A program made the translations under genes and the position numbers. A stretch of DNA of 61,343 nucleotides, taken from positions 1 through 61,343 of the forward strand of contig URCB01000008.1 in NCBI GenBank assembly GCA_900546255.1. The letters run 5' to 3'. Shown in pieces: positions 1 to 61,343 of this stretch (the first letter of the stretch is position 1; every line of letters starts with the position of its first letter). Source of the stretch: an uncultured Eubacteriales bacterium. Its GTDB lineage: Bacteria > Bacillota > Clostridia > Oscillospirales > Oscillospiraceae. The notes beneath the pieces were generated by a model. The model was not told the origin of the DNA and ran no database searches. It saw only the letters and a list, made by a program, of their open reading frames with translations.

Positions 1-1
1 T

Positions 2-135
2 CCAGGGCGGAGCCCTGGTGTTCTTTCCCCCGGCTTTCTTCCAAAGAAAGCCGGGCCCCCGCCCGGGGCCGGGCGGGGAACCACGTCGCAGGGTTCAACC
101 TGCGAGAGTCCTAGCGGGACTGTCTCCCGAGACAG
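2..135. repeat. Array of six short hairpins downstream of coaBC
   Basis: Six perfect inverted repeats follow each other with almost no spacing: arms 2-8/12-18, 29-40/44-55 (12 bp, 3-nt loop), 57-64/71-78, 86-92/99-105, 107-111/117-121 and 121-125/130-134. No open reading frame with a ribosome binding site is visible here. None of the hairpins has a good U-tract on the coaBC strand, so a simple terminator does not explain the array. It may be a dispersed intergenic palindromic element or an mRNA 3'-end stabiliser; this is inference. Confidence 0.55.
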
Positions 136-170
136 AACAGCCCGTCCCCTCCCAGTGGGCGAGGGTCCTA

Positions 171-1367
171 TTACCGCCGTCTTTGGATCTCGTCCAGCAG
201 ATGGGCGGCCACCTGGTCCTTCCCCATCCGGGGCAGGGCCAGCTCCCCCTCCCGGGTGATGAGGGTGACCACGTTGGTCTCCACCCCGAAGCCGGCGCCG
301 GCGTCCTTGAGGTTGTTGGCCACAATCATGTCCAGGTGCTTGCGCTCCAGCTTGGCCCGGGAGTTGGCCACCATGTCCCGGGTCTCCATGGAGAACCCGC
401 AGACGAAGAGGCCGGGGTGGCGGTGCTGGGCCACCCAGCCCAAGATGTCGTCGGTGCGGGCCAGGGGAATGGAAAGGGCATCGTCGGACTTCTTCATCTT
501 GTCCTGGGCCACGGTGGCCGGGCGGTAGTCCGCCACGGCGGCGGCCTTGATGAGGATGTCCGTCTGGGGCAGCAGATCCTGCACCGCCCGGAACATGTCC
601 GCCGCCGTGGTCACCGGCCGGGTGTCCACGAAGGGGACCAGGGGCAGGCTGGTGGGGCCGGTGACCAGGGTGACCTGGGCCCCCCGGAGCATGGCCTCCC
701 GGGCGATGGCATACCCCATCCGGCCGGAGCTGTGGTTGGTGAGGAAGCGCACCGGGTCCAGGGCCTCCTGGGTGGGGCCGGCGGTCACCGTCACCCGCAC
801 CCCTTGGAGGGTCTTAGGCCGGGCCAGCTCCCGGGCGATGTGATCCAAGAGGACCTCCGGCTCGGGCATCTTTCCGCTGCCCACCGCCTGGCAGGCCAGC
901 AGGCCGCTGTCCGGGGGGATGATCTGAAAGCCGTAGCGCTCCAGGGTCTTCAGGTTGTCCTGGGTGATGGGGTTTTCCAGCATGGCGGTGTTCATGGCTG
1001 GGGCCACCAGTTTTTTGCACTTGGCCGCCAGGACCACGGTGGTGAGCATATCGTCGGCAATGCCGTGGGCCAGCTTGGCGATGACATCCGCCGTGGCCGG
1101 GGCAATGAGGATCAGGTCCGCTGCCGTGGCCAGGGAGATGTGATGGATGTCGTAGGGAAAGTTCCGGTCAAAAGTGTCCACCACGCAGCGGTGGTTGGTG
1201 AGGGACTCGAAGGTCAAGGGGGTGATGAACTCCGTGGCATTCCGGGTCATCACCACGTGGACCTCCGCCCCCGCCTTCCGCAGGGCAGAGGCCACGTTGG
1301 GGATTTTGTAGGCGGCAATGCCGCCAGAGACGCACAGCAGTACACACTTTCCTTGCAGGTGTTCCAT
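171..1367 (-). CDS. coaBC: Bifunctional phosphopantothenoylcysteine decarboxylase / phosphopantothenate-cysteine ligase
   Basis: This enzyme joins 4'-phosphopantothenate to cysteine and then decarboxylates the product to 4'-phosphopantetheine, steps two and three of CoA synthesis in the cytosol. The N-terminal flavoprotein domain (about 1-180) starts with the typical VSGGIAAYK. It carries the catalytic His of HHISLA (75-76), the PAMN motif (123-126) and the active-site Cys of ACQAVGSGKM (159). The ligase domain follows from about 187 with TAGPTQE and the HSSGRMG loop. At 398 residues it is full length for the fused form. It is the last gene of a pantothenate operon, 71 bp after panD, which supports the assignment. 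Confidence 0.96.
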   Translation of the reverse strand: MEHLQGKCVLLCVSGGIAAYKIPNVASALRKAGAEVHVVMTRNATEFITPLTFESLTNHRCVVDTFDRNFPYDIHHISLATAADLILIAPATADVIAKLAHGIADDMLTTVVLAAKCKKLVAPAMNTAMLENPITQDNLKTLERYGFQIIPPDSGLLACQAVGSGKMPEPEVLLDHIARELARPKTLQGVRVTVTAGPTQEALDPVRFLTNHSSGRMGYAIAREAMLRGAQVTLVTGPTSLPLVPFVDTRPVTTAADMFRAVQDLLPQTDILIKAAAVADYRPATVAQDKMKKSDDALSIPLARTDDILGWVAQHRHPGLFVCGFSMETRDMVANSRAKLERKHLDMIVANNLKDAGAGFGVETNVVTLITREGELALPRMGKDQVAAHLLDEIQRRR

Positions 1368-1438
1368 GGTTTGTTCGCTCCCATCCTCCCGCCGCGCCGG
1401 CGGGCTTGTTGTTTCCCACCGTCTGGGGCGGGGGCTGC

Positions 1439-1834
1439 TCAGGGCATCTCCCGAAGCAGGCCGTGTTTTTCATAGTTGGTTACCCGGGTCACCCGGTTTT
1501 CCTCGTCCACAAAAACCACCGCAGGGTGGTGGCCCTCCTGGATCTCCTGGGGGGTCACTTGGGCGTAGGCCATGAGGATGACCTTGTCCCCCACACTGAC
1601 GCACCGGGCAGCCGCCCCGTTGAGGCAGATCATCCCCGATCCCCGGGCTCCCGCGATGGTATAGGTCTCAAAACGGCTGCCGTTGTCGATATCCACCACT
1701 TGGACCTTTTCGTACTCCAAAATCCCCGCTGCCTCCAGCAAGTCCAAGTCCACGGTGATGGACCCTACATAGTGGAGCTCTGCCTGGGTCACCGTCGCCC
1801 GATGAATCTTTCCCTTCAGCATTTCTACCGTCAT
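1439..1834 (-). CDS. panD: Aspartate 1-decarboxylase, pyruvoyl-dependent proenzyme
   Basis: Makes beta-alanine from aspartate for pantothenate synthesis. The family is translated as a proenzyme that cleaves itself at a Gly-Ser bond, and Ser25 becomes the pyruvoyl group. The sequence shows YVGS with Gly24-Ser25 exactly where the Escherichia coli enzyme has them when translation starts at 1834, which supports this start over the internal Met5. The 131-residue length and the [18 protein letters not shown] segment are typical. It begins 1 bp downstream of the panC stop, so the two are likely translationally coupled. Confidence 0.96.
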
Positions 1835-1835
1835 G

Positions 1836-2687
1836 TCACAGTCCCTCCGCGATAAAGTTGTCGATGAGTCGAGTCTTTCCCAGGTACACCGCCAGGGCGA
1901 CCAGCACAGTGCCCCGAAGGGTGTGCACCGGTTCCAGGGTCTCGCTGTCCACCGCTTGGACGTAATCGATACGGGCCAGGGGCTGGGCCAGGAGGCAGGC
2001 CTTCATGGCCTGCACCAGCCGGTCCCCGTCTCGTTCCCCTTCCGCCACCAGCTTTTGTCCCAGGAACACCGCCTGGGACAGCACCCGGGCTGCCTGCCGC
2101 TCCTGGGGCGTTAAGTAGGTGTTCCGGGAAGACTTAGCCAGGCCGTCCGGCTCCCGGACAATGGGGCAGCCCACCAGTTCCACCCCATAGCCTAGGTCTC
2201 GGACCATCCGCCGGAGGATCAGCAGCTGCTGGGCGTCCTTCCAGCCGAAAAAGGCTTTGTCCGGGGTGACGATGTTGAAGAGCTTGGCCACCACCGTGCA
2301 CACCCCCCGGAAATGGATGGGTCGGGTTTTCCCGCACAGCTGCTTTGGCATCTCCGAACAGACCTCTACAAAGGTGGCCGCCCCGGCAGGGTACATCTCC
2401 TCCACCGAGGGGTGAAAGACCAGATGGCAGCCGTGGTCTTCCAGCAGGGCCCGGTCCCGGGCAAAGTCCCGGGGATAGGTCGCCAAATCCTCTCCGGGGC
2501 CGAACTGGGTGGGATTGACAAACACCGAAGCCACCACCCGGTCACACCGGCGGGCAGCCTCCTCCACCAAACTCATGTGGCCCTCGTGAAGGTATCCCAT
2601 GGTGGGCACCAGGCCCACGGTGAGGCCCGCTCGTTTCCAAGCCGCCACCTGGGTCCGAACTTCCCCAATGGTCTCTGCGATCTCCAT
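1836..2687 (-). CDS. panC: Pantothenate synthetase (pantoate-beta-alanine ligase)
   Basis: Condenses pantoate and beta-alanine with ATP to pantothenate. It is a cytidylyltransferase-like fold enzyme. The HIGH-type nucleotide motif is visible as [13 protein letters not shown] (28-40) and the KMSKS-like loop as AKSSRN in the second half, along with [13 protein letters not shown]. The 283-residue length is normal. The start at 2687 has an A/G-rich ribosome binding site of the AAAGGGGGG type. It lies 15 bp after panB and directly before panD in the same operon. Confidence 0.97.
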
Positions 2688-2702
2688 CGTGTGCCCCCCC
2701 TT

Positions 2703-3575
2703 TCAGATGACCGCCGCCGGGAAAGCGGCGTTGTTCTGTTCCAGACGGGCCAACACGTCATCCCCACAGTCACTTTGGGCATAGGTCTCACCGACAGCGG
2801 GGAAGGCCCCTGCCTTCACCTCGCGGTCATACGCTCGAAACGCCTGGGTCATGGTCTGGCCCACCGGCGCAAAACACCGCACGAACTTGGGTACCTTATC
2901 CCCGTTCAGGCCCAGCATGTCTTGCCAGACCAGGACCTGGCCGTCGCAGCCCGCTCCGGCGCCGATGCCGATGGTGATGATGTCCAGCTTCCGGGTGACC
3001 AGGGCGGCCAGCTTGGGGGGCACGCACTCCAGCACCACGGCAAAGGCTCCCGCAGCCTGGACGGCCAGCGCGTCGGCCAGCAGGGCGGCAGCCCCGTCCT
3101 CCCCCTTGCCCTGGACCTTGAAGCCTCCGAAGGCGTGGTAAGATTGGGGGGTCATCCCGATGTGGGCGCACACCGGGATGCCCGCCCCGGTGATGGCCCG
3201 GATCTGCTCCTGGATTCCCCGGCCCCCTTCCAGTTTCACTGCGTCTGCGCCGGTCTCCTGCATGATGCGCCCGGCATTGGCCAGGGCCTGCTGGGGCGAA
3301 ACCTGATAGCTCATAAAGGGCATGTCTACCACCACGAAGGCTTGGCGGCAGCCCCGGGCCACACTGCGGCCATAGAGGATCATCTCCTCCAGGGTAACGG
3401 GGAGGGTGTCGGCGTAGCCCTGCATGGTCATACCCAAGCTGTCCCCCACCAGGACCATGTTCACCCCGGCCTGGTCCATGAGGCAAGCGGTGGTATAGTC
3501 ATAGCAGGTTAATTGGGAGATTTTTTCTCCTCGGACCTTCATGGCCGCCAAGGTGACAACGGTGTTTTGTTTCAT
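2703..3575 (-). CDS. panB: 3-methyl-2-oxobutanoate hydroxymethyltransferase (ketopantoate hydroxymethyltransferase)
   Basis: Transfers a hydroxymethyl group from 5,10-methylene-tetrahydrofolate to alpha-ketoisovalerate, giving ketopantoate. The protein is a TIM-barrel of the phosphoenolpyruvate-mutase superfamily. Visible family motifs include LTCYDYTTA near 22, VGDSLGM near 44 and AHIGMTPQSYHAFGGFKVQG in the middle. The length of 290 residues is slightly longer than usual at the C terminus. The start at 3575 has GAAAGGATC upstream and overlaps the stop of the preceding DUF2520 gene by 4 bp. That tight coupling links the DUF2520 protein to the same pathway. Confidence 0.97.
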   Translation of the reverse strand: MKQNTVVTLAAMKVRGEKISQLTCYDYTTACLMDQAGVNMVLVGDSLGMTMQGYADTLPVTLEEMILYGRSVARGCRQAFVVVDMPFMSYQVSPQQALANAGRIMQETGADAVKLEGGRGIQEQIRAITGAGIPVCAHIGMTPQSYHAFGGFKVQGKGEDGAAALLADALAVQAAGAFAVVLECVPPKLAALVTRKLDIITIGIGAGAGCDGQVLVWQDMLGLNGDKVPKFVRCFAPVGQTMTQAFRAYDREVKAGAFPAVGETYAQSDCGDDVLARLEQNNAAFPAAVI

Positions 3576-4432
3576 GGGTTCGATCCTTTCTCCAGTAGGT
3601 CTGTCACAGGCTGATAGTCCCTGTCAGGGTGCTTTTTTCGGGCCAGGTCCACCAGGGCCACCGAAGCAGCCCGGTACAGCGCCCGGGCCGGCCCTGCCGG
3701 CAGGCAGGCCAGGTGGCGGGCGATAGTAGCCCCGTCCCCCCGTTCCACCGGCCCGGTGAGGGCCGCCACAGGCCCCTCTGCGCATAGATGGCGAAGGTTC
3801 GCCTCCATGAGCGGGGCCAGGGCCGCCAACGCCTCCTCCTGAGAAAAGCCGCAGCGGGCCAGGAGGGTCACACTCTCCCCCACCAGGGCGCAGACCAAGT
3901 TGCTGGCCATGGCGCAGGCCGCGTGGTAGGCCGCCTTCTCCCCGCTGGGGATGCGGCGGACCTGCGCGCCCAGGGCGGTGAGCGTCTCCTCCCACCAAGG
4001 CAGGTGAGGGCCTTCCCCCTCCAGGCAGAAAAAAGCACCCGACAGTTCCCGCCACGCGGAGTATTTTCCGCTCACGGGGAACAACGGGTGGATCGAATAG
4101 TAGCTGGCGCCGGGATGCCCAGGGCCGGGAAACCCCTCCCGGGCAGTGCGTGCGCCACTGCAATGACAAAGTTGCTTCCCTGTCAGGTCAAGGTCCCCCA
4201 GCCCCTGATAGACTGTGGGGATCGCTCCATCTGGAACGGTGAAAAAAATCGCGTCACTGGCCGTAACCAACGCTTCCGCCGTGGGGAAGCACCTTGTGCC
4301 AGTCCACGCCGCCGCCTCCTGGGCCGATTCTCTGTGCCGGCTATGATAGCCGGTCACCGGAATGCCGCCCTGGACAAACCATTTGCCCAGGGAGAAGCCA
4401 ACTTTTCCCGCTCCAAGAAATCCTATCTTCAT
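3572..4432 (-). CDS. DUF2520/Rossmann-fold reductase, candidate ketopantoate reductase (PanG-like)
   Basis: The protein begins with the dinucleotide-binding motif MKIGFLGAGKVG and has the DUF2520 signature around SIHPLFPVSGKY, followed by an all-helical half, as in 6-phosphogluconate dehydrogenase-like reductases. No panE or ilvC is present in this operon, and the gene is the first, tightly coupled member before panB. I therefore infer that it performs the missing step, NAD(P)H reduction of ketopantoate to pantoate, as reported for the alternative reductase PanG. That PanG belongs to this exact family is from memory. The start at 4432 is chosen because AAGGTG precedes it; an in-frame upstream Met at 4537 has no ribosome binding site. 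Length 286 residues. Confidence 0.72.
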   Translation of the reverse strand: MKIGFLGAGKVGFSLGKWFVQGGIPVTGYHSRHRESAQEAAAWTGTRCFPTAEALVTASDAIFFTVPDGAIPTVYQGLGDLDLTGKQLCHCSGARTAREGFPGPGHPGASYYSIHPLFPVSGKYSAWRELSGAFFCLEGEGPHLPWWEETLTALGAQVRRIPSGEKAAYHAACAMASNLVCALVGESVTLLARCGFSQEEALAALAPLMEANLRHLCAEGPVAALTGPVERGDGATIARHLACLPAGPARALYRAASVALVDLARKKHPDRDYQPVTDLLEKGSNP

Positions 4433-4576
4433 CCGATCACCTTGCCTTTCCCGGTCAGGGTGACGCGATGGGGGTCCGTGCCAGAGCAGCGGACCTGCAG
4501 GGAACATGCCGGTACAGTTTCCTATTCGGAATACCATCCGTTTCTAGCCCACCTTTTCCGGTGGACCAACGCGGCT

Positions 4577-4605
4577 ATTGTATCATCCGCCTTTCCAAAA
4601 GTAAA
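4577..4605 (-). promoter_or_regulatory. Promoter of the pantothenate/CoA operon
   Basis: Read on the minus strand, a TTTACT -35 box (4600-4605) and a TACAAT -10 box (4577-4582) are separated by 17 bp. It lies about 145 bp before the first operon gene. The -35 box overlaps the 3' end of the hairpin that ends the preceding HD-domain transcript, so terminator and promoter share bases. Confidence 0.6.
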
Positions 4606-4626
4606 GGGGGGCAAGCCCCCCTTTAC
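4600..4626 (-). terminator. Terminator after the HD-domain gene
   Basis: A G/C-rich inverted repeat, GTAAAGGGGGG...CCCCCCTTTAC, lies downstream of the HD-domain stop and is followed on the minus strand by TTTT. It is the only terminator-like structure between that gene and the pan operon. Confidence 0.55.
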
Positions 4627-4682
4627 CCTGGCAGATGCGATAAGATTTTCCAGCCGTTCCCGCTGTGTTTCTGCCTATTTCC

Positions 4683-5312
4683 CTAAATTTTTTGTCCCTT
4701 GGTCCCCCTGGGCCGCCCTTCGCTCCCCTCCCCGGGATAGCGCCGGAAGAGGCGTTCGGCAAAGCCCGTAAGGGCTTTGGCACTGCTGTGCCGGAGGAAC
4801 CGGGGGTCCAGATCTCCCAAACGCACCCGGTCCAGGTTGTCCGCGTCCTTCAGCAGGCGGGTGAGTTCCAGGGCCCGGGGGAGGTTCTGGGGGTGAAAGG
4901 AGGCCACCACCGCCTCCATCTCCCGGTCCGGCCGGGCGTGGGCGGTCACCGCCGCCTGGAGTTCCTGCAGGGCCTCCCCTGTCTGGCCGGTGAGCTCGGC
5001 CAGGCGCAGGGCCGACCGGGCGCCGTGGTCCACGTCGTACCCGTCAAAGGTGCGGCCCACGTCGTGGTAGCTGGCCGCCCGGAACACCTGGCGGACCATC
5101 CTCTCCCCCACCCCCTCGCCCTGGCACACCAGGGCCGAGAGGAGAAGCACCCGGTGGATGTGGGCCGGGCCGTGGATGGCGCTTGGAAACAGCGCCTCCT
5201 CCTGCAAGGTGTCGTAGGCCTCCAGCAGGAGGGGGTAGTAGACCCACCCTTTCAGCCGTTGGATGCGCCCGCGATCCTCGCCCCAATCTGCCTGGTTCAG
5301 CAGGCGCACCAT
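4683..5312 (-). CDS. HD-domain phosphohydrolase family protein
   Basis: HD-superfamily metal-dependent phosphohydrolase fold, seen from the ordered ligands: HGPAH near 48, the HD pair in YHDVGR near 82, HA in VTAHARPD, and a late Asp in DADNLDRVRLG. The exact substrate cannot be told; members cleave phosphomonoesters, cyclic nucleotides or dNTPs. The start at 5312 is preferred because AGGAG precedes the ATG by 6 bp; a GTG five codons upstream is the alternative. It follows the sigma-like gene by 48 bp and may be cotranscribed with it. Confidence 0.75.
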   Translation of the reverse strand: MVRLLNQADWGEDRGRIQRLKGWVYYPLLLEAYDTLQEEALFPSAIHGPAHIHRVLLLSALVCQGEGVGERMVRQVFRAASYHDVGRTFDGYDVDHGARSALRLAELTGQTGEALQELQAAVTAHARPDREMEAVVASFHPQNLPRALELTRLLKDADNLDRVRLGDLDPRFLRHSSAKALTGFAERLFRRYPGEGSEGRPRGTKGQKI

Positions 5313-5360
5313 GGGAGACTCCTGCACTGCCCTCGCCCCTTTCCTTCGTCAATGGTGGTA

Positions 5361-5738
5361 TTATCTTACCCCAGAACGCCTCTTGTCAATGGGAGGGCGG
5401 AGATTTTCTGCCCCGTCCTCCCCAAAACTCTCCCGGAGCAAGGCCGCGCCCCCGTACCGCAGGCACCGCAGGAGCCGCTGCTCCCCCCGCTTCAGGGTGC
5501 GGGAGACGGTGGTGCGGTCCACCCCCAGCTGGGCGCCGATCTCCGCCATGGTGTAGTTTTCGTTGTAGTAGAGAAAAAGGACCTGCCGCTGCCGGCGGGT
5601 GACCTCCTCCCGCAGGGCATGGCCCAGGGCGTGGCGCAGACGGAGCAGCTCCGCCCCATTGTCCTCCGCCATGAGGCGGGTGTACACCAGCAGGTCTGGG
5701 CTGGTGATCCGATGTCGCCTATAGCGTGTAGCGCGCAT
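5361..5738 (-). CDS. Sigma-70 region 4-type helix-turn-helix protein
   Basis: A short (about 125-residue) protein whose middle matches sigma factor region 4: RQRQVLFLYYNENYTMAEIG followed by the recognition helix GVDRTTVSRTLKRG. There is no region 2, so it is not a complete sigma factor. Such region-4-only proteins occur as phage or mobile-element late activators and as accessory sigma subunits. It overlaps the end of the upstream zinc-ribbon gene by about 20 bp, so the two form a translational pair. The start is uncertain: Met at 5759 and 5738 are both possible, and neither has an ideal ribosome binding site. Confidence 0.7.
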   Translation of the reverse strand: MRATRYRRHRITSPDLLVYTRLMAEDNGAELLRLRHALGHALREEVTRRQRQVLFLYYNENYTMAEIGAQLGVDRTTVSRTLKRGEQRLLRCLRYGGAALLRESFGEDGAENLRPPIDKRRSGVR

Positions 5739-6141
5739 TGCGGCGGTACCCCCTCTCATAGTAGTGTTCCAGAAGGACCGCCAGGTCCCGGGTTTCCCGC
5801 CAGATGGTTTGGAGGGTTTGGATGCGCAGCGCCATCTGGTCCCGGGCTGCCCCGTGGTCCAGGGTGTCCTGGGTCTGTTTCAGTGCCTCGATCCGTCCCT
5901 GCAGCACCTGGGCCTGGGCCCGGTACTCCACGGACATCTCCTGTAAGGTCATAGCATTCTCCTCTCGTTGTCGGTTCCGCCGGCGGCATTGGGGGCACAG
6001 CCCTGCCACCGCCGGCGGGTCATAGGTATATTGTTCCTGGCCGCATTGGGCGCAGAAAAAGCGGGGGGGCTCCTGCTGCCGGTCCCGGAAGGGAACCGCC
6101 CCCGCTGGCGCCTTTCTCCCTCCCACACTGCTTTGTGGCAA
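5719..6141 (-). CDS. Zinc-ribbon and coiled-coil protein of unknown function, TTG start
   Basis: I do not recognise the family. Residues about 28-55 hold two CxxC knuckles (FFCAQCG and LCPQCRRR), a zinc ribbon, and the C-terminal half is a predicted helical or coiled region rich in Gln and Glu (MTLQEMSVEYRAQAQ...). The TTG at 6141 is chosen because a perfect AGGAGG sits 6 bp upstream. A second good site (GAGGAGA) precedes an internal ATG at 5952, so a shorter 63-residue product lacking the ribbon may also be made. It is coupled to the sigma region 4-like gene. No own promoter is obvious; the LexA-type promoter at 6519-6547 points toward it. Confidence 0.55.
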   Translation of the reverse strand: MPQSSVGGRKAPAGAVPFRDRQQEPPRFFCAQCGQEQYTYDPPAVAGLCPQCRRRNRQREENAMTLQEMSVEYRAQAQVLQGRIEALKQTQDTLDHGAARDQMALRIQTLQTIWRETRDLAVLLEHYYERGYRRNARYTL

Positions 6142-6168
6142 AAAAGTCCTCCTTTTTTAAAAAAGTGC

Positions 6169-6197
6169 TTGACAAAACGCTTCCCGTCTGATAGACT
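6169..6197 (+). promoter_or_regulatory. Promoter of the tRNA-Thr/tRNA-Tyr unit
   Basis: TTGACA (6169-6174), 17 bp, TAGACT (6192-6197), about 30 bp before the tRNA-Thr gene. This is a near-consensus housekeeping promoter, as expected for stable RNA genes. Confidence 0.8.
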
Positions 6198-6227
6198 AAT
6201 CTTCGCTGCGGACGAGCAAGTACCTGT

Positions 6228-6303
6228 GCTGGTGTAGCTCAGTTGGTAGAGCAGCTGATTTGTAATCAGCAGGTCGGGGGTTCGAGTCCGTCCACCAGCT
6301 CCA
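6228..6303 (+). tRNA. tRNA-Thr (anticodon TGT)
   Basis: A 76-nt cloverleaf with encoded CCA. The acceptor pairs GCTGGTG with CACCAGC, the anticodon stem is GCTGA/TCAGC with loop TTTGTAA, and the T-arm contains GGTTCGAGTCC. The anticodon UGU reads ACA (threonine). Confidence 0.97.
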
Positions 6304-6312
6304 ATTTCATAC

Positions 6313-6397
6313 GGAGGAGTTCCCGAGTGGCCAAAGGGGGCAGACTGTAAATCTGTTGTCGACGACTTCGATGGTTCGAATCCATCCTCCTCCACCA
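6313..6397 (+). tRNA. tRNA-Tyr (anticodon GTA)
   Basis: An 85-nt class II tRNA with encoded CCA. The acceptor pairs GGAGGAG with CTCCTCC, the anticodon loop CTGTAAA gives GUA (tyrosine), and there is a long variable arm around TGTCGACGACTTCG. It lies 9 bp after tRNA-Thr. Confidence 0.97.
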
Positions 6398-6435
6398 TCC
6401 CTCCAATCCAGATGTCTGGGTTGGAGGGATTTTTT
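6398..6435 (+). terminator. Terminator of the tRNA unit
   Basis: Inverted repeat TCCCTCCAAtCCAGA / TCTGGgTTGGAGGGA directly after the tRNA-Tyr CCA, followed by TTTTTT. It lacks a U-tract on the minus strand, so it should not stop transcription coming from the right. Confidence 0.88.
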
Positions 6436-6492
6436 GTTTCCCCAGACTCCTTTCCCTTAGGAGGCCCCCGTTCCAAGGGATTTTGCGGGTTC

Positions 6493-6518
6493 AAAAATAG
6501 AACATATGTTCTATTTTT
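6493..6518. promoter_or_regulatory. LexA/SOS-type operator (GAACATATGTTC in a 26-bp palindrome)
   Basis: A perfect 26-bp palindrome contains GAAC-ATAT-GTTC (6500-6511), which matches the Firmicutes LexA (Cheo) consensus GAAC-N4-GTTC including the favoured ATAT centre. It lies just downstream of the -10 box of the minus-strand promoter at 6519-6547, a position that would block transcription start. No lexA or repair gene lies next to it in this window. Confidence 0.65.
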
Positions 6519-6547
6519 AGCATAGCAGGTCCCCACCTATTTGTCAA
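6519..6547 (-). promoter_or_regulatory. Strong minus-strand promoter under the LexA-type box
   Basis: On the minus strand, TTGACA (6542-6547), 17 bp, TATGCT (6519-6524). It fires leftward through the antisense strand of tRNA-Tyr and tRNA-Thr toward the zinc-ribbon/sigma-like pair, whose own upstream region shows no promoter. The region 6436-6492 in front of the tRNA terminator holds no gene I can support. Confidence 0.65.
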
Positions 6548-6621
6548 CGGACAAGGCCCAGCGCCCCCATCCCCCACTCCCCTTTCTGGGACTGGGTCTG
6601 CCCGCCCTCCAGAAAAAAGCG

Positions 6622-6672
6622 TAAAAAACGGCCCCTGTCTCCGGCGGCGCTGCCGCGCCGGAGACAGGGGCC
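6622..6672 (-). terminator. Terminator of the aromatic amino acid operon
   Basis: 17-bp perfect stem (6630-6646 with 6656-6672), 9-nt loop, followed on the minus strand by TTTTTTA. It lies 12 bp beyond the aroQ stop. Confidence 0.92.
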
Positions 6673-6684
6673 CAATCTCCCCCA

Positions 6685-7125
6685 TCACCGATGGGAGGAG
6701 AGGTATTCTTTCAGGTAGAGAATGCCTTGGCGGTACCCGTCCAGCCCCAACCCCATGTAGGTCTTCAGGCAGGCCAGCCGGGCATAGGACACCTGGCGAA
6801 AGTCCTCCCGCTTGGACACGTCGGAGATGTGCACCTCCACCGCTGGGATCTGTACCGCCTTCAGGGCGTCCAGGATGGCCACGCTGGTGTGGGTGTAGGC
6901 GGCGGGGTTGATGACGATGCCGTCAAAGGTCCCCAGGGCCTGCTGGATCTTGTCCACAATGGCCCCCTCGTGGTTGGACTGGAAGACCTCCACCCCGATG
7001 CCCTCCTGGGCGCAGGTGTCCTCCACCAGGGCCACCAGGGCGGCGTAGTCCTCCTTGCCGTAGAGGTCGGGCTCCCGGATCCCCAGGAGGTTCAGGTTGG
7101 GCCCGTTAATCACTAAAATGTTCAT
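6685..7125 (-). CDS. aroQ: 3-dehydroquinate dehydratase, type II
   Basis: Converts 3-dehydroquinate to 3-dehydroshikimate (third shikimate-pathway step); type II enzymes are small dodecameric flavodoxin-fold proteins. The N-terminal signature is ILVINGPNLNLLGIREPDLYG with the catalytic Tyr in the flexible lid. The QSNHEG segment (catalytic His region), INPAAYTHTSVAI and EVHISD are all present. The start at 7125 fits the family N terminus; longer readings run into the upstream gene frame. The 146-residue length is typical. Last gene of the operon, overlapping the aroE-aroK fusion by 20 bp. Confidence 0.96.
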   Translation of the reverse strand: MNILVINGPNLNLLGIREPDLYGKEDYAALVALVEDTCAQEGIGVEVFQSNHEGAIVDKIQQALGTFDGIVINPAAYTHTSVAILDALKAVQIPAVEVHISDVSKREDFRQVSYARLACLKTYMGLGLDGYRQGILYLKEYLSSHR

Positions 7126-8338
7126 AGGCTTCCTCCAACTTCTGGGCCACCTTCTCGGCCGGGCCATCGTTGGCCACGGTGATGTCCGCAAAGCGGCGGT
7201 ACATGGGCAGACGGATGGTGTACATGTCCTCCAGGCTCCCCTTCAGGGAGAGGGGGCGCCCCTTCTTCGGCAGTTTGGACAGGGCCCGCTCCAGGAAGAA
7301 AATGGCGCCGTTTTGGTGGAGGTGGGGGTAGTTCTCCGGCCGGGTGACGCACCCCCCGCCGGTGGCAATCACCAGGCCCGAGGATTTCCCCAGCTGGGCC
7401 AGAAGGGCGGTCTCCTCCTTGCGGAAGGCCTCCTCCCCATAGTGGGTGATGTACTCCCCCACGGGCATGTGCAGGACCTTCTCCAGCTCTGCGTCGGTGT
7501 CCACGAAGGGGCGGTCCAGCTGGGCGGCCAGGGCCCGGCCCACGGTGGACTTGCCGCAGCCGGGCATGCCCACCAGGATGCGGTTCTCCTTCCGCCCCCG
7601 GAGGGTGCGGTAGACCTCCTGGGTGCGGATGGCGGAGATGACCTCCCCGGTGAAGAGCTGGGCGGCGCACCGGGCCTGCTCCACCAGCATATACAGCCCC
7701 CCCAGGTTGGGGATGTCCAAGGCCTCCGCCTGCTGGAGCAGGGCGGTGCGGAAGGGGTTGTAGATGAGGTCCAGCACCCCCTCGCAGGCGGGGAACTGGC
7801 GCAGGTCCACCGGGGCGGCGGCGGTGTTGGGATACATGCCCACGGGGGTAGCGTTGACGATGACGGCGGCGTCCTTGTGCCGCTCTAGGTTGTCGTAGTT
7901 GTCCTCGCCGCTGCGGGAGATCACCACGACCTCCCCCGCCCCCAGCTTCCGCAGGATGTACTGGACCGAGAGGCTGGCCCCGCCGGAGCCCAGCACCAGG
8001 CACTTGCGCCCCAGGATGCGCACCCGGCTCTTCCACACCATGGCCTCGAAGCCCGCCGCGTCGGTGTTGTCCCCCAGGAGGGAGCCGTCCAGCTGCTTGA
8101 GGACGGTGTTCACGCTGCCGATGGCGGCGGCGGCCGAGGTGAGGTCGTCGCAGATGTCCATCAGGGTCTTCTTATAGGGGATGGTGACGTTGAGCCCCTG
8201 GAAGTCCCGCACCCGGAGGAAGTCCCCTAGCTTGTCCGGCGGGATCTCAAAGAGCTCGTAGTCGTAGTTTCCGAACAGGGCATGGAGCTCCGGGGAATAG
8301 CTGTGGCCCAGTTTTTCTCCCAACAGTCCGCAGCGCAT
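7106..8338 (-). CDS. aroE-aroK: Fused shikimate dehydrogenase (AroE)-shikimate kinase (AroK)
   Basis: One 410-residue reading frame carries two consecutive shikimate enzymes. Residues 1-250 are AroE: substrate motif GHSYSPELH (11-19), catalytic Lys in IPYKK (56), NTD (91-93), and the NADP site VLGSGGAS near 116. Residues 252-410 are shikimate kinase: Walker A GMPGCGKST (257-265), the shikimate-binding DTD (280-282), GGG in IATGGGCV, and an Arg-rich lid. The linker is only a few residues. The product would reduce dehydroshikimate and phosphorylate the resulting shikimate. It starts within the pheA stop (ATGA overlap). No frameshift is needed to read the fusion. Confidence 0.94.
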   Translation of the reverse strand: MRCGLLGEKLGHSYSPELHALFGNYDYELFEIPPDKLGDFLRVRDFQGLNVTIPYKKTLMDICDDLTSAAAAIGSVNTVLKQLDGSLLGDNTDAAGFEAMVWKSRVRILGRKCLVLGSGGASLSVQYILRKLGAGEVVVISRSGEDNYDNLERHKDAAVIVNATPVGMYPNTAAAPVDLRQFPACEGVLDLIYNPFRTALLQQAEALDIPNLGGLYMLVEQARCAAQLFTGEVISAIRTQEVYRTLRGRKENRILVGMPGCGKSTVGRALAAQLDRPFVDTDAELEKVLHMPVGEYITHYGEEAFRKEETALLAQLGKSSGLVIATGGGCVTRPENYPHLHQNGAIFFLERALSKLPKKGRPLSLKGSLEDMYTIRLPMYRRFADITVANDGPAEKVAQKLEEAYEHFSD

Positions 8339-9486
8339 CAGATCACCTCACTGTAACTTCCGAGATACTGGAACTCCTCGCACACCGAGGACAGGTCATC
8401 CACCATGCGGATGAACTCGTCGGAGTACACCGACGTCTCCAGGTCAAAGTAGAACATGAACTCAAACTCCCGGTCGGGGAGGGGGCGGCTCTCCAGCTTG
8501 ATGAGGTTCAGCCCCAGGGCATAGAACCGGGCCAGGATCTGGTACAGGGAGCCGGGCCGGTGGGGCAGAACCACCATGAGGGAGGTCTTGTCCGCCCCGG
8601 GATAGATCTCCAGCTTCTTGGAGATGCAGATGAACCGGGTGTAGTTGTTGCCCCGGTCCTGGATGTCGGCGGCCAGCCGCTCCAGGCCATAGAGCTCCAC
8701 GCAGCTGTAGGAGCAGATGGCGGCCACGTCGGTGCGCTCGGACTGGGCCACGGCGGCGGCAGCGGCGGCGGTGTTCTCACAGGGGGTGACCTTCACGTCC
8801 TTCCCCAGCTTTTCCAGGTAGCTGGTGCACTGGCTGATGGCCTGGGGGTGGGAGAAGATCTCCTTGACGTCCTCCATCCTGGTGCCCTTCTTGGCCACCA
8901 GGTTGTGGTCGATCTTCAGCCGGGTGGAGCGGACGATCTTGAAGCTGCTGTGGCGGAGCATCAGGTCGTAGATCTGCTTCACCGAGCCGGCGGTGCTGTT
9001 CTCCAGGGGAAGCACGCCGTAGTCGCAGAAGCCGTTCTCAATGGCGGAGAAGACGCTGTCGAAGGAGCCGAAATACATCACCTGGGGGTGCTTGAAGAAC
9101 TTCTCGCAGGCCAGCTGGGAATAGGCCCCCTCCACCCCCTGGCAGGCCACCGTGGCGGAGGGGGGGAAGAGCTTGGGGGTGGTCTCGATGGCGGTCTCGA
9201 TCTCCTTCCGCAGGGCGGAGGGCTGGGGGTTCACCGCGTGCTGGTACCCCCGGCTGATCTCAAAGAGCATGGACCACAGGGCATAGCCGTACTGCGCCAG
9301 CTCCGGGGGGAGCTTGGACGCGATGTCCGCCAGCTTCTCCCGCTCCCGGGCGGGGTCCAGGGTGGGCAGGCCCTGCTCCTTCTTGGCCTGGGCCACCCGG
9401 GTCACCACGTCCATCCGCTGGGCGAAGGCCTTGACCAAGGTGTCGTCGATGGTGTCGATCTCTTTCCGCAGTTGCTCTAAGTTCAT
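8338..9486 (-). CDS. pheA: Bifunctional chorismate mutase / prephenate dehydratase (P-protein)
   Basis: Makes phenylpyruvate from chorismate via prephenate. It has an AroQ-type chorismate mutase (1-85: LRKEIDTIDDTLVKAFAQRM), a prephenate dehydratase (about 110-290, with GAYSQLA, LPLENSTAGSV and the catalytic YTRF at 282-285), and a C-terminal ACT domain (about 300-382) with RPGSLY and the LESRP motif (331-335) that in this family binds phenylalanine for feedback inhibition. So both enzyme-level and, from the upstream leader, transcript-level feedback seem present. The start at 9486 is chosen from homology; it overlaps the aroC stop by 4 bp. Length 382. Confidence 0.96.
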   Translation of the reverse strand: MNLEQLRKEIDTIDDTLVKAFAQRMDVVTRVAQAKKEQGLPTLDPAREREKLADIASKLPPELAQYGYALWSMLFEISRGYQHAVNPQPSALRKEIETAIETTPKLFPPSATVACQGVEGAYSQLACEKFFKHPQVMYFGSFDSVFSAIENGFCDYGVLPLENSTAGSVKQIYDLMLRHSSFKIVRSTRLKIDHNLVAKKGTRMEDVKEIFSHPQAISQCTSYLEKLGKDVKVTPCENTAAAAAAVAQSERTDVAAICSYSCVELYGLERLAADIQDRGNNYTRFICISKKLEIYPGADKTSLMVVLPHRPGSLYQILARFYALGLNLIKLESRPLPDREFEFMFYFDLETSVYSDEFIRMVDDLSSVCEEFQYLGSYSEVI

Positions 9487-10586
9487 GTTCTCTCGCTCCT
9501 TTTCTGCTGCTCCAGCAGCGCGTCGTATACGGCGATGGCCGCCGCCGCCTCCACGCAGGGCACCGCCCGGGGGACGATGCAGGGGTCGTGGCGGCCGTGG
9601 ATCACTAACGTGGTATTCTCCCTCCGGGAGAGGGACACGCTCTCCTGGGGCTGCCCGATGGAGGGGGTGGGTTTCACCGCCGCCCGGAAGAGCAGGGGCA
9701 TGCCATTGGTGATGCCCCCCAGAATCCCCCCGGCGTGGTTGGTACGGGTGCGCACCCGCCCGGCCTGGTCGAAGTAGAAGGGGTCGTTGTTCTGGCTGCC
9801 CCGGAGGGCGGCCGCGGCAAAGCCGGCGCCGAACTCCACCCCTTTCACCGCCGGGATGGCGAAGGCCAGCCGGGCGATGCGGTTCTCCATGCCGTCCAGC
9901 ATGGGGTCCCCCAGGCCGGCGGGCAGGCCCAGGACGGCGCACTCCACCACGCCCCCCAGGGAGTCCTGTTCCTCCCGGGCCTGGGCGATGGCGGCCTGCA
10001 TGGCCTGGCCCGCCCCGTCGTCCAGGACGGGGAAGGGTTTCCCCCCCGGGGCCAGCAGGGCCTCCCCGGTGAGGTCCACCGGGTCATAGCCGGCGTCGGG
10101 AATCCCCCCCACGGCGGCGATGTGGGCCCCCACCAGGATGCCTTTCCGGGCCAGGATCTGCTTGCAGATCCCCCCGGCGATGCACAGGGGGGCGGTGAGC
10201 CGCCCGGAGAAGTGGCCGCCCCCCGCCACGTCCTGAAAGCCGCCGTACTTCACCTGGGCGGTGTAGTCGGCGTGGCCGGGGCGGGGGATGTCCCGGAGGT
10301 TGTCATAGTCCCCCGACCGGGTGTTGGTGTTGCGGATGAGGGCGGCCAGGGGGGCGCCGCAGGTGTACCCCCCCGCCAGGCCGGAGAGGATCTCCGGCCG
10401 GTCCCCCTCCTTCCGGGTGGTGGCCCAGGGGCCCCGGCCCGGGGCCCGACGGTCCAGGAAGCTCTGCAGCTCCTCCAGGTCCACCCGCTCTCCGGCGGGC
10501 AAGCCGTCCACCGTCACCCCGATGGCCGGGGCGTGGGATTGGCCAAAGATGGAAACGGTCAGCTGACCGTGGTAAATACTGCTCAT
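9483..10586 (-). CDS. aroC: Chorismate synthase
   Basis: Removes phosphate from 5-enolpyruvylshikimate 3-phosphate to give chorismate; needs reduced FMN. Family signatures seen are the N-terminal FGQSHAPAIGVTVDGLPAG, RPGHADYT in the middle, RGSQNNDPFY, and the C-terminal RHDPCIVPRAVP. The 367-residue length is normal. AGGACATTACC precedes the ATG. It lies 76 bp after aroA, the largest gap inside the operon. Confidence 0.97.
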   Translation of the reverse strand: MSSIYHGQLTVSIFGQSHAPAIGVTVDGLPAGERVDLEELQSFLDRRAPGRGPWATTRKEGDRPEILSGLAGGYTCGAPLAALIRNTNTRSGDYDNLRDIPRPGHADYTAQVKYGGFQDVAGGGHFSGRLTAPLCIAGGICKQILARKGILVGAHIAAVGGIPDAGYDPVDLTGEALLAPGGKPFPVLDDGAGQAMQAAIAQAREEQDSLGGVVECAVLGLPAGLGDPMLDGMENRIARLAFAIPAVKGVEFGAGFAAAALRGSQNNDPFYFDQAGRVRTRTNHAGGILGGITNGMPLLFRAAVKPTPSIGQPQESVSLSRRENTTLVIHGRHDPCIVPRAVPCVEAAAAIAVYDALLEQQKRSERT

Positions 10587-10662
10587 GGTAATGTCCTCAT
10601 TATTATGAAAGATCCAGGGGCATCCGTCAAGCGGATGGAAGGATTTCCTGGCGTTTGTCCCC

Positions 10663-11940
10663 TCACGGCTCCAGGAAATCCTCCACTTTTTTCCCCAGGG
10701 CCCGCAGGTCCCGCCAGAATGTGGGGTAGGACTTCTCCACCGCCTGGGCCCCGGTGATGGTCACCGGCCCCTCGCAGGCGCCGGAGGCCACAGCGGCGGC
10801 CATGGCGATGCGGTGGTCCCCGGCGGCGTCCGCCCGGCCCCCCGGCAGGCGGGGCCGGCCCTGGATCACCAGGCCGTCCTCCGTCACCGTCACGTCCCCT
10901 CCCAGGGCCCGGAGGGCCCGGGCGGTGGTCTCCAGCCGGTCGGACTCCTTCAGCCGCAGCCGGGCCGCCCCGGTGATGGTGGTGGTACCGGGGACAGCGG
11001 CGGCCACTGCCGCCAGGACGGGGACCAGGTCGGGGATGTCCCGGGCATCGATTTCCACCGGGCGCAGGGGGCCGCGGAAGGCGGTCACCCGGTCCCCGGT
11101 GGCCCGCATTCGGGCCCCCATCCGGGCCAGGACGGCGCACACCGCCTTGTCCCCCTGGGGGGAGGCCAGGTCCAGGCCGGTGACGGTGACGCTCTCCCCC
11201 CCCAGGGCCCCCAGGCACAGCCAGGGGGCGGCGTTGGACCAGTCCCCCTCCACCTGGACCAGGGCCGGGCCCCGGTAGGGGTGGGGGGAAACCGTCCAGC
11301 CCGTCTCCCGCTCCCGGGGAGCCACCCCGAACCGGGCCAGGGCCCGGAGGGTGAGGTCGATGTAACTGGCGGACTCCCGGGGGCCCGTCACGGCGAGGGT
11401 GCTCTTCCCCGCCAGCAGGGGCAGAGCGAAGAGCATCCCGGAGATGAACTGGGAGGACACATCCCCCGGCAGGGTGTATTCCCCCGGCCGGAGCTGGCCC
11501 TGGATGGTGAGCACGTTGTCCCGGGGGCGGAGATGGATCTCGCATCCCCCGGCCTCCAGCTGCTCCGTCAGGGGCCCCATGGGCCGCTGGGCCAGCCGGC
11601 CGGCCAGGTGGAAGGTGGCCTGGGCCCCCAGGGCCCCCGCCACCGGCAGGAGGAAGCGGAGGGTGGAGCCGCTCTCCCCGCAGTCCAAGTGGCAGGGGGC
11701 GGGGGCGTCCCCCCGGTCCAGGGGGGTCACGTCATACCCCCCCGCCCGGGGGCGGATGTGGGCCCCCAGGGCGTTCAGGCACCGGACGGTGGCCTCGATG
11801 TCCTGGGAGGTCTGGGGGCAGACCACCTGGACGGGGCGCTGCCCCAGGGCGGCGCAGATCAGCAGCCGGTGGGCCGCCGACTTGGAGGGCACGGCGGCCA
11901 GGGTGCCCTCGGCACAGCCGGGCTGAATGGTGACGGTCAT
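10663..11940 (-). CDS. aroA: 3-phosphoshikimate 1-carboxyvinyltransferase (EPSP synthase)
   Basis: Transfers the enolpyruvyl group of PEP to shikimate 3-phosphate. Visible motifs are PSKSAAHRLLICAAL near 18 (substrate Lys and Arg), LDCGESGSTLRFLLP, and RLRLKESDR plus GDHRIAMA in the second half. The GESGSTLRF loop departs from the NAGTAMRP sequence of glyphosate-sensitive class I enzymes, so reduced inhibitor sensitivity is possible but unproved. Start 11940 overlaps the aroB stop (ATGA). Length 425 residues. Confidence 0.96.
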   Translation of the reverse strand: MTVTIQPGCAEGTLAAVPSKSAAHRLLICAALGQRPVQVVCPQTSQDIEATVRCLNALGAHIRPRAGGYDVTPLDRGDAPAPCHLDCGESGSTLRFLLPVAGALGAQATFHLAGRLAQRPMGPLTEQLEAGGCEIHLRPRDNVLTIQGQLRPGEYTLPGDVSSQFISGMLFALPLLAGKSTLAVTGPRESASYIDLTLRALARFGVAPRERETGWTVSPHPYRGPALVQVEGDWSNAAPWLCLGALGGESVTVTGLDLASPQGDKAVCAVLARMGARMRATGDRVTAFRGPLRPVEIDARDIPDLVPVLAAVAAAVPGTTTITGAARLRLKESDRLETTARALRALGGDVTVTEDGLVIQGRPRLPGGRADAAGDHRIAMAAAVASGACEGPVTITGAQAVEKSYPTFWRDLRALGKKVEDFLEP

Positions 11941-12995
11941 TGCCCCAACCCCCTTTCGATCCAGGTCTTCAGCTCTCCCACCGGAACGGGGACCAGCTGG
12001 CTGCGTCCCCAGGCGGTGGGGACCACCAGGGAGATGGTGTCCCCCGCCCGCTTCTTGTCGGAGAGGGTCTTTTCGTAGAGGTCGGCGGCGGCGTAGTCGG
12101 TGGCGGTGGGCAGGTGGTACCGGGCCAGCAAGGCCTCCAGCCGGGGCAGGACCTCCGGGGGACACAGGCCGGCGGCCACCGCCCCCCGGGTCACCAGGGT
12201 CATGCCGATGGCCACCGCCTTGCCGTGGGAGATCTGGTAGCCGCTGCAGGCCTCCACCCCGTGGCCGATGGTGTGGCCCAGGTTCAGCAGCTGCCGGGCC
12301 CCGGTGTCAAACTCGTCCTGCTCCACCAGGTCCCGCTTGTGGGCGATGCACCGGGCGGTGACCCCCTCCGGGTCGGCCCGGAGGTCGATGGTCTCCAGGG
12401 TGTTCAGCAGGCCGGCGTCCCCGATCATGCCGTACTTGATGACCTCGGCGCAGCCGTCGGCAAAGTCGGCCTCGGGGAGGGTGTCCAGGGTGTCCAGGTC
12501 GCAGAGGACGGCCCGGGGCTGGTAGAAGGCCCCCGCCAGGTTCTTGCCGTGTTCCAGGTCGATGGCGGTCTTGCCCCCCACGGAGGCGTCCACCGCCGCC
12601 AACAGGGTGGTGGGCAGCTGGAGGAAGGAGACCCCCCGGAGGTAGGTGGCGGCGGCAAACCCGGTGAGGTCCCCCACCACGCCGCCCCCCAGGGCGATGA
12701 GCCCGTCGGCCCGGGTGAGGTGGGCCTGGGCCAGGAACTCCAGCAGGTTCAGGTAGGTGGCGCCGTTCTTATGCGCCTCCCCAGCGGGAAAGACGAAGGG
12801 GTGCACCTGGAACCCCGCCCCCTCCAGGCTGGCCTTGACCTGGTCCAGGTAGAGGGGGGCCACATGGGTGTCGGAGACCACCGCCGCGGTGCGGCCCTTC
12901 CACAGTCCCGCGGCGGTCTGGCCCACCGAGGCCAGCAGCCCCCGGCCAATGGTGACGTCGTAGGCGCGGGAAGCGGTGACGTGTACCCTGGTCAT
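11937..12995 (-). CDS. aroB: 3-dehydroquinate synthase
   Basis: Cyclises DAHP to 3-dehydroquinate; an NAD- and metal-dependent enzyme. Seen in order are the NAD-binding stretch ALGGGVVGDLTGFAAATYLRG, the PTTLLAAVDASVGGKTAID motif and the metal ligand region NLGHTIGHGVEA. The start at 12995 is chosen because it gives the usual N terminus and overlaps the tyrA stop by 4 bp; upstream in-frame sequence is out-of-frame tyrA. Length 352. Confidence 0.97.
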   Translation of the reverse strand: MTRVHVTASRAYDVTIGRGLLASVGQTAAGLWKGRTAAVVSDTHVAPLYLDQVKASLEGAGFQVHPFVFPAGEAHKNGATYLNLLEFLAQAHLTRADGLIALGGGVVGDLTGFAAATYLRGVSFLQLPTTLLAAVDASVGGKTAIDLEHGKNLAGAFYQPRAVLCDLDTLDTLPEADFADGCAEVIKYGMIGDAGLLNTLETIDLRADPEGVTARCIAHKRDLVEQDEFDTGARQLLNLGHTIGHGVEACSGYQISHGKAVAIGMTLVTRGAVAAGLCPPEVLPRLEALLARYHLPTATDYAAADLYEKTLSDKKRAGDTISLVVPTAWGRSQLVPVPVGELKTWIERGLGQ

Positions 12996-13828
12996 TTCCC
13001 GTCCACCTCCTCCTTGATCCGGCGGCCCTCGTCCAGCAGGCGGCAGAGGGTGGGGAAGTCCTCGTCCTCCAGGGCCTGCTTGTACTGGTTCAAATTGCCG
13101 ATGAGGGTGTCCAGCTCGAAGAGGAGGTTCTTTTTGTTCTCCAGAAAGAGCTCCGCCCACATGGAGGGGTTGAGCCAAGCCACCCGGGTCAGGTCCTTGT
13201 AGCTGCCGGCGGAGAAGCCGTCGTGCTCCCGGGCGGTGGGGCTTTTGATGTAGGCGTTGGAGATCACATGGGCCATCTGGGAGGTGAAGGCGATGCGCTG
13301 GTCGTGCTTGTCCGCCGTGGTGATGGACACCCGGCCGAAGCCCACCGGCTCCAGGAGCTTTTTCGCCCGGTCCAGCAGACGGATGTCGTCAAAGGTCGGG
13401 GGCACCAGGACCATGGGGGCCCCGTCAAAGAGGTCGGCCCGGCTGTACTTAAAGCCGGAGAAGTGGGTCCCCGCCATGGGGTGGCCCCCCAGGAAGGGGA
13501 AGCCATACTGTTCCGCCAGGGGGAAGACCTTCTGGCACACCTTCTCCTTGGTGCCGGCGCAGTCGATGACCATGGTGTGGGGCTGGATCTTGGGCGCCAG
13601 CCGCTCCATGTGCTCCACCACCGCCTCGGGATAGGTGGCCAGGAGGAGGAGGTCCAGCTCCCCCAGCCGCTCCTCCGTGAGGGGGGCGTGGATGGCCTGG
13701 GCGATCTGGGCAAACTCGGTGATGGACCGGTCCGTGTCCCACCCCAGGACGGTGACGGAGGGGTCCCGGCGGTAGGCCTTGGCCAGGGACCCGCCGATGA
13801 GCCCTAAGCCGATGATGCCGACGGTCAT
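12992..13828 (-). CDS. tyrA: Prephenate dehydrogenase (TyrA family)
   Basis: Oxidative decarboxylation of prephenate to 4-hydroxyphenylpyruvate on the tyrosine branch. The NAD-binding N terminus is VGIIGLGLIGGSLAKAY with an acidic residue after the second strand (GWDTD). The substrate-site segment GGHPMAGTHFSGF and the helical dimerisation half with SQMAHVISNA follow. At 278 residues it lacks the extra C-terminal ACT domain present in many Gram-positive TyrA proteins, so direct tyrosine feedback is less certain. Overlaps aroF by 4 bp. Confidence 0.94.
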   Translation of the reverse strand: MTVGIIGLGLIGGSLAKAYRRDPSVTVLGWDTDRSITEFAQIAQAIHAPLTEERLGELDLLLLATYPEAVVEHMERLAPKIQPHTMVIDCAGTKEKVCQKVFPLAEQYGFPFLGGHPMAGTHFSGFKYSRADLFDGAPMVLVPPTFDDIRLLDRAKKLLEPVGFGRVSITTADKHDQRIAFTSQMAHVISNAYIKSPTAREHDGFSAGSYKDLTRVAWLNPSMWAELFLENKKNLLFELDTLIGNLNQYKQALEDEDFPTLCRLLDEGRRIKEEVDGK

Positions 13829-14832
13829 TCCTGCATCGCCTCCCGAATCCGGAAGATTTTCCGGGCGGTCTGGGCAAACTGCTCCGGGGTGAGGGACTGG
13901 GCCCCGTCACACAGGGCGTGGGGGGGATCGTTGTGGACCTCGATCATGATCCCGTCTGCCCCGGCAGCGGCGGCGGCCATGGCCATGGGCTCCACCAGGT
14001 AGGCGTGGCCGGTGCCGTGGCTGGGGTCCACCACCACCGGCAGGTGGGTCAGCCCCTTCAGGACGGGCACCACCGACAGGTCCAGGGTGTTCCGGGTGTA
14101 GGTGGACTCATAGGTGCGGATGCCCCGCTCACAGAGGATCACGTTCTCGTTGCCGTTGGCCATGATGTACTCCGCGCTCATGAGGAGTTCCTTGATGGTC
14201 CCCGCCAGGCCCCGCTTGAGGAGGATGGGCTTGTTGGTCTTGCCCAGCTCCTTGAGCATGTCGAAGTTCTGGGTGTTCCGGGCCCCCACCTGGATGACGT
14301 CCACCTCCTCAAAGAGGTCCAGGTTGCGGATGTCCATGAGCTCGGTGACGATGGGCAGGCCGGTGGCCTTCTTGGCCTCCAGCAGCAGGCGGATGCCCTC
14401 GGCCCCCAGGCCCTGGAAGTCGTAGGGGGAGGTGCGGGGCTTGAAGGCGCCCCCCCGGAGGAAGGCCGCCCCGGCCTTCTTCACCTCCTGGGCCACGAAG
14501 GTGATCTGCTCCTCGGTCTCCACGGAGCAGGGGCCGGCGATGAGGGCAAAGTGCCCCCCGCCGATGGCGGCGGGGCCGGCCTGGATGACGGAATCCTCGG
14601 GATGGAACTTCCGGTTGACCGCCTTAAAGGGGTCGGACACCCGGGTGACAGACTCCACAATGTCCAGGCTCTGGATCATCTCCATGTCCACCTTGGCGGT
14701 GTTGCCGATGAGGCCCAGGACGGTCTGGTACTCCCCCTTGGAGACGTGGACCCCTAAATTCTGCTCCTCCAGCCAGTGGATGAGGTGCTGGGTGCGTTCC
14801 GGCGAAGCGCCGGGCTTCAAGACTGCGATCAT
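13825..14832 (-). CDS. aroF: 3-deoxy-7-phosphoheptulonate (DAHP) synthase with N-terminal regulatory domain
   Basis: First committed step of aromatic synthesis, PEP plus erythrose 4-phosphate to DAHP. The catalytic barrel begins at about 93 with [11 protein letters not shown] and contains [21 protein letters not shown] and the late DPSHGTGH. The first 80 residues form the ferredoxin-like/ACT-type domain of class I-beta enzymes such as that of Thermotoga, where it mediates inhibition by Tyr or Phe. First structural gene of the operon; GAAAGGAG precedes the ATG region. The whole operon lies behind the leader described at 14888-15058. Confidence 0.96.
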
Positions 14833-14887
14833 ACGACATAACTCCTTTCTCGGTTTGCCTCACGCCGCCCTTCTGGACGGCGCTTGC

Positions 14888-14925
14888 AAAATAAAAACGC
14901 CACACAGATGGAAATCTGTGTGGCG
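14888..14925 (-). terminator. Attenuator terminator upstream of aroF
   Basis: 12-bp perfect stem CGCCACACAGAT/ATCTGTGTGGCG (14914-14925 with 14898-14909), 4-nt loop, followed on the minus strand by TTTTTATTTT. It lies between the leader peptide stop and aroF, so it would end transcription before the operon. The ascending arm can instead pair with the segment at 14965-14976 just after the leader stop codon (AATTTGTGcTGG with CCACACAGATT: 11 pairs, one bulge, one G-U), an antiterminator. Confidence 0.88.
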
Positions 14926-14980
14926 TGGGTGATCTTCGTTTCGGAAAGACCCCATGAATATTATCCAGCACAAATTGCCA

Positions 14981-15058
14981 TTACCCTATTCCCTTGGAGG
15001 TCATAAAGTAATAGTAGGTAAAGGCGAACTGGTTGTGGCTAACGATAACGGACTTCAT
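14981..15058 (-). CDS. Aromatic amino acid leader peptide (25 aa) of a transcription attenuator
   Basis: A 26-codon reading frame starts with ATG 10 bp or less after AGGAGGACC and encodes MKSVIVSHNQ followed by FAFTYYYF and a short tail. Six of eight residues at positions 11-18 are Phe or Tyr (three each), exactly the products of the operon it precedes. The stop codon lies 4 nt before the proposed antiterminator strand. By analogy with pheL and trpL leaders, a ribosome stalled at Phe or Tyr codons would leave that strand free and allow read-through; a ribosome at the stop codon would mask it. This smORF is too short for routine gene calling. Confidence 0.88.
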   Translation of the reverse strand: MKSVIVSHNQFAFTYYYFMTSKGIG

Positions 15059-15093
15059 GGGAAGGTCCTCCTGCTATACGGTTTACCATGTAC

Positions 15094-15122
15094 ATTCTAT
15101 CACCCTTTCCCTACCCCGTCAA
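15094..15122 (-). promoter_or_regulatory. Promoter of the aromatic operon leader
   Basis: Minus strand TTGACG (15117-15122), 17 bp, TAGAAT (15094-15099). It lies about 35 bp before the leader peptide start and is the only good promoter before the operon. Confidence 0.75.
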
Positions 15123-15199
15123 GAGGTTAGTTCAGCTTATTATATCATAATTTTAAGATTATATTAGAGGCGGTTTGGGACATTCCCACAAGGCCCCCC

Positions 15200-15228
15200 T
15201 TGAACCAAAGCGCCCATCGTAGTATCCT
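15200..15228 (+). promoter_or_regulatory. Promoter of the SdpI-like gene
   Basis: TTGAAC (15200-15205), 17 bp, TATCCT (15223-15228), about 32 bp before the chosen start. The region 15123-15199 between this and the aro promoter is A+T rich and has no other feature I can support. Confidence 0.5.
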
Positions 15229-15259
15229 AGAAACGACCATTGCAGAAAGGATGCTTTTT

Positions 15260-15631
15260 ATGGAAACAGGATTTTGGATTTTTATGCTGGTGATGGACTT
15301 TCTGCTCCCCCTGATCATGGTGGTGTTCGGCAAACTCTTCCAGCACTGCCCCGAGGAGATCAATTCGGTCTTCGGCTACCGCACCCGCCGGTCCATGGCC
15401 AGTCAAGAGGCCTGGAACTTTGCCCACCACGCCTGCGGCAAACTCTGGTTCCGCTGGGGTCTGGTGCTGCTGCCGGTGACGGTGGGGCTGATGCTCCTGG
15501 TGTGGGGGCGGGACACCGGCACCGTGGGCCTCTTCGGCGCCGTGGTGATGGTGGTGCAGCTGGCGGTGCTGTTGCTGTCTGTGGCGGTGGTGGAAAACGC
15601 GTTGAAGCGGACCTTTGGTGAGGGCAGGTAG
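15260..15631 (+). CDS. SdpI-family integral membrane protein
   Basis: A 123-residue membrane protein with three hydrophobic stretches (about 3-25, 68-90, 95-115). The segment FGYRTRRSMASQEAWNFAHHACGKLW matches the conserved cytoplasmic loop of SdpI-type immunity proteins (GYRT-RSM-N--W--A). In Bacillus subtilis SdpI protects against the SdpC toxin, but most family members stand alone and are of unknown role; no toxin gene is seen here. The start at 15260 is chosen for AAAGGATG upstream and because it precedes the first membrane segment directly. Confidence 0.75.
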   Translation: METGFWIFMLVMDFLLPLIMVVFGKLFQHCPEEINSVFGYRTRRSMASQEAWNFAHHACGKLWFRWGLVLLPVTVGLMLLVWGRDTGTVGLFGAVVMVVQLAVLLLSVAVVENALKRTFGEGR

Positions 15632-15721
15632 CCAGAGTAGGTTTCCCTTTTCCGATTCCCAAGCGATCGAACTCACGATATTTTCTTTTATCTTATAAAA
15701 AAGTTAAATTCCAATCAAACA

Positions 15722-15770
15722 GGGATTTCCGTAGTCACACTTCAAGGCTGTTGAAATCCCTTTGTTGTTA
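15722..15770 (+). other. Hairpin upstream of the MBOAT gene
   Basis: Inverted repeat GGGATTTC...GAAATCCC (arms about 15722-15729 and 15753-15760) followed by TTTGTTGTT, 10 bp before the ribosome binding site of the MBOAT gene. It could be a terminator for the SdpI-like gene or a leader structure. The surrounding 15632-15781 is A+T rich and otherwise empty. Confidence 0.4.
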
Positions 15771-15781
15771 GGAGCAGAAAC

Positions 15782-17206
15782 ATGGTATTCAGCAGTTTCA
15801 CCTTTTTATTTCTATTCTTCCCGTTGCTGTTGATTGTGTATTTTTTCCCGTTGTTTCGAAAGCGGTCTATACGGAATGGGATCTTACTTGTGTTCAGCCT
15901 AATTTTCTATAGTTTTGGTGGCTGGCGGTTGATGCCAATCATCCTTCTGTCCATTGCTATGAATTACGTCTTCGGGCGTTTGGCTGACGCAGAACACGCG
16001 CAACGTGTACGCAAAGCAGCCGTAGTCGCTTCCGTCGTCTGCAATCTTCTCTTACTATTTGTGTTCAAGTATCTCGGTTTCACCACAGAAATGCTTCACC
16101 AGTTGTTTCCTGGAATTCCAGTGGCGGAACTCGTGCTTCCTATTGGGATCTCTTTCTATACGTTCCAAAGCCTGAGTTACACCATTGATGTCTTCCGGGG
16201 TGAGGTAAATGCTGAGAAAAACATCCTTCGACTAGCGCTTTATATTGCGCTGTTCCCTCAACTGGTAGCAGGGCCTATCGTTCGATACACCACCATCGAA
16301 GGGGAATTACGTCACCGGAAGGAAACCTGGGAAAATTTTGAGCAAGGCATTTCACGCTTCCTATTTGGTTTCGCGAAAAAGGTCCTTTTGGCCAATACCT
16401 TTGGTCAGGTCGCAGATGGGATTTTTGGCCAGAATCCAGATCAGTTGGCCACAAGCGCAGCTTGGCTTGGCGTAATAGCCTATACTTTGCAAATCTATTT
16501 CGATTTTTCCGGTTATTCTGACATGGCCATTGGTCTGGGTTGTGTTTTCGGCTTCCATTTCCCAGAAAACTTTAACTACCCTTACATTGCAGCGTCGGTC
16601 AAAGATTTTTGGCGCAGGTGGCATATTTCCCTAAGTTCTTGGTTCCGAGATTATCTGTATATTCCGTTGGGCGGAAACCGTGGTTCCAAAGGCAAGCATA
16701 TCCGTAACCTTCTCATTGTCTGGGGCCTGACAGGTTTTTGGCACGGAGCCGCATGGACCTTTCTTTTGTGGGGGCTATACTATGCCGTACTGCTCATCGG
16801 TGAGCAATATCTTTGGGGGGATCTCTTAAAACGGCTGCCTAAAGTAGTGCAGCATGGTTACGCCCTGTTCTTGATCCTCCTTGGCTGGTTGATTTTCCGG
16901 TCCACGGATCTGCACCAGATACAAACATTTCTCTCTATCCTGTTCGGCGCCGCAGGGACAGGGGGCTGGGACCACCAAACAACTTACTATTTATTGGAGT
17001 TCCGTTGGGAGTTTCTCTTTGGCATACTTGCGGCTTTACCGCTCAAAAAATATGTCATCCGTTTGGCCGAAAATGGTTCCCACCCAAAAGCAGGCACATT
17101 CCTGCTCACTTGGGGAAAACCTGCTCTGGCATTGACCTTAGGCGGTTTGTCCGTCCTTTCCCTGGTTAGCACAGGGTATAACCCGTTCATCTATTTCCAG
17201 TTTTAA
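15782..17206 (+). CDS. MBOAT-family membrane O-acyltransferase (AlgI/DltB-like)
   Basis: Polytopic membrane enzyme of 474 residues that moves an acyl (often acetyl) group across the membrane onto an extracellular polymer. Family hallmarks are the N-terminal VFSSFTFLFLFFPLLLIVYF, DFSGYSDMAIGLG (about 240-252), FWRRWHISLSSWFRDYLYIPLGG (about 278-300) and the catalytic His in LTGFWHGAAWTFLLWG. Base composition and codon use are visibly lower in G+C than the aro and his operons, which suggests acquisition. It is followed 11 bp later by a DHHW protein, the usual partner that passes the acyl group to the glycan. The acceptor polymer is unknown. Confidence 0.9.
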   Translation: MVFSSFTFLFLFFPLLLIVYFFPLFRKRSIRNGILLVFSLIFYSFGGWRLMPIILLSIAMNYVFGRLADAEHAQRVRKAAVVASVVCNLLLLFVFKYLGFTTEMLHQLFPGIPVAELVLPIGISFYTFQSLSYTIDVFRGEVNAEKNILRLALYIALFPQLVAGPIVRYTTIEGELRHRKETWENFEQGISRFLFGFAKKVLLANTFGQVADGIFGQNPDQLATSAAWLGVIAYTLQIYFDFSGYSDMAIGLGCVFGFHFPENFNYPYIAASVKDFWRRWHISLSSWFRDYLYIPLGGNRGSKGKHIRNLLIVWGLTGFWHGAAWTFLLWGLYYAVLLIGEQYLWGDLLKRLPKVVQHGYALFLILLGWLIFRSTDLHQIQTFLSILFGAAGTGGWDHQTTYYLLEFRWEFLFGILAALPLKKYVIRLAENGSHPKAGTFLLTWGKPALALTLGGLSVLSLVSTGYNPFIYFQF

Positions 17207-17217
17207 GGAGGGTCTGC

Positions 17218-18399
17218 ATGAAATACGTGTCACGGATTCTTTTTATCGGCGGATTCCTTTTCGCTCTCTTTGCAATTCCTCTGGTGACCCTCTTAAAACC
17301 GGTGGAACAGATCTCTATCTATGAGCAAAGGACTCTGGCAACTGCTCCGACATTTTCTGGTCAAGGCGTATGGGACGGCAGCTACTTCAACGAATGGGAG
17401 ACCGTCCTGTCAGACCACATTGCGCTGCGAGACACCATGCTGAAAGCGCACACCCGCTTAGACCTTCTTTTGGGACGACCAGTCGTCAACCAAATTGTAA
17501 CCACAGAAGACAAATTACTTCCCTTTTTCAGCTTCACCTACTGGGACTTGTCTGCGCTTTCTGAGGACGCGAAAAAAGCTGCCCAAGACTATCAGGCATT
17601 GAACGAAGCCATCCAATCCTATGGTGGATATTTCCTCTATGTAGGACTCCCACAGCATAACACATACTTTTCCTCCAGCTACCCCGAGTATTTAGACAGC
17701 AGGCAGTGGCAGACCACCGTGATCCGCACCGAGTTTTCCTCTGCCATGGCGGAGGCATCGGTTCCGTTCTTAAATATGACGGAGCAATACCAAGCCATGG
17801 GAAACCCTGAAAACTACTATTTCAAAACAGATCACCACTATTCCTATCTCGGCGCCTACGCTGCCTACCAAACGATTTTGGAGATCATCCACGCACAAAC
17901 CGGGTGGGACATCCCCGTCATGGAAAAAGAGGATCTCATCTGGGAAACCCTTCCCAACCCGTTTTTGGGAAGTTCAAACCGGAAACTATATGGGTTATTC
18001 CCCACGGATGACAAAGTAGAAATCGCCTATCCCAAAACCGAGATTCCTTTCTCCAGAACGGACAACGGCAACCCCGTGCCTGCACAACTCTATACCATTC
18101 CAGAACAAGAGGATGCCACGGCAAACTATACGACATATATGGGAGGCGATATTGGGGAAACCATTCTGCAAACCAACCGCCCATCTCTAAAAACTGCCCT
18201 GATTGTTGGCGACTCTTTTACCAATGCCTTGGAAACCCTTCTCTGGACCGGATTTGACGAGACCCGAAGTTTAGATTATCGGCATTACAAAGGGGAATCC
18301 TTGATCGACTATGTTCAAACCTATCAGCCAGATGTTGTCCTGATCGTGCGAGACGAAAGCCTTTATCTATCTCTAGAGGGCAACGGCGCCGTTTTTTAA
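17218..18399 (+). CDS. DHHW-family (AlgX/AlgJ-like) exported protein
   Basis: A 393-residue protein with an N-terminal signal anchor (about 5-27) and an extracellular domain. The KTDHHYSYLGAY motif near 200 contains the DHHW-type Asp-His pair, and VGDSFTNAL near 340 supplies the serine of an SGNH-like hydrolase fold. The usual fourth residue Trp is replaced by Tyr. Proteins of this type acylate exopolysaccharide or wall polymer together with an MBOAT pump, and it lies 11 bp downstream of one with AGGAGGG upstream. Low G+C like its partner. Start and end are clear; the substrate is not. Confidence 0.85.
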   Translation: MKYVSRILFIGGFLFALFAIPLVTLLKPVEQISIYEQRTLATAPTFSGQGVWDGSYFNEWETVLSDHIALRDTMLKAHTRLDLLLGRPVVNQIVTTEDKLLPFFSFTYWDLSALSEDAKKAAQDYQALNEAIQSYGGYFLYVGLPQHNTYFSSSYPEYLDSRQWQTTVIRTEFSSAMAEASVPFLNMTEQYQAMGNPENYYFKTDHHYSYLGAYAAYQTILEIIHAQTGWDIPVMEKEDLIWETLPNPFLGSSNRKLYGLFPTDDKVEIAYPKTEIPFSRTDNGNPVPAQLYTIPEQEDATANYTTYMGGDIGETILQTNRPSLKTALIVGDSFTNALETLLWTGFDETRSLDYRHYKGESLIDYVQTYQPDVVLIVRDESLYLSLEGNGAVF

Positions 18400-18440
18400 C
18401 CCTTTTTTCGACTTTCATTTTCTCAAGGAGTGAGGATTCC

Positions 18441-18500
18441 ATGCAATATCTACGCACCAAGAAGGCCGTAGCCACGGCAAATCCCACAGAAAGGAAGTGA
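18441..18500 (+). CDS. Short ORF (19 aa) upstream of the Vat-like gene
   Basis: ATG at 18441 follows AAGGAG by 10 bp and encodes a basic 19-residue peptide (MQYLRTKKAV..., ending ERK). It stops 32 bp before the Vat-type gene. It could be a leader peptide of the kind found before inducible resistance genes, or a remnant. No clear sequestering hairpin over the downstream AGGAGG could be found by eye, so a regulatory role is only possible. Confidence 0.35.
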   Translation: MQYLRTKKAVATANPTERK

Positions 18501-18532
18501 TGCCATCCCACAACACCTAGGAGGAACAAAAC

Positions 18533-19192
18533 ATGTTTGACATTCCAGACCCCAACACGGTCTTTCCCAACGAATACAAGACGTCCTGTTTCCTGAAAAA
18601 CGTCATCACCGCCCCCAACATCCACGTGGGGGACTACACCTATTACGACGACCTGGAACACCCCACGGAGTTTCAGCAGCGCAACGTCCTCTTCAACTAC
18701 CCCGCGTTTGGGGACCAGCTGATCATCGGCAAGTTCTGCGCCATCGCCGCGGGGACAAAGTTCATCATGGGCCCCGCCAACCACCGGATCAGCAGCGTCA
18801 CCACCTACCCCTTCCACGTCTTCGGCGGGGTGTGGGCGGAGAACACCCCGCCCCACCTGGACCAGCTCCCCCGGAAGGGGGACATCGTGGTGGGCAACGA
18901 CGTGTGGATCGGCCGGGAGAGCGTGATCCTCCCCGGGGTGACCATTGGGGACGGGGCCATCGTGGCCGCCTACTCCGTGGTCACCCGAGACGTGCCCCCC
19001 TACACCCTGGCCGGGGGCAACCCCGCCCGGCCCCTGAAGCCCCGGTTTGACCCGGAGCTCACCCAGCTGCTCCTGGCCTTCCGGTGGTGGGACCTGCCCT
19101 CGAAGGAACTGGCGGCCACCTTGCCCCTGCTCTGCGAGGAGGACCTAGAGAAGGTGCGGCAGGTGCTGCGGGCCCGGGTGGGGCAAACGTAA
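18533..19192 (+). CDS. Vat-family xenobiotic O-acetyltransferase (left-handed beta helix)
   Basis: A 219-residue hexapeptide-repeat acetyltransferase. The N terminus (DPNTVFPNEYKT, GDYTYYDD) and the MGPANHRISSVTTYPFHVFG segment match streptogramin A acetyltransferases and related chloramphenicol (XAT) enzymes; the His in ANHR is the catalytic base of the family. The hexapeptide core (IVVGNDVWIGRESVILPGV...) and a helical tail complete the fold. Substrate cannot be decided from sequence; many chromosomal members are housekeeping. Unlike the two genes before it, G+C is high. AGGAGG lies 9 bp before the ATG. Confidence 0.83.
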   Translation: MFDIPDPNTVFPNEYKTSCFLKNVITAPNIHVGDYTYYDDLEHPTEFQQRNVLFNYPAFGDQLIIGKFCAIAAGTKFIMGPANHRISSVTTYPFHVFGGVWAENTPPHLDQLPRKGDIVVGNDVWIGRESVILPGVTIGDGAIVAAYSVVTRDVPPYTLAGGNPARPLKPRFDPELTQLLLAFRWWDLPSKELAATLPLLCEEDLEKVRQVLRARVGQT

Positions 19193-19208
19193 GCCCCATC
19201 CTGTGGAG

Positions 19209-19255
19209 AAAAACCATCAAGACCACCGGTTTTCCCGGTGGTCTTGATGGTTTTT
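19209..19255. terminator. Bidirectional terminator between the Vat-like gene and the his operon
   Basis: A 21-bp perfect stem (AAAAACCATCAAGACCACCGG with its complement) and 5-nt loop, with A-tract on one side and T-tract on the other, serving convergent transcripts. The stop codon of the small ORF at 19254 lies inside its edge. Confidence 0.93.
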
Positions 19256-19373
19256 AGGTGGGGTCTTTGGGGATCTGTTCCTGGTTCGTGTCTTCTGTCT
19301 CGTCCGGTTTCTTGTCCTGGTCGAGGATCTCTTCAAAAATCAGGGCCAGGGGCAAGCCGGAGGCTTCGTCCAT
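19254..19373 (-). CDS. Small acidic protein (39 aa) at the end of the histidine operon
   Basis: A 40-codon frame with AAAGGAG 6 bp before the ATG, 17 bp after the hisIE stop. The product starts MDEASGLPLALIFEEILDQD and is strongly acidic with a short hydrophobic LPLALIF stretch. I do not recognise it. Position, ribosome binding site and a stop that sits in the operon terminator suggest a real cotranscribed small gene. It is below common length cut-offs. Confidence 0.6.
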   Translation of the reverse strand: MDEASGLPLALIFEEILDQDKKPDETEDTNQEQIPKDPT

Positions 19374-19390
19374 AGCGGTCTCCTTTCCCC

Positions 19391-20047
19391 TCAGGTCATC
19401 TTCTCCTGCTTCACCTTTTTGTCGATGACGTGCCGGGAGGCCAGCTCGTCCCGGACCTCCTCCAGGCTGATGCCCAGCTGGAGCATGAGGACCATCACAT
19501 GGTAGGCCAGGTCGGCGATCTCGTAGATGGTCTCCTTCTTGTCCTCGGCCTTGCCGGCGATGATGACTTCGGTGGACTCCTCCCCCACCTTTTTGAGGAT
19601 CTTGTCGATGCCCTTCTCAAAGAGGTAGGAGGTGTAGGACCCCTCCTTGGGACTCTCCTTCCGGCCCTGGAGCATGTCCATGAGGCCCTGGAGGGTGAAG
19701 GCGGTGTTCTCCTCGCTCTCGAACAGGGGGTTGTGGAAGCAGGACTCGGCGCCGGTGTGGCAGGCGGGCCCCTCCTTGTTCACCCGGACCACCAGGGCAT
19801 CGTAGTCGCAGTCGGCGGTGATGTCGATGATGTGCTGCACCGCCCCGGAGGTCTCCCCCTTCCGCCACAGCTCCTGGCGGGAGCGGCTCCAGAAGTAGGT
19901 GCGCTCCTCCTTGATGGAGATGTCCAGGCTCTCCTTGTTCATGTAGGCCAGGGTAAGCACCTGGCCGGTGGTCCCATCCACCACGATGGCGGGGATGAGG
20001 CCCTTCTCGTCAAACTTCAGTTGTTCCATGGTCTGCTTGTCCAGCAT
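19391..20047 (-). CDS. hisIE: Phosphoribosyl-AMP cyclohydrolase / phosphoribosyl-ATP pyrophosphatase
   Basis: Fused HisI-HisE catalysing steps three and two of histidine synthesis. The HisI domain (1-115) shows LAYMNKESL, FWSRSRQELWRKGE and the zinc cysteines in CDYDA and ACHTGAESCFHN. The HisE domain (about 120-218) shows YTSYLFEKGIDKILKKVGEE and the acidic helix AEDKKETIYEIADLAYH. The start at 20047 is preferred over 20065 because AAGGAG lies 8 bp before it. It follows hisF by 21 bp. Confidence 0.95.
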   Translation of the reverse strand: MLDKQTMEQLKFDEKGLIPAIVVDGTTGQVLTLAYMNKESLDISIKEERTYFWSRSRQELWRKGETSGAVQHIIDITADCDYDALVVRVNKEGPACHTGAESCFHNPLFESEENTAFTLQGLMDMLQGRKESPKEGSYTSYLFEKGIDKILKKVGEESTEVIIAGKAEDKKETIYEIADLAYHVMVLMLQLGISLEEVRDELASRHVIDKKVKQEKMT

Positions 20048-20068
20048 GGCTTTTCTCCTTCCCAATCG

Positions 20069-20824
20069 TCAGCGCACGGGGATGCTGTGGTCCCGCAGGG
20101 TCTGTTTCAGGTGGGGGATGGCAATCTCCCCAAAGTGGAACACCGAGGCCGCCAGCCCCGCGTCCACCCCAGGCAGGGTCTGGAAGAGGTCCACAAAGTC
20201 CTGGACCTTCCCCGCGCCCCCGGAGGCGATCACCGGGACCTTCACCGCCTGGCACACGGCGGCCAGCATCTCCAGGTCAAAACCCCCTTTGACCCCGTCG
20301 GTGTCGATGGAGTTGACCACCACTTCCCCGGCGCCCAGGTCCACGCAGTGGCGGATCCAGCCGATGGCCTCCATGCCCGTGTCGTCCCGGCCCCCCCGGG
20401 CAAAGACCCGGAACTGGCCGTCCACCCGCTTGACGTCTGCCGACAGGACCACACACTGGCTGCCGTAGCGCAGGGCGGCCTGGCGGATGAGGTCGGGGTT
20501 GCGGATAGCCCCGGAGTTGACGCTGACCTTGTCGGCCCCGCATTTCAGGACCCGGTCAAAGTCGTCCAGGGTGTTGATGCCCCCGCCCACGGTCAGGGGG
20601 ATGAAGACCCGGCTGGCCGTCTGGCGCAGGATGTCGGTGAAGAGGCTGCGGCCCTCGGCGGAGGCGGTGATGTCGTAAAAGACCAGCTCGTCGGCCCCGC
20701 TCTTGGTGTAGTACTCCGCCAGCTCCACCGGGGAGTTCACGTCGTGAAGGCCCTGGAAGTTGACCCCCTTCACCACCCGGCCGTCCTTCACGTCCAGGCA
20801 GGGGATGATGCGTTTGGTGATCAT
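20069..20824 (-). CDS. hisF: Imidazole glycerol phosphate synthase, cyclase subunit
   Basis: With HisH it converts PRFAR plus ammonia to imidazole glycerol phosphate and AICAR. The beta-alpha barrel carries IIPCLDVKDGRVVKGVNF (catalytic Asp), FYDITAS, GGGINTLDDF, the second catalytic Asp in SIDTDGVKGGFD, and IASGGAGK. The 251-residue length is exact for the family. Overlaps hisA by 4 bp. Confidence 0.98.
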   Translation of the reverse strand: MITKRIIPCLDVKDGRVVKGVNFQGLHDVNSPVELAEYYTKSGADELVFYDITASAEGRSLFTDILRQTASRVFIPLTVGGGINTLDDFDRVLKCGADKVSVNSGAIRNPDLIRQAALRYGSQCVVLSADVKRVDGQFRVFARGGRDDTGMEAIGWIRHCVDLGAGEVVVNSIDTDGVKGGFDLEMLAAVCQAVKVPVIASGGAGKVQDFVDLFQTLPGVDAGLAASVFHFGEIAIPHLKQTLRDHSIPVR

Positions 20825-21546
20825 AGCTGCGCTCCTTTCCCCAGGGCAATGGCCTGGGCCAGGTCGATGGCCCCGGTGTAATAGGCCTTGCCGATGATGG
20901 CCCCGGCCACCCCGGCCTCCTTCAGGGCCCGGATGTCCTCCAGGGAGGACACGCCTCCCGAGGCGATGATGTCCATAGAATACCGCTGGGCCAGGGTGCG
21001 GTAGAGGGCCCGGTTGGTCCCCTCCATGGCCCCGTCCCGGGAGATGTCGGTGCAGATCATGGTGCGCACCCCCAGGGCCTGCATCTGGTCAAAGAAGGTC
21101 TCCCAGGTGTTCTGGCTGGTCTCCAGCCAGCCTTTGATGGCCACCTTGCCGTCCTTCAGATCGGCCCCCACGGCGATCTTGTCGCCGTACTGGGCCACCG
21201 CCTGGGCGGTGAAGTCCGGGTCGGTGACGGCGGCGGTGCCCAAAATCACCCGGCTGGCCCCGGCCTCCAGGTACCGGCGGACGGTGTCCATACTGCGGAT
21301 GCCGCCCCCCACCTCCACGAAGAGGCCGGTCTGGGCGGCGATCCGTTCGATGGTGGGCAGGTTGGTGGTCTGGCCGGTCTTGGCCCCCTCCAGGTCCACC
21401 AGGTGGAGGTGGGTGGCCCCGGCGGCCTCAAACTGCGCCACGGTGTGCAGGGGGTCGGCGTCGTAGACCGTCATCTGGTTGTAGTCCCCCTGGTACAGGC
21501 GGACGGCCTGGCCCCCGAAGAGGTCGATGGCAGGCAGAATGATCAT
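20821..21546 (-). CDS. hisA: ProFAR isomerase (HisA)
   Basis: Isomerises the N'-phosphoribosylformimino intermediate before HisF. A barrel paralogous to HisF: N-terminal ILPAIDLFGGQAVRL, HLVDLEGAK, VGGGIRSMDTV, the second Asp in CTDISRDGAMEG and IASGGVSS. Length 241, normal. Lies 1 bp after the hisH stop. Confidence 0.97.
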   Translation of the reverse strand: MIILPAIDLFGGQAVRLYQGDYNQMTVYDADPLHTVAQFEAAGATHLHLVDLEGAKTGQTTNLPTIERIAAQTGLFVEVGGGIRSMDTVRRYLEAGASRVILGTAAVTDPDFTAQAVAQYGDKIAVGADLKDGKVAIKGWLETSQNTWETFFDQMQALGVRTMICTDISRDGAMEGTNRALYRTLAQRYSMDIIASGGVSSLEDIRALKEAGVAGAIIGKAYYTGAIDLAQAIALGKGAQL

Positions 21547-21547
21547 C

Positions 21548-22168
21548 TCACCAGCTCCCTTCGCAGAAGGTTTTCAGAATGGCCAGGCCCACGTCCCCGC
21601 TCTTTTCCGGGTGGAACTGGCAGCCCATCACGTTGCCCCTGGCCACGGCGGCGGTGAGCTGGGCCCCGTACTCTGTGGTGGCGATCACCGCCGGGGCGCA
21701 GTCGGTGGCGTAGTAGGAGTGGACGAAGTAGACGCAGTCCCCCTCCTCCACCGAGGCCAGCAGGGGGTGGCGCACCCCCCCGGGGAAGTGGAGGGCGTTC
21801 CATCCGATGTGGGGAATCTTATAGTCGGCGGGGATGACCCCCTCCATGGGGACCACCTTCCCCGGGATCAGGCCTAAGCCCTTCCAGGTGCCAAACTCGT
21901 GGCTCTCCTCAAAGAGCAGCTGCATCCCCAGGCAGATGCCCATGAGGGGCTTGCCGGCGGCGGCCTCCTCCTGGATGACCCGGTCCAGCCCGGTCTGGCG
22001 GAGCTTGGCCGCCGCGTCGGCGAAGGCCCCCACCCCCGGCAGGAAGAGCTTATCCGCCTGGCGGAGGAGGGCCGGGTCGCCGGTGACCACCGGCTGCTGG
22101 CCGATGGCCTCCAAGGAACGGCAGAGGGAGAAGAGGTTCCCCACGCCGTAATCAATCACTGCAATCAT
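21548..22168 (-). CDS. hisH: Imidazole glycerol phosphate synthase, glutamine amidotransferase subunit
   Basis: Class I glutamine amidotransferase that feeds ammonia to HisF. The nucleophile Cys is in GICLGMQLLF, with the oxyanion PGVGAF upstream and the His-Glu pair in CQFHPEKSG. The start at 22168 gives the canonical MIAVIDYGVGNLFS N terminus and overlaps the hisB stop by 4 bp; in-frame sequence further upstream belongs to hisB in another frame. Length 206. Confidence 0.97.
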   Translation of the reverse strand: MIAVIDYGVGNLFSLCRSLEAIGQQPVVTGDPALLRQADKLFLPGVGAFADAAAKLRQTGLDRVIQEEAAAGKPLMGICLGMQLLFEESHEFGTWKGLGLIPGKVVPMEGVIPADYKIPHIGWNALHFPGGVRHPLLASVEEGDCVYFVHSYYATDCAPAVIATTEYGAQLTAAVARGNVMGCQFHPEKSGDVGLAILKTFCEGSW

Positions 22169-22749
22169 ACGAGACTTCCTTTCGTGGAGGGGATGTCGTC
22201 GTCCCCCGTGAGGGCCACCGCCTGCTTCAGGCTGCGGCCGGCGGCCTTGAAGACCCCCTCCAGGATGTGGTGGCTGTTCTCCCCCGCCACCTTTCGCAGG
22301 TGGAGGGTGCAGCCGGCTTTCCGGGTGAAGGCCAGCCAAAACTCCTTGGCCAGCTCTGTGTCAAAGGTGCCCACCTTGGCCGTGGGCAGGGCCACGTCCC
22401 AGCAGAGCATCCCCCGGCCGGAGAGGTCCACCGCCCCCAGGATGAGGGTCTCATCCATGGGCAGCAGGCTCTGGCCGAAGCGCTCCACCCCCCGCATCTC
22501 CCCCAGGGCCTGGGCGAAGGCCTGCCCCAGGCAGATGCCCACGTCCTCCACGGTGTGGTGGTCGTCCACCCAGGTGTCCCCGGTGCAGGTGACGGTGAGG
22601 TCAAACTTCCCGTGGCGGGCAAAGCCGGTGAGCATGTGGTCGAAGAACCCCACCCCGGTGCGGATGTCATAGCGGCCGGTGCCGTCTAGGTTCACGGTGA
22701 GGGTGATGTCGGTCTCCCCGGTTTTCCGGGTGACTTGGGCTTGGCGCAT
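22165..22749 (-). CDS. hisB: Imidazoleglycerol-phosphate dehydratase
   Basis: Dehydrates imidazole glycerol phosphate. The two manganese-binding histidine clusters are seen as FFDHMLTGFARHG with DDHHTVEDVG, and again in ENSHHILEGVFKA. At 194 residues it is the monofunctional dehydratase, without the histidinol-phosphatase domain of the enterobacterial fusion. No histidinol phosphatase gene is present in this operon, so that step must be encoded elsewhere. Confidence 0.97.
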   Translation of the reverse strand: MRQAQVTRKTGETDITLTVNLDGTGRYDIRTGVGFFDHMLTGFARHGKFDLTVTCTGDTWVDDHHTVEDVGICLGQAFAQALGEMRGVERFGQSLLPMDETLILGAVDLSGRGMLCWDVALPTAKVGTFDTELAKEFWLAFTRKAGCTLHLRKVAGENSHHILEGVFKAAGRSLKQAVALTGDDDIPSTKGSLV

Positions 22750-23813
22750 CAGGCTCCCTCCTCCTTTAAAATGGTCTGGACCACCGCCAGGAAGGCCTCC
22801 ATCTCTGCCGGGGTGCCGATGGTCACCCGGTTGTAGGCGGCGATGGCGGGGTCGGAGAAGTGGCGGATCAGAACCCCCTTCTCCTTGCACTTGCGGTACA
22901 GGGTCTCCCCGGCCACCTTGGGGTGGGTCACGAAGAGGAAGTTGGCCTGGGAGTCCGGCAGGGTGAAGCCCAGGGCCCGGAGGGCCTGGGCAGTCTTCTC
23001 CCGGGTGGCCATGATCTCCCGGGCCTTCTCCCGGAAGTACCCGTCGGAGTCCACCGCCGCCTGGCCCAGCTTCAGGGTGAGGCGGTTGACGTTGTAGGGG
23101 TTGGTGGAGTACTTGAGCTTCTCCAGGTCCTGGATCAGGGCACGGCTGCCCAGGGCGAAGCCCAGCCGGGCCCCGGCCATGGACCGGGACTTGGAATAGG
23201 TCATCACCACCAGGAGGTTTTCATACCTCTGGAGCAGGGGCACGGCGGAGTCCGCCCCGAAGTCCACGTAGGCCTCGTCCACCACCACCACATGGTCGGG
23301 GTTGGCGGCCACGATGGCCTCCACCTGGTCCAAGGGCAGGGCGATCCCGGTGGGGGCGTTGGGGTTGGGGAAGACGGTGAGTTTCCCCTTCCCCTGCATC
23401 CCCGCCACGTCCAGGGTGAAGTCCTCCCGGAGGGGGACGGTCTCATAGGCCACTCCGTGGAGGTTGGCAAACACGGGGTAAAAGCTGTAAGTCAGGGCGG
23501 GGAACACCGCCCCGTCGGCCCCGAAAGCCATGAAGGCGAAGTTCAAGATATCGTCCGACCCGTTGGAGAGGAAGACCTGCCCCGCCTCCACCCCGTAGAG
23601 TTCTGCCAGCTTGGCCCGCAGGGCGGTGCCCTCCGGGTCGGAGTACAGCCGCAGGTCGGCCAGGTCCTGCTCCGTCAGGGCCGCCAGCACCGCCGGGGCG
23701 GGGGGGTAGGGGGACTCATTGGTGTTGAGTTTGATGTACTGCCGGTCCCGGGGCTGCTCCCCGGGGGTGTACGCCTCCAGCCCGGCGTACTGGGGGTGGA
23801 GGAAGCGGCTCAT
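22749..23813 (-). CDS. hisC: Histidinol-phosphate aminotransferase
   Basis: PLP-dependent fold-type I aminotransferase. Visible are the N-terminal KLNTNESPYPPAPAV, FLSNGSDDILNFAF, NPNAPTG, the DEAYVDF strand, and the Schiff-base lysine in MTYSKSRSMAGARLGF. Length 354. It overlaps both hisB (1 bp) and hisD (4 bp). Confidence 0.97.
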   Translation of the reverse strand: MSRFLHPQYAGLEAYTPGEQPRDRQYIKLNTNESPYPPAPAVLAALTEQDLADLRLYSDPEGTALRAKLAELYGVEAGQVFLSNGSDDILNFAFMAFGADGAVFPALTYSFYPVFANLHGVAYETVPLREDFTLDVAGMQGKGKLTVFPNPNAPTGIALPLDQVEAIVAANPDHVVVVDEAYVDFGADSAVPLLQRYENLLVVMTYSKSRSMAGARLGFALGSRALIQDLEKLKYSTNPYNVNRLTLKLGQAAVDSDGYFREKAREIMATREKTAQALRALGFTLPDSQANFLFVTHPKVAGETLYRKCKEKGVLIRHFSDPAIAAYNRVTIGTPAEMEAFLAVVQTILKEEGA

Positions 23814-25105
23814 TTCGTCCCCTCCGCCACCTTGGGGTCAAAGCGGATGTCCACGCTGCGGGCGTGGCCGGTGAGGCCCTCCTTCTTGGCGAAGGTGGAC
23901 ACGGAGAACTGGGCCTTCTCCAGGGCGGGCTTGGTGTAGTAGGTGTACTGCATCTTCTTCACAAAGTCATCCACCGACAGGGGGCTGGAGAACCGGGCGG
24001 TGCCGCTGGTGGGCAGGGTGTGGTTGGGTCCGGCAAAGTAGTCCCCCAGGGCCTCGGGGCAGTTGCGGCCCAGGAAGATGGAGCCGGCGTTGCGGATCCT
24101 GTCCAGGTAGTCGAAGGGCTGGTCCACGCAGACCTCCAGGTGCTCCGGGGCGATCTCGTTGGCGATGTCCACCGCGGTGTCCAGGGACTGGGCCACAATG
24201 ATCTTGCCGTTGCGGTCGATGGAGGCCCGGGCAATCTCCTGCCGCTTGAGCTTGGGCAGCTGCTCCTCAATGGCCCCCTGGACCGCCAGGGCCAGGTCCT
24301 CACTGTCGGTGACCAGCACCGCCGAGGCGTTCTTGTCGTGCTCGGCCTGGCTGAGGAGGTCTGCCGCCACGATTTGGGGGTTGCAGGCCCCGTCGGCGAT
24401 CACCAAGATCTCACTGGGGCCGGCCACCATGTCGATGCCCACCTGGCCAAAGACCTGCTTCTTGGCCTCGGCCACGAACTGGTTGCCGGGGCCCACGATC
24501 TTGTCCACCTTGGGCACGCTCTCGGTGCCGTAGGCCAGGGCGGCCACAGCCTGGGCGCCCCCCACCCGGAAGACCCGGTCCACCCCGCAGACCCGGGCGG
24601 CGGCCAGGATGTTGGGGGGGATCTTCCCGTCCTTCCCCGGCGGGGTGACCATGCACAGCTCCTTCACCCCGGCCAGCTTGGCGGGGATGGCGTTCATCAG
24701 AACGCTGGAGGGGTAGGCCGCCGTGCCCCCGGGGACGTACAGCCCCACCCGGGCCAGGGGGACCACCTTCTGGCCCATGAGGATGCCCTCCTCGTCGTTG
24801 ACCAAAAAGCTGTTGCGCACCTGGTGCTGGTGGAAGGCGGCGATCCGCTCGGCAGCCCGGTAGAGGATGTCCACCAGGGTGGGGTCGGCAGCCCGGAAAC
24901 CCTCCTCCAGGGCCCCGGCGCCCACCTCCACGGTGGCAATCTCCACCCCGTCAAATTCCTGGGTGTATTTCTTTAAGGCGGCGTCTCCGTGGGCCTTCAC
25001 GTCGGCCAGGATGGCCCGGACGGGTTCGGCCACAGAGTCCACCGGGTCCTCCCGGGCGAAGATTTTGGCCCGGTCGGTGTCCGCTTCTCTCAGAATGGGT
25101 ATCAT
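23810..25105 (-). CDS. hisD: Histidinol dehydrogenase
   Basis: Zinc enzyme oxidising histidinol to histidine in two NAD-dependent steps. Motifs include [20 protein letters not shown], the catalytic region around [16 protein letters not shown], and NAGSIFLG with the late [14 protein letters not shown]. 431 residues, full length. AGAAGAAATG start overlapping the hisG stop. Confidence 0.98.
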
Positions 25106-25752
25106 TTCTTCTCTGCCTCCTTGGCGGCCACCTGGGCGGTAAGGCCCTCGTAGAGGGTCTGGATGGCCTCGTGCTTAAACTTGAAACTCACCTTATTGGC
25201 GATGAGCCGGGCGCTGATGGGGACGATGGTCTCGATGGGGGTCAGGTCGTTCTCCCGGAGGGTGGTCCCCGTCTCCACGATGTCCACGATGACGTCGGTG
25301 AGGTCTAAGATCGGTGCGATCTCAATGGACCCGTGGAGGCGGATGATGTCAATGTCCCGGCTGCGGGCGGCGTAGTAGGTCCGGGTGATGTTGGGAAACT
25401 CCGTGGCCACCCGGAGGGTGCGGTCCGGGTCGTCCCGGAAGCCGTTCTTGGCGGCCACGCACATCCGGCACTTGCCCACGTTCAGGTCCAGCAGCTCGTA
25501 GATGTCCGGGCCGTACTCCAGGAGGATGTCCTTCCCGGCCACCCCCACGTCGGCGGCCCCCCGCTCCACGTACACCGGCACGTCGGAGGGTTTTACCCAG
25601 AAGTACCGCACCCCGGCCTCCGGGTTTTCAAAGATCAGCTTCCGCTTGGGGTCCAGCAGTTCCTCGCAGGGAAAACCTGCCTGGGCGAACATGGCGTACA
25701 CCCGCTCCCCCAGCCGGCCCTTGGGCAGGGCCACGTTGAGAAATTCCTTCAT
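25102..25752 (-). CDS. hisG: ATP phosphoribosyltransferase, short form catalytic subunit
   Basis: First step of histidine synthesis, ATP plus PRPP. At 216 residues it is the short form, which lacks the C-terminal regulatory domain and needs HisZ. It shows ALPKGRLGE at the N terminus, the GAADVGVAGKDILLE segment, and the PRPP loop DIVETGTTLREN. The partner hisZ lies directly upstream with a 4-bp overlap, which fits the hetero-octamer model. Confidence 0.97.
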   Translation of the reverse strand: MKEFLNVALPKGRLGERVYAMFAQAGFPCEELLDPKRKLIFENPEAGVRYFWVKPSDVPVYVERGAADVGVAGKDILLEYGPDIYELLDLNVGKCRMCVAAKNGFRDDPDRTLRVATEFPNITRTYYAARSRDIDIIRLHGSIEIAPILDLTDVIVDIVETGTTLRENDLTPIETIVPISARLIANKVSFKFKHEAIQTLYEGLTAQVAAKEAEKK

Positions 25753-26858
25753 GCCTGCTTCCCTCCTCTCAGGTCCAGGGTCTCCTTCCCCTGCAGCCCC
25801 TCGGCCTGGCGGCGGGCCAGGGCCCGCTTCCCCTGGCCTGCCAGAGCGGCCAGACGGCGGGTGAGGGCCTGCAGGTCGGTGGTGTCATCGTAGAGCACCA
25901 GCACATCTGCGTCATACTGGGGCCGGGCGGGGCCCAGGCGCTCCAGCTCGTTGAGGTAGATGGCAAAGCCCATGGCGCCGCATCGCTTGCCCATTTTCTC
26001 TACCATTTTATCATATTGCCCGCCGGAGAGCACCCCCGCCGCCAAATTTTTTAGGAAGCCCCGGAACACCAGGCCGCTGTAGTAGTCCATGTCTCCCTCT
26101 ACGGAGAAGTCCAGGTAGACCTTATCCCCCAGGCCGTTGGCCTTTAACAGGGTGCAGAGGCTGCTGAGCTCCTCCCAGGCTTCCCGGGTCTTTTTTCCCC
26201 CTACGCACAGGGGGGCCAGCTCCGCCAGGACGGTGTCCATGGTGCCGTAGGTGGTCACCAGCCGCTCCAGCAGGGCCTGGACGGTGCCGCTGAGGCCCTT
26301 CCGCCGGCAGAAGTCCCCCAGGGCCGCCAGGTTCTTGGCCCGGACGGCGGCCATGACCTCGGGATAGTCGGCCTCCTCCACCCCGGCGGCCTCCATGAAA
26401 CCGGACACCAGCCCCACGTGGGACACGTCCAGCACATAGTCCGGGCTGATGGCCGCCAAACTCTCCACCGCCAGGGCGATGACCTCGTAAAGGTGGTAGA
26501 GGTCCAGGTCCCCGATGCACTCCAGGCCGGTCTGGAGGATCTCCTGGAAGGCCTCGTCCCCCTTGCCGGAGCGGTAGACCGTCTCGTTGTAATACACCTT
26601 CCGGGGGCCGGCCTCCCCCTCTCGGGTGTTTTTGATGATGGAGAGGGTCACGTCCGGCTTCAGGGCCATGAGGACCCCCCGGGCATCGGTGAAGGTGATC
26701 ATCCGGTCGCTGACCAGGAAGTCCTTGTTGCGGACGTAGAGGTCATACTCCTCAAACTTGCTCATCTTAAAACGGCGGTAGCCGTACTTCTCATATAACC
26801 CCCGCAGGCGGTACATGGTCTGCTCTTCGCTGCGCAGGATGGTCCAGTCCAGTTCCAT
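25749..26858 (-). CDS. hisZ: ATP phosphoribosyltransferase regulatory subunit (HisRS-like)
   Basis: A catalytically inactive paralogue of histidyl-tRNA synthetase that activates short HisG and passes on histidine feedback. It has class II synthetase motifs such as RLRGLYEKYGYRRFKMSKFE and LKPDVTLSIIKNT, and SGGQYDKMVEKMG near the end, without a tRNA anticodon domain. Length 369. First gene of the his operon, behind the promoter at 26890-26918. Confidence 0.93.
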   Translation of the reverse strand: MELDWTILRSEEQTMYRLRGLYEKYGYRRFKMSKFEEYDLYVRNKDFLVSDRMITFTDARGVLMALKPDVTLSIIKNTREGEAGPRKVYYNETVYRSGKGDEAFQEILQTGLECIGDLDLYHLYEVIALAVESLAAISPDYVLDVSHVGLVSGFMEAAGVEEADYPEVMAAVRAKNLAALGDFCRRKGLSGTVQALLERLVTTYGTMDTVLAELAPLCVGGKKTREAWEELSSLCTLLKANGLGDKVYLDFSVEGDMDYYSGLVFRGFLKNLAAGVLSGGQYDKMVEKMGKRCGAMGFAIYLNELERLGPARPQYDADVLVLYDDTTDLQALTRRLAALAGQGKRALARRQAEGLQGKETLDLRGGKQA

Positions 26859-26889
26859 GGCGTGGTCCCCTTTCTCTTGGTTATTTAGT

Positions 26890-26918
26890 ATATTATCACA
26901 CTACTTTGATAAAGTAAA
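26890..26918 (-). promoter_or_regulatory. Promoter of the histidine operon with internal palindrome
   Basis: Minus strand TTTACT (26913-26918), 17 bp, TAATAT (26890-26895). Between and overlapping the boxes is the inverted repeat TACTTT-GAT-AAAGTA (26902-26916), well placed for a repressor. The leader to hisZ is only about 30 bp, so no T-box or attenuator fits here. Control by a dedicated repressor, for instance of the TrpR/YerC type proposed for histidine genes in Firmicutes, is inference. Confidence 0.6.
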
Positions 26919-27132
26919 GGGCGGAAGTCCCATTTTCCCCCTCGGGGTCGAAAAAATTTTCCCCTCCGCCGGCAGAACCCCTTTGTGCACTTTGTCCGGC
27001 GGGGCAGCCCAGCTGGCCCGGCTCACGTTCCACTGCCCCCTTCCCCCCTGCCCGCCGATGTGGTATCCTAAAGAAAAAACACCGTAGAGGGGGCCGCCAA
27101 GCTGCACCCCCTCCGGGAAAAGGAGGTTCCCC

Positions 27133-28107
27133 ATGCGCTATCTTAACCCGTCCGACATCCGCCAGGCCCTCTCCTATGAGGAGATGATGGCCGCTGTGGA
27201 GGAGGCCTTCCTCCTCTTTGCCCAGGGCCGGTGCGCTATGGCAGACCGGTCGGCGCTGACCCAGGGGTCCACCACCCTGGCCACCATGCCCTGCTTCGCC
27301 GGGGGGTATGCTGCCACCAAGCTCCTCGCCTCCTGCCCGGACAATCCACGCCGGGGGCTCCCCTCCCTTTACGGCACCGTCCTGCTCAGCCAGGGGGACA
27401 CCGGCCAGCCGGTGGCCCTGCTGGAGGGGAACACCCTCACCGCCCTGCGCACCGGGGCCATCGGCGGCCTGGCCGCCAAGCACCTGGCCCGGGAGGATGC
27501 CGCCACCGCCGGCCTGGTGGGCTGTGGGATTCAGGGGCTCCATCAGCTGACCTTCCTGTGCCAGGTGCGGCCCATCCGCACCGTCTACCTGTACAACCAC
27601 GGCAGCAAGGACCTGGGGCCCTTCTGCCGGCAGCTGGAGGCCATGGTGGCCCCCAAGCCGCTTGCCATCGAGCTCTGCCCCGACCCGGACACCCTGCTGG
27701 CCAAAAGCGACATCGTGGTCACCGCCACCCCCGCCAAGTCCCCCCTCTTCGCCGACGACCCCGCCCCCTTCCGGGGCAAGTGCCTCATCGCCATCGGCTC
27801 CTGGCAGCCGGACATGCGGGAGATTCCCGAGGCCATCTGGTCGGCCACCCAGGAGGTCTTTCTGGAGCTCCCCTTCGCCTGCCAGGAGAGCGGCGACCTG
27901 TGCCAGCCCCTGGCCTCCGGCGCCCTAAAACCGGAGGGCCTGCGCTACTTCGGGGACTACCTTCTGGCCAAGCAGGCCGGCGCTGCGCCGCCCCTCCCCC
28001 ACACCCGGTATTTCAAATCCGTGGGCATGGCGGTGTTTGATGCCATCGCCGCCCGGAACGTCTACCTGGCCGCCCAGGCAAAGGGTCTGGGGCAGGTCCT
28101 GGCGTGA
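27133..28107 (+). CDS. Ornithine cyclodeaminase / mu-crystallin family protein
   Basis: A 324-residue Rossmann protein. The N-terminal half carries YEEMMAAVEEAF and the GYAATKL strand with the substrate lysine; the NAD(P) half begins with AGLVGCGIQGLHQL. A TALRTGAIGGLAAKHLA helix joins them. Members include ornithine cyclodeaminase, alanine dehydrogenase, delta1-pyrroline-2-carboxylate reductase and ketimine reductases; the sequence does not tell which. AAAGGAGG lies 8 bp before the ATG. Apart from two weak hairpins I see nothing in 26919-27132 upstream. Confidence 0.82.
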   Translation: MRYLNPSDIRQALSYEEMMAAVEEAFLLFAQGRCAMADRSALTQGSTTLATMPCFAGGYAATKLLASCPDNPRRGLPSLYGTVLLSQGDTGQPVALLEGNTLTALRTGAIGGLAAKHLAREDAATAGLVGCGIQGLHQLTFLCQVRPIRTVYLYNHGSKDLGPFCRQLEAMVAPKPLAIELCPDPDTLLAKSDIVVTATPAKSPLFADDPAPFRGKCLIAIGSWQPDMREIPEAIWSATQEVFLELPFACQESGDLCQPLASGALKPEGLRYFGDYLLAKQAGAAPPLPHTRYFKSVGMAVFDAIAARNVYLAAQAKGLGQVLA

Positions 28108-28181
28108 CCTGCCTCACCCACCCGGCGGGCGGGCGCCAAAAATCTCCCCCAGGATTTTTTGAAATTTTTGACCTTCCCCCA

Positions 28182-28211
28182 TTGACAAACCAGGGGGTTA
28201 TCCGCTATCCT
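28182..28211 (+). promoter_or_regulatory. Promoter of the leucine operon
   Basis: TTGACA (28182-28187), 18 bp, TATCCT (28206-28211), directly before the T-box leader. Confidence 0.7.
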
Positions 28212-28219
28212 GTAGGAAG

Positions 28220-28429
28220 TGAAAATTCAATATCGACACGCGATGAAGGGAATATGCCTTTTCTGTCTCCATCCCAGAGAGCGGCCGTTGGGTGCAAGGC
28301 CGTATGGAGCGAGCTGGCGTCTCACCCCGGAGTGTGAGCTATTTGAGTGGGCGTTGTTGGACGCCAATAAGAGTGGTACCGCGGAAGCTGTTTGGCCTTC
28401 GTCTCTTCTGGTGGAGACGAAGGCTTTTT
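28220..28429 (+). promoter_or_regulatory. T-box riboswitch, leucine type, with terminator
   Basis: The conserved T-box AATAAGAGTGGTACCGCGG is at 28366-28384 and is followed by an intrinsic terminator (stem 28395-28405/28414-28424, then TTTTT). Upstream is a Stem I-like region with the distal loop GGCCGTTGGGTGCAAGGCCG. A CTC triplet at 28321-28323 sits at the spacing expected for the specifier, which fits tRNA-Leu and the downstream leuACDB genes. Uncharged tRNA-Leu would stabilise the antiterminator and switch the operon on. Specifier assignment is by spacing, not by full folding. Confidence 0.92.
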
Positions 28430-28504
28430 CGTCGTCTCCGCCCCTTTCTCCAACAAAACGCCGCATCCGCGGCCATCCCACCATGAAAGGAATGGACCCA
28501 CGCC

Positions 28505-30199
28505 ATGAAAAACTACAACAAGTACCGCCCGGGATACTACATGCCCCCGGAACCCTGCCTGGACTGGATGCAGAAGGAGCGCCTCACCCAGCCCCCCCAA
28601 TGGTGCAGCGTCGACCTGCGGGACGGCAACCAGGCCCTCATCACCCCCATGAACCTGGAGGAGAAGCTGGAGTTCTACCGCCTGCTGCTGGAGGTGGGCT
28701 TTAAGGAGATCGAGGTGGGCTTCCCCGCCGCCTCGGAGACCGAGTACGAGTTTCTGCGCACCATCATCGAGGACCACCTGATCCCTGAGGATGTCTCCAT
28801 CCAGGTGCTCACCCAGTCCCGCCCCCACATTATTAAAAAGACCTTCGATGCCATCAAGGGCGCCAAAAACGTGGTGGTCCACCTGTACAACTCCACCTCC
28901 TTCGCCCAGCGGCAGCAGGTCTTCCGGATGAGCGAGGACGAGATCGTGGACATCGCCGTGTCCGGGGCCAAGCTCTTTGACGAGTACGCCGCCAAAATGC
29001 CGGAGACCAACTTCCGCTTCGAGTACTCCCCCGAGAGCTTCACCGGCACGGAGATGGAGTTCGCCCTGCGGATCTGCAACGCCGTCATCGACGTGTGGAA
29101 GCCCCGGCCGGAGCGGCAGGTGATCATCAACCTCCCCTCCACCGTGGAGATGTCCATGCCCCATGTCTATGCCCAGCAGATTGAGTACATGAGCAAGCAC
29201 CTCCATGACCGGGAGAACGTCATCGTCTCCATCCACCCCCACAACGACCGGGGCACCGCCGTGGCCTCCGGGGAACTGGCCCTGCTGGCCGGGGGCCAGC
29301 GGATCGAGGGTACCCTCTTCGGCAACGGGGAGCGCACCGGCAACGTGGACATCATCACCATGGCCATGAACCTCTTCACCCACGGGGTGGACCCCCAGCT
29401 GGATTTCTCCGACATGCCCAAGATCGTGGAGTGCTATGAGCGCCTGACCGGTATGTCCGTGGGGTACCGCCAGCCCTACTCCGGCCACCTGGTGTTTGCC
29501 GCCTTCTCCGGCTCCCACCAAGACGCCATCGCCAAGGGGATGCACTTCCGGGAAGAGCGGGAGGAGAAATACTGGACCGTCCCCTACCTCCCCCTGGACC
29601 CCCACGACGTCAACCGGGAGTACGAGACCGACGTCATCCGCATCAACAGCCAGTCCGGCAAGGGGGGCATCTCCTACATCCTGGAGCACAACTTCGGCTA
29701 CGACCTGCCCAAGGAGATGGCCACCGAGGTGGGCTACTTCATCAAGGGCATCTCCGACCACGCCCACAAGGAGCTCACCCCCAGCGAGATCCTGGTGGCC
29801 TTCCAGCACGAGTACCAGAACAAGGACGAGCCCATCGCCCTGCAGGACATCTCCTGGCTGCGGGAGGGGGGCTCCACCGTGGCCGACGTCACCCTGGCCA
29901 TCGGCAGCCAGCTCTTCTACCTCAGCGCCCGGGGCAACGGCCCCCTGGACGCTGTGAGCAACGTGCTGAAGATCGCCAACCCCGACATCAAGTACCAGTT
30001 TGTGGACTACGAGGAGCACGCCTTGGAGACCGACTCTGACTCCCTGGCCTCGGCCTACGTGGTCATCGCCGACGACGAGGGCAACCACTACTGGGGCGTA
30101 GGGGTGGACAGCGACATCACCATGGCCTCGGTCTATGCCCTCATCACCGCTGTGAACCGGGAGAACAAGGTCAAGCAGTTTATCCCCACCCACGACTGA
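28505..30199 (+). CDS. leuA: 2-isopropylmalate synthase, long (LeuA2/yeast-type) form
   Basis: Condenses acetyl-CoA with 2-oxoisovalerate, the first leucine-specific step. The catalytic barrel has [14 protein letters not shown] (37-49), HPHNDRGT (metal ligands) and [11 protein letters not shown]. The 564-residue length and N-terminal extension (MPPEPCLDW) put it with the actinobacterial and fungal type rather than the shorter B. subtilis type. The C-terminal third is the regulatory domain for leucine feedback. First gene after the T-box; AAAGGA precedes the ATG. Confidence 0.96.
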
Positions 30200-30251
30200 A
30201 CCCCCGCCGGGTTCCACATCCATCGCAACTTCAAAAGAGGAGGTTTTTCCT

Positions 30252-31508
30252 ATGGGAATGACAATGACGCAAAAAATCCTCGCTGCCCACGCCGGCCTGC
30301 CGGAAGTGAAGGCCGGCCAGCTGATCCGGGCCAAGCTGGACATGGTCCTGGGCAACGACATCACCTCTCCCGTGGCCATCCGGGAGTTTGACAAGGAGGG
30401 GTTCACCGGGGTCTTTGACAAGAGCAAGATCTCCCTGGTGATGGACCACTTCACCCCCAACAAGGACATCAAGGCCGCCGAGCAGTGCCTGCAGTGCCGC
30501 ACCTTTGCCCAGCGGTTTGACATTGACAACTTCTACGACGTGGGCCAGATGGGGGTGGAGCACGCCCTCCTGCCGGAAAAGGGCCTGGTGGCCGCCGGGG
30601 AGTGCATCATCGGCGCCGACTCCCACACCTGCACCTACGGGGCCCTGGGGGCCTTCTCCACCGGGGTGGGGTCCACCGACATGGCCGCCGGCATGGCCAC
30701 CGGGGAGACTTGGTTCAAGGTCCCCGAGGCCATCCAGGTTCACCTCACCGGCAAGCTCCAGCCTATGGTCAGCGGCAAGGACGTGATCCTCCACCTCATC
30801 GGCCTCATCGGCGTGGACGGGGCCCTGTACCAGAGCCTGGAGTACTGCGGCGACGGCGTGGCCGCCCTGTCTATGGACGACCGGCTGTGCATCGCCAACA
30901 TGTCCATCGAGGCCGGGGCCAAGAACGGCATCTTCCCCGTGGACGACATCACCCGGGCCTACCTGGACGGCCGGGTGAACCGCCCCTACACCGCCTACGA
31001 GGCCGACCCCGACGCCGAGTACGTCCGCACCGTGGAGATTGACCTTAGCACCATCGAGCCCACCGTGGCCTTCCCCCACCTGCCGGAGAACGCCCACCCC
31101 ATCTCCGAAGTGGGCCAGATCAAGATCGACCAGGTGGTCATCGGCTCCTGCACCAACGGCCGGCTGGAGGACATGGCCGTGGCCGCCCAGATCCTCAAGG
31201 GCAAGAAGGTGGCCGACCATGTGCGGTGCATCGTGATGCCCGCCACCCAGCACATCTACAAGGAGTGCATTGAGAAGGGCTACCTCACCACCTTCATCGA
31301 CGCCGGCTGCGCCGTCTCCACCCCCACCTGCGGCCCCTGCTTGGGGGGACACATGGGGGTCATGGCCAACGGCGAGAAGTGCGTGGCCACCACCAACCGC
31401 AACTTCGTGGGCCGCATGGGCGGCATCACCTCGGAGATCTACCTGGCCAGCCCCGCTGTGGCGGCCGCCTCCGCCGTGGCCGGCTACATCGCCGACCCGC
31501 GGAACTGA
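30252..31508 (+). CDS. leuC: 3-isopropylmalate dehydratase large subunit
   Basis: Aconitase-family subunit carrying the [4Fe-4S] cluster that isomerises 2- to 3-isopropylmalate. Visible are [33 protein letters not shown] (first cluster Cys), [11 protein letters not shown] and the CxxC of [14 protein letters not shown]. 418 residues, the compact archaeal/Clostridia-type length. AAAGAGGAGG upstream. LeuD follows 23 bp later. Confidence 0.97.
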
Positions 31509-31531
31509 CACCTGGGAGGAGGAAGAAACCC

Positions 31532-32026
31532 ATGAACGCAAAAGGATTCGTACACAAATACGGGGACAATGTGGACACCGACGTCATCATCCCCGCCCGC
31601 TACCTGAACATCGCCGACAAGAAGGAACTGGCCACCCACTGCATGGAGGACATCGACAAGCACTTCGTGGACGTGGTGAAGGCCGGGGACGTGATGGTGG
31701 GCGGCTTCAACTTCGGCTGCGGCTCCTCCCGGGAGCACGCCCCCATGGTGATCAAGGAGTCCGGCATCTCCTGCGTCATCGCCAAGACCTTCGCCCGGAT
31801 CTTCTACCGCAACGCCATCAACATCGGCCTGGCCATCCTGGAATGCCCCGAGGCCAGCGAGAAGATCGAAAACGGCGACGAGGTCACCGTGGACTTTGAC
31901 ACCGGCCTCATCACCAACGCCACCAAGGGGGAGACCTACCAGGCCAACCCCTTCCCGGCCTTCATCAAGGAGATCATCCAGGCCGGCGGCCTCATGGCCG
32001 ACATCAAGAAGAGACAGGAGGCGTAA
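31532..32026 (+). CDS. leuD: 3-isopropylmalate dehydratase small subunit
   Basis: Swivelling-domain partner of LeuC. It shows the family motifs [29 protein letters not shown] and the [10 protein letters not shown] segment. 164 residues, the short form. The start at 31532 follows GGAGGAGG by 9 bp; the longer in-frame reading from 31379 overlaps leuC and lacks a ribosome binding site. Confidence 0.97.
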
Positions 32027-32032
32027 GGGAAG

Positions 32033-33103
32033 ATGGAATACAAACTTGCGGTCATCCCCGGCGACGGCATCGGGCCGGATGTGATTGAGCAGACCCTGCT
32101 GGTGCTGGACAAGGTGGGGGAGAAGTTCGGCCACACCTTCCACTACCACAAGGTCCTGGCCGGCGGCTGCGCCATCGACTCCACCGGCGGCTGCCTGCCC
32201 CAGGAGACCATCGACGTGTGCAAGGCCGCCGATGCGGTCCTTCTGGGGGCTGTGGGCGGCTGGAAGTGGGACAACCTCCCCGGCGACCAGCGGCCAGAAC
32301 GGGCCCTGCTGGGCCTGCGGAAGGCCCTGGGGCTCTTCGCCAACCTCCGCCCCGCCCTGCTCTTTGAGCAGCTGGCGGATGCCTCCCCCTTAAAGCCCGA
32401 GATCCTGGCCGGCGGCCTGGACATCGTGGTGGTGCGGGAGCTCACCGGCGGCATCTACTTTGGCGAAAAGGGCTTTAGGGACACCGACCTGGGCCCCGCC
32501 GCCTACGACGTGGAGCAGTACGCCGAGGAGGAGGTCCGCCGCATCGCCAAGGTGGCCTTCGACATGGCCATGAAGCGCAGTAAGCACGTCACCAGCGTGG
32601 ACAAGGCCAACGTGCTGGAATCCTCCCGCCTGTGGCGGCGGGTGGTGGCCGAGGTGGCCCAGGACTACCCCGAGGTCACCCTGGACAACCTCTACGTGGA
32701 CAACGCCGCCATGCAGCTGGTGCGCAACCCCCGGCAGTTTGACGTCATCGTCACCAGCAACATCTTCGGGGACATCCTCTCCGACGAGGCCAGCCAGATC
32801 ACCGGCTCCATCGGCATGCTGCCCTCCGCCTCCCTGGCAAAGGGCAACTTCGGCATGTACGAGCCCGTCCACGGCTCCGCCCCGGACATTGCCGGCCAGG
32901 ACAAGGCCAACCCCATGGCCACCATCCTCTCGGCCGCCATGATGCTCCGGTACACCTTCGGCCTGCTGCAGGAGGCCGACGCTGTGGAGAACGCCGTGAA
33001 GGCCGTGCTGGACCAGGGCTACCGCACCCCCGACCTCTTCGCCGGGGAGGGCACCCTCATCGGCACCGCCGAGATGGGCCGCCGGATCGCGGAGGCGATT
33101 TGA
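32033..33103 (+). CDS. leuB: 3-isopropylmalate dehydrogenase
   Basis: NAD-dependent oxidative decarboxylation to 2-oxoisocaproate. Motifs are the N-terminal [31 protein letters not shown], the catalytic Lys in [16 protein letters not shown], and the NAD loop [18 protein letters not shown]. 356 residues. It starts 6 bp after leuD, completing the pathway from 2-oxoisovalerate. Confidence 0.98.
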
Positions 33104-33131
33104 GCCGGCGCACTGCTGTTTATCCGATTCA

Positions 33132-33171
33132 AAAACACCGCCCGGACGATTCCTCGTCCGGGCGGTGTTTT
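33132..33171. terminator. Bidirectional terminator after leuB
   Basis: 18-bp perfect stem (33132-33149 with 33154-33171), 4-nt loop, A-tract and T-tract on the two sides. Ends both the leu operon and the convergent small membrane protein gene. Confidence 0.93.
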
Positions 33172-33566
33172 CACTTTTTCTTTCCTCCCTGGAGCACAGC
33201 AACCAGGCACCCGATCCAAGCGACCCCCAGCAGCGACGCGCTCACCAGGAGCAGGGCCACAAACCCCGCAGCTTGGGTGATGGCCGCCCCCACCAGGGAC
33301 AGCAGGGTCATGGCAAACAGGACCCCTGTGAGCACATCATACATCCTGGCCTTGGCCTGGCGGCTACGGTCCTCCGCCTGCGCCTGAGCAGCCTCCCCCT
33401 GGGAGAGGCTGCCGGTGAGGCCCCCCACCCCAAACAGGAGCAGCAGCCCGCCCAGCACCAGCAGTTTCCCGTCAAACCCTGTCACGCCGATGGTAACCAG
33501 GGCCACTGCCCCCACCGCCAGTTCCAGCAGCGCGGCCAGGAGGCCCTTCCGGTGAGATGGTTTCAT
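33171..33566 (-). CDS. Small membrane protein of unknown function (4 membrane segments)
   Basis: 131 residues, with hydrophobic stretches at about 10-28, 33-50, 78-96 and 100-125 and a polar Gln/Ala/Glu-rich loop (QGEAAQAQAEDRSRQAKARM) between the second and third. Ends in Lys-rich GGKKK. I do not recognise the family. The start at 33566 is chosen because AAAGGG lies 8 bp upstream and because the longer readings add a charged stretch with no ribosome binding site. Confidence 0.6.
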   Translation of the reverse strand: MKPSHRKGLLAALLELAVGAVALVTIGVTGFDGKLLVLGGLLLLFGVGGLTGSLSQGEAAQAQAEDRSRQAKARMYDVLTGVLFAMTLLSLVGAAITQAAGFVALLLVSASLLGVAWIGCLVAVLQGGKKK

Positions 33567-33733
33567 CCCTTTCACCCTTTCTGCAAGAGTTTTCTTTCTG
33601 TCCCCCATGCTAGCAAATGGGCCTGCCGCTGTCAAGGCCAGGCCTATGGGTGGGTTTCCTTCTATCGTTTTTGGTTAACCTTGGCAAATTCCCACGGGAA
33701 TGTCCGGTTTTTCCTCGGTATGACAGAAAAAAC

Positions 33734-33762
33734 TTGCTTTTTTCGGAATTCCCCTGTATATT
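33734..33762 (+). promoter_or_regulatory. Promoter of the RCC1-repeat gene
   Basis: TTGCTT (33734-33739), 17 bp, TATATT (33757-33762), about 50 bp before the start codon. Confidence 0.55.
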
Positions 33763-33813
33763 AGCAGAGATATGCAATCCATTTATTCATTTCCAGAAAA
33801 AGGAGGTCACTCC

Positions 33814-35082
33814 ATGAAACGCCATACCGCGGTTTCCCTTGCCGCAACCTTTACCCTCTTATGCTGCTCCATCCTCCCTGTGGGCGCCTACGACATGGGC
33901 TCCCCGGAGGAGCCCCTCCGCCTGAGCGCCGGCCTGTCCCACACCGTCTATGTGGACGAGACGGGCACCCTCTGGGCCTGGGGCAGCAACCAGGCAGGCC
34001 AGCTGGGCACGGAGACCCAGGAGACCAGCACCGACCTGGAGGGCAACCCCATCCCCTACGCCAGCCAGCCCTTGGCCGTGATGGAAGGCGTGGTGTCCGC
34101 CAGCGCCGGCGCCGACTTCACCGTGGCGCTGAAAGCCGACGGCACCCTGTGGACCTGGGGCGGCAACGACGAGGGCCAGCTGGGCACCGGCACCACCGAG
34201 GGTTCCACCACCCCCGTCCAGGTGCTGGACCAGGTCACCGCCGTGGTGGCCGGGGACTACCACGTGGCCGCCCTCCGCACCGACGGCACCCTCTGGACCT
34301 GGGGGGACAACCTCTACGGCCAGCTGGGGGACGGCACCTACACCAGCCGCCCCACCCCGGCCCAGGTGATGGAGGGGGTCACCACCGTGGCCGCCGGGGT
34401 GGGGGCCACCGCCGCCATCTGCACCGACAGCACCCTGTGGACCTGGGGGGATAACCTCTTCGGCCAACTGGGGGACGGCACCCAGGACAGCCGCCCCACC
34501 CCCCAGCAGATCCTCACCGACGTCTCCGCCGTGAACCTGGGGGGCTACCACGCCGCCGCCATCCGCACCGACGGCACCCTCTGGATGTGGGGGAGCAACA
34601 TCGACGGCCAGCTGGGCACCGGCCAGGCCACTGAGGTGCTGCAAACCCAGCCCGTCCAGGTCCCCTTGAACGGTGCCGTGCTGGCCGTGGCCGCGGGAAC
34701 CGGCCACACCGTGGCCATCCTGGAAGACGGCTCCCTGTGGGTCTGGGGCCGGAACGACCAGGGGCAGCTGGGACTGGACCCGGACACCGCCGCCCTGGTT
34801 CCCCAGCCCACCCAGGTGACCGAGGCCACCGGCGCGGTGGACGTGGCCGCCGGGACCTATCAGACCGCCTGCCTCCTCTCGGACGGCACCCTGCTCACCT
34901 GGGGAGCGCAGCGCCTGCTGGGCAGCGGCTCCGTGGAGGCCTGGGCCGAAACCGCCACAGAGGACACCACCGCCCAGGTCACCCTGTCCCAGGAGGCCGG
35001 CTGGGCGCCCTGGGCCGTGCTGGCCGGGTCCGTGGTCTGTCTGCTGGCCGCCGGCCTGGTCACCCGCCCCCGCCGGGATTGA
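33814..35082 (+). CDS. Surface-exposed RCC1-repeat beta-propeller protein
   Basis: 422 residues: a signal peptide (1-25), then seven RCC1-type blades recognisable by repeated G-TLW-WG-N--GQLG units, then a C-terminal membrane segment (AVLAGSVVCLLAAGLV) and RPRRD tail. The anchor resembles a sortase substrate without LPXTG. Seven blades would close a complete propeller. Bacterial RCC1 proteins are thought to bind partners outside the cell, but the role here is unknown. The start at 33814 follows AAAGGAGG and places Met directly before the signal sequence. Confidence 0.85.
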   Translation: MKRHTAVSLAATFTLLCCSILPVGAYDMGSPEEPLRLSAGLSHTVYVDETGTLWAWGSNQAGQLGTETQETSTDLEGNPIPYASQPLAVMEGVVSASAGADFTVALKADGTLWTWGGNDEGQLGTGTTEGSTTPVQVLDQVTAVVAGDYHVAALRTDGTLWTWGDNLYGQLGDGTYTSRPTPAQVMEGVTTVAAGVGATAAICTDSTLWTWGDNLFGQLGDGTQDSRPTPQQILTDVSAVNLGGYHAAAIRTDGTLWMWGSNIDGQLGTGQATEVLQTQPVQVPLNGAVLAVAAGTGHTVAILEDGSLWVWGRNDQGQLGLDPDTAALVPQPTQVTEATGAVDVAAGTYQTACLLSDGTLLTWGAQRLLGSGSVEAWAETATEDTTAQVTLSQEAGWAPWAVLAGSVVCLLAAGLVTRPRRD

Positions 35083-35114
35083 GTTTCGCTTCTTTCCAAA
35101 GTTTCGGGTTTCTC

Positions 35115-35143
35115 TTTACTTTTGCATCAAAAGGGAGTATACT
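35115..35143 (+). promoter_or_regulatory. Promoter of the 35183-gtrA pair
   Basis: TTTACT (35115-35120), 17 bp, TATACT (35138-35143), 40 bp before the next start codon. Confidence 0.55.
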
Positions 35144-35182
35144 TGCTTGCACAATCTTGCAAATCAATGGGAGGTCTCTGCC

Positions 35183-35611
35183 ATGGAACTCTTTCGCCCT
35201 GCCGGTCTGCTCCAGGCCGACCCCGACAGCCGGGACTGGACCCGGGACCACGGCTATGCCCAGGTCAGCTCCTTTCCCTTTCCCCCGCTGTACTTAGGGG
35301 ACGACCTGGCCCAGTTGGCCGAGGAGGACCCAGACCTGGCCCCCTTCCTCCACCAGTGCCTGCTCCAGTTTGTCAACCATGAGTACGGCCACCTGTCCTC
35401 CCTGGACTTGGTGGAAAACTTCCTCAACCGGGACGTCCACCAGAAATCCACCTGGATGCGGGGCAACTACCCCAGCCCCCGGTGGGGAGAGATTCGCCTG
35501 GAGATCTTCTATGACATGGGCCTGTTTCACCGGGAGGACACCGCCCCCCGCGCCTTGGCCCTGGAACAAAGCAGAAAGGAAAAAGCAACCCGCCCGGAAG
35601 AGAACCCATGA
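35183..35611 (+). CDS. Conserved hypothetical protein coupled to gtrA
   Basis: 142 residues, no signal peptide or membrane segment. I do not recognise the family. Features are a VNHEYGHLS motif near 66, reminiscent of an HExxH-like arrangement but lacking the second His spacing, a RGNYPSPRWGEIRLEIFYDMGL block, and an Arg/Lys/Glu-rich tail. GGGAGG precedes the ATG. Its stop overlaps the gtrA start by 4 bp, so the two are coupled. Confidence 0.55.
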   Translation: MELFRPAGLLQADPDSRDWTRDHGYAQVSSFPFPPLYLGDDLAQLAEEDPDLAPFLHQCLLQFVNHEYGHLSSLDLVENFLNRDVHQKSTWMRGNYPSPRWGEIRLEIFYDMGLFHREDTAPRALALEQSRKEKATRPEENP

Positions 35612-36123
35612 AAGATCGTCTGCTCCAACTCCTCTTAAAAGGCCACACCGTACAGGACGCCATCGCGTTTTGGGAACTGTTCCGCCGGGGCCGGTTCCAC
35701 GCCTTGCTCCTGGAACCCACCGCCAATACGGTGACCCAGCTCTTTCGGTACGTGATCACCGGCGTCTCCTCCTTCCTGGTGGATTTCCTCCTCCTCTTCT
35801 TTCTGGAGGCTGCGGGGATGCACTATCTGCCCGCGGCGGCCTGTTCCTTTACCGCCGGAACGGTCTGCAACTTCCTGCTCACCAAGTTTTTCGCCTTCAA
35901 GTCGATCAACGCCACGGTGGGGCCGGCGGTGGAGGTGCTGGTGTTCTGCGCCATCTCTGTGGTGGGGCTGCTGCTGACGGAGCTGCTGATGTTCCTCTTC
36001 ACCAGCCACCTGCACGTTTACTTCATGGTCTCTAAGCTGATCAGCAGCATCCTGGTGTTTTTCTGGAACTTCCTGGCCCGGAAATTCATCCTCTATCCCG
36101 GAAAGATCCATGAAAACGTGTAA
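35608..36123 (+). CDS. GtrA-family membrane protein
   Basis: 171 residues with four membrane segments (about 47-70, 78-98, 112-132, 140-160) and the GtrA signature: FRYVITGVSSFLVDFLLLF, then FTAGTVCNFLLTKFFAFKS, and a final WNFLARKFILY. GtrA proteins are believed to help flip or position polyprenyl-linked sugars for cell-surface glycan modification. A 40-residue cytoplasmic N-terminal extension precedes the usual start. No glycosyltransferase lies next to it here. Confidence 0.9.
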   Translation: MKDRLLQLLLKGHTVQDAIAFWELFRRGRFHALLLEPTANTVTQLFRYVITGVSSFLVDFLLLFFLEAAGMHYLPAAACSFTAGTVCNFLLTKFFAFKSINATVGPAVEVLVFCAISVVGLLLTELLMFLFTSHLHVYFMVSKLISSILVFFWNFLARKFILYPGKIHENV

Positions 36124-36137
36124 TTCCCCCCACGGCA

Positions 36138-36171
36138 AAACCGCCCACCTGCGCAGGCAGGTGGGCGGTTT
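36138..36171. terminator. Bidirectional terminator after gtrA
   Basis: 15-bp perfect stem AAACCGCCCACCTGC with its complement, 4-nt loop, T-tract at both ends, between convergent genes. Confidence 0.85.
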
Positions 36172-36184
36172 CTCGTAAAGCGTA

Positions 36185-37063
36185 TCAGATCCAGTCCAGC
36201 TCCCCCCGGTCCAGGATGGCCTGGCCGGTGGCGGCGTCCACCAGGCGGAAAGCCCCCTGGCCGGGGCCGGTCTGCCACAGGTGGAGTTCCACCGGGGTGT
36301 CTGGATAGAGGACGGTTTTCATCGCCCCGTACATCCGCCGCAGCCTCTCCGGCTGGCCGGGGAAACACTGGCCGATGGCCAGCCGGCAGGCATAGCCAAA
36401 GGCGCACAGGTCGTGGACGAAGGGGCCCTGGAGGCCCCGGCGCTCCGCCACGGCCCGGTCCACATGGACCAGGTTGGTGTCCCCGGTGAGGCGGTAGAGC
36501 AGGTGCTGGGCCACCCCGATGTGGTCCCGCGCCACAAAGTCCGGCGCCCGGTCCGGAATGCGGCTGGCCCGCCGGTCCATGGGCTGGCCGCCGTACCCCC
36601 CCAAGGTGGGGAAGAGGGTGGTGCACCGGTTGGTGCACAGCAGCACGCCCCCCTCATCAAAGACCTCCACCTGGGACCGCACCGCCATGCCCCGGCCCTC
36701 CCCTCGGTCAAAGAGGTCGGTGAGCACATCCCGGTAGACGAAGGACCCCTTCCCCGCCGGGATGGGGCGGTGGTACAGAAATTCGTAGTCCAGGTTCACA
36801 TAGGACTGCGCCGGCTGGAGCAGCTCCTCCACCAGCACCGGGACCGCCCGGGGCCGGGGAAACTGCGGGGTGACGTTCACCGCCCCCCAGTAGGGCAGCA
36901 CCCCGAAGGTGGGGATGACCTGCATGTCTTTCTCATAGGTGTACTGGGGCTCCTCCCCCGTGGCCCCCACGGCCAGGGCGTACAGGGCACAGTCCCGCCA
37001 GGTGTAGGCCATGGTCCGCCACTCGGTGGCCAGGCCCTGCAGTTGCATCTCTCTCTCCGTCAT
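36185..37063 (-). CDS. Double-hotdog (MaoC/hydratase-2-like) protein
   Basis: 292 residues resembling the (R)-specific enoyl-CoA hydratase 2 architecture: an N-terminal hotdog (DCALYALAVGATGEEPQYTYE...) and a C-terminal hotdog with GDTNLVHVDRAVAERRG and GPFVHDLCAFGYACR, equivalent to the catalytic hydratase-2 motif with Asp and His in place (D-N-VH). It should act on acyl-CoA or acyl-thioester substrates. It overlaps the patatin gene by 4 bp, suggesting a joint role in lipid or acyl metabolism. Exact substrate unknown. Confidence 0.72.
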   Translation of the reverse strand: MTEREMQLQGLATEWRTMAYTWRDCALYALAVGATGEEPQYTYEKDMQVIPTFGVLPYWGAVNVTPQFPRPRAVPVLVEELLQPAQSYVNLDYEFLYHRPIPAGKGSFVYRDVLTDLFDRGEGRGMAVRSQVEVFDEGGVLLCTNRCTTLFPTLGGYGGQPMDRRASRIPDRAPDFVARDHIGVAQHLLYRLTGDTNLVHVDRAVAERRGLQGPFVHDLCAFGYACRLAIGQCFPGQPERLRRMYGAMKTVLYPDTPVELHLWQTGPGQGAFRLVDAATGQAILDRGELDWI

Positions 37064-37929
37064 GGTTGGTTCCCTCTCTCCTCTAAAAATGTCCGCATGG
37101 CTGCCAGGCGCTTTTCCGCCACCGCCCGGCCCAGGTCGTACACCGCCTGGATCCGCGCCCGGTTGTGGTCCACCCGCTTGATGTCCAGGGGGGCCTCCGG
37201 GCGGATGACAAACACCTCGCCCCGGCGCTCCTTCTCCCGGATGGCTGCCGTGGTCTCGTTGTACACGTCCTGCCGCCGGGCCAGGGTGTCCAGCAGGGCA
37301 GGGTAGTCCCGATACACCTTCCGCATCAGGGGAAGGGCCTTGTTCTTGGTCTTGACATAACCCATGGGCTGGGTGAGGATCACCACGTTCCGATCGTACC
37401 CCTGCCCCTCCAGGTAGGCCAGGGGGATGGAGTCGGCGATCCCCCCGTCCAGCAGGTCGTAGCCCCCTACGGACACGATGCGGGCGGCCAGGGGCATGGA
37501 GGCCGAGGCCCGGAACCAGTCCAGATCCTCCTCGCCCCCCTCCAGGCAGTTGTGGTACACCGGCTGGCCGGTGTGCACGTCGGTGCCCACCACGAAGAAG
37601 TCCATGGGGTTTTCCCGGTAGGCCTGCTTGTCAAAGGGGTCCAGGCGGTCGGGAATCTCCCGATAGCAGAAGTCCGCCCCGAAGAGGTCCCCGGTGGTCA
37701 CCAGGGAGCGGAAGCTGCTGTACCGGGGATCCTTGCAGAACCGGAGGTTGTACCGCAGCACCCGCCCCGGCTGGTTGGATTTATAGTTGCACCCAAACAC
37801 CGCCCCGGCGGACACCCCAATGGCCCCGTCAAAGACGATCCCCGCTTCCATCATCACATCGATGACGCCGGCGGTAAACAGGCCCCGCATGGCGCCTCCT
37901 TCCATGACCAAACCACGTTTCACGGGCAT
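37060..37929 (-). CDS. Patatin-like phospholipase
   Basis: Serine lipid acylhydrolase. The oxyanion glycine stretch EGGAMRGLFTAG, the nucleophile motif GVSAGA and the catalytic Asp in DGGIADSIPL are all present, so it should be active. About 288 residues, no signal peptide, like the cytosolic YjjU-type proteins. The start is ambiguous: TTG 37947 (AAGGA upstream), ATG 37929 and GTG 37923 (AAAGGA 8 bp upstream) are all possible. It precedes the hotdog hydratase gene with a 4-bp overlap. Confidence 0.9.
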   Translation of the reverse strand: MPVKRGLVMEGGAMRGLFTAGVIDVMMEAGIVFDGAIGVSAGAVFGCNYKSNQPGRVLRYNLRFCKDPRYSSFRSLVTTGDLFGADFCYREIPDRLDPFDKQAYRENPMDFFVVGTDVHTGQPVYHNCLEGGEEDLDWFRASASMPLAARIVSVGGYDLLDGGIADSIPLAYLEGQGYDRNVVILTQPMGYVKTKNKALPLMRKVYRDYPALLDTLARRQDVYNETTAAIREKERRGEVFVIRPEAPLDIKRVDHNRARIQAVYDLGRAVAEKRLAAMRTFLEERGNQP

Positions 37930-38071
37930 CTTCCTTTCTTTGCGCAAGTCTGTTCCTTATCCTATCACCATCGGGGGGATTTGTAAAGGCGGCCCCTTCA
38001 GCACCCTTGTGCAGATGGGCATAATTTTCTAAACTTTGTGAAAAAAATTTTATAAAACGCACAAATCCTTG

Positions 38072-38100
38072 TGGACTTTTTCCCCGTCCCCTGCTATAAT
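38072..38100 (+). promoter_or_regulatory. Promoter of the twin small membrane protein genes
   Basis: TGGACT (38072-38077), 17 bp, TGC-TATAAT (38095-38100, extended -10). The mRNA leader before 38221 is about 115 nt. Confidence 0.6.
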
Positions 38101-38220
38101 AGGGAACAGGAAGAGTACGTCCGGAACCCATCCCCCTCCAGACGGCTCCCCTGGAGGAACCTTTCGCCGGACAGATCCCATCCACCCCTTTCGTTTGACC
38201 CTTGGAAAGGAGGTCAAATC

Positions 38221-38484
38221 ATGTTGTACTTTTGGATTTTAACGGTGATCCTCTTCGCTTTGCCCGTGCTGCTGGCTGTGCTGACGTGGAACCAGTCCCA
38301 GGCAGAGGCCAGGGCCTGCGTGGTCCGGTGGCAAGTCATTGCCTCCATTGTCTACTTCCTGGCCACCAGCCCCATGAATCTGACCACCGACACCATCTTC
38401 GTGATCCTTCTTCTGGGCGCCCTCATCGCCGCCACCGCGCTTCTGGTGCGGCATTACAGCAGCCACGGCTACCGGCCCTTCTGA
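38221..38484 (+). CDS. Small membrane protein A of a duplicated pair
   Basis: 87 residues with three hydrophobic stretches. AAAGGAGG lies 8 bp before the ATG; the longer in-frame reading has no ribosome binding site. It aligns with the next gene: LPVLLAVLTWNQSQAEAR...VVRWQVIASIVYFL here against LPILFTMYTWRRPWAEAL...TVRYHFIASAIYLG there. Family not recognised. Confidence 0.7.
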   Translation: MLYFWILTVILFALPVLLAVLTWNQSQAEARACVVRWQVIASIVYFLATSPMNLTTDTIFVILLLGALIAATALLVRHYSSHGYRPF

Positions 38485-38516
38485 GGGACCCCTCTTCTTA
38501 GGAAAGGAGGTCCTCC

Positions 38517-38798
38517 ATGTTCGAGATGGATCTGTTTCCCTGGGGAGCCACTGTGGCGCTGTGGATCCTCCCCATCCTGTTCACCATGTACACCTGGCGC
38601 CGGCCTTGGGCGGAAGCCCTGGAGCGGACCGTTCGTTACCACTTCATCGCCTCCGCCATCTACCTGGGAATCGGCGTCTTTTCCGGGGCGGAAGGCATCG
38701 TCGCCTATGGGCTCTACTGGCTCATCTCCCTTGCCATCCTGGGTGCGGCCCTGTTCCTTCGCCACACCGCCGAGAACCGAAATCGCAATGGATTCTAA
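38517..38798 (+). CDS. Small membrane protein B of a duplicated pair
   Basis: 93 residues, AAAGGAGG 7 bp before the ATG. Predicted to span the membrane three times. Shares the TW-x(4)-AEA-x(5)-VR-x(3)-IAS-IY core and the C-terminal LFLRH / LLVRH end with the previous gene, so the two arose by tandem duplication. Function unknown. Confidence 0.72.
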   Translation: MFEMDLFPWGATVALWILPILFTMYTWRRPWAEALERTVRYHFIASAIYLGIGVFSGAEGIVAYGLYWLISLAILGAALFLRHTAENRNRNGF

Positions 38799-38805
38799 CA
38801 CAGAT

Positions 38806-38850
38806 ACAGGTCCCCGACCTGCCAGCAACGGCAGGCCGGGGACCTGTCTT
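38806..38850. terminator. Bidirectional terminator before the Crp/Fnr gene
   Basis: 18-bp stem with one mismatch (38806-38823 with 38830-38847) and TCTTTTC on the plus strand. Lies between convergent genes. Confidence 0.85.
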
Positions 38851-38851
38851 T

Positions 38852-39508
38852 TCAGGAATAGAGGGTAAACTGCCGCTTGTCATAGTCGATGAGCCCCTCG
38901 GCCTTCATGTGGGCCAGCTCCCGGGTCATGGCGGAGCGGTCGGCGCAGAGGTACTCCGCCAAGGCAGTGCGGCTCATGGGGACGGTGAAGGTCCGGCTGC
39001 CGGCGGCCTCCGCCTGGCGGGCCAGATAGGTGAGGAGTTTCTCCCGAATGGTGGTGCGGGAGGTGACCTCCAGCTTTTCCACCAGGGCCACGTTCTTCTC
39101 CGCGATGAGTTCCACCATGTTCTCGATCATCCGGTGGTGGAACCGGCACACCAGCTTGCAGGCGTGGAGGATCCGCCCATAGTCCAGCAGCAGCACCCGG
39201 CTGGCGGTGCGGGCCTGGTAGGCGATGGTGCGGTTCTTGGCCTTGATGCAGGTGTAACTCTCCCCAAAAATGCTGCCCACCGGCAGGACAGACAGGAGGG
39301 ACTTTTTGCCGAAGGAGTCCTCGCTGATCATCTCCACCTCGCCCTCCAGGACCACCCCCATGAGGGGATGCTCCCCGGGGCTGCTCATGATGAAGCCCCC
39401 CCGGCGGGCCGCCACCTCCCGGGCGCTGAGACAGCCCAGCATGGCCTTCAAATCCTCGGGGGTGATGTTGCGGAACAAGGGGCTGCGCTGCAGTTCTTCC
39501 AGATTCAT
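38852..39508 (-). CDS. Crp/Fnr-family transcriptional regulator
   Basis: 218 residues: a cyclic-nucleotide-binding-like beta roll (about 20-125, GVVLEGEVEMIS, PVGSIFGES), a long dimer helix, and a C-terminal helix-turn-helix MSRTALAEYLCADRSAMTRELAHM. It lacks the N-terminal cysteine cluster of Fnr, and the arginine/serine pair for cAMP is not conserved, so the signal is unknown. Divergent from a Nim-like gene with a 136-bp shared control region, so that gene is its likely target. AGGAGG lies 8 bp before the ATG. Confidence 0.9.
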   Translation of the reverse strand: MNLEELQRSPLFRNITPEDLKAMLGCLSAREVAARRGGFIMSSPGEHPLMGVVLEGEVEMISEDSFGKKSLLSVLPVGSIFGESYTCIKAKNRTIAYQARTASRVLLLDYGRILHACKLVCRFHHRMIENMVELIAEKNVALVEKLEVTSRTTIREKLLTYLARQAEAAGSRTFTVPMSRTALAEYLCADRSAMTRELAHMKAEGLIDYDKRQFTLYS

Positions 39509-39564
39509 GGTGGAACACCTCCTGGCACAGGGTGGATGGTTTCTTCCAGTGTAAATTATTTTCT

Positions 39565-39623
39565 CCTGTGATGCAACTGCAACAGGTAATTTTTTTGCGG
39601 TCTGCTATGGTTACAGATAGAAT
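39565..39623 (+). promoter_or_regulatory. Divergent control region of the Crp/Fnr and Nim-like genes
   Basis: TTGCGG (39595-39600), 17 bp, TAGAAT (39618-39623) is a plus-strand promoter for the Nim-like gene. Just upstream is CCTGT-N12-ACAGG (39565-39586), a candidate operator for the divergent Crp/Fnr regulator; the spacing is like that of Crp-family sites but the arms are not TGTGA or TTGAT. Confidence 0.45.
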
Positions 39624-39644
39624 ACGATAAAGGAGGACCCCCCT

Positions 39645-40115
39645 ATGGTACACAACATGTATAAATCCAAGCGCCAACTCTCCGATGCCGATACCCTGGA
39701 ACTGCTCAAGAAAGGCGACCACGGCACCCTGGCCGTCCAGGGGGACGACGGATACCCCTATGCCACCCCGGTCAACTACATCCTGGTGGGGGACAAGCTC
39801 TACCTCCACTCCGCCCCCTACGGGTACAAGATCGAGTGCCTCCAGCGGGATCCCAAGTGCTGCTTCACCGCCATCCTCAGCACGGAGATCATCCCCAGCA
39901 AGATCACTGCGTCCTTTGAAAGCGTCATCCTCACCGGCCAGGCCGTCTTCGTAGAGGACCCGGCAGAAAAGCGCACCGTGATGGAAAACTTCGTCACCCA
40001 GAAGCACCCCGGCTACGAGGAACTGGGCTTTCGAATGATCGAAAAGCAGCTGGACAAAACCGCCGTCATCCGCATTGACCCCATCTCCATGACCGGCAAG
40101 GCCTACCTGGGCTGA
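39645..40115 (+). CDS. Nim-like pyridoxamine 5'-phosphate oxidase-fold flavoprotein
   Basis: 156 residues of the split-barrel flavin-binding fold. The pattern GTLAVQGDDGYPYATPVNYILVGDKLYLHSAP and CFTAI followed by SFESVILTGQAVFVEDP is that of the NimA/5-nitroimidazole reductase-related group. Such proteins bind FMN and may reduce nitro or other small compounds; clinical resistance cannot be inferred. AAAGGAGG precedes the ATG. Likely controlled by the divergent Crp/Fnr gene. Confidence 0.8.
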   Translation: MVHNMYKSKRQLSDADTLELLKKGDHGTLAVQGDDGYPYATPVNYILVGDKLYLHSAPYGYKIECLQRDPKCCFTAILSTEIIPSKITASFESVILTGQAVFVEDPAEKRTVMENFVTQKHPGYEELGFRMIEKQLDKTAVIRIDPISMTGKAYLG

Positions 40116-40130
40116 GCCCGCCAAACCACA

Positions 40131-40162
40131 AAAAAGCGAGCTGCAGATGCAGCTCGCTTTTT
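40131..40162. terminator. Bidirectional terminator between the Nim-like gene and mgtE
   Basis: AAAAAGCGAGCTGC-agat-GCAGCTCGCTTTTT, 14-bp perfect stem between convergent genes. Confidence 0.93.
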
Positions 40163-40166
40163 GCGG

Positions 40167-41546
40167 TTAGAGTTGTAAAATCGCCCGGGCCACCTGGAAG
40201 TAGATGAGCAGGGTGACCACGTCCACCACGGTGGAGATGAAGGGGCTGGCCATCACCGCCGGGTCCAAGTGGATCCGCTGGGCCAGCAGGGGCAGCAGGC
40301 AGCCCACCACCTTGGCGCACAGGACGGTAAAGACCATGGTCACACAGATGACCGCAGCCACCATCACCGTAACCCCTTCGTTGTGCAGGAGCATCCGATC
40401 CACCACCAGGAGCTTGACAAAGTTACAAGCTGCCAGGGTAGCGCCGCACAGCACCGCCACCCGGACCTCCTTCCAAACCACCCGTAAGGTGTCGGAAAAC
40501 TCCACCTCGCCCAGGGACAGGCCGCGGATCACGGCCACGGAGGCCTGGGTACCGCTGTTGCCGCCGGTACCTGTCAGCATGGGAATGAAGGCGGTGAGGG
40601 CCGCACAGGCAGCCAAAGCATTCTCATAACTGGTGAGCACCATGCTGGTCAAGGTGGCGGAGAGCATCAGGATCAGCAGCCAGGGAAACCGGGATTTCCA
40701 GGTTTCCAAAACCCCCGTGCGCAGATAGGGCTTGTCAGAGGGGGCCATGGCGGCCATCTTTTCAAAGTCCTCGGTGGTCTCTTCCTGCAAGACGTCGATG
40801 GCGTCGTCCACGGTGATGATACCCACCAGGCGGTTCTCCTGGTCCACCACCGGCAGGGCGCTGAAGTCATACTTGGTGAACATCTGCGCCACGCTCTCCT
40901 GGTCCTCCAGGGTGTTGGCTGAGATCACGTTGGTCTCCATGATGTCCTGGACCACGTCGTCGTCATCCGCCAGCATCAGGGTACGCAGGGAGATCATCCC
41001 GATGAGCTTCCGGTTGTTGTCGGTGACGTAACAGGTGTAGATGGTCTCCTTGTCCACCCCCACCCGGCGGATGCGCTTGATGGCCTCCTCGGCGGTCATG
41101 TTGGGCCGGAGGCTCACATACTCCGTGGTCATGATGCTCCCGGCGCTGTCGTCGGGATACTTCAAGATCTCGTTGATCATCTTGCGCATCTCCGGGTCTG
41201 CCTGCTGGAGGATGCGCTTGACCACATTGGCGGGCATCTCTTCCACGATGTCCACCGCGTCGTCCACGTAGAGTTCGTCGACGACTTCTTTCAATTCATT
41301 GTCGGAAAAGCCCTGGATGAGCAGTTCCTGGGCCTCCGGGGCCATCTCCACAAACGTCTCTGCCGCCAGTTCCTTGGGCAGCAGCCGGAAGAGCAAGGGG
41401 AGCTTATCCTGGGGCATGTCTTCAAAGACAGCGGCCACGTCCACCGCGTTCATGGTGACCAGGATGTCCCGGAGGGTGGTATATTTTTTGCCCTCCACCA
41501 GGGCGGCCAGGGTATCCCCCAGCGTCACGATCGTTCTTTCTGCCAT
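40167..41546 (-). CDS. mgtE: Magnesium transporter MgtE
   Basis: 459 residues in the standard order: superhelical N domain (about 1-125), two CBS domains (about 130-255, with ESVAQMFTKYDFSALPVVD and LVGIITVDDAIDVL), a plug helix, and five membrane segments from about 285, with the pore signature PMLTGTGGNSGTQASVAVIRGL. Cytosolic Mg2+ bound by the N and CBS domains closes the channel. The start at 41546 is chosen because GGAGG lies 8 bp upstream; the ATG two codons earlier touches the ribosome binding site. It has a long leader (see 41547-41760). Confidence 0.95.
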   Translation of the reverse strand: MAERTIVTLGDTLAALVEGKKYTTLRDILVTMNAVDVAAVFEDMPQDKLPLLFRLLPKELAAETFVEMAPEAQELLIQGFSDNELKEVVDELYVDDAVDIVEEMPANVVKRILQQADPEMRKMINEILKYPDDSAGSIMTTEYVSLRPNMTAEEAIKRIRRVGVDKETIYTCYVTDNNRKLIGMISLRTLMLADDDDVVQDIMETNVISANTLEDQESVAQMFTKYDFSALPVVDQENRLVGIITVDDAIDVLQEETTEDFEKMAAMAPSDKPYLRTGVLETWKSRFPWLLILMLSATLTSMVLTSYENALAACAALTAFIPMLTGTGGNSGTQASVAVIRGLSLGEVEFSDTLRVVWKEVRVAVLCGATLAACNFVKLLVVDRMLLHNEGVTVMVAAVICVTMVFTVLCAKVVGCLLPLLAQRIHLDPAVMASPFISTVVDVVTLLIYFQVARAILQL

Positions 41547-41760
41547 TGGCATCTCCTCCCAGCTTTTTTCGTTTCAAGACGCGCAGCGTCCAGTTTCTGA
41601 GCAGGAAGTAAGACACGCCGGCTGGGCCAATCATTCCCTTATGGAGAGCCAACGGACGCCCCCGGTCCCGGTTCGTCCATCAGCCCGCAACATCGGCCTG
41701 CCAAAGTGCCGTTACTACCGCCAGCGTCCATTGTTTTTCACCTCACTTTGATTTCAGATC
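41547..41760 (-). other. Long structured leader region of mgtE
   Basis: About 200 bp upstream of mgtE with no open reading frame that I trust but many short inverted repeats, for example GGACG...CGTCC and GACGC-tgc-GCGTC. CCCAGC (minus strand, + coordinates 41621-41626) could pair with GCTGGG (41558-41563) right next to the mgtE ribosome binding site. I compared it by eye with the M-box (ykoK) and Mn (yybP) riboswitch consensus and did not find their conserved blocks. No good promoter was recognised in 41761-41924, which otherwise holds nothing I can support. Confidence 0.4.
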
Positions 41761-41924
41761 ACAACAAGAAAGACTTCCTTTGGAAATCCATTCTTTATTA
41801 TATGGGCCCAGAAAAAGTTTGTCAACCAGAATCCTTGCCCCGAAAGCGCCCTTTCCTTCAGCGGGTTTCACCAAGGCCGGCAGGCGCCGGCCCCTCCCGC
41901 CCACCACTTTTTTGCAACTCCCTC

Positions 41925-41953
41925 TTGACAGAAAAGTTAGCTTATGCTAATCT
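41925..41953 (+). promoter_or_regulatory. Promoter of the flavodoxin gene
   Basis: TTGACA (41925-41930), 17 bp, TAATCT (41948-41953), about 57 bp before the start codon. Confidence 0.7.
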
Positions 41954-41982
41954 TTAGATGGTTACGAGTTAGCGAAAGCTAA
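41937..41982 (+). promoter_or_regulatory. Tandem TTAGC-N4-GCTAA operators at the flavodoxin promoter
   Basis: Two identical-arm palindromes, TTAGC-TTAT-GCTAA (41937-41950, overlapping the -10 box) and TTAGC-GAAA-GCTAA (41969-41982), with centres 32 bp apart (about three helical turns). Their position suggests cooperative repression. The form resembles metal-regulator (DtxR/Fur-like) sites, and flavodoxin is a classical iron-limitation gene, but the regulator is not in this window. Confidence 0.6.
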
Positions 41983-42009
41983 TTCACGAGATCGAAAGGA
42001 GTGTCCCAC

Positions 42010-42441
42010 ATGAAAAAAGCAACCATTCTCTTTGGCAGCACCACCGGCAACACCGAAATCGTCGCCGATAAAATTGCCGAAAACATGCCCGACTATACCG
42101 TCCAGGTCATCTATGTCACCGACGCCAAGGACGACGCCGCCGTGCAGGAAGCCGACCTGGTGATCTACGGCTGCTCCACCATGGGGCTGGGAGAGCTGCA
42201 GGAGGATTTTCTCCCCTACTACAAGGATCGGATGACCCCCGCCCTGCTCAAGGGGAAGAACGTCGCCGTCTTCGGCCTGGGCGACAAGGAGAACTATGAG
42301 GATTACTTCTGCTGGTCGGCAGACCTGCTGGCCAAGAAGGTAAAGGAGTGCGGCGCCAACCTGGTCTGCGACCCCCTGAAAGTGGACGGCGAACCCGATG
42401 ACAACGAGGCCGCTGTGGTGGCCTGGGCCAAGGCGCTGTAA
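42010..42441 (+). CDS. Flavodoxin
   Basis: 143-residue short-chain flavodoxin, a one-electron carrier that replaces ferredoxin when iron is scarce. The FMN phosphate loop is FGSTTGNTE (about 8-16); the isoalloxazine loops are YGCSTMGLGELQEDF and GLGDKENYEDYFC. ATG 42010 is chosen since GGAG lies 8 bp upstream; a GTG three codons before is less well placed. Confidence 0.94.
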   Translation: MKKATILFGSTTGNTEIVADKIAENMPDYTVQVIYVTDAKDDAAVQEADLVIYGCSTMGLGELQEDFLPYYKDRMTPALLKGKNVAVFGLGDKENYEDYFCWSADLLAKKVKECGANLVCDPLKVDGEPDDNEAAVVAWAKAL

Positions 42442-42517
42442 TCCCCCCCAACCTGCCGCTGAGCAAACCACACGGGTTTCAATTCCGACCTCTTTTCCAA
42501 ACGAATCCCACCCTACC

Positions 42518-42568
42518 GTTTGCGCGGGCCTGCCCTATGCCGTTGGCATCTGGCAGGCCCGCGCAAAC
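42518..42568. other. Long perfect hairpin between flavodoxin and carD
   Basis: 17-bp perfect arms (42518-42534 and 42552-42568) with an inner 5-bp stem ATGCC-gtt-GGCAT separated by a CT/CT internal loop. There is no T-tract on either side, so it is not an ordinary terminator. The rest of 42442-42808 holds only the carD promoter. Confidence 0.6.
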
Positions 42569-42669
42569 GCTGGTATCAAAAGGGCTGGTCCTGGCCCTGC
42601 CTTTCCCGTCTTTTTGGGGAAAAACGGTACGTCTTTGAAAATTTTTTTGGCTTTTTTCTCAAAACCCCT

Positions 42670-42698
42670 TTGAAATTCTAAAATTTTTTTGGTATACT
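42670..42698 (+). promoter_or_regulatory. Promoter of carD
   Basis: TTGAAA (42670-42675), 17 bp, TATACT (42693-42698), giving a leader of about 105 nt. Confidence 0.65.
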
Positions 42699-42808
42699 AA
42701 CTGTAATAAGTGGCTTGACAGCGCATCGTTCCGCTTGTTGGGCCTCTTTTTTATCGAACTCCCGTCCCTGGAGGGGCGATACATTTCTTTTGGAAGGAGG
42801 ACCCAATC

Positions 42809-43321
42809 ATGGCAGAACCATACCGAAAGGGCGAGTATGTCCGCTACTCCTGCAACGGAGTCTGTCTGGTGGACGACATTCGCATGGACACCCTGGGCAA
42901 AGAAGCGCCCAAAGAGTTTTACATCCTGAAACCTGTCAGCAACCCGGCCTCCACCATCTTTGTCCCCACCGCCAGCCAGGCGCTGGTAGACAGAATGGCC
43001 CGCCTGCCCAACCAGGAAGAGTTGGACCAACTGATCCTATCCACCCGCGACAAAGAGATCCCTTGGATCGAGGACCGAAAGGTCCGTCTGGCCAGCTTTC
43101 AGGCCATCATCAAAACGTGCGATCTGCGGGACCTCATCTGTCTGGCCGTCTGCCTCTACCAACGCCAACGGACTCTCTCCGCCGTCGGCAAGAAGCTCGG
43201 CTCCTCCGATGAAACCATCCTCCACCGCACGGAGGCCCTCATTGAAAACCAGGTCTCCTTCGTGCTCCAGGTGAGCACGGACCAGGTGAGCGGATACATC
43301 CGGGAAAAACTGACCCCCTGA
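42809..43321 (+). CDS. CarD/CdnL-family RNA polymerase-binding regulator
   Basis: 170 residues. The N-terminal Tudor-like RNA polymerase-interaction domain (1-65: YRKGEYVRYSCNGVCLVDDI, FYILKPVSNPASTIFVPT) matches CarD and the TRCF interaction module. The C-terminal helical domain (about 75-170) is the part that touches promoter DNA in actinobacterial CarD, where the protein stabilises open complexes at rRNA promoters. GGAAGGAGG precedes the ATG. Single-gene unit with its own promoter and terminator. Confidence 0.87.
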   Translation: MAEPYRKGEYVRYSCNGVCLVDDIRMDTLGKEAPKEFYILKPVSNPASTIFVPTASQALVDRMARLPNQEELDQLILSTRDKEIPWIEDRKVRLASFQAIIKTCDLRDLICLAVCLYQRQRTLSAVGKKLGSSDETILHRTEALIENQVSFVLQVSTDQVSGYIREKLTP

Positions 43322-43355
43322 CCCGCAACCCGACCCGCCGCACACAGGTCTTCCC

Positions 43356-43402
43356 AACAAACAGCCGCCCCGGCGCTTCTGCGCCGGGGCGGCTGTTTGT
43401 TT
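43356..43402. terminator. Bidirectional terminator between carD and htpG
   Basis: 21-bp perfect stem (43356-43376 with 43381-43401), 4-nt loop, T-tract on the plus strand. Confidence 0.9.
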
Positions 43403-43413
43403 TTCTATCTTGC

Positions 43414-45324
43414 TTACTGCATCAGGCCGCACACCAGCTCGGCGTACCGGGCGGGGTCGGGCAGGGGGAAGTCGGCGATGATGAGGGCCTGGTTGTAGAG
43501 GATCTCCACATAGGCCGCGGCCTTCTCCTTGTCGCCCGCCTGGAAGGTGTTGCACAGGGCCTGGAAAGCGGAGGAGTCGGGGTTGATCTCCAGCACCTTC
43601 TGGGCCTGCATGGGGAAGTCCCGGCGCATCTTGCGGAAGTACTTCTCCATCTCCAGGGAGACGGGGCCCTCGGCGGTGAGGCAGACCGAACCGCTCTGGA
43701 GGATCTTGGACAGGCGCACCTTGGCCACCTGGTCCTTCAAGGTCTCCTGGGCGAAGTCCAGCACGTCCTTGTGGTCCTTCTCCGCCTGCTCCACGTTGGC
43801 CTTCTCCTCCTCGGTGACGGGGAGGGCGTTCTCGTCGGCCACGGAGACGAAGGGCTTGCCCCCGGCGTTCTCCAGCATCTGCAGGACGATCTCGTCCTCG
43901 TCCACGGTGAGGTAGAGGACCTCGTAGCCCGCCTTCAGCACCCGCTCGGCCTGGGGCATCTTGGCGGCGTGCTCTACGGAGTCGGCGCAGACGTAGTAGA
44001 TCTTCTCCTGGGACTCGGGCATCCGGTCCACATACTCCTGGAGGGAGGTAAGCTTGTCCTCCTTGGAGGACCAGAAGAGCATCAGGTCCCGGAGGGTATC
44101 CCGGTTGTTGCCATAGGCGTTCATAAGGGCGTACTTAAACTGCATCCCGAAGGCCGCCCAGAACTGTTCGTACTTCTCCCGGTCGTCCTTCATGAGCTTG
44201 ACCAGCTCGCTCTTGACCTTTTTCTCGATGTTGTTGGCGATGACCTTCAGCTGCCGGTCGTGCTGGAGCATCTCCCGGGAGATGTTCAGGGAGACATCGG
44301 GGGTGTCCACGATGCCCTGGACAAAGCTGAAGTGGTCGGGCAGCAGGTCAGGGCACTTCTCCATGATCATCACCCCGGAGGAGTAGAGCTGCAGGCCCTT
44401 CTTAAAGTCGGTGGTGAAGTAGTTCATGGGCACCTGGCTGGGGACGTACAGCAGGGCCTTGTACTCGATGGTCCCCTCGGCGGCGATGTGGATGGACAGC
44501 AGGGGATCCTGCCAGTCGCCGAACTTGCCCTTATAGAAGTCGTTGTACTCCTCCTGGGTGACCTTGCTCTTGGGGCGCTGCCAGATGGGGACCATGGAGT
44601 TGATGGTCTCCCACTCCTTCACCTGCTCGTACTCGGGCTTGTAATCCTCCCCGGCGTCCTCGGGCTTGGGCTTGGGACGGCTGTGCTCCATCTCCATGCG
44701 GATGGGGTAGCGGATGTAGTCGGAGTACTTCTTGATGAGGTTGGACAGGGCATAGGGGGTCAGGTACTCGTCATAGTTCTCCTCGTCGGCGTTGGCCTTG
44801 ATGGTCATGATGACGTCGGTGCCCACGGTCTCCTTCTCACAGGGCTCGATGGTGTACCCGTCCACCCCTTCAGACTCCCACTTCCAGGCGGTGTCTGCTC
44901 CGTAGGCCTTGGAGATCACGGTGACCTTGTCGGCCACCATGAAGGCGGAGTAGAAGCCCACGCCGAACTGGCCGATGATGTCCAGCTCGGCGTCGTCGGC
45001 GTCCTCGGTCTCCTTCTTGAACTGGAGGGAGCCGCTCTTGGCGATGGTGCCCAGGTTGTTTTCCATCTCCTCCTGGGTCATGCCGATGCCGTTGTCGCTG
45101 ACGGTGAGGGTACGGGTCTCCTTGTCGGGGACCACGACGATCTTGAAATCGTCCCGGTTCAGGCCCACCTTGTCGTCGGTGAGGGCCCGGTAGGCCAGCT
45201 TGTCGATGGCGTCGCTGGCGTTGGAGATGATCTCCCGGAGGAAGATCTCCTTATGGGTGTAGATGGAGTTGATCATCAGATCCATCAGCCGCTGGGACTC
45301 GGCTTTGAACTGCTTCTTTTCCAT
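43414..45324 (-). CDS. htpG: Molecular chaperone HtpG (Hsp90)
   Basis: 636-residue bacterial Hsp90. The GHKL ATPase N domain shows ISNASDAIDKLAYR, VSDNGIGMTQEEM, and GQFGVGFYSAFMVAD; the middle domain has the catalytic Arg in SLNISREMLQHDRQL; the C-terminal dimerisation domain follows from about 510. Ends with a short extension. AGGAGG precedes the ATG by about 12 bp. Controlled by a CIRCE element, so it belongs to the HrcA heat-shock regulon. Confidence 0.97.
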   Translation of the reverse strand: MEKKQFKAESQRLMDLMINSIYTHKEIFLREIISNASDAIDKLAYRALTDDKVGLNRDDFKIVVVPDKETRTLTVSDNGIGMTQEEMENNLGTIAKSGSLQFKKETEDADDAELDIIGQFGVGFYSAFMVADKVTVISKAYGADTAWKWESEGVDGYTIEPCEKETVGTDVIMTIKANADEENYDEYLTPYALSNLIKKYSDYIRYPIRMEMEHSRPKPKPEDAGEDYKPEYEQVKEWETINSMVPIWQRPKSKVTQEEYNDFYKGKFGDWQDPLLSIHIAAEGTIEYKALLYVPSQVPMNYFTTDFKKGLQLYSSGVMIMEKCPDLLPDHFSFVQGIVDTPDVSLNISREMLQHDRQLKVIANNIEKKVKSELVKLMKDDREKYEQFWAAFGMQFKYALMNAYGNNRDTLRDLMLFWSSKEDKLTSLQEYVDRMPESQEKIYYVCADSVEHAAKMPQAERVLKAGYEVLYLTVDEDEIVLQMLENAGGKPFVSVADENALPVTEEEKANVEQAEKDHKDVLDFAQETLKDQVAKVRLSKILQSGSVCLTAEGPVSLEMEKYFRKMRRDFPMQAQKVLEINPDSSAFQALCNTFQAGDKEKAAAYVEILYNQALIIADFPLPDPARYAELVCGLMQ

Positions 45325-45355
45325 GGTATGAAAACGCCTCCTGTATCCAATAGGG

Positions 45356-45382
45356 TTAGCACTCTAACCCTCTAAGTGCTAA
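45356..45382. promoter_or_regulatory. CIRCE element (HrcA operator) upstream of htpG
   Basis: TTAGCACTC-N9-AAGTGCTAA; eight of nine bases of each arm pair, only one mismatch to the consensus TTAGCACTC-N9-GAGTGCTAA. It lies between the -10 box and the htpG ribosome binding site. In B. subtilis htpG is not HrcA-controlled, so this wiring is lineage-specific. Confidence 0.95.
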
Positions 45383-45386
45383 CCCT

Positions 45387-45415
45387 ATTATGCTACGCCC
45401 GCACAAAAAATGCAA
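45387..45415 (-). promoter_or_regulatory. Promoter of htpG
   Basis: Minus strand TTGCAT (45410-45415), 17 bp, CATAAT (45387-45392), ending 4 bp before the CIRCE repeat. Confidence 0.7.
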
Positions 45416-45489
45416 GTCCTTTTGCAAATTTTATCACTTTCCATAGGTTGGTGCTAATTTCCCCGGGGTTTTTGCCACAGTTTGCGGGG

Positions 45490-46761
45490 TTAGGTCTCGC
45501 TCTCCCCAGCAGCTGTGGTGGTCACCGGTTCCACCGCCGGGACTTTTTCCACCGGCAGGGTGCGCTCCGGCTCCGCAAGGACCCAAAACTGGGTGACCTC
45601 TGTGGAATCGGCGGGCAGGTCGGGGTTGGGCTGGAGGGTGTAGAGGTGGTAGTTCTCCCCCTGGCGGAGGAGGGCGTACCAGAGGTCCCTCCCCTCGTCC
45701 CGGTAGAGTGCCGGCTGGTCCCCCTCTGCCATGCCGGTCTGGAGGGTCCACAGCAGGCCCAGGATCTCCTCCTGGGAAAAGACCTCCATCCGCTCTGCCC
45801 GGTAGTTGACATAGGTGTAGTCCCCAGGGTCAAAGCCGAAGGAGAAGAACACCCGGTCCCAGGCAGCCTGTTCCGTGGCCTCGGGGTCCCAGTTGTCCGG
45901 CACCGCCGTCCCCTGGCCCAGGGGGACCACATACCCCGCCACCTCCACCGCCGAGACGGTGGTGAGATCCAGGGGGGTGCGGAAGGTGGTGCTCCAGTTC
46001 TTGCCCCCGCCGGAGGCGCTGCCGGCCCGCCGGGCCATCCCCTGTCTGTCCAGGAGGTAAGCGTTGGGGAGGGCCATCCCGTTGATCTCCTCCAGCTCCA
46101 GGTGAGCCCCTTCGGTGAAGGCATAGGACAGGGAGAAGGGGGTGAGGGTCACGGACCCCACCGCCTCCCCGGCGGGATTCTGAACGGTTCCTTCCAGGAC
46201 GGTCCCCTGGTTTTCCGGGGTCCAGGTGACCTGCGCCACCTCCTGGGTCAGGGAGGTTTCATCGCTGACAAAGTCCCCCACGGACAGGCGCAGGTCCCCC
46301 GCCGGCCAGGCGGTGTCCCGGGAGAAGTAGGAGAGGTAGGTGATGGTCTGCCTCTCCTTGTCCAGGAAGGCGGTTTGGACTCTGCCGCTGTGGGCGGTGC
46401 TCTCCTCCACCCCCTGGAGGGTGACGGTCTGGGGGCCGAACCAGCCCTCCTCCCCGTCGGGGAGAATCACGGTGCCCGCCAGGGTCACGTCGTAGAGGAC
46501 GTAGAGCTCCCGGTCATTGCCCAGGGTCTGGCGGACGTGGAGGGTGAGGTCGGTGCCCCGGTCGGTGACGTCCACGTCCTGGATGCCGGGGGCCAGGGTG
46601 GCTGCCATGGTCTCGTCAATCTGGAGCTGCTGGGCCATGGTCTCGTCAATCTGGAGCTGCTGGGCCATGGTCGGGTCCAGCTGGGCCTCCCCCTGGGCCG
46701 AACAGCCGGCGGCCAGGGCAAGGAGGAGCAGAAGGCTGAGGGAGAGTAGGATGCGTTTCAT
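45490..46761 (-). CDS. Lipoprotein of unknown function with a 30-bp tandem repeat
   Basis: 423 residues with a lipoprotein signal (MKRILLSLSLL..., lipobox LAAGC, Cys20). After it the sequence TMAQQLQIDE occurs twice in tandem and a third partial time, encoded by a near-perfect 30-bp DNA repeat around 46610-46675. The rest is predicted beta-rich (VTDRGTDLTLHVRQTLGNDRELYVLYDVTL...), like DUF4179-type anti-sigma partner domains, but I cannot assign a family with confidence. The start at 46761 is fixed by the signal peptide. Confidence 0.65.
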   Translation of the reverse strand: MKRILLSLSLLLLLALAAGCSAQGEAQLDPTMAQQLQIDETMAQQLQIDETMAATLAPGIQDVDVTDRGTDLTLHVRQTLGNDRELYVLYDVTLAGTVILPDGEEGWFGPQTVTLQGVEESTAHSGRVQTAFLDKERQTITYLSYFSRDTAWPAGDLRLSVGDFVSDETSLTQEVAQVTWTPENQGTVLEGTVQNPAGEAVGSVTLTPFSLSYAFTEGAHLELEEINGMALPNAYLLDRQGMARRAGSASGGGKNWSTTFRTPLDLTTVSAVEVAGYVVPLGQGTAVPDNWDPEATEQAAWDRVFFSFGFDPGDYTYVNYRAERMEVFSQEEILGLLWTLQTGMAEGDQPALYRDEGRDLWYALLRQGENYHLYTLQPNPDLPADSTEVTQFWVLAEPERTLPVEKVPAVEPVTTTAAGESET

Positions 46762-46883
46762 ACGGGTCACTCCTTTCTCAGGCGGGGCAAGGGGTGGTAC
46801 CACGTCGGGTGCGCAGGCCCCTTACAGACCGGGGGCTTCCTGGATTGCCGTGCAAGCACTGTGCTTGCGCGGAAAAACCGCGT

Positions 46884-47153
46884 TCAAATCGCAAAAACGA
46901 AACGGAAAGCGGGGATCAGTAAAGCAATCTGGTACCCGCCAAAAGCCAGGGAAGCGATGCCCACAACGCGGAACGCAGCTGCCAGGCCCTTCCGCCCTTT
47001 CTCCTTGGCAAGGTACCCGCCCCCCCGAAGCAGCAAAATGCCGGCCAAAACCTGTAACAGCACACCAAGGATCGAAATCCCCAGCGCAGCAAAGGTGAGG
47101 GTTGTGCTCATCACAACGGGACCATTGACCAAAATTCCATCTTCGTAAACCAT
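46884..47153 (-). CDS. Small membrane protein of unknown function
   Basis: 89 residues; two or three hydrophobic segments (about 17-42 and 58-85) separated by a basic loop RGGGYLAKEKGRKG. AGGAGG lies 6 bp before the chosen ATG (MVYEDGIL...). Not recognised. It precedes the lipoprotein gene by 122 bp, a gap that holds a short palindrome (GCAAGCAC/GTGCTTGC near 46851). Confidence 0.5.
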   Translation of the reverse strand: MVYEDGILVNGPVVMSTTLTFAALGISILGVLLQVLAGILLLRGGGYLAKEKGRKGLAAAFRVVGIASLAFGGYQIALLIPAFRFVFAI

Positions 47154-47352
47154 CGTCATCCTCCTGATTGAGAATCCTTTCCTTTTTGGGTCTCTTTCCG
47201 CGGTCTTTCCTCGGCAGGGCAGGGGCAGGATACAGCAAAAGCCACAAGGAGAACCGACCCTTTCCCGGGCGCTTTTGTTCAGTTTCATTATGCCGGACGG
47301 CGGGGCGGTTGTCAAGGAAAATGGGCGGGGCGGGGAGGGGTTTTGGGGGGTG

Positions 47353-47383
47353 AAAGGGGCCCGCGCCAGGCGGCGCGGGCCCC
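47353..47383 (-). terminator. Terminator of the acyltransferase gene
   Basis: 12-bp stem GGGGCCCGCGCC/GGCGCGGGCCCC (47356-47367 with 47372-47383) followed on the minus strand by TTTC. The stretch 47154-47352 holds no gene I can support. Confidence 0.65.
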
Positions 47384-47394
47384 TCGGGGAAATC

Positions 47395-48450
47395 TTAGGT
47401 TGTTCTCCTGGACTGCCAGGCTCGTTTCAACCCGTGCCACCCGCCCTCCAGCAGCACCGCCACCAGCAGGGACAGCCCAAAGGTCGCCAGAAACAGCAGC
47501 AGCATCCCGGACATACCCAGCTGAAACCGCGGGAACTGCCGCAGGAAACAGAGCACCAGCACGTGGTTATAATAGATCCCCATAGAGTATTGGGACAGGA
47601 GGGCGGTCCCCCGCGCCAGGAAGGGCACCCGTTTCAGCTTCTCCCAGGCCGCGATCCCCCAGAAGAACATCAGCAGGACAAAGGCCATCTGGTCCGGGCG
47701 GATGGCATGGAGCACTCCGATCCTGCTAGAGACCGCGCTGTACAGGACTGCGAACAGTACCCCACACACCAGGATGCTCCCCCCATTTCTCCGACACAAA
47801 CGGGTAATTTTCGCAAAATCCACCTGCTGCAGGCACATGCCCGCTACAAAGTAAAAGCACCAGAAGGGGAAAGCCAGCCAAAGGAACGGGTTGGGAAGAT
47901 CGGGCATCAGATCAATGCTGTACAGCGCATACCACCCCTGGAGCAGAAGGGTCACCGCCAGGGACCAGAGAGTCCCCTGCACCGGAGCCTTACGCACCCA
48001 CCGTTTTAAAAGAGGGTAGAGCACATAGCCCTGGGCCACAATAGGGATGAAATACAGATGGGGTGCCGCTTGCCCGGCGAGGAAGTTCCGGAGCTGCCTA
48101 GACAAGTCCCCCAGCTGTTCCAGCCACATCCCAAGGTCAAAGCCGCAGTTGGCGTACTCATAGACCAGCACCCAGACCAGATAGGGTGCCAGCACGCGGC
48201 TGGCCCGCCGCTTTAAGAAGGCTCTGTAAGTCATCGGCTTGTCTCCAATGCCTAGGGAATAGCCGGATAGAAACAAGAACAACGGTACACTGAACCTGGA
48301 CGCCTGATTAAGAAACAGCGCCAAATTCATACCTAAGAAGGTAACGTGGCTCTCAGCAGCGATGTAGGTGCTGGTTACATGGATCAGCATGACAGCCAGC
48401 ATAGCTAAATCGCGGAGAAAATCCAAGGCAGGGCGTCGGCAAGTCGACAT
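47395..48450 (-). CDS. Acyltransferase-3 family (OafA/WecH-like) membrane protein
   Basis: 351 residues with about ten membrane segments. The N terminus ALDFLRDLAMLAVMLIHVTSTY carries the family His in the first helix, RFSVPLFLFLSGYSLG and KRRASRVLAPYLVW follow. These enzymes O-acetylate surface sugars or peptides. GGGAGG upstream. It shares the neighbourhood with other surface-modification genes but is transcribed alone. Confidence 0.88.
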   Translation of the reverse strand: MSTCRRPALDFLRDLAMLAVMLIHVTSTYIAAESHVTFLGMNLALFLNQASRFSVPLFLFLSGYSLGIGDKPMTYRAFLKRRASRVLAPYLVWVLVYEYANCGFDLGMWLEQLGDLSRQLRNFLAGQAAPHLYFIPIVAQGYVLYPLLKRWVRKAPVQGTLWSLAVTLLLQGWYALYSIDLMPDLPNPFLWLAFPFWCFYFVAGMCLQQVDFAKITRLCRRNGGSILVCGVLFAVLYSAVSSRIGVLHAIRPDQMAFVLLMFFWGIAAWEKLKRVPFLARGTALLSQYSMGIYYNHVLVLCFLRQFPRFQLGMSGMLLLFLATFGLSLLVAVLLEGGWHGLKRAWQSRRTT

Positions 48451-48478
48451 ATTTACCTCCCTTTCTCCAACATACGAA

Positions 48479-48508
48479 GAGGCCTGAGGGCATTCCCCAG
48501 GCCTCTTT
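48479..48508 (-). other. Hairpin between the acyltransferase and secreted-protein genes
   Basis: AGAGGCCTG...CAGGCCTCT inverted repeat downstream of the secreted protein gene at 48532. The T-tract is weak (TCTT), so termination would be partial and the acyltransferase could be cotranscribed. Confidence 0.4.
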
Positions 48509-48531
48509 GGCAGTTGGGCGCTTTGGCTTTC

Positions 48532-49497
48532 TTAACTATGCCGGATGTTAAAAATATCATTATAGGTGGTATAACTCAGCGAGATCTTGCTGCTGGACAC
48601 CTTCCAAGCACTTGCCATTCTTGCCGTACCAATTCCCCAACTGACATAATTACTTCTATTATACAGCTGGCAGTTGGTAATCTGACCACCGGTCATATAG
48701 GTGCCATCAGATTGGTTATCCGTTCCCGTAGGTACCAAGGAAGCGAAGCGATAATACCGACACATGATTTTCCCTCCACTGGAAACCAGATTTCCAGAAG
48801 ACACCGTAATATTCCGGTTGAACGCAGTCCCTACATTACTACCTGACGCATTTACAAACTGAATGTACATAGCCACCGTAGTGGTGTTGATCGGTTTAAC
48901 CACCATGATTGCGTTTGTTGCAGAGCTAGGAGCTTTATACGCTTTAAAAGTTGTAAATGTATGTCCCACATCATAAATATAGGGGAACCAACCATCGCCT
49001 TCATTACACAACCCCATATCAATGCCATGCTGCGAGCCGTAAATTCCAAGAGAGACATATCCATTTCTAGCTCCGTTGTTGTTTTTAAAACCTGTCGGTA
49101 GCTTGATGTTAGCAAACGCCTCACTGTAAGCAGAGCTGTATCCGGAGAACGCATAGTAATGCGCCCCAACTCCTTTTTCAGTAAACAAAGGACTACCCTT
49201 TAGAACCACAACATCATCAATAGCATTGGTTGAAATAGGATTCTCTTCAATGAACCCCGTCGTCGTTTTGGGAAGGTTTTCCGTAATGGTCTCGCCATCA
49301 TAATTCATGAGCTCCTGGTCATTGTTAACTACTGCACCATCCAGTTCACCTACCTGAGTAAGGCGAGAAGATTCCTCTGCGTCTACCGCTCCCACAGGGA
49401 TCGCCAAAGGAATGGCAACACAGAATGCCAAAATAATCGACATAAGACGTTTCCTCGTAATCGTTTTGGTTTCCATAAGTTGAGCATATTGTTTCAT
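48532..49497 (-). CDS. Secreted protein of unknown function, low G+C
   Basis: 321 residues with a signal peptide (about 14-38, SIILAFCVAIPLAIPVGA). Not recognised. The mature part starts with a polar region rich in Glu, Asn and Thr, followed from about 95 by a probable beta-sandwich (GAHYYAFSGYSSAYSEAFANIKLPTGF, GIYGSQHGIDMGLCNEGDGWFPYIYDVG) that looks like a lectin or structural fold. Base composition is clearly lower in G+C than both neighbours, a sign of transfer. AGGG precedes the ATG at 49497; Met at 49476 is an alternative. Confidence 0.65.
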   Translation of the reverse strand: MKQYAQLMETKTITRKRLMSIILAFCVAIPLAIPVGAVDAEESSRLTQVGELDGAVVNNDQELMNYDGETITENLPKTTTGFIEENPISTNAIDDVVVLKGSPLFTEKGVGAHYYAFSGYSSAYSEAFANIKLPTGFKNNNGARNGYVSLGIYGSQHGIDMGLCNEGDGWFPYIYDVGHTFTTFKAYKAPSSATNAIMVVKPINTTTVAMYIQFVNASGSNVGTAFNRNITVSSGNLVSSGGKIMCRYYRFASLVPTGTDNQSDGTYMTGGQITNCQLYNRSNYVSWGIGTARMASAWKVSSSKISLSYTTYNDIFNIRHS

Positions 49498-49617
49498 CTC
49501 TATCCCTGTTGCATCATAAGCCTATCATTTTCGCTCTGTCTCGTCAAGGAAAATGTTTGTTAATAACATGTTAAATGTTCGAGAGGGCTCATAGTATTTC
49601 TCCTTCTCTCAGGCTAT

Positions 49618-51669
49618 TTAATTGAAGCCGTCCCCCTGGGCCTGGAACAGTTCCTCCACCCGCTGCCTCAGGGCGGGGTGGCCGGCCAGGTCGGGGTCCT
49701 GGGCCAGCAGGGCCCGGGCGGCGGCCTGGGCCTGGTGGAGCAGGCGCATGTCCCCCTCCAGGCTGGCCAGCTTCAGCTGGGGCAGGCCGTGCTGCCGGGC
49801 CCCGAAAAAGTCCCCGGGGCCCCGGAGCTTCAAATCCTCCTCGGCGATGACGAAGCCGTCGTTGGTGGCCGTCAGGGCCCGGAGGCGCTGGCGGGTGGTC
49901 TCGCTGCGGCTGTCGGAGAGGAGCACGCAGTAGGACTGCCACTGCCCCCGGCCCACCCGGCCCCGGAGCTGGTGGAGCTGGCTCAGGCCGAACCGGTCGG
50001 CGTCCTCGATGATCATCAGGTTGGCGTTGGGCACGTCCACCCCCACCTCGATAACGGTGGTGGAGACCAGGATGTCCACCTGGCCGGCGGCGAAGGCGGC
50101 CATGGTCTCCTGCTTGTCCTTGGGCTTCTGCCGGCCGTGGACGATGGCCACCCGCAGGTCGGGGAAGACCTGGGTCTGGAGCCAGCGGCCGTACTGCTGG
50201 GCGGCCTTCATCCCCTCCGGGTCCTCCTGGTCCACCGCCGGGCAGACCACATACACCTGCCGCCCCTGGGCCACCTGCTTCCGGGCAAAGGCGAAGAGCC
50301 GCTGCCGCTTGTCCCCGTGGACCAGGTAGGTGGCCACGGGGGTGCGCCCCGGGGGCAGCTCGTCCAGCACCGACAGGTCCAGGTCCCCGTAGATCATCAA
50401 CGCCAGGGTCCGGGGGATGGGGGTGGCGGACATCACCAGCACATGGGGGTGGAGGCCCTGCCCCCCCTTGGCCGCCAGGGCTGCCCGCTGGCCCACCCCG
50501 AAGCGGTGCTGCTCGTCGGTGATCACCAGGCCCAGGCGGGGGAAGTCCACCCCCTCGCTGAGCAGGGCGTGGGTGCCCACCAGCAGGTGGGTCTCCCCCG
50601 CCGCCAGGCGTTCCCGGCAGGCCCGCTTCTGGGGGGCGGTCATGGACCCGGTGAGCAGGTCCACCACCAGGCCGGAGCCCGCCAGCAGGCCCTCCAAGGT
50701 CTTGGCGTGCTGCTGGGCCAGCAGCTCCGTGGGGGCCATGAGGGCGGTCTGGCAGCCGTTTTCCCAGGCAAACCAGGCGCAGGCCGCCGCCACCACCGTC
50801 TTGCCGGAGCCCACGTCCCCCTGGAGCAGGCGGTTCATGGGGGTGGGCTGGCGGAGGTCGGCCCCCGCCTCCTCCACCGCCCGGCGCTGGGCCCCGGTGA
50901 GAGGGAAGGGCAGCCGGGCGGTGAAGGCCCCCAGGTCCTGCCGGGGGAAGGGGGCCGCCTGCTGCCCCTGCCGCCGCCCCCGGATGCGGGTGAGCCCCAG
51001 GTTCAGGCAGAAGAGCTCCTCAAACATCAGCCGCCGCCGGGCCCGGGCCAGGGCCTGCCAGTCCGGGGGGAAGTGGATGTCCCGATAGGCCGCCTGGACG
51101 GGGGCCAGGTCATACTGCCGGCGGAGGTCCTCCCCCAAAGGTTCCGCCACCTGGGGCAGGCAGGCCAGGGCCCCCCGCACCAGGCCGGTGAGGAAGCGGT
51201 TGGTGATCCCCGCCGTGAGGGGGTAGACGGGGAAGATCCCCCCGGTGAGGGCGTTGGCCCCCTCCCGCTCGAAGGAGGGGTTCACCATCTGCCGCCGGTA
51301 CCCCTCCCCGGTGACCTTGCCGTAGAACACATAGGTCTGGCCGGTCTGCAGGGCCTGGCGGACGTAGCTCTGGTTAAAAAAGGTGAGGGCCAGCTGGCCG
51401 GTGGCGTCCACCACCCGGCCTTTGGTGAGCTCCATCCCCCCCCGCACCCGGCTGGTGCGGAAGGGCTCGGCCACCACGGCGGCAAAGCACACCGGCTCCT
51501 CCAGGGGGAGGGCGGCGATGCTCTCCCGGAGGGTGCGGTCCTCGTACTCCCGGGGGAAGTAGGCCAGCAGATCCCCCACGGCAGACAGGCCCAGCTTGGC
51601 CAGGGCCTTGGCCCGGGCCTGGCCCACCCCGGGCAGGGCGGTGAGGGGGGAATGCAAGGTGAGATCCAT
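49618..51669 (-). CDS. recG: ATP-dependent DNA helicase RecG
   Basis: 683-residue superfamily 2 helicase that remodels stalled forks and Holliday junctions. It has an N-terminal wedge/OB domain (about 1-160), Walker A GDVGSGKTVVA, the DEQH box in ITDEQHRFGVGQR, SATPIPRT (motif III), VSTTVIEVGVDVPNA and QLRGRVGRG (motif VI). The start at 51669 follows AAAGGAGG; the in-frame extension further upstream lies over the divergent LytTR gene. Confidence 0.97.
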   Translation of the reverse strand: MDLTLHSPLTALPGVGQARAKALAKLGLSAVGDLLAYFPREYEDRTLRESIAALPLEEPVCFAAVVAEPFRTSRVRGGMELTKGRVVDATGQLALTFFNQSYVRQALQTGQTYVFYGKVTGEGYRRQMVNPSFEREGANALTGGIFPVYPLTAGITNRFLTGLVRGALACLPQVAEPLGEDLRRQYDLAPVQAAYRDIHFPPDWQALARARRRLMFEELFCLNLGLTRIRGRRQGQQAAPFPRQDLGAFTARLPFPLTGAQRRAVEEAGADLRQPTPMNRLLQGDVGSGKTVVAAACAWFAWENGCQTALMAPTELLAQQHAKTLEGLLAGSGLVVDLLTGSMTAPQKRACRERLAAGETHLLVGTHALLSEGVDFPRLGLVITDEQHRFGVGQRAALAAKGGQGLHPHVLVMSATPIPRTLALMIYGDLDLSVLDELPPGRTPVATYLVHGDKRQRLFAFARKQVAQGRQVYVVCPAVDQEDPEGMKAAQQYGRWLQTQVFPDLRVAIVHGRQKPKDKQETMAAFAAGQVDILVSTTVIEVGVDVPNANLMIIEDADRFGLSQLHQLRGRVGRGQWQSYCVLLSDSRSETTRQRLRALTATNDGFVIAEEDLKLRGPGDFFGARQHGLPQLKLASLEGDMRLLHQAQAAARALLAQDPDLAGHPALRQRVEELFQAQGDGFN

Positions 51670-51798
51670 GGGGGAAACCTCCTTTCTGGGGAAACCGCCG
51701 CCGTCTGTGGCGGAAAAACAACCACTTATGGAAAAAGGCATGACAACCGCCCCCCTTTCCGGTACACTGTTCCTGACCGGAACGAGGAGGTGCCGCCA

Positions 51799-52239
51799 TT
51801 GGAGATCCAAGTCAAGATTGACCCCGCCTGCCGGGAACCCAAGGTCCTGGTCTGTACCCACGCCATGACCGACGAAGTCCAAGCCATCCTCCAGGCCTTG
51901 GCCCAGGCCCCGCCCCAGCTGCTCCCCGGCTTCCGGGAGGGCACCCTGGAACTGCTGGAGCCCCAAGACCTGCTCCGGGTCTATGCCGCCGGCGGGAAGG
52001 TCTTTGCCGTCACCCCGGCGGGGGAGTTCCAGCTCCGCCTGCGGCTGTACGAGGCGGAGGCGCGGCTGGACAAGACGGTGTTCGTCCGGATCTCCCACTC
52101 GGAGATCATCAACCTGCGCAAAGCCAAAGCCTTTGACCTGCGCCTGTCCGGCACCATCTCGGTGCGGCTGGCCGACGGGAGCGTGTCCTACGTCTCCCGG
52201 CGGTACGTGGCCAGGATCAAACAACTCTTAGGGGTGTGA
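51799..52239 (+). CDS. LytTR-family DNA-binding protein, TTG start
   Basis: 146 residues. The last 95 residues (VFRISHSEIINLRKAKAF...GSVSYVSRRYVARIKQLL) form a LytTR DNA-binding domain with no receiver domain. The first half (LEIQVKIDPACREPKVLV) is the short sensor-like leader of stand-alone LytTR regulators. TTG 51799 is selected because AGGAGG lies 8 bp before it and no ATG fits. Followed 10 bp later by a DUF3021 membrane protein, the usual partner that inhibits such regulators. Confidence 0.87.
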   Translation: MEIQVKIDPACREPKVLVCTHAMTDEVQAILQALAQAPPQLLPGFREGTLELLEPQDLLRVYAAGGKVFAVTPAGEFQLRLRLYEAEARLDKTVFVRISHSEIINLRKAKAFDLRLSGTISVRLADGSVSYVSRRYVARIKQLLGV

Positions 52240-52249
52240 GGTGACTGCC

Positions 52250-52696
52250 ATGAAGAAAGAAGCTCTGCTCCGCGGCCTGCTGGGGGTGCCGTTGGGCATC
52301 GCCCTGGGGCACATCATCTCCCTGCTGGCCTCCCTGGGCCTGGCGGGGGGAGAGTTCTCCCCCTGCGTGCCCTCCCTGGTCCAGGCCATGGGCAGCGAAG
52401 TAGCCGCCGTGGCCCTTCAGACCGGGCTGTCCGGCCTGCTGGGGGCGGCCTTTGGGGCGGGGTCAGTGGTCTGGTCCCTGGACCACTGGAGCCTGGTCAA
52501 GCAGACGGGGGTGTATTTCCTGATCGGCTCCCTGGCCATGCTCCCCATCGCCTACCTGGCCCACTGGATGGAGCACAGCCTGCGGGGCATCCTGGGGTAC
52601 TTCCTGATTTACCTGGCGATTTTCGCGGGGATTTGGGCCATCCAGTACCTGACCTGGCGCCGCCGCATCGGAAAGCTCAACCAAAAACTGGAATAA
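52250..52696 (+). CDS. DUF3021 membrane protein, partner of the LytTR regulator
   Basis: 148 residues with four membrane segments (about 8-30, 50-70, 85-105, 115-137). LytTR-DUF3021 pairs are known as membrane-coupled regulatory systems that often autoregulate; in streptococcal examples the membrane partner holds the regulator inactive. ATG 52250 is chosen since GAGG lies 8 bp upstream; a GTG at 52241 is an alternative. Confidence 0.83.
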   Translation: MKKEALLRGLLGVPLGIALGHIISLLASLGLAGGEFSPCVPSLVQAMGSEVAAVALQTGLSGLLGAAFGAGSVVWSLDHWSLVKQTGVYFLIGSLAMLPIAYLAHWMEHSLRGILGYFLIYLAIFAGIWAIQYLTWRRRIGKLNQKLE

Positions 52697-52710
52697 TATC
52701 TCTCTCCTCA

Positions 52711-52734
52711 GGGCGGAAGCGACGGCTTCCGCCC
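52711..52734. terminator. Hairpin between DUF3021 and spmB genes
   Basis: 9-bp perfect stem GGGCGGAAG/CTTCCGCCC between convergent genes; the T-tract is short, so efficiency is uncertain. Confidence 0.55.
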
Positions 52735-52776
52735 TGCTTGCCTGCCATTGTACCACAATCCGCCCCCGGTTTCCAC

Positions 52777-53298
52777 TCACCCGAAGAACAGCCGCACCGT
52801 GAGGCTGGCGAAAAAGAACCCCGCCAGATCCGCGCACAGGGCGGCGGGGACGGCGTAGCGGGTCCGCTTGATCCCCGCCGCGCCGAAGTAGACGGCGATG
52901 GTATAAAAGGTGGTCTCCGTGGACCCCAGCATCACCGCCGCCGTGCGCCCCACCGCCGAGTCCGGGCCGTAGGTGGTGATAAGCTCCGACCCCACCCCCA
53001 GGGCAGCGCTGCCGCTGATGGGCCGCACCACCATGAGACCCACCGTCTCCGGGGGAATGCCCACCTTCTCCAGCACCGGCCCCAGGGCCTGGGCCGCCAG
53101 ATCCAGGGCCCCGGAGGCCCGGAGCATGGCCACCACCGTCAGCAGCGTCACCAGGGCCGGCAGGATCCGCAGGAGGATCTCCAGCCCCTTGGCCGCCCCC
53201 TGGAGCAGGGCCTCGTACACGTCCACCTTCTTGGCCATGCCGTAGCAGGAGACCCCGGCGATGATCCCCGGCACCAGCAGGTCCAGCACCAGCTGCAT
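52777..53298 (-). CDS. spmB: Spore maturation protein B
   Basis: 173-residue membrane protein of the nucleoside recognition (Gate) fold, with VPGIIAGVSCYGMAKKVDVYEALLQGAAKG and MVVRPISGSAALGVGSELITTYGPDS, which are the conserved SpmB blocks. In B. subtilis SpmA and SpmB act with DacB in spore core dehydration and heat resistance. It lies 14 bp after spmA. The start at 53298 follows AGGGGAGG. Confidence 0.93.
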   Translation of the reverse strand: MQLVLDLLVPGIIAGVSCYGMAKKVDVYEALLQGAAKGLEILLRILPALVTLLTVVAMLRASGALDLAAQALGPVLEKVGIPPETVGLMVVRPISGSAALGVGSELITTYGPDSAVGRTAAVMLGSTETTFYTIAVYFGAAGIKRTRYAVPAALCADLAGFFFASLTVRLFFG

Positions 53299-53312
53299 GG
53301 GCTCCCCTCCCC

Positions 53313-53891
53313 TCAGTCCCGCCACAGGCGGGCCAGGAGTTTGGCCGCCCCGATCCCCGTGAGCACCGACAGGGCGGAGGTCACCCACACCGCCGGCAGG
53401 ATGTCAAAGGGGGTCTGGCACCCCGCCGCCATCCGCACCGCCGCCACCGTGGTGGGGATGAGCTGGATGGAGGCGGTGTTGCACACCACCAGCATGCACA
53501 GGCTGTCCCCCGCCACCCCGGGGGTGCGGCGGCTCATCCGCCGGGCGGCCTCCAACCCCAGGGGGGTGGCGGCGTTGCCCAGCCCCAGGAGGTTGGCCGA
53601 GACGTTGGCGGCAATGGTGTCCATGGTGCCCCGGTCCCTGGCAAAGTCCGGGAACAGCCGCCGCAGAACGGGGTGGAGGAGCCTTGCCAGCTTCTCTGCC
53701 AGCCCGGCCCGCTGCATCACCTCCATCACCCCCATCCACAGGCAGAGGACCCCCGCCATGGAGATCCCCAGCTGGATGGCCTCCCCTGCCCCCTCCAGGG
53801 CCGCCGCAGCCAGTTGGCCCTGGTTGCCCAGGGCCAGGGCACAAAACAGGGACAGGGCCGTCATCCCTGTCCAAATCACCGTCATCGCCAT
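53313..53891 (-). CDS. spmA: Spore maturation protein A
   Basis: 192 residues with several membrane segments; SpmA hallmarks are LCLWMGVMEVMQRAGL and ANVSANLLGLGNAATPLGLEAARRM, then CMLVVCNTASIQLIPTT. Works with SpmB in spore maturation. GGAGG lies 7 bp before the ATG. Its presence together with spmB is good evidence that the organism forms spores. Confidence 0.94.
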   Translation of the reverse strand: MAMTVIWTGMTALSLFCALALGNQGQLAAAALEGAGEAIQLGISMAGVLCLWMGVMEVMQRAGLAEKLARLLHPVLRRLFPDFARDRGTMDTIAANVSANLLGLGNAATPLGLEAARRMSRRTPGVAGDSLCMLVVCNTASIQLIPTTVAAVRMAAGCQTPFDILPAVWVTSALSVLTGIGAAKLLARLWRD

Positions 53892-54009
53892 GGCAATGCC
53901 TCCCCCTGCGCCCCATGCCGGGGCGGTTCTCTCTCCAACCTATGTCCACCGGGCGGGAATCATGTCCCCCAGCCCTGCGCCCTTTTTCCCCGAAAACGAC
54001 AACTTTCGA

Positions 54010-54037
54010 TTGACTTCCCAGGTCAGTTTGTTATAAT
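54010..54037 (+). promoter_or_regulatory. Promoter of abrB
   Basis: TTGACT (54010-54015), 16 bp, TATAAT (54032-54037). The transcript leader before abrB is about 130 nt and A+T-rich. Confidence 0.6.
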
Positions 54038-54172
54038 CGAGATAAATTGATGTGTTTTTCGTCGATTCTGGCTTTTTTTGCCAGATTTTCCGAACCCTTC
54101 CCCTTTCCCCGACAAGAACACAGAAACAGAGAGAGAAAATCGCCAACTGACGTTGAAAGGATGTGCTTGACC

Positions 54173-54415
54173 ATGAAGTCAACAGGTATCGTGCGCCGGG
54201 TGGACGAGCTGGGCCGCATTGTGCTGCCCATTGAGCTGCGCCGCACCCTGAATATCGCGGAAAAAGATTCCCTGGAAATTTACGTGGATGGGTCCTCCAT
54301 CATGCTGAAGAAGTATCAGCCCGCCTGTATTTTCTGCGACAGTGCAAAGGACATTACCGTCTTCAAAGGCAAAAATATCTGCGCCAGCTGCCTGCAGGAA
54401 CTGCTGCGGAAGTGA
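54173..54415 (+). CDS. AbrB/SpoVT-type transition-state regulator with C-terminal zinc ribbon
   Basis: 80 residues. The N-terminal swapped-hairpin DNA-binding domain (MKSTGIVRRVDELGRIVLPI, LNIAEKDSLEIYVDG) is very close to B. subtilis AbrB. The C-terminal half is not the AbrB multimer domain but a Cys-x2-Cys...Cys-x2-Cys ribbon (CIFCDS...CASC), typical of Clostridia. It may couple redox or zinc status to stationary-phase control; this is inference. An in-frame TTG two codons upstream has better ribosome spacing (AAAGG, 6 bp). Confidence 0.9.
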   Translation: MKSTGIVRRVDELGRIVLPIELRRTLNIAEKDSLEIYVDGSSIMLKKYQPACIFCDSAKDITVFKGKNICASCLQELLRK

Positions 54416-54443
54416 GTGACCGCCCTTTCGTCTCCGCATAACT

Positions 54444-54482
54444 AGGAAGGCCGTACCTCAAGAGAGGTACGGCCTTCCTTTA
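54444..54482. terminator. Bidirectional terminator between abrB and rsmI
   Basis: 16-bp perfect stem AGGAAGGCCGTACCTC with its complement, 4-nt loop, TTTAT after it. Confidence 0.88.
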
Positions 54483-54500
54483 TGGTTCGAGTCGATCTTT

Positions 54501-55343
54501 TTATGGGGCAGGCTGGTTGGCCACCGCCAGGTCGTAGAGGGCTTTCCGGGGCAGGCCGCAGCGGCTGGCGGCCTCCTTCACCGCGTCCCGGGTGGACCAC
54601 CCCTCCCCCCGGAGCCGGTTCACCAGGGCCAGGCCCTCCTCCAAGGTAGGGGGCTCCTCCTGCTGGGGGGCCGCCCCCTCCACCACCAGGACGAACTCCC
54701 CTTTGGGCGGGTTCTCGGTGTAGTGGGCCACCGCCTGGCCCAGGGTGGTCCGCAGCACCTCCTCGTGGAGCTTGGTGAGCTCCCGGCACAGGGCCACCCG
54801 CCGGTCCGGTCCGAAGGTCTCCGCCAGGTCTTTTAAGGTGGCCAAAAGCTTGTGGGGGGCCTCGTGAAAGAGCATGGTCCGCGCCTCCCCCTGGAGGCTT
54901 TCCAGGTGGGCCCGGCGGTTCTTCTTGTTCATGGGGAGAAAGCCCTCAAAGGTAAACCGCCCCGTGGGCAGGCCGGACACTGCCAGGGCATTGACGAAGG
55001 CGCAGGCCCCGGGAATGGCCACCACGGGGATTCCCTGCTGGGCGCACTGGGCCACCAGCTCCTCCCCCGGGTCGCTGATGGCGGGGGTGCCGGCGTCGGT
55101 GACCAGGGCGCAGTCCTCGCCCCCCAGCAGCCGGGCCACCAGCTCGTCGCTCCGGCCCTGGCCGCTGTGGCGGTGGTAGCTCACCATGGGTTTCTTCAGC
55201 CCCAGGTGGTTCAGGAGCTTCACCGTCACCCGGGTGTCCTCGGCGGCGATGAAGTCCACCTGGGCCAGGGTGTCCGCCCCCCGGGGGGAGAGGTCCCCCA
55301 GGTTTCCAATGGGGGTGGCCACCAGATATAGGGTTCCTGCCAT
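54501..55343 (-). CDS. rsmI: 16S rRNA (cytidine-1402 2'-O)-methyltransferase
   Basis: Tetrapyrrole-methylase fold enzyme, 280 residues, that methylates C1402 in the ribosomal decoding centre. Seen are the N-terminal LYLVATPIGNLGDLSPR, AEDTR, VSYHRHS, DAGTPAISDPG (SAM binding), and the C-terminal EFVLVVEG plus a small winged domain. AAAGGAGG precedes the ATG. First gene product after the methyltransferase/Nudix/NrdG genes on the same strand. Confidence 0.95.
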   Translation of the reverse strand: MAGTLYLVATPIGNLGDLSPRGADTLAQVDFIAAEDTRVTVKLLNHLGLKKPMVSYHRHSGQGRSDELVARLLGGEDCALVTDAGTPAISDPGEELVAQCAQQGIPVVAIPGACAFVNALAVSGLPTGRFTFEGFLPMNKKNRRAHLESLQGEARTMLFHEAPHKLLATLKDLAETFGPDRRVALCRELTKLHEEVLRTTLGQAVAHYTENPPKGEFVLVVEGAAPQQEEPPTLEEGLALVNRLRGEGWSTRDAVKEAASRCGLPRKALYDLAVANQPAP

Positions 55344-55357
55344 GGCAGTTTCCTCCT

Positions 55358-56002
55358 TTACGGTTCCATTTGATAGTGGACGGGCAGCACCTCCAGCCCT
55401 GGGCCCCCGTCCTTCACCGCCTCCACCAGGACGGCGTAGGGGGGCTTCCGGCGGTCGTAGGCCAGCAGCTGCATCCGCTTGGGCTCCAGCCGGGCCGCCG
55501 CCAGGGCGGCAAAGAGCTCCGCCAGCCGCTCAGGGCGGTAGACCAGGGCAAACCGCCCCCCGGTGCGGACCAGCCGCCCCGCCGCCTGGCAGAGGTCGGT
55601 GACCGAGCAGGTGTCGTCCATCCGGGCCTGGCCCCCGGACTTGCCCGACCCCGCCCGGAAGTAGGGCGGGTTGGACACCACCAGGTGGAACCGGTCCCCC
55701 GCCAGCAGGGTCCGGTCCCGCAGGTCCCCGGGGAGGATCTCCCCGGCCAGGCCGTTGTCCGCCAGGTTCTGCCGGGCCAGGGCGGCGGCGCCGGGGTTCA
55801 GCTCGATGCCCACCCGGTCCAGTTCCCCCTCCCGCTGGGAGAGGAGGAGCAGCAGGGAGCCCACCCCGCAGCCCAGGTCGCACACCGACCAGCCCTTCCG
55901 CAGGGTGGCAAACCGGGCCAGCAGCACGCTGTCCCGCCCCAGTTTGAAGTAGTCGTCGGATTGGGTGAGGCGGTAGGCCCCCAGGTACTCCACCGAGGTC
56001 AT
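55358..56002 (-). CDS. tRNA1(Val) adenine-N6 methyltransferase-like protein (YfiC/TrmN6 family)
   Basis: 214-residue SAM-dependent methyltransferase. It shows GRDSVLLARFA, SAM motif I VCDLGCGVGSLLLLLS, GIELNP, and the N6-adenine catalytic motif NPPYF. The family modifies A37 of tRNA-Val in E. coli; the exact tRNA here is unknown. The ATG at 56002 overlaps the Nudix stop by 4 bp and rsmI follows in 14 bp, a conserved arrangement in Firmicutes. Confidence 0.87.
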   Translation of the reverse strand: MTSVEYLGAYRLTQSDDYFKLGRDSVLLARFATLRKGWSVCDLGCGVGSLLLLLSQREGELDRVGIELNPGAAALARQNLADNGLAGEILPGDLRDRTLLAGDRFHLVVSNPPYFRAGSGKSGGQARMDDTCSVTDLCQAAGRLVRTGGRFALVYRPERLAELFAALAAARLEPKRMQLLAYDRRKPPYAVLVEAVKDGGPGLEVLPVHYQMEP

Positions 56003-56649
56003 GGCCGTTTCCGGGCCGGGGGCAGGCCCTCCATGGTCCGCAGCTGGTTCAGCAGCCACCGCACCGTCCGGGCGGTCATGCCCCAGATATAATGCCCCTG
56101 GTACTCGTAGATGGGCACGTCCATATACCCCTTCCGCCAGGGGTAGGTCTTGGGAAAGCCGATGCGTTCATAGGGGAAGCTGTCGTCCACCTGGGCGGAC
56201 ACGGTGTACCGGTAAACCTCCTCCGGGTAGTCCAGCAGGTAGTCCAGGGGGACGAAGAACACGTTCTTCACCTCCGCCGCGCTGGCGGCCAGGTGGGCCA
56301 CCCCCGCCGGGGAGACCAGCCCCAGGAAGGGGTAGATCACCCGGTCGCTGATGTCCTGGATCACATCCAGGGGGGCCAGGATCTCGATGGCCTCGGGGGG
56401 GATGCCAATCTCCTCCCAGGTCTCCCGGAGGGCGGTGTCCACGGGTTTCTCTCCGGCCTCCCGCCGGCCTCCGGGGAAGCACACCTCCCCGGGCTGGTGG
56501 CCCACCAGGGTCTCCGCCCGGGTCTCAAAGAGCAGGCAGAGCTTCCCCTCCCACTGGACCAGGGGGACCAGGATGGCATACTCCCCCACCGCCCCCTGGA
56601 TCCCCAGTTCCCGGTGGGAGAAATAATCTTTCATTGCGGCAATGGTCAT
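55999..56649 (-). CDS. Nudix hydrolase, CoA pyrophosphatase-like
   Basis: 216 residues. The Nudix box GGRREAGEKPVDTALRETWEEIG is complete, preceded by GEVCFPGGR, the NuCoA signature associated with CoA diphosphatases (NudL, YeaB, Pcd1). It probably cleaves CoA or oxidised CoA to phosphopantetheine, though other diphosphates cannot be excluded. AGGAGG precedes the ATG at 56649. Interesting given the CoA synthesis operon elsewhere in the window. Confidence 0.87.
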   Translation of the reverse strand: MTIAAMKDYFSHRELGIQGAVGEYAILVPLVQWEGKLCLLFETRAETLVGHQPGEVCFPGGRREAGEKPVDTALRETWEEIGIPPEAIEILAPLDVIQDISDRVIYPFLGLVSPAGVAHLAASAAEVKNVFFVPLDYLLDYPEEVYRYTVSAQVDDSFPYERIGFPKTYPWRKGYMDVPIYEYQGHYIWGMTARTVRWLLNQLRTMEGLPPARKRP

Positions 56650-56661
56650 GGTCTTCCTCCT

Positions 56662-57189
56662 TCAGGACTCCGGGACGGTGAACTTGGCCAGCAGGTTCTC
56701 CTCCTCCCACAGGACCACCTGGCCCTGAGCCAGGCTGGCGGGCACGTCGATGAGCCGCTGGTTCCGGCTGCCCCGGAAGTGGAGCTCATAGGACTTCTCC
56801 TTCTGGAGGAAGGGGCCGTCCACCAGCACGTCGGTCTCCGACAGCAGGGCGGTCCAAGCCGGGTCCCCGGCATCCCGCAGGTGCTCGAAGAGGTAGCCGG
56901 TATAGGTCCACACATTGAGCCCCAGGCCGTGGGCCGCCCGGGCCAGGTCGGCGCAGGCGGCGGCCTGAACGAAAGGCTCTCCCCCCGAGAGGGTGATGCC
57001 CTCGATGAGGGGGTTCTTCTTCATCTGCTCCACCAGTTCCTCCAAGGTGGCCTCCCGGCCGCCGGCGGCGTCATGGGTGCCCGGGTTGTGGCAGCCGGGG
57101 CAGTGGTGGGGGCAGCCCTGGGTAAAGACCGTGAACCGCAGGCCGTGGCCGTCCACAATGGAGTCGTTCACCGTGTTGGCAATGCGCAT
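56662..57189 (-). CDS. nrdG: Anaerobic ribonucleotide reductase-activating protein
   Basis: 175-residue radical SAM enzyme that installs the glycyl radical in NrdD. It has the [4Fe-4S] motif CPHHCPGC (CxxxCxxC), TLSGGEPF and NVWTYTGYLFE. AAAGGAGG lies before the ATG. No nrdD gene is adjacent here, so the pair is split in this genome. Starts the nrdG-Nudix-methyltransferase-rsmI cluster. Confidence 0.95.
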   Translation of the reverse strand: MRIANTVNDSIVDGHGLRFTVFTQGCPHHCPGCHNPGTHDAAGGREATLEELVEQMKKNPLIEGITLSGGEPFVQAAACADLARAAHGLGLNVWTYTGYLFEHLRDAGDPAWTALLSETDVLVDGPFLQKEKSYELHFRGSRNQRLIDVPASLAQGQVVLWEEENLLAKFTVPES

Positions 57190-57227
57190 GGGCAGGGCCC
57201 TCCTTTGTCATCCAAAATCGTCTCTGT

Positions 57228-57256
57228 ATCTTACCACATTTTCCCGCCGGGAACAA
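57228..57256 (-). promoter_or_regulatory. Promoter of the nrdG cluster
   Basis: Minus strand TTGTTC (57251-57256), 17 bp, TAAGAT (57228-57233). No NrdR box was recognised. Confidence 0.5.
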
Positions 57257-57374
57257 TGGGGCAAGAGGGGAACTTTCCCGACAGGAACTGCCACGCAGCC
57301 GGTGCCATCCCCATGGCCTCTGTGCTCCCGTCTCCCTGCGTGGTGCTCCCTCTGGAACAGGGCACCCCATCCCT

Positions 57375-57416
57375 TAAAAAGAATCCCCGCCATTCCGGTA
57401 GGGAATGGCGGGGATT
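57375..57416 (-). terminator. Terminator of hbd
   Basis: 15-bp perfect stem (57382-57396 with 57402-57416) followed on the minus strand by CTTTTTAAG. Confidence 0.9.
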
Positions 57417-57441
57417 TTGTGAGTACAGAGGAGATGGGCCC

Positions 57442-58296
57442 TTACTTGCTGTAATCGTAGAAGCCTTTGCCGGTCTTCTGGCCCAGGTGGCCGGCCCGGT
57501 AGAGCACCTTGTACAGGTGGGCGGGGCGATACTTGGAGTCGGCGGTCTCCTGATACAGGGACTCCATAACCTCGATCATCACGTCGATGCCGATGAAGTC
57601 GGCCAGCTTCAGGGGGCCCATGGGCAGGTTGTAGCCCAGCTCGCAGGCCTTGTCGATATCCTCGTAGGAGCAGACGTTCTCCCCGGCCAGGATGGCGGCC
57701 TCGTTCATCATGGGGCACATGACCCGGTTGGCGATGAACATGGGCACGTCCTGCACGGTGACGAACTCCTTGCCAAAGCCCTTGGCCACGGCCTTGCCGG
57801 TCTCAATGGTGTCCTCGGAGGTGTCATAGGCGTTGATGATCTCCACCAGCTTCATGGCGGGCACGGGGCTGAAGAAGTGCATGCCCAGGAACTTCTCCGG
57901 CCGCTGAGAGGCGGCAGCCAGTTCCGTGATGCTCAGGGAGGAGGTGTTGGACACGAAGATGGCGTTGGGCTGGATGACGGGAGCCATCTTGGCGAAGGCC
58001 TCCTTTTTCAGCTCCATGTTTTCCACCATGGCCTCGAAGACGATGTCCACGTCCTTCAGATCTTCCAGGGTGGTGGTGGCCTTCATCCGGCCCAGCCACT
58101 GGTCGGCCTGCTCCTGGGTGATCTTGCCTTTGGCAACTTTTTTTGCAAAGTTCTTCTGGATCCCAGCCACGCCTTTTTCCAGGGTGGGGGTTCTGTGGTT
58201 GTAGAGGACCACATCATAGCCGCCCTCCAGAGCGACCTGGGCGATGCCTCTGCCCATGAAGCCTGCGCCGTACACGCCTACAGTTTTCACTTCCAT
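57442..58296 (-). CDS. hbd: 3-hydroxybutyryl-CoA dehydrogenase
   Basis: NAD(P)-dependent interconversion of acetoacetyl-CoA and 3-hydroxybutyryl-CoA in butyrate-type or beta-oxidation metabolism. Rossmann motif VYGAGFMGRGIAQVA, catalytic HFFSPVPAMKLVEI and the C-terminal helical domain (RVMCPMMNEAA, DKACELGYNLPMGPLKLAD). 284 residues, standard length. AAGGAG precedes the ATG. Divergent from the acyl-CoA dehydrogenase and crotonase genes, with which it forms a functional set. Confidence 0.95.
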   Translation of the reverse strand: MEVKTVGVYGAGFMGRGIAQVALEGGYDVVLYNHRTPTLEKGVAGIQKNFAKKVAKGKITQEQADQWLGRMKATTTLEDLKDVDIVFEAMVENMELKKEAFAKMAPVIQPNAIFVSNTSSLSITELAAASQRPEKFLGMHFFSPVPAMKLVEIINAYDTSEDTIETGKAVAKGFGKEFVTVQDVPMFIANRVMCPMMNEAAILAGENVCSYEDIDKACELGYNLPMGPLKLADFIGIDVMIEVMESLYQETADSKYRPAHLYKVLYRAGHLGQKTGKGFYDYSK

Positions 58297-58437
58297 GTTT
58301 CTGCAACTCCTTAAATACAGTGTGGATCCCTGACGGGACGGTATTTCAATGACGCAGCCGGAAACCCGGCCCCGCCGTTTGACTCTGAGGGACGCAAAGA
58401 CAGGGCGGCGCCCTGCAAAATTTCCTGCGTTTTTCCT

Positions 58438-58466
58438 ATCTTACAGGAAGAACCCGCCCCCGTCAA
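58438..58466 (-). promoter_or_regulatory. Promoter of hbd
   Basis: Minus strand TTGACG (58461-58466), 17 bp, TAAGAT (58438-58443), about 140 bp upstream of the start codon. Confidence 0.6.
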
Positions 58467-58700
58467 GGGCTGGGCCCGACATTTCCGCGGTTTTTTCCGG
58501 GTTCGCTGCCTGCCGCTGCCGGGGGCTGTCCAAAGCAGCTGCGCCGCGAGGCAAGATCTCCGTCATTTTCTCTTGTTTTGTCTATTCTGTGTAGTTTTGC
58601 GGGAAGGATTTTGTGAGATTCGCTCGTTTCCTTCCCCTTTCTTTTTTCTTGTGTAGTGCTCATTAACTAAGAGATCCGATAAAAATAATCAATATGTGGC

Positions 58701-58729
58701 ATGTGCCCCCCCATTTCTTATGCTATAAT
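58701..58729 (+). promoter_or_regulatory. Promoter of the acyl-CoA dehydrogenase and crotonase genes
   Basis: Extended -10 TGC-TATAAT (58724-58729); the -35 region at 58701-58706 (ATGTGC) is poor, typical of extended -10 promoters. Confidence 0.55.
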
Positions 58730-58853
58730 AAACCCTGTAGAAGTTGCCCCGATTTGGAAGATGCTGCCGTGGGCATTCTTCTCCATGCCCAGGCGCATTA
58801 TCGAAGGCCTGTTACGTGTTACGTAAGAAATCATTTACAGGAGGATTTTTATC

Positions 58854-60074
58854 ATGGAATTCAAACTGAACGAAGACCAGCAGATGATTCACGACCTTGC
58901 TAAGGATTTCGCGGAATCTGTTCTGCAGCCCCGCATCGACGAGATCGAAGCCGGCGAGATGACCGAGGTCAGCAACGGCGAGAAGCATCCTCAGCTGCCC
59001 CACGACATTCACCAGCAGCTGGCTGAGTGCGGCTTCATCGGCATCAGCTTCCCCGAGGAGTACAACGGCCTCGGCATGGGCCACGTGGAGCAGGCCATCG
59101 TGATCAAGGAACTCAGCCGCATCTCCCCCTCCGTGGGCAAGTGCCTGGACGTGTACATCCTGGGCCTGGAAGCTCTGGACCTGTATGCTTCCCCCGAGCA
59201 GAAGGAGAAGTATCTGGCTCCCTGCTGCAGCGGTGAGCAGACCGTTTCCTTCGCTTTCACCGAGCCCGACACCGGTTCTGACCCCAAGATGCTGAAGACC
59301 CGCCTGGAGAAGCAGGCCGACGGCACCTACAAGCTCAACGGCGTCAAGCGCTTCATCTCCAACGCTGGTTATGACGGCCCCTGCGTGCTGTTCGCCCTGC
59401 AGAAGGACGAGGAGTCCGGCAAGGACCTGGTCACCGGCCTGGTGATCGACAAGTTCTGCGAAGGCTACTCCATCTCCTCTCCCTGGGAGAAGATCGGCTA
59501 TCGCGGCTCCGAAGTGTACGACATCTTCCTGGATGACGTGAAGGTCACCGAGGACCAGATCCTGGGCAAGCCCGGCGACGGCTTCACTCAGCTGCTGGGC
59601 ACCACTGCTTATGGTAAGCTGGGCTTCACCGCCGTGTTCGTTGGTACCGCTCTGGGTGCTGCCGACATCGCCCTGAAGTACTGCCAGGAGAAGCTGCACC
59701 GCGGCAAGTCCATCACCAAGTTCCCCACCACTCAGCTGCGTCTGTCCACCATGCTGACCTATGCTCACACCGCTGAGCTGCTGCTGCTGGAGGCTGCTGA
59801 CTACTGCGACCACAACCACTTCGAGCCCGACGACATCCCCACCATGCGCGCTGTTCAGGCCCGCACCGCCCAGGCCAAGGGCTATGCCGCCGAGACCGCT
59901 ACCAAGGTCGCTACCATGGCCGTCAACGCTATGGGCGCCTATGGTGTCTGCGACGAGTATCAGGCCGAGCGCTTCCTGCGTGACGCTGCTATTGCCCCCA
60001 ACATCGAGGGTTCCGGCGACATCCAGTACCTGATCCACGGCATGTTCGTGGCTGCCAACGGCAACACCAACTGA
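58854..60074 (+). CDS. Acyl-CoA dehydrogenase (short-chain/butyryl-CoA type)
   Basis: FAD enzyme of 406 residues that interconverts acyl-CoA and 2-enoyl-CoA. Signatures are SFAFTEPDTGSDPKMLKT (flavin loop), FISNAGYDGP, and the C-terminal IAPNIEGSGDIQYLIHGMF, where the Glu corresponds to the catalytic base of butyryl-CoA dehydrogenases. No electron-transfer flavoprotein genes are adjacent. AGGAGG lies 8 bp before the ATG. Codon use is markedly biased (GCT, GGT, CGC) compared with the rest of the window, as in highly expressed genes. Confidence 0.92.
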   Translation: MEFKLNEDQQMIHDLAKDFAESVLQPRIDEIEAGEMTEVSNGEKHPQLPHDIHQQLAECGFIGISFPEEYNGLGMGHVEQAIVIKELSRISPSVGKCLDVYILGLEALDLYASPEQKEKYLAPCCSGEQTVSFAFTEPDTGSDPKMLKTRLEKQADGTYKLNGVKRFISNAGYDGPCVLFALQKDEESGKDLVTGLVIDKFCEGYSISSPWEKIGYRGSEVYDIFLDDVKVTEDQILGKPGDGFTQLLGTTAYGKLGFTAVFVGTALGAADIALKYCQEKLHRGKSITKFPTTQLRLSTMLTYAHTAELLLLEAADYCDHNHFEPDDIPTMRAVQARTAQAKGYAAETATKVATMAVNAMGAYGVCDEYQAERFLRDAAIAPNIEGSGDIQYLIHGMFVAANGNTN

Positions 60075-60200
60075 TCCGTCTCCCCCGTTCCTATCGTCAC
60101 TTCCGCCAGCCGGTCCTGCAAGGGACCGGTTGGCGCAAGTAATAGAGGTCCCATGGCCCCTTAAAGGCCAAATATTAAAATTCTTAGGAGGATCTTAACC

Positions 60201-61067
60201 ATGAAACCTGTTTATCCTGCTCCCAGAGCCCTGCCTTCCTATGAGAACCTGCTGCTCGAGATGGTCGAGCCCAACATCCTGAAGGTTACCCTGAACCGTC
60301 CCAAGGCTTACAACGCCCTGTCCCACGGCCTGGTTGAGGACCTGACCAACCTGTCCCAGTGGCTGGTTGACGAGTACTACAACATCCGCGTTGTCCTGCT
60401 GTATGGCGGCGACGAGGCTAAGGGCTTCTGCGCCGGCCTGGACGTCAAGCAGGGCCTGACCGACTACGAGGAGACCGTCCCCGGCTTCTATCACTATCAG
60501 ATCAAGCTGGGCGAGCTGGAGTGGTACATTGCTAAGACTCCCCAGCCCTGGATCACCCTGATCGACAACGTCTCCGCTGGCGGCGGGTTCTCCCTGGCTA
60601 TGTGCTCCGACATCCGTATCTGCACCAAGACCGCTCGCTTCTCCTGCTTCTATGCCAACGTGGGCATCGGCGGCTGCGACATGTCCTCCTCCTACTTCCT
60701 GCCCCGTCTGATCGGCACCGGCCGTGCCTATGAGATGATGCTCACCGGCAACTTCATCAGCGCTGACGAAGCCTGGAACCTGGGCCTGGTGTCCAAGGTT
60801 GTTGAGGACCGTCCCGCTCTGATCCCCGCTGGCCTGGAGCTGGCTCGCGTGATCGCTGCCAAGGATCCCATGGCTGTCCGCCTGACCAAGGAAGCTATGC
60901 GTGCCAACGTCGACGCCGCTGGCTTCGACAATGCCCTGCAGGTCGAGAACCGCAACCAGACCCTGATGATCGCCCACAACGTCAACAAGGACGCTTCTCA
61001 GGATCCCATCGGCAAGTATTGGATCGAGGATCGTACCGATCCCATGAACCCCAAGGGTGCCAACTAA
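60201..61067 (+). CDS. Enoyl-CoA hydratase/isomerase family protein with atypical active site
   Basis: 288-residue crotonase-fold protein. The oxyanion-hole pieces GFCAGLDVK and NVSAGGGFSLAMCSDIRI are present. The two glutamates of classical enoyl-CoA hydratase are replaced (GGGCE becomes GGGFS; the QPE position is YAN), while an Asp in GIGGCDMSSSYF aligns with the Asp of MenB and dienoyl-CoA isomerase. So hydration of crotonyl-CoA is doubtful and another crotonase reaction is likely. AGGAGG before the ATG; same biased codon use as the dehydrogenase 126 bp upstream, probably one operon. Confidence 0.85.
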   Translation: MKPVYPAPRALPSYENLLLEMVEPNILKVTLNRPKAYNALSHGLVEDLTNLSQWLVDEYYNIRVVLLYGGDEAKGFCAGLDVKQGLTDYEETVPGFYHYQIKLGELEWYIAKTPQPWITLIDNVSAGGGFSLAMCSDIRICTKTARFSCFYANVGIGGCDMSSSYFLPRLIGTGRAYEMMLTGNFISADEAWNLGLVSKVVEDRPALIPAGLELARVIAAKDPMAVRLTKEAMRANVDAAGFDNALQVENRNQTLMIAHNVNKDASQDPIGKYWIEDRTDPMNPKGAN

Positions 61068-61084
61068 TCGATTGTTTCGATTTG

Positions 61085-61120
61085 AAAAAGACCTCCGGCT
61101 ATCGCCGGAGGTCTTTTTTT
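61085..61120 (+). terminator. Terminator after the crotonase gene
   Basis: 15-bp perfect stem AAAAAGACCTCCGGC with its complement, 4-nt loop, T7 tract. Confidence 0.93.
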
Positions 61121-61220
61121 GCGTTTGTTGTCCGCCGGTGAAGGACAAATTGTGCCCTTTCTCGGCCCGTCTTTGCCCGATTGGGCGGACATAATCCGGC
61201 ACTCTCCCCTGGAGGATTCC

Positions 61221-61343
61221 GTGGGAACCCAGTGGGAAACCCGTGGGAAAAATGCTGGGCGGGGCTTGGGGCGCAAGCATTTCCCCCAGAAGAAGGTTCT
61301 GAGCCTGGTGCTCTGCGTGGCTATGCTGCTGTCTGTCATGGTC
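61221..61343 (+). CDS. Partial: N terminus of a secreted protein, GTG start, cut by the window end
   Basis: GTG 61221 follows GGAGG by 5 bp. The 41 visible codons give a basic region (GRKHFPQKK) and then a hydrophobic signal core VLSLVLCVAMLLSVMV with the sequence still open at the window edge. This is the typical beginning of a secreted or S-layer-homology protein of this group. An internal TTG (61266) is an alternative start. Function cannot be told. Confidence 0.5.
   Translation, partial: MGTQWETRGKNAGRGLGRKHFPQKKVLSLVLCVAMLLSVMV

Follow-up and report, generated by a model that had tools for sequence, protein, structure and literature searches.

The question raised by this locus is how the expression of a complete set of aromatic amino acid synthesis genes may be controlled by the short region preceding it. 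The window, i.e. the whole stretch of 61,343 nucleotides analysed here, carries on its minus strand an operon starting with aroF, and between the promoter-like site and aroF a small ORF rich in Phe and Tyr codons is followed by a terminator hairpin. A first-pass annotation, made from the sequence alone, had read this region as a ribosome-mediated attenuator responding to Phe and Tyr, and the comparative tests described below (conservation of the aromatic run, swap test and pair changes) support that reading. On sequence comparison and modelling, a ribosome-mediated transcription attenuator sensing the charging of Phe- and Tyr-tRNA is very probably the best explanation of the locus.

Anatomy of the leader and gene content of the operon

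The elements initially listed, namely a promoter-like site, AGGAGG, a 25-residue ORF containing FAFTYYYF, its stop codon, a terminator with U-tract and aroF, are all present, in this order, on the minus strand (Table 1). A translatable short ORF with a Shine-Dalgarno sequence is thereby found, at the sequence level, before the first gene. In the promoter-like site the -35 element TTGACG occupies positions 15122-15117 and the -10 element TAGAAT positions 15099-15094, with a 17-nt spacer; a TAAAAT-like -10 element is seen by eye at the same place in close relatives, and the leader RNA probably starts near 15087. The aromatic codon run extends from F11 to F18 (15028-15005) and the leader stop codon is located at 14983-14981.

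Table 1. Features of the leader and of the aromatic operon. Positions are those of the window; for each feature the strand and the evidence on which the assignment is based are reported.
Feature	Position	Strand	Basis
Promoter-like site TTGACG-17-TAGAAT, TG before the -10	15094..15122	-	match to consensus
Shine-Dalgarno sequence AGGAGG, 8 nt 5' of the leader ATG	15067..15072	-	sequence
Leader peptide ORF MKSVIVSHNQFAFTYYYFMTSKGIG, 25 codons plus stop	14981..15058	-	sequence; aromatic ORFs in homologous regions
Strand 1, coding part (early codons and Tyr/Phe codons), pairs with strand 2	15005..15058	-	fold, swap test, helix changes
Strand 2, GTAATGGC then AATTTGTGCTGG, overlaps the leader stop	14965..14984	-	pairing tests, modelled folds
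Hairpin of the intrinsic terminator (strands 3 and 4), stem of 13 pairs, loop of 4, then U-tract TTTTATTTTG	14897..14926	-	scan; two-sided changes
aroF, 3-deoxy-7-phosphoheptulonate synthase, opens the operon	13825..14832	-	NF006421, 473.6 bits (cut-off 335)
tyrA, prephenate dehydrogenase	12992..13828	-	best match NF006307, 164.8 bits, below the equivalog cut-off of 295
aroB, 3-dehydroquinate synthase, start inferred	11937..12995	-	TIGR01357, 342.1 bits, above cut-off
aroA, 3-phosphoshikimate 1-carboxyvinyltransferase, start inferred	10663..11940	-	TIGR01356, 343.2 bits, above cut-off
aroC, chorismate synthase	9483..10586	-	NF003793, 388 bits, above cut-off
pheA, chorismate mutase and prephenate dehydratase, start inferred	8338..9486	-	NF008865, 228.4 bits, above cut-off
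aroE-aroK fusion, shikimate dehydrogenase and shikimate kinase	7106..8338	-	PF08501 and PF01202, above cut-off
aroQ, type II 3-dehydroquinate dehydratase, supplies the remaining pathway step	6685..7125	-	PF01220, 185.8 bits

Strand 2 has two alternative partners, either strand 1 or the 5' arm of the terminator. Its AATTTGTGCTGG portion (14976-14965) begins 4 nt past the leader stop, and the 11 pairs that it had been said to form with the ascending arm of the terminator were confirmed, one bulged C and one G-U pair being included. The terminator stood as well, its proposed length of 12 bp being corrected to 13 pairs by the scan. Because the adjacent ORF (15200-15631) is encoded on the plus strand, the terminator belongs to the leader and not to an upstream gene transcribed in the same direction. 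Another inverted repeat, rich in G+C (GCGCCGTCC / GGGCGGCGT, at about 14884-14861 on the minus strand) is seen by eye between the U-tract and the ribosome site of aroF; by eye, it differs among relatives.

The operon had been described as complete, with nine enzyme activities. Its completeness held, and the count rose to ten by the addition of aroQ, located directly 3' of aroE-aroK; the ten encoded activities presumably cover all steps from DAHP synthase to both prephenate-derived products. Within pheA the chorismate mutase domain falls below its own cut-off (TIGR01805, 55.9 bits), and the aroE-aroK fusion is below the NCBIfam equivalog cut-offs.

Conservation of the leader ORF and chance expectation

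Two AroF searches provided at least 110 loci, one of them being limited to the best 80 among the matches listed, for a total of 104 distinct aroF upstream regions including that of the window. An aromatic ORF (cluster of at least 5) combined with a terminator was found in 85 of these 104 regions. The clustered codons are those for amino acids made by the operon: the window has FAFTYYYF and all 85 leaders contain both Phe and Tyr, while Trp occurs in nine. Both the Phe/Tyr run and the pairings, which the first-pass annotation had singled out for checking in relatives, turned out to be conserved (85 of 104 regions; swap test; 80-row alignment). Named carriers include Sporobacter termitidis (L077; Oscillospiraceae), Emergencia timonensis (L026) and Aminicella lysinilytica (L024), the last two from the Anaerovoracaceae. 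Within the same genus the leader pattern is present once per genome in 12 of 16 genomes, and the reversed pattern used as control in none of the 16; diverged leaders (L087, L085) were found in two other genomes (G005, G012), and the remaining two (G004, G015) are only 54% and 72% complete. Among the loci without leader, aroF lies, by eye, close behind a pheA-like reading frame in three (L009, L012, L054), and one, L056, has a T-box instead. Three contigs labelled Treponema or Treponemataceae (L042, L044, L064) also show an aromatic ORF before aroF.

The significance of the single elements was evaluated by comparison with shuffled sequences. A promoter consensus scan returned one site, with 0.9 expected by chance, and a terminator scan one site, with 2.6 expected in shuffles; neither is in excess, and both scans were dropped as independent evidence, the counts being at shuffle level. 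The intrinsic terminator between the ORF and aroF is supported instead by its site and by the two-sided pair changes described below. The fold of the leader RNA is more stable than that of its shuffles (z = -4.9). As for the ORF, a Shine-Dalgarno-like site followed by a reading frame with at least 6 aromatic codons in 8 was obtained in one of 3000 dinucleotide shuffles of the 300-nt upstream region of the window. Of the aroF upstream regions, 102 offer a full 300 nt; a Shine-Dalgarno-like site with an ORF having at least 5 aromatic codons in 8 was found in 68 of them, against 14 of 2040 shuffles and one of 102 antisense sequences. Aromatic residues account for a fraction of 0.87 of the cluster read in the ORF frame, compared with 0.19 and 0.20 for the two alternative frames, a contrast biased upward since the cluster was chosen by its in-frame density.

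Outside the aromatic run the leader peptides are variable, Phe and Tyr replace each other, and neither length nor stop position is constant. These features bear on the possibility of a nascent-chain arrest of the TnaC type, in which translation would be stalled by the peptide itself, or by free Phe or Tyr bound to the ribosome, and not by uncharged tRNA. The conserved aromatic core of the peptide leader would agree with such an arrest; arrest peptides, however, usually retain fixed residues, and the observed variation, together with a geometry which fits stalling on the aromatic codons (see below), makes this explanation quite improbable.

Alternative pairings of the leader RNA

If the locus is an attenuator, strand 2 should be matched, within each species, to both of its partners. 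A swap test was performed on 89 loci, in which the energy of pairing between a strand and its own partner was compared to that obtained with partners from other species, after removal of row and column means. The own 2:3 pairing is better by 3.2 kcal/mol (z -11) and the own 1:2 pairing by 5.6 kcal/mol (z -14), in both cases with none of 5000 permutations as good. Two control pairings, 1:3 and reversed strand 2, gave null results (z -0.8 and -0.7; 990 and 1280 of 5000 permutations as good), and the outcome was unchanged in a thinned set of 82 loci. The own partner ranks in the best tenth at 28 of 89 loci for 2:3 and 37 of 89 for 1:2, compared with 7 and 12 of 89 in the two controls, so that the signal is clear when summed, not locus by locus. 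In four loci of the set (L085, L034, L068, L109) the cluster reaches just 4; the terminators of L086 and L071 were set by hand, the automatic choice being wrong, while those of L068 and L103, although doubtful, were kept. The two mutually exclusive pairings, 1:2 and 2:3, have evolved in a coupled manner and, with the controls null, appear to be under selection.

In an 80-row alignment (A2, fitted to the structure of model R1, and with pair counts which for this reason lean towards that structure) 94.8% of the cells are paired in the apical 1:2 stem and in the terminator, a value reached by none of 500 shuffles; 290 two-sided changes were counted, against 78 in shuffles, and 19 of 21 pairs are changed on both sides. 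Two-sided changes affect all 10 modelled pairs of the terminator in the 80 leaders. Model R1 matched, at E<=1e-3, 43 of the 72 loci outside its building set (74 of 111 sources searched). A count of 2:3 pairs on the fixed columns of another alignment, A1, was dropped, the register varying by eye between groups (e.g. L011 and the window).

A stretch, GTAATAG..ATTTGTGCTGC, is strongly conserved 3' of the aromatic codons. Such a conservation might point to a small-molecule riboswitch, or to a leader bound by a TRAP- or repressor-like protein, controlling the terminator with the ORF being incidental. Judged from the sequence comparison, its two alternative pairings explain this stretch; in addition the ORF is far above shuffle level and the leader has no match to any Rfam family up to E=1, so that this second explanation appears slightly less probable than nascent-chain arrest.

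Position of the ribosome and modelled decision

For an attenuator, the position of a ribosome on the leader would decide which pairing forms. In the 89 loci, strand 2 begins at a median distance of 17 nt past the last aromatic codon. In 76 of 89 loci a ribosome modelled at the stop codon shares 5 nt or more with strand 2, while one at the last aromatic codon does so in 6; for the first stops of the other two frames, overlaps were found in 40 and 48. When stop distances were permuted among loci, the mean overlap was 68.4 and 6 of 2000 permutations reached 76. Since permuted stops keep most of the overlap, the placement of the stop is a family-wide feature, to which a modest locus-specific part is added; in this sense the stop is positioned in favour of coverage of strand 2 by a terminating ribosome.

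The probability of 2:3 pairing was estimated by a folding model, in which the RNA is considered before arm 4 is made and everything up to the leading edge of the ribosome is removed. For the window the predicted P(2:3) is 0.16 with free RNA, 0.78-0.85 with a stalled ribosome and 0.20 with a ribosome at the stop; the corresponding medians over the 89 loci are 0.24, 0.72-0.75 and 0.37. Values above 0.5 were obtained at 84 of 89 loci in the stalled state, 23 in the free state and 29 at the stop, and the full switch pattern, at the threshold of 0.5, is predicted for 44 loci and incomplete in 45. At equilibrium the terminator wins in all ribosome states (medians 0.93-0.95), so the switch would have to be kinetic; the control exerted by the trp attenuator is also kinetic.

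The incomplete loci of the model and the chance-level result of the terminator scan, taken alone, would suit a simpler arrangement, where a constitutive weak terminator accompanies a small protein-coding gene and no switching takes place. The coupled evolution of 1:2 and 2:3, on the other hand, needs an alternative structure, and the probability assigned to this arrangement is lower again than that of a riboswitch or protein-bound leader.

Under the preferred reading, i.e. tRNA-charging attenuation, the following sequence of events may be proposed. When Phe and Tyr are plentiful, the ribosome would reach the leader stop and cover strand 2; the terminator (3:4) would then form, and RNA polymerase would stop before aroF. 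When charged Phe- or Tyr-tRNA is scarce, the ribosome would wait on the FAFTYYYF codons, disrupting 1:2; strand 2, left free, would pair with the 5' arm of the terminator (2:3) before arm 4 is made, and transcription would run on into the Phe and Tyr synthesis genes. If the leader carried no ribosome, 1:2 would form and the terminator would win.

Relation to known leaders

The pheL and trpL attenuators of Enterobacteria consist of a leader ORF with regulatory codons, of mutually exclusive 1:2, 2:3 and 3:4 pairings and of a terminator before a biosynthetic operon. The clostridial leader has the same components; unlike pheL and trpL, it carries both Phe and Tyr codons and precedes DAHP synthase and the whole pathway, and it lacks an Rfam match, as neither Phe_leader nor Trp_leader matched it at the gathering score or up to E=1.

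Similar candidates have been published. According to the portion of PMC8632094 available, the uORFC-13-1 motif is a Phe-codon uORF located directly before aroF in Acholeplasma, beside a terminator, for which attenuation was proposed; its 24 representatives come from Acholeplasma and environmental DNA only, and Phe is emphasised. Compared on this description only, the two share a uORF and a terminator before aroF, whereas the leader described here is clostridial and features Phe and Tyr. In Fig. 6b of PMC6429828, as far as covered by the text available, two uORF candidates with Phe and Tyr are placed before genes of shikimate metabolism, and may represent the present family or another one.

Other leaders of Firmicutes, also taken from partial sources, use amino-acid-specific codons in the same way, for amino acids and genes other than those of the aroF leader: a leader-peptide attenuator was proposed for the His leader of hisZ/hisS in bacilli (PMC2965389), the hisZ leader of Clostridium difficile and bacilli is cited in PMC4833913, and a Leu-rich attenuator peptide is reported for Staphylococcus aureus (PMC5794164). 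A family of the present type was not found in the portions available of PMC11109978 and PMC8040213. Beyond the candidates cited above, no description of a clostridial Phe/Tyr aroF leader family was found in the literature searched, and a prior description is possible. The kind of system is already known.

T-boxes and tryptophan synthesis

T-boxes sense tRNA charging via transcription attenuation by binding the tRNA directly, and do not involve an ORF. They share the sensing role proposed for the aroF leader and occur in the same genomes, being detected in 16 of 16 genomes of the genus; in the window itself a T-box-like leader precedes leuA, encoding 2-isopropylmalate synthase (28234-28409, plus strand; 64.4 bits, the gathering score being 93, E 2.7e-12). 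A T-box could accordingly be suspected at the aromatic operon too, and two distant aroF genes do have one: Rfam searches on 20 loci that lacked a strict leader call and on 20 class-wide loci each revealed a single T-box, upstream of aroF, in L056 (2129-2394) and in L200 (235-502) respectively. At the aroF leader of the window, in contrast, RF00230 has no match up to E=1, and control of this operon by a T-box is the least probable of the explanations considered, close to negligible. In L056 and L200, both distant relatives, the control system appears to have been exchanged at the same gene.

TrpA is absent from 12 of the 16 genomes of the genus (G001-G016), several of which are incomplete; the nearest one (G001) and 7 of the 10 good-quality genomes are among the 12. 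The chorismate-binding domain of TrpE type is absent from 5 of 9. Since TrpA is missing in 12 of 16, the operon probably feeds only Phe and Tyr in this genus, which fits a sensor for Phe and Tyr only, on the basis of kin genomes and not of the genome of the window. The two absences also suggest Trp auxotrophy in much of the genus. Where Trp genes were found, G004, G007 and G008 each have a T-box on the same strand as the chorismate-binding domain, about 0.7 kb ahead of it, and in G012 a T-box precedes TrpA by about 5.7 kb; among the matches listed, none lies near the domain found in G006 or near the second one in G008. Phe/Tyr control by leader peptide seems therefore to coexist with T-boxes acting on Leu synthesis and, in some members of the genus, on Trp synthesis.

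A histidine biosynthesis cluster is located nearby in the window (19391-26858, minus strand), the genes other than hisD and hisG being assigned by eye. No Rfam leader was matched there at E<=0.1, and the upstream stretch read shows, by eye, no His-rich ORF.

Distribution of the leader in Clostridia

A class-wide AroF search, extended to 118 genomes, gave a match in 84, and 70 upstream regions from 69 genomes were read. The leader rule was passed by 37 of the 70 and not by 33; the rule, applied to the last 350 nt, scores the cluster with a bonus for Shine-Dalgarno and ATG, the shuffle rates given above being those of the ORF criterion on 300 nt. Several regions just under threshold look alike by eye. 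The first-pass annotation had regarded a dual Phe/Tyr leader as unusual, which is only partly right: such leaders are common among the sampled clostridial aroF genes (85 of 104; 37 of 70), and similar uORF candidates at shikimate genes are reported in the portions available of PMC6429828 and PMC8632094.

Searches by model were also performed. R1 matched at least 24 of 291 genomes of the class at E<=0.01 and R2 at least 27 of 291 at E<=1e-4, counts which are probably too low, the number of candidates scored per genome being limited to 9-10; the aroF-anchored figure of 37 out of 70 is a better estimate of prevalence. Phylum-wide, R2 matched 3 of 299 genomes, two of them labelled outside class Clostridia. 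Among 27 R1 loci, 18 have a DAHP synthase gene, in all 18 cases with an aromatic ORF; of the nine without it, one (L153) is convincing and the remaining eight seem to be weak or false matches. All 13 loci newly fetched with R2 have both DAHP synthase and an aromatic ORF, and DAHP synthase is lacking in two earlier loci that R2 also matched, L153 and L144. L144, matched by both R1 and R2, is located before what looks by eye like a glutamate dehydrogenase ORF. L153, from class Clostridia, contains at 1501-1660 an aromatic leader of the same type, with a promoter-like site (by eye) and a terminator, followed by a paaK-like gene for phenylacetate-CoA ligase (TIGR02155, 560.3 bits, below the cut-off of 646.3).

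The balance inclines slightly in favour of a single ancestral family of Phe/Tyr attenuators, without an Rfam entry, which would be common at the entry gene of the shikimate pathway across much of Clostridia, where T-boxes serve the synthesis of Leu and, where present, Trp, and which would also have moved to the paaK-like gene of L153. If this is true, the textbook mechanism of E. coli type would represent a normal control of aromatic amino acid synthesis in Clostridia, beside T-boxes in the same cells, and would offer a ready model, as well as a marker for the aromatic amino acids that a strain senses and makes. It would also raise the question of why ribosome stalling is used for Phe and Tyr, and T-boxes for Leu and, where present, Trp. 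Distinct leaders, encoding long peptides with ends resembling FYFSFGYFxC, precede aroF in six loci (L183, L185, L186, L189, L190, L197) from another part of the class.
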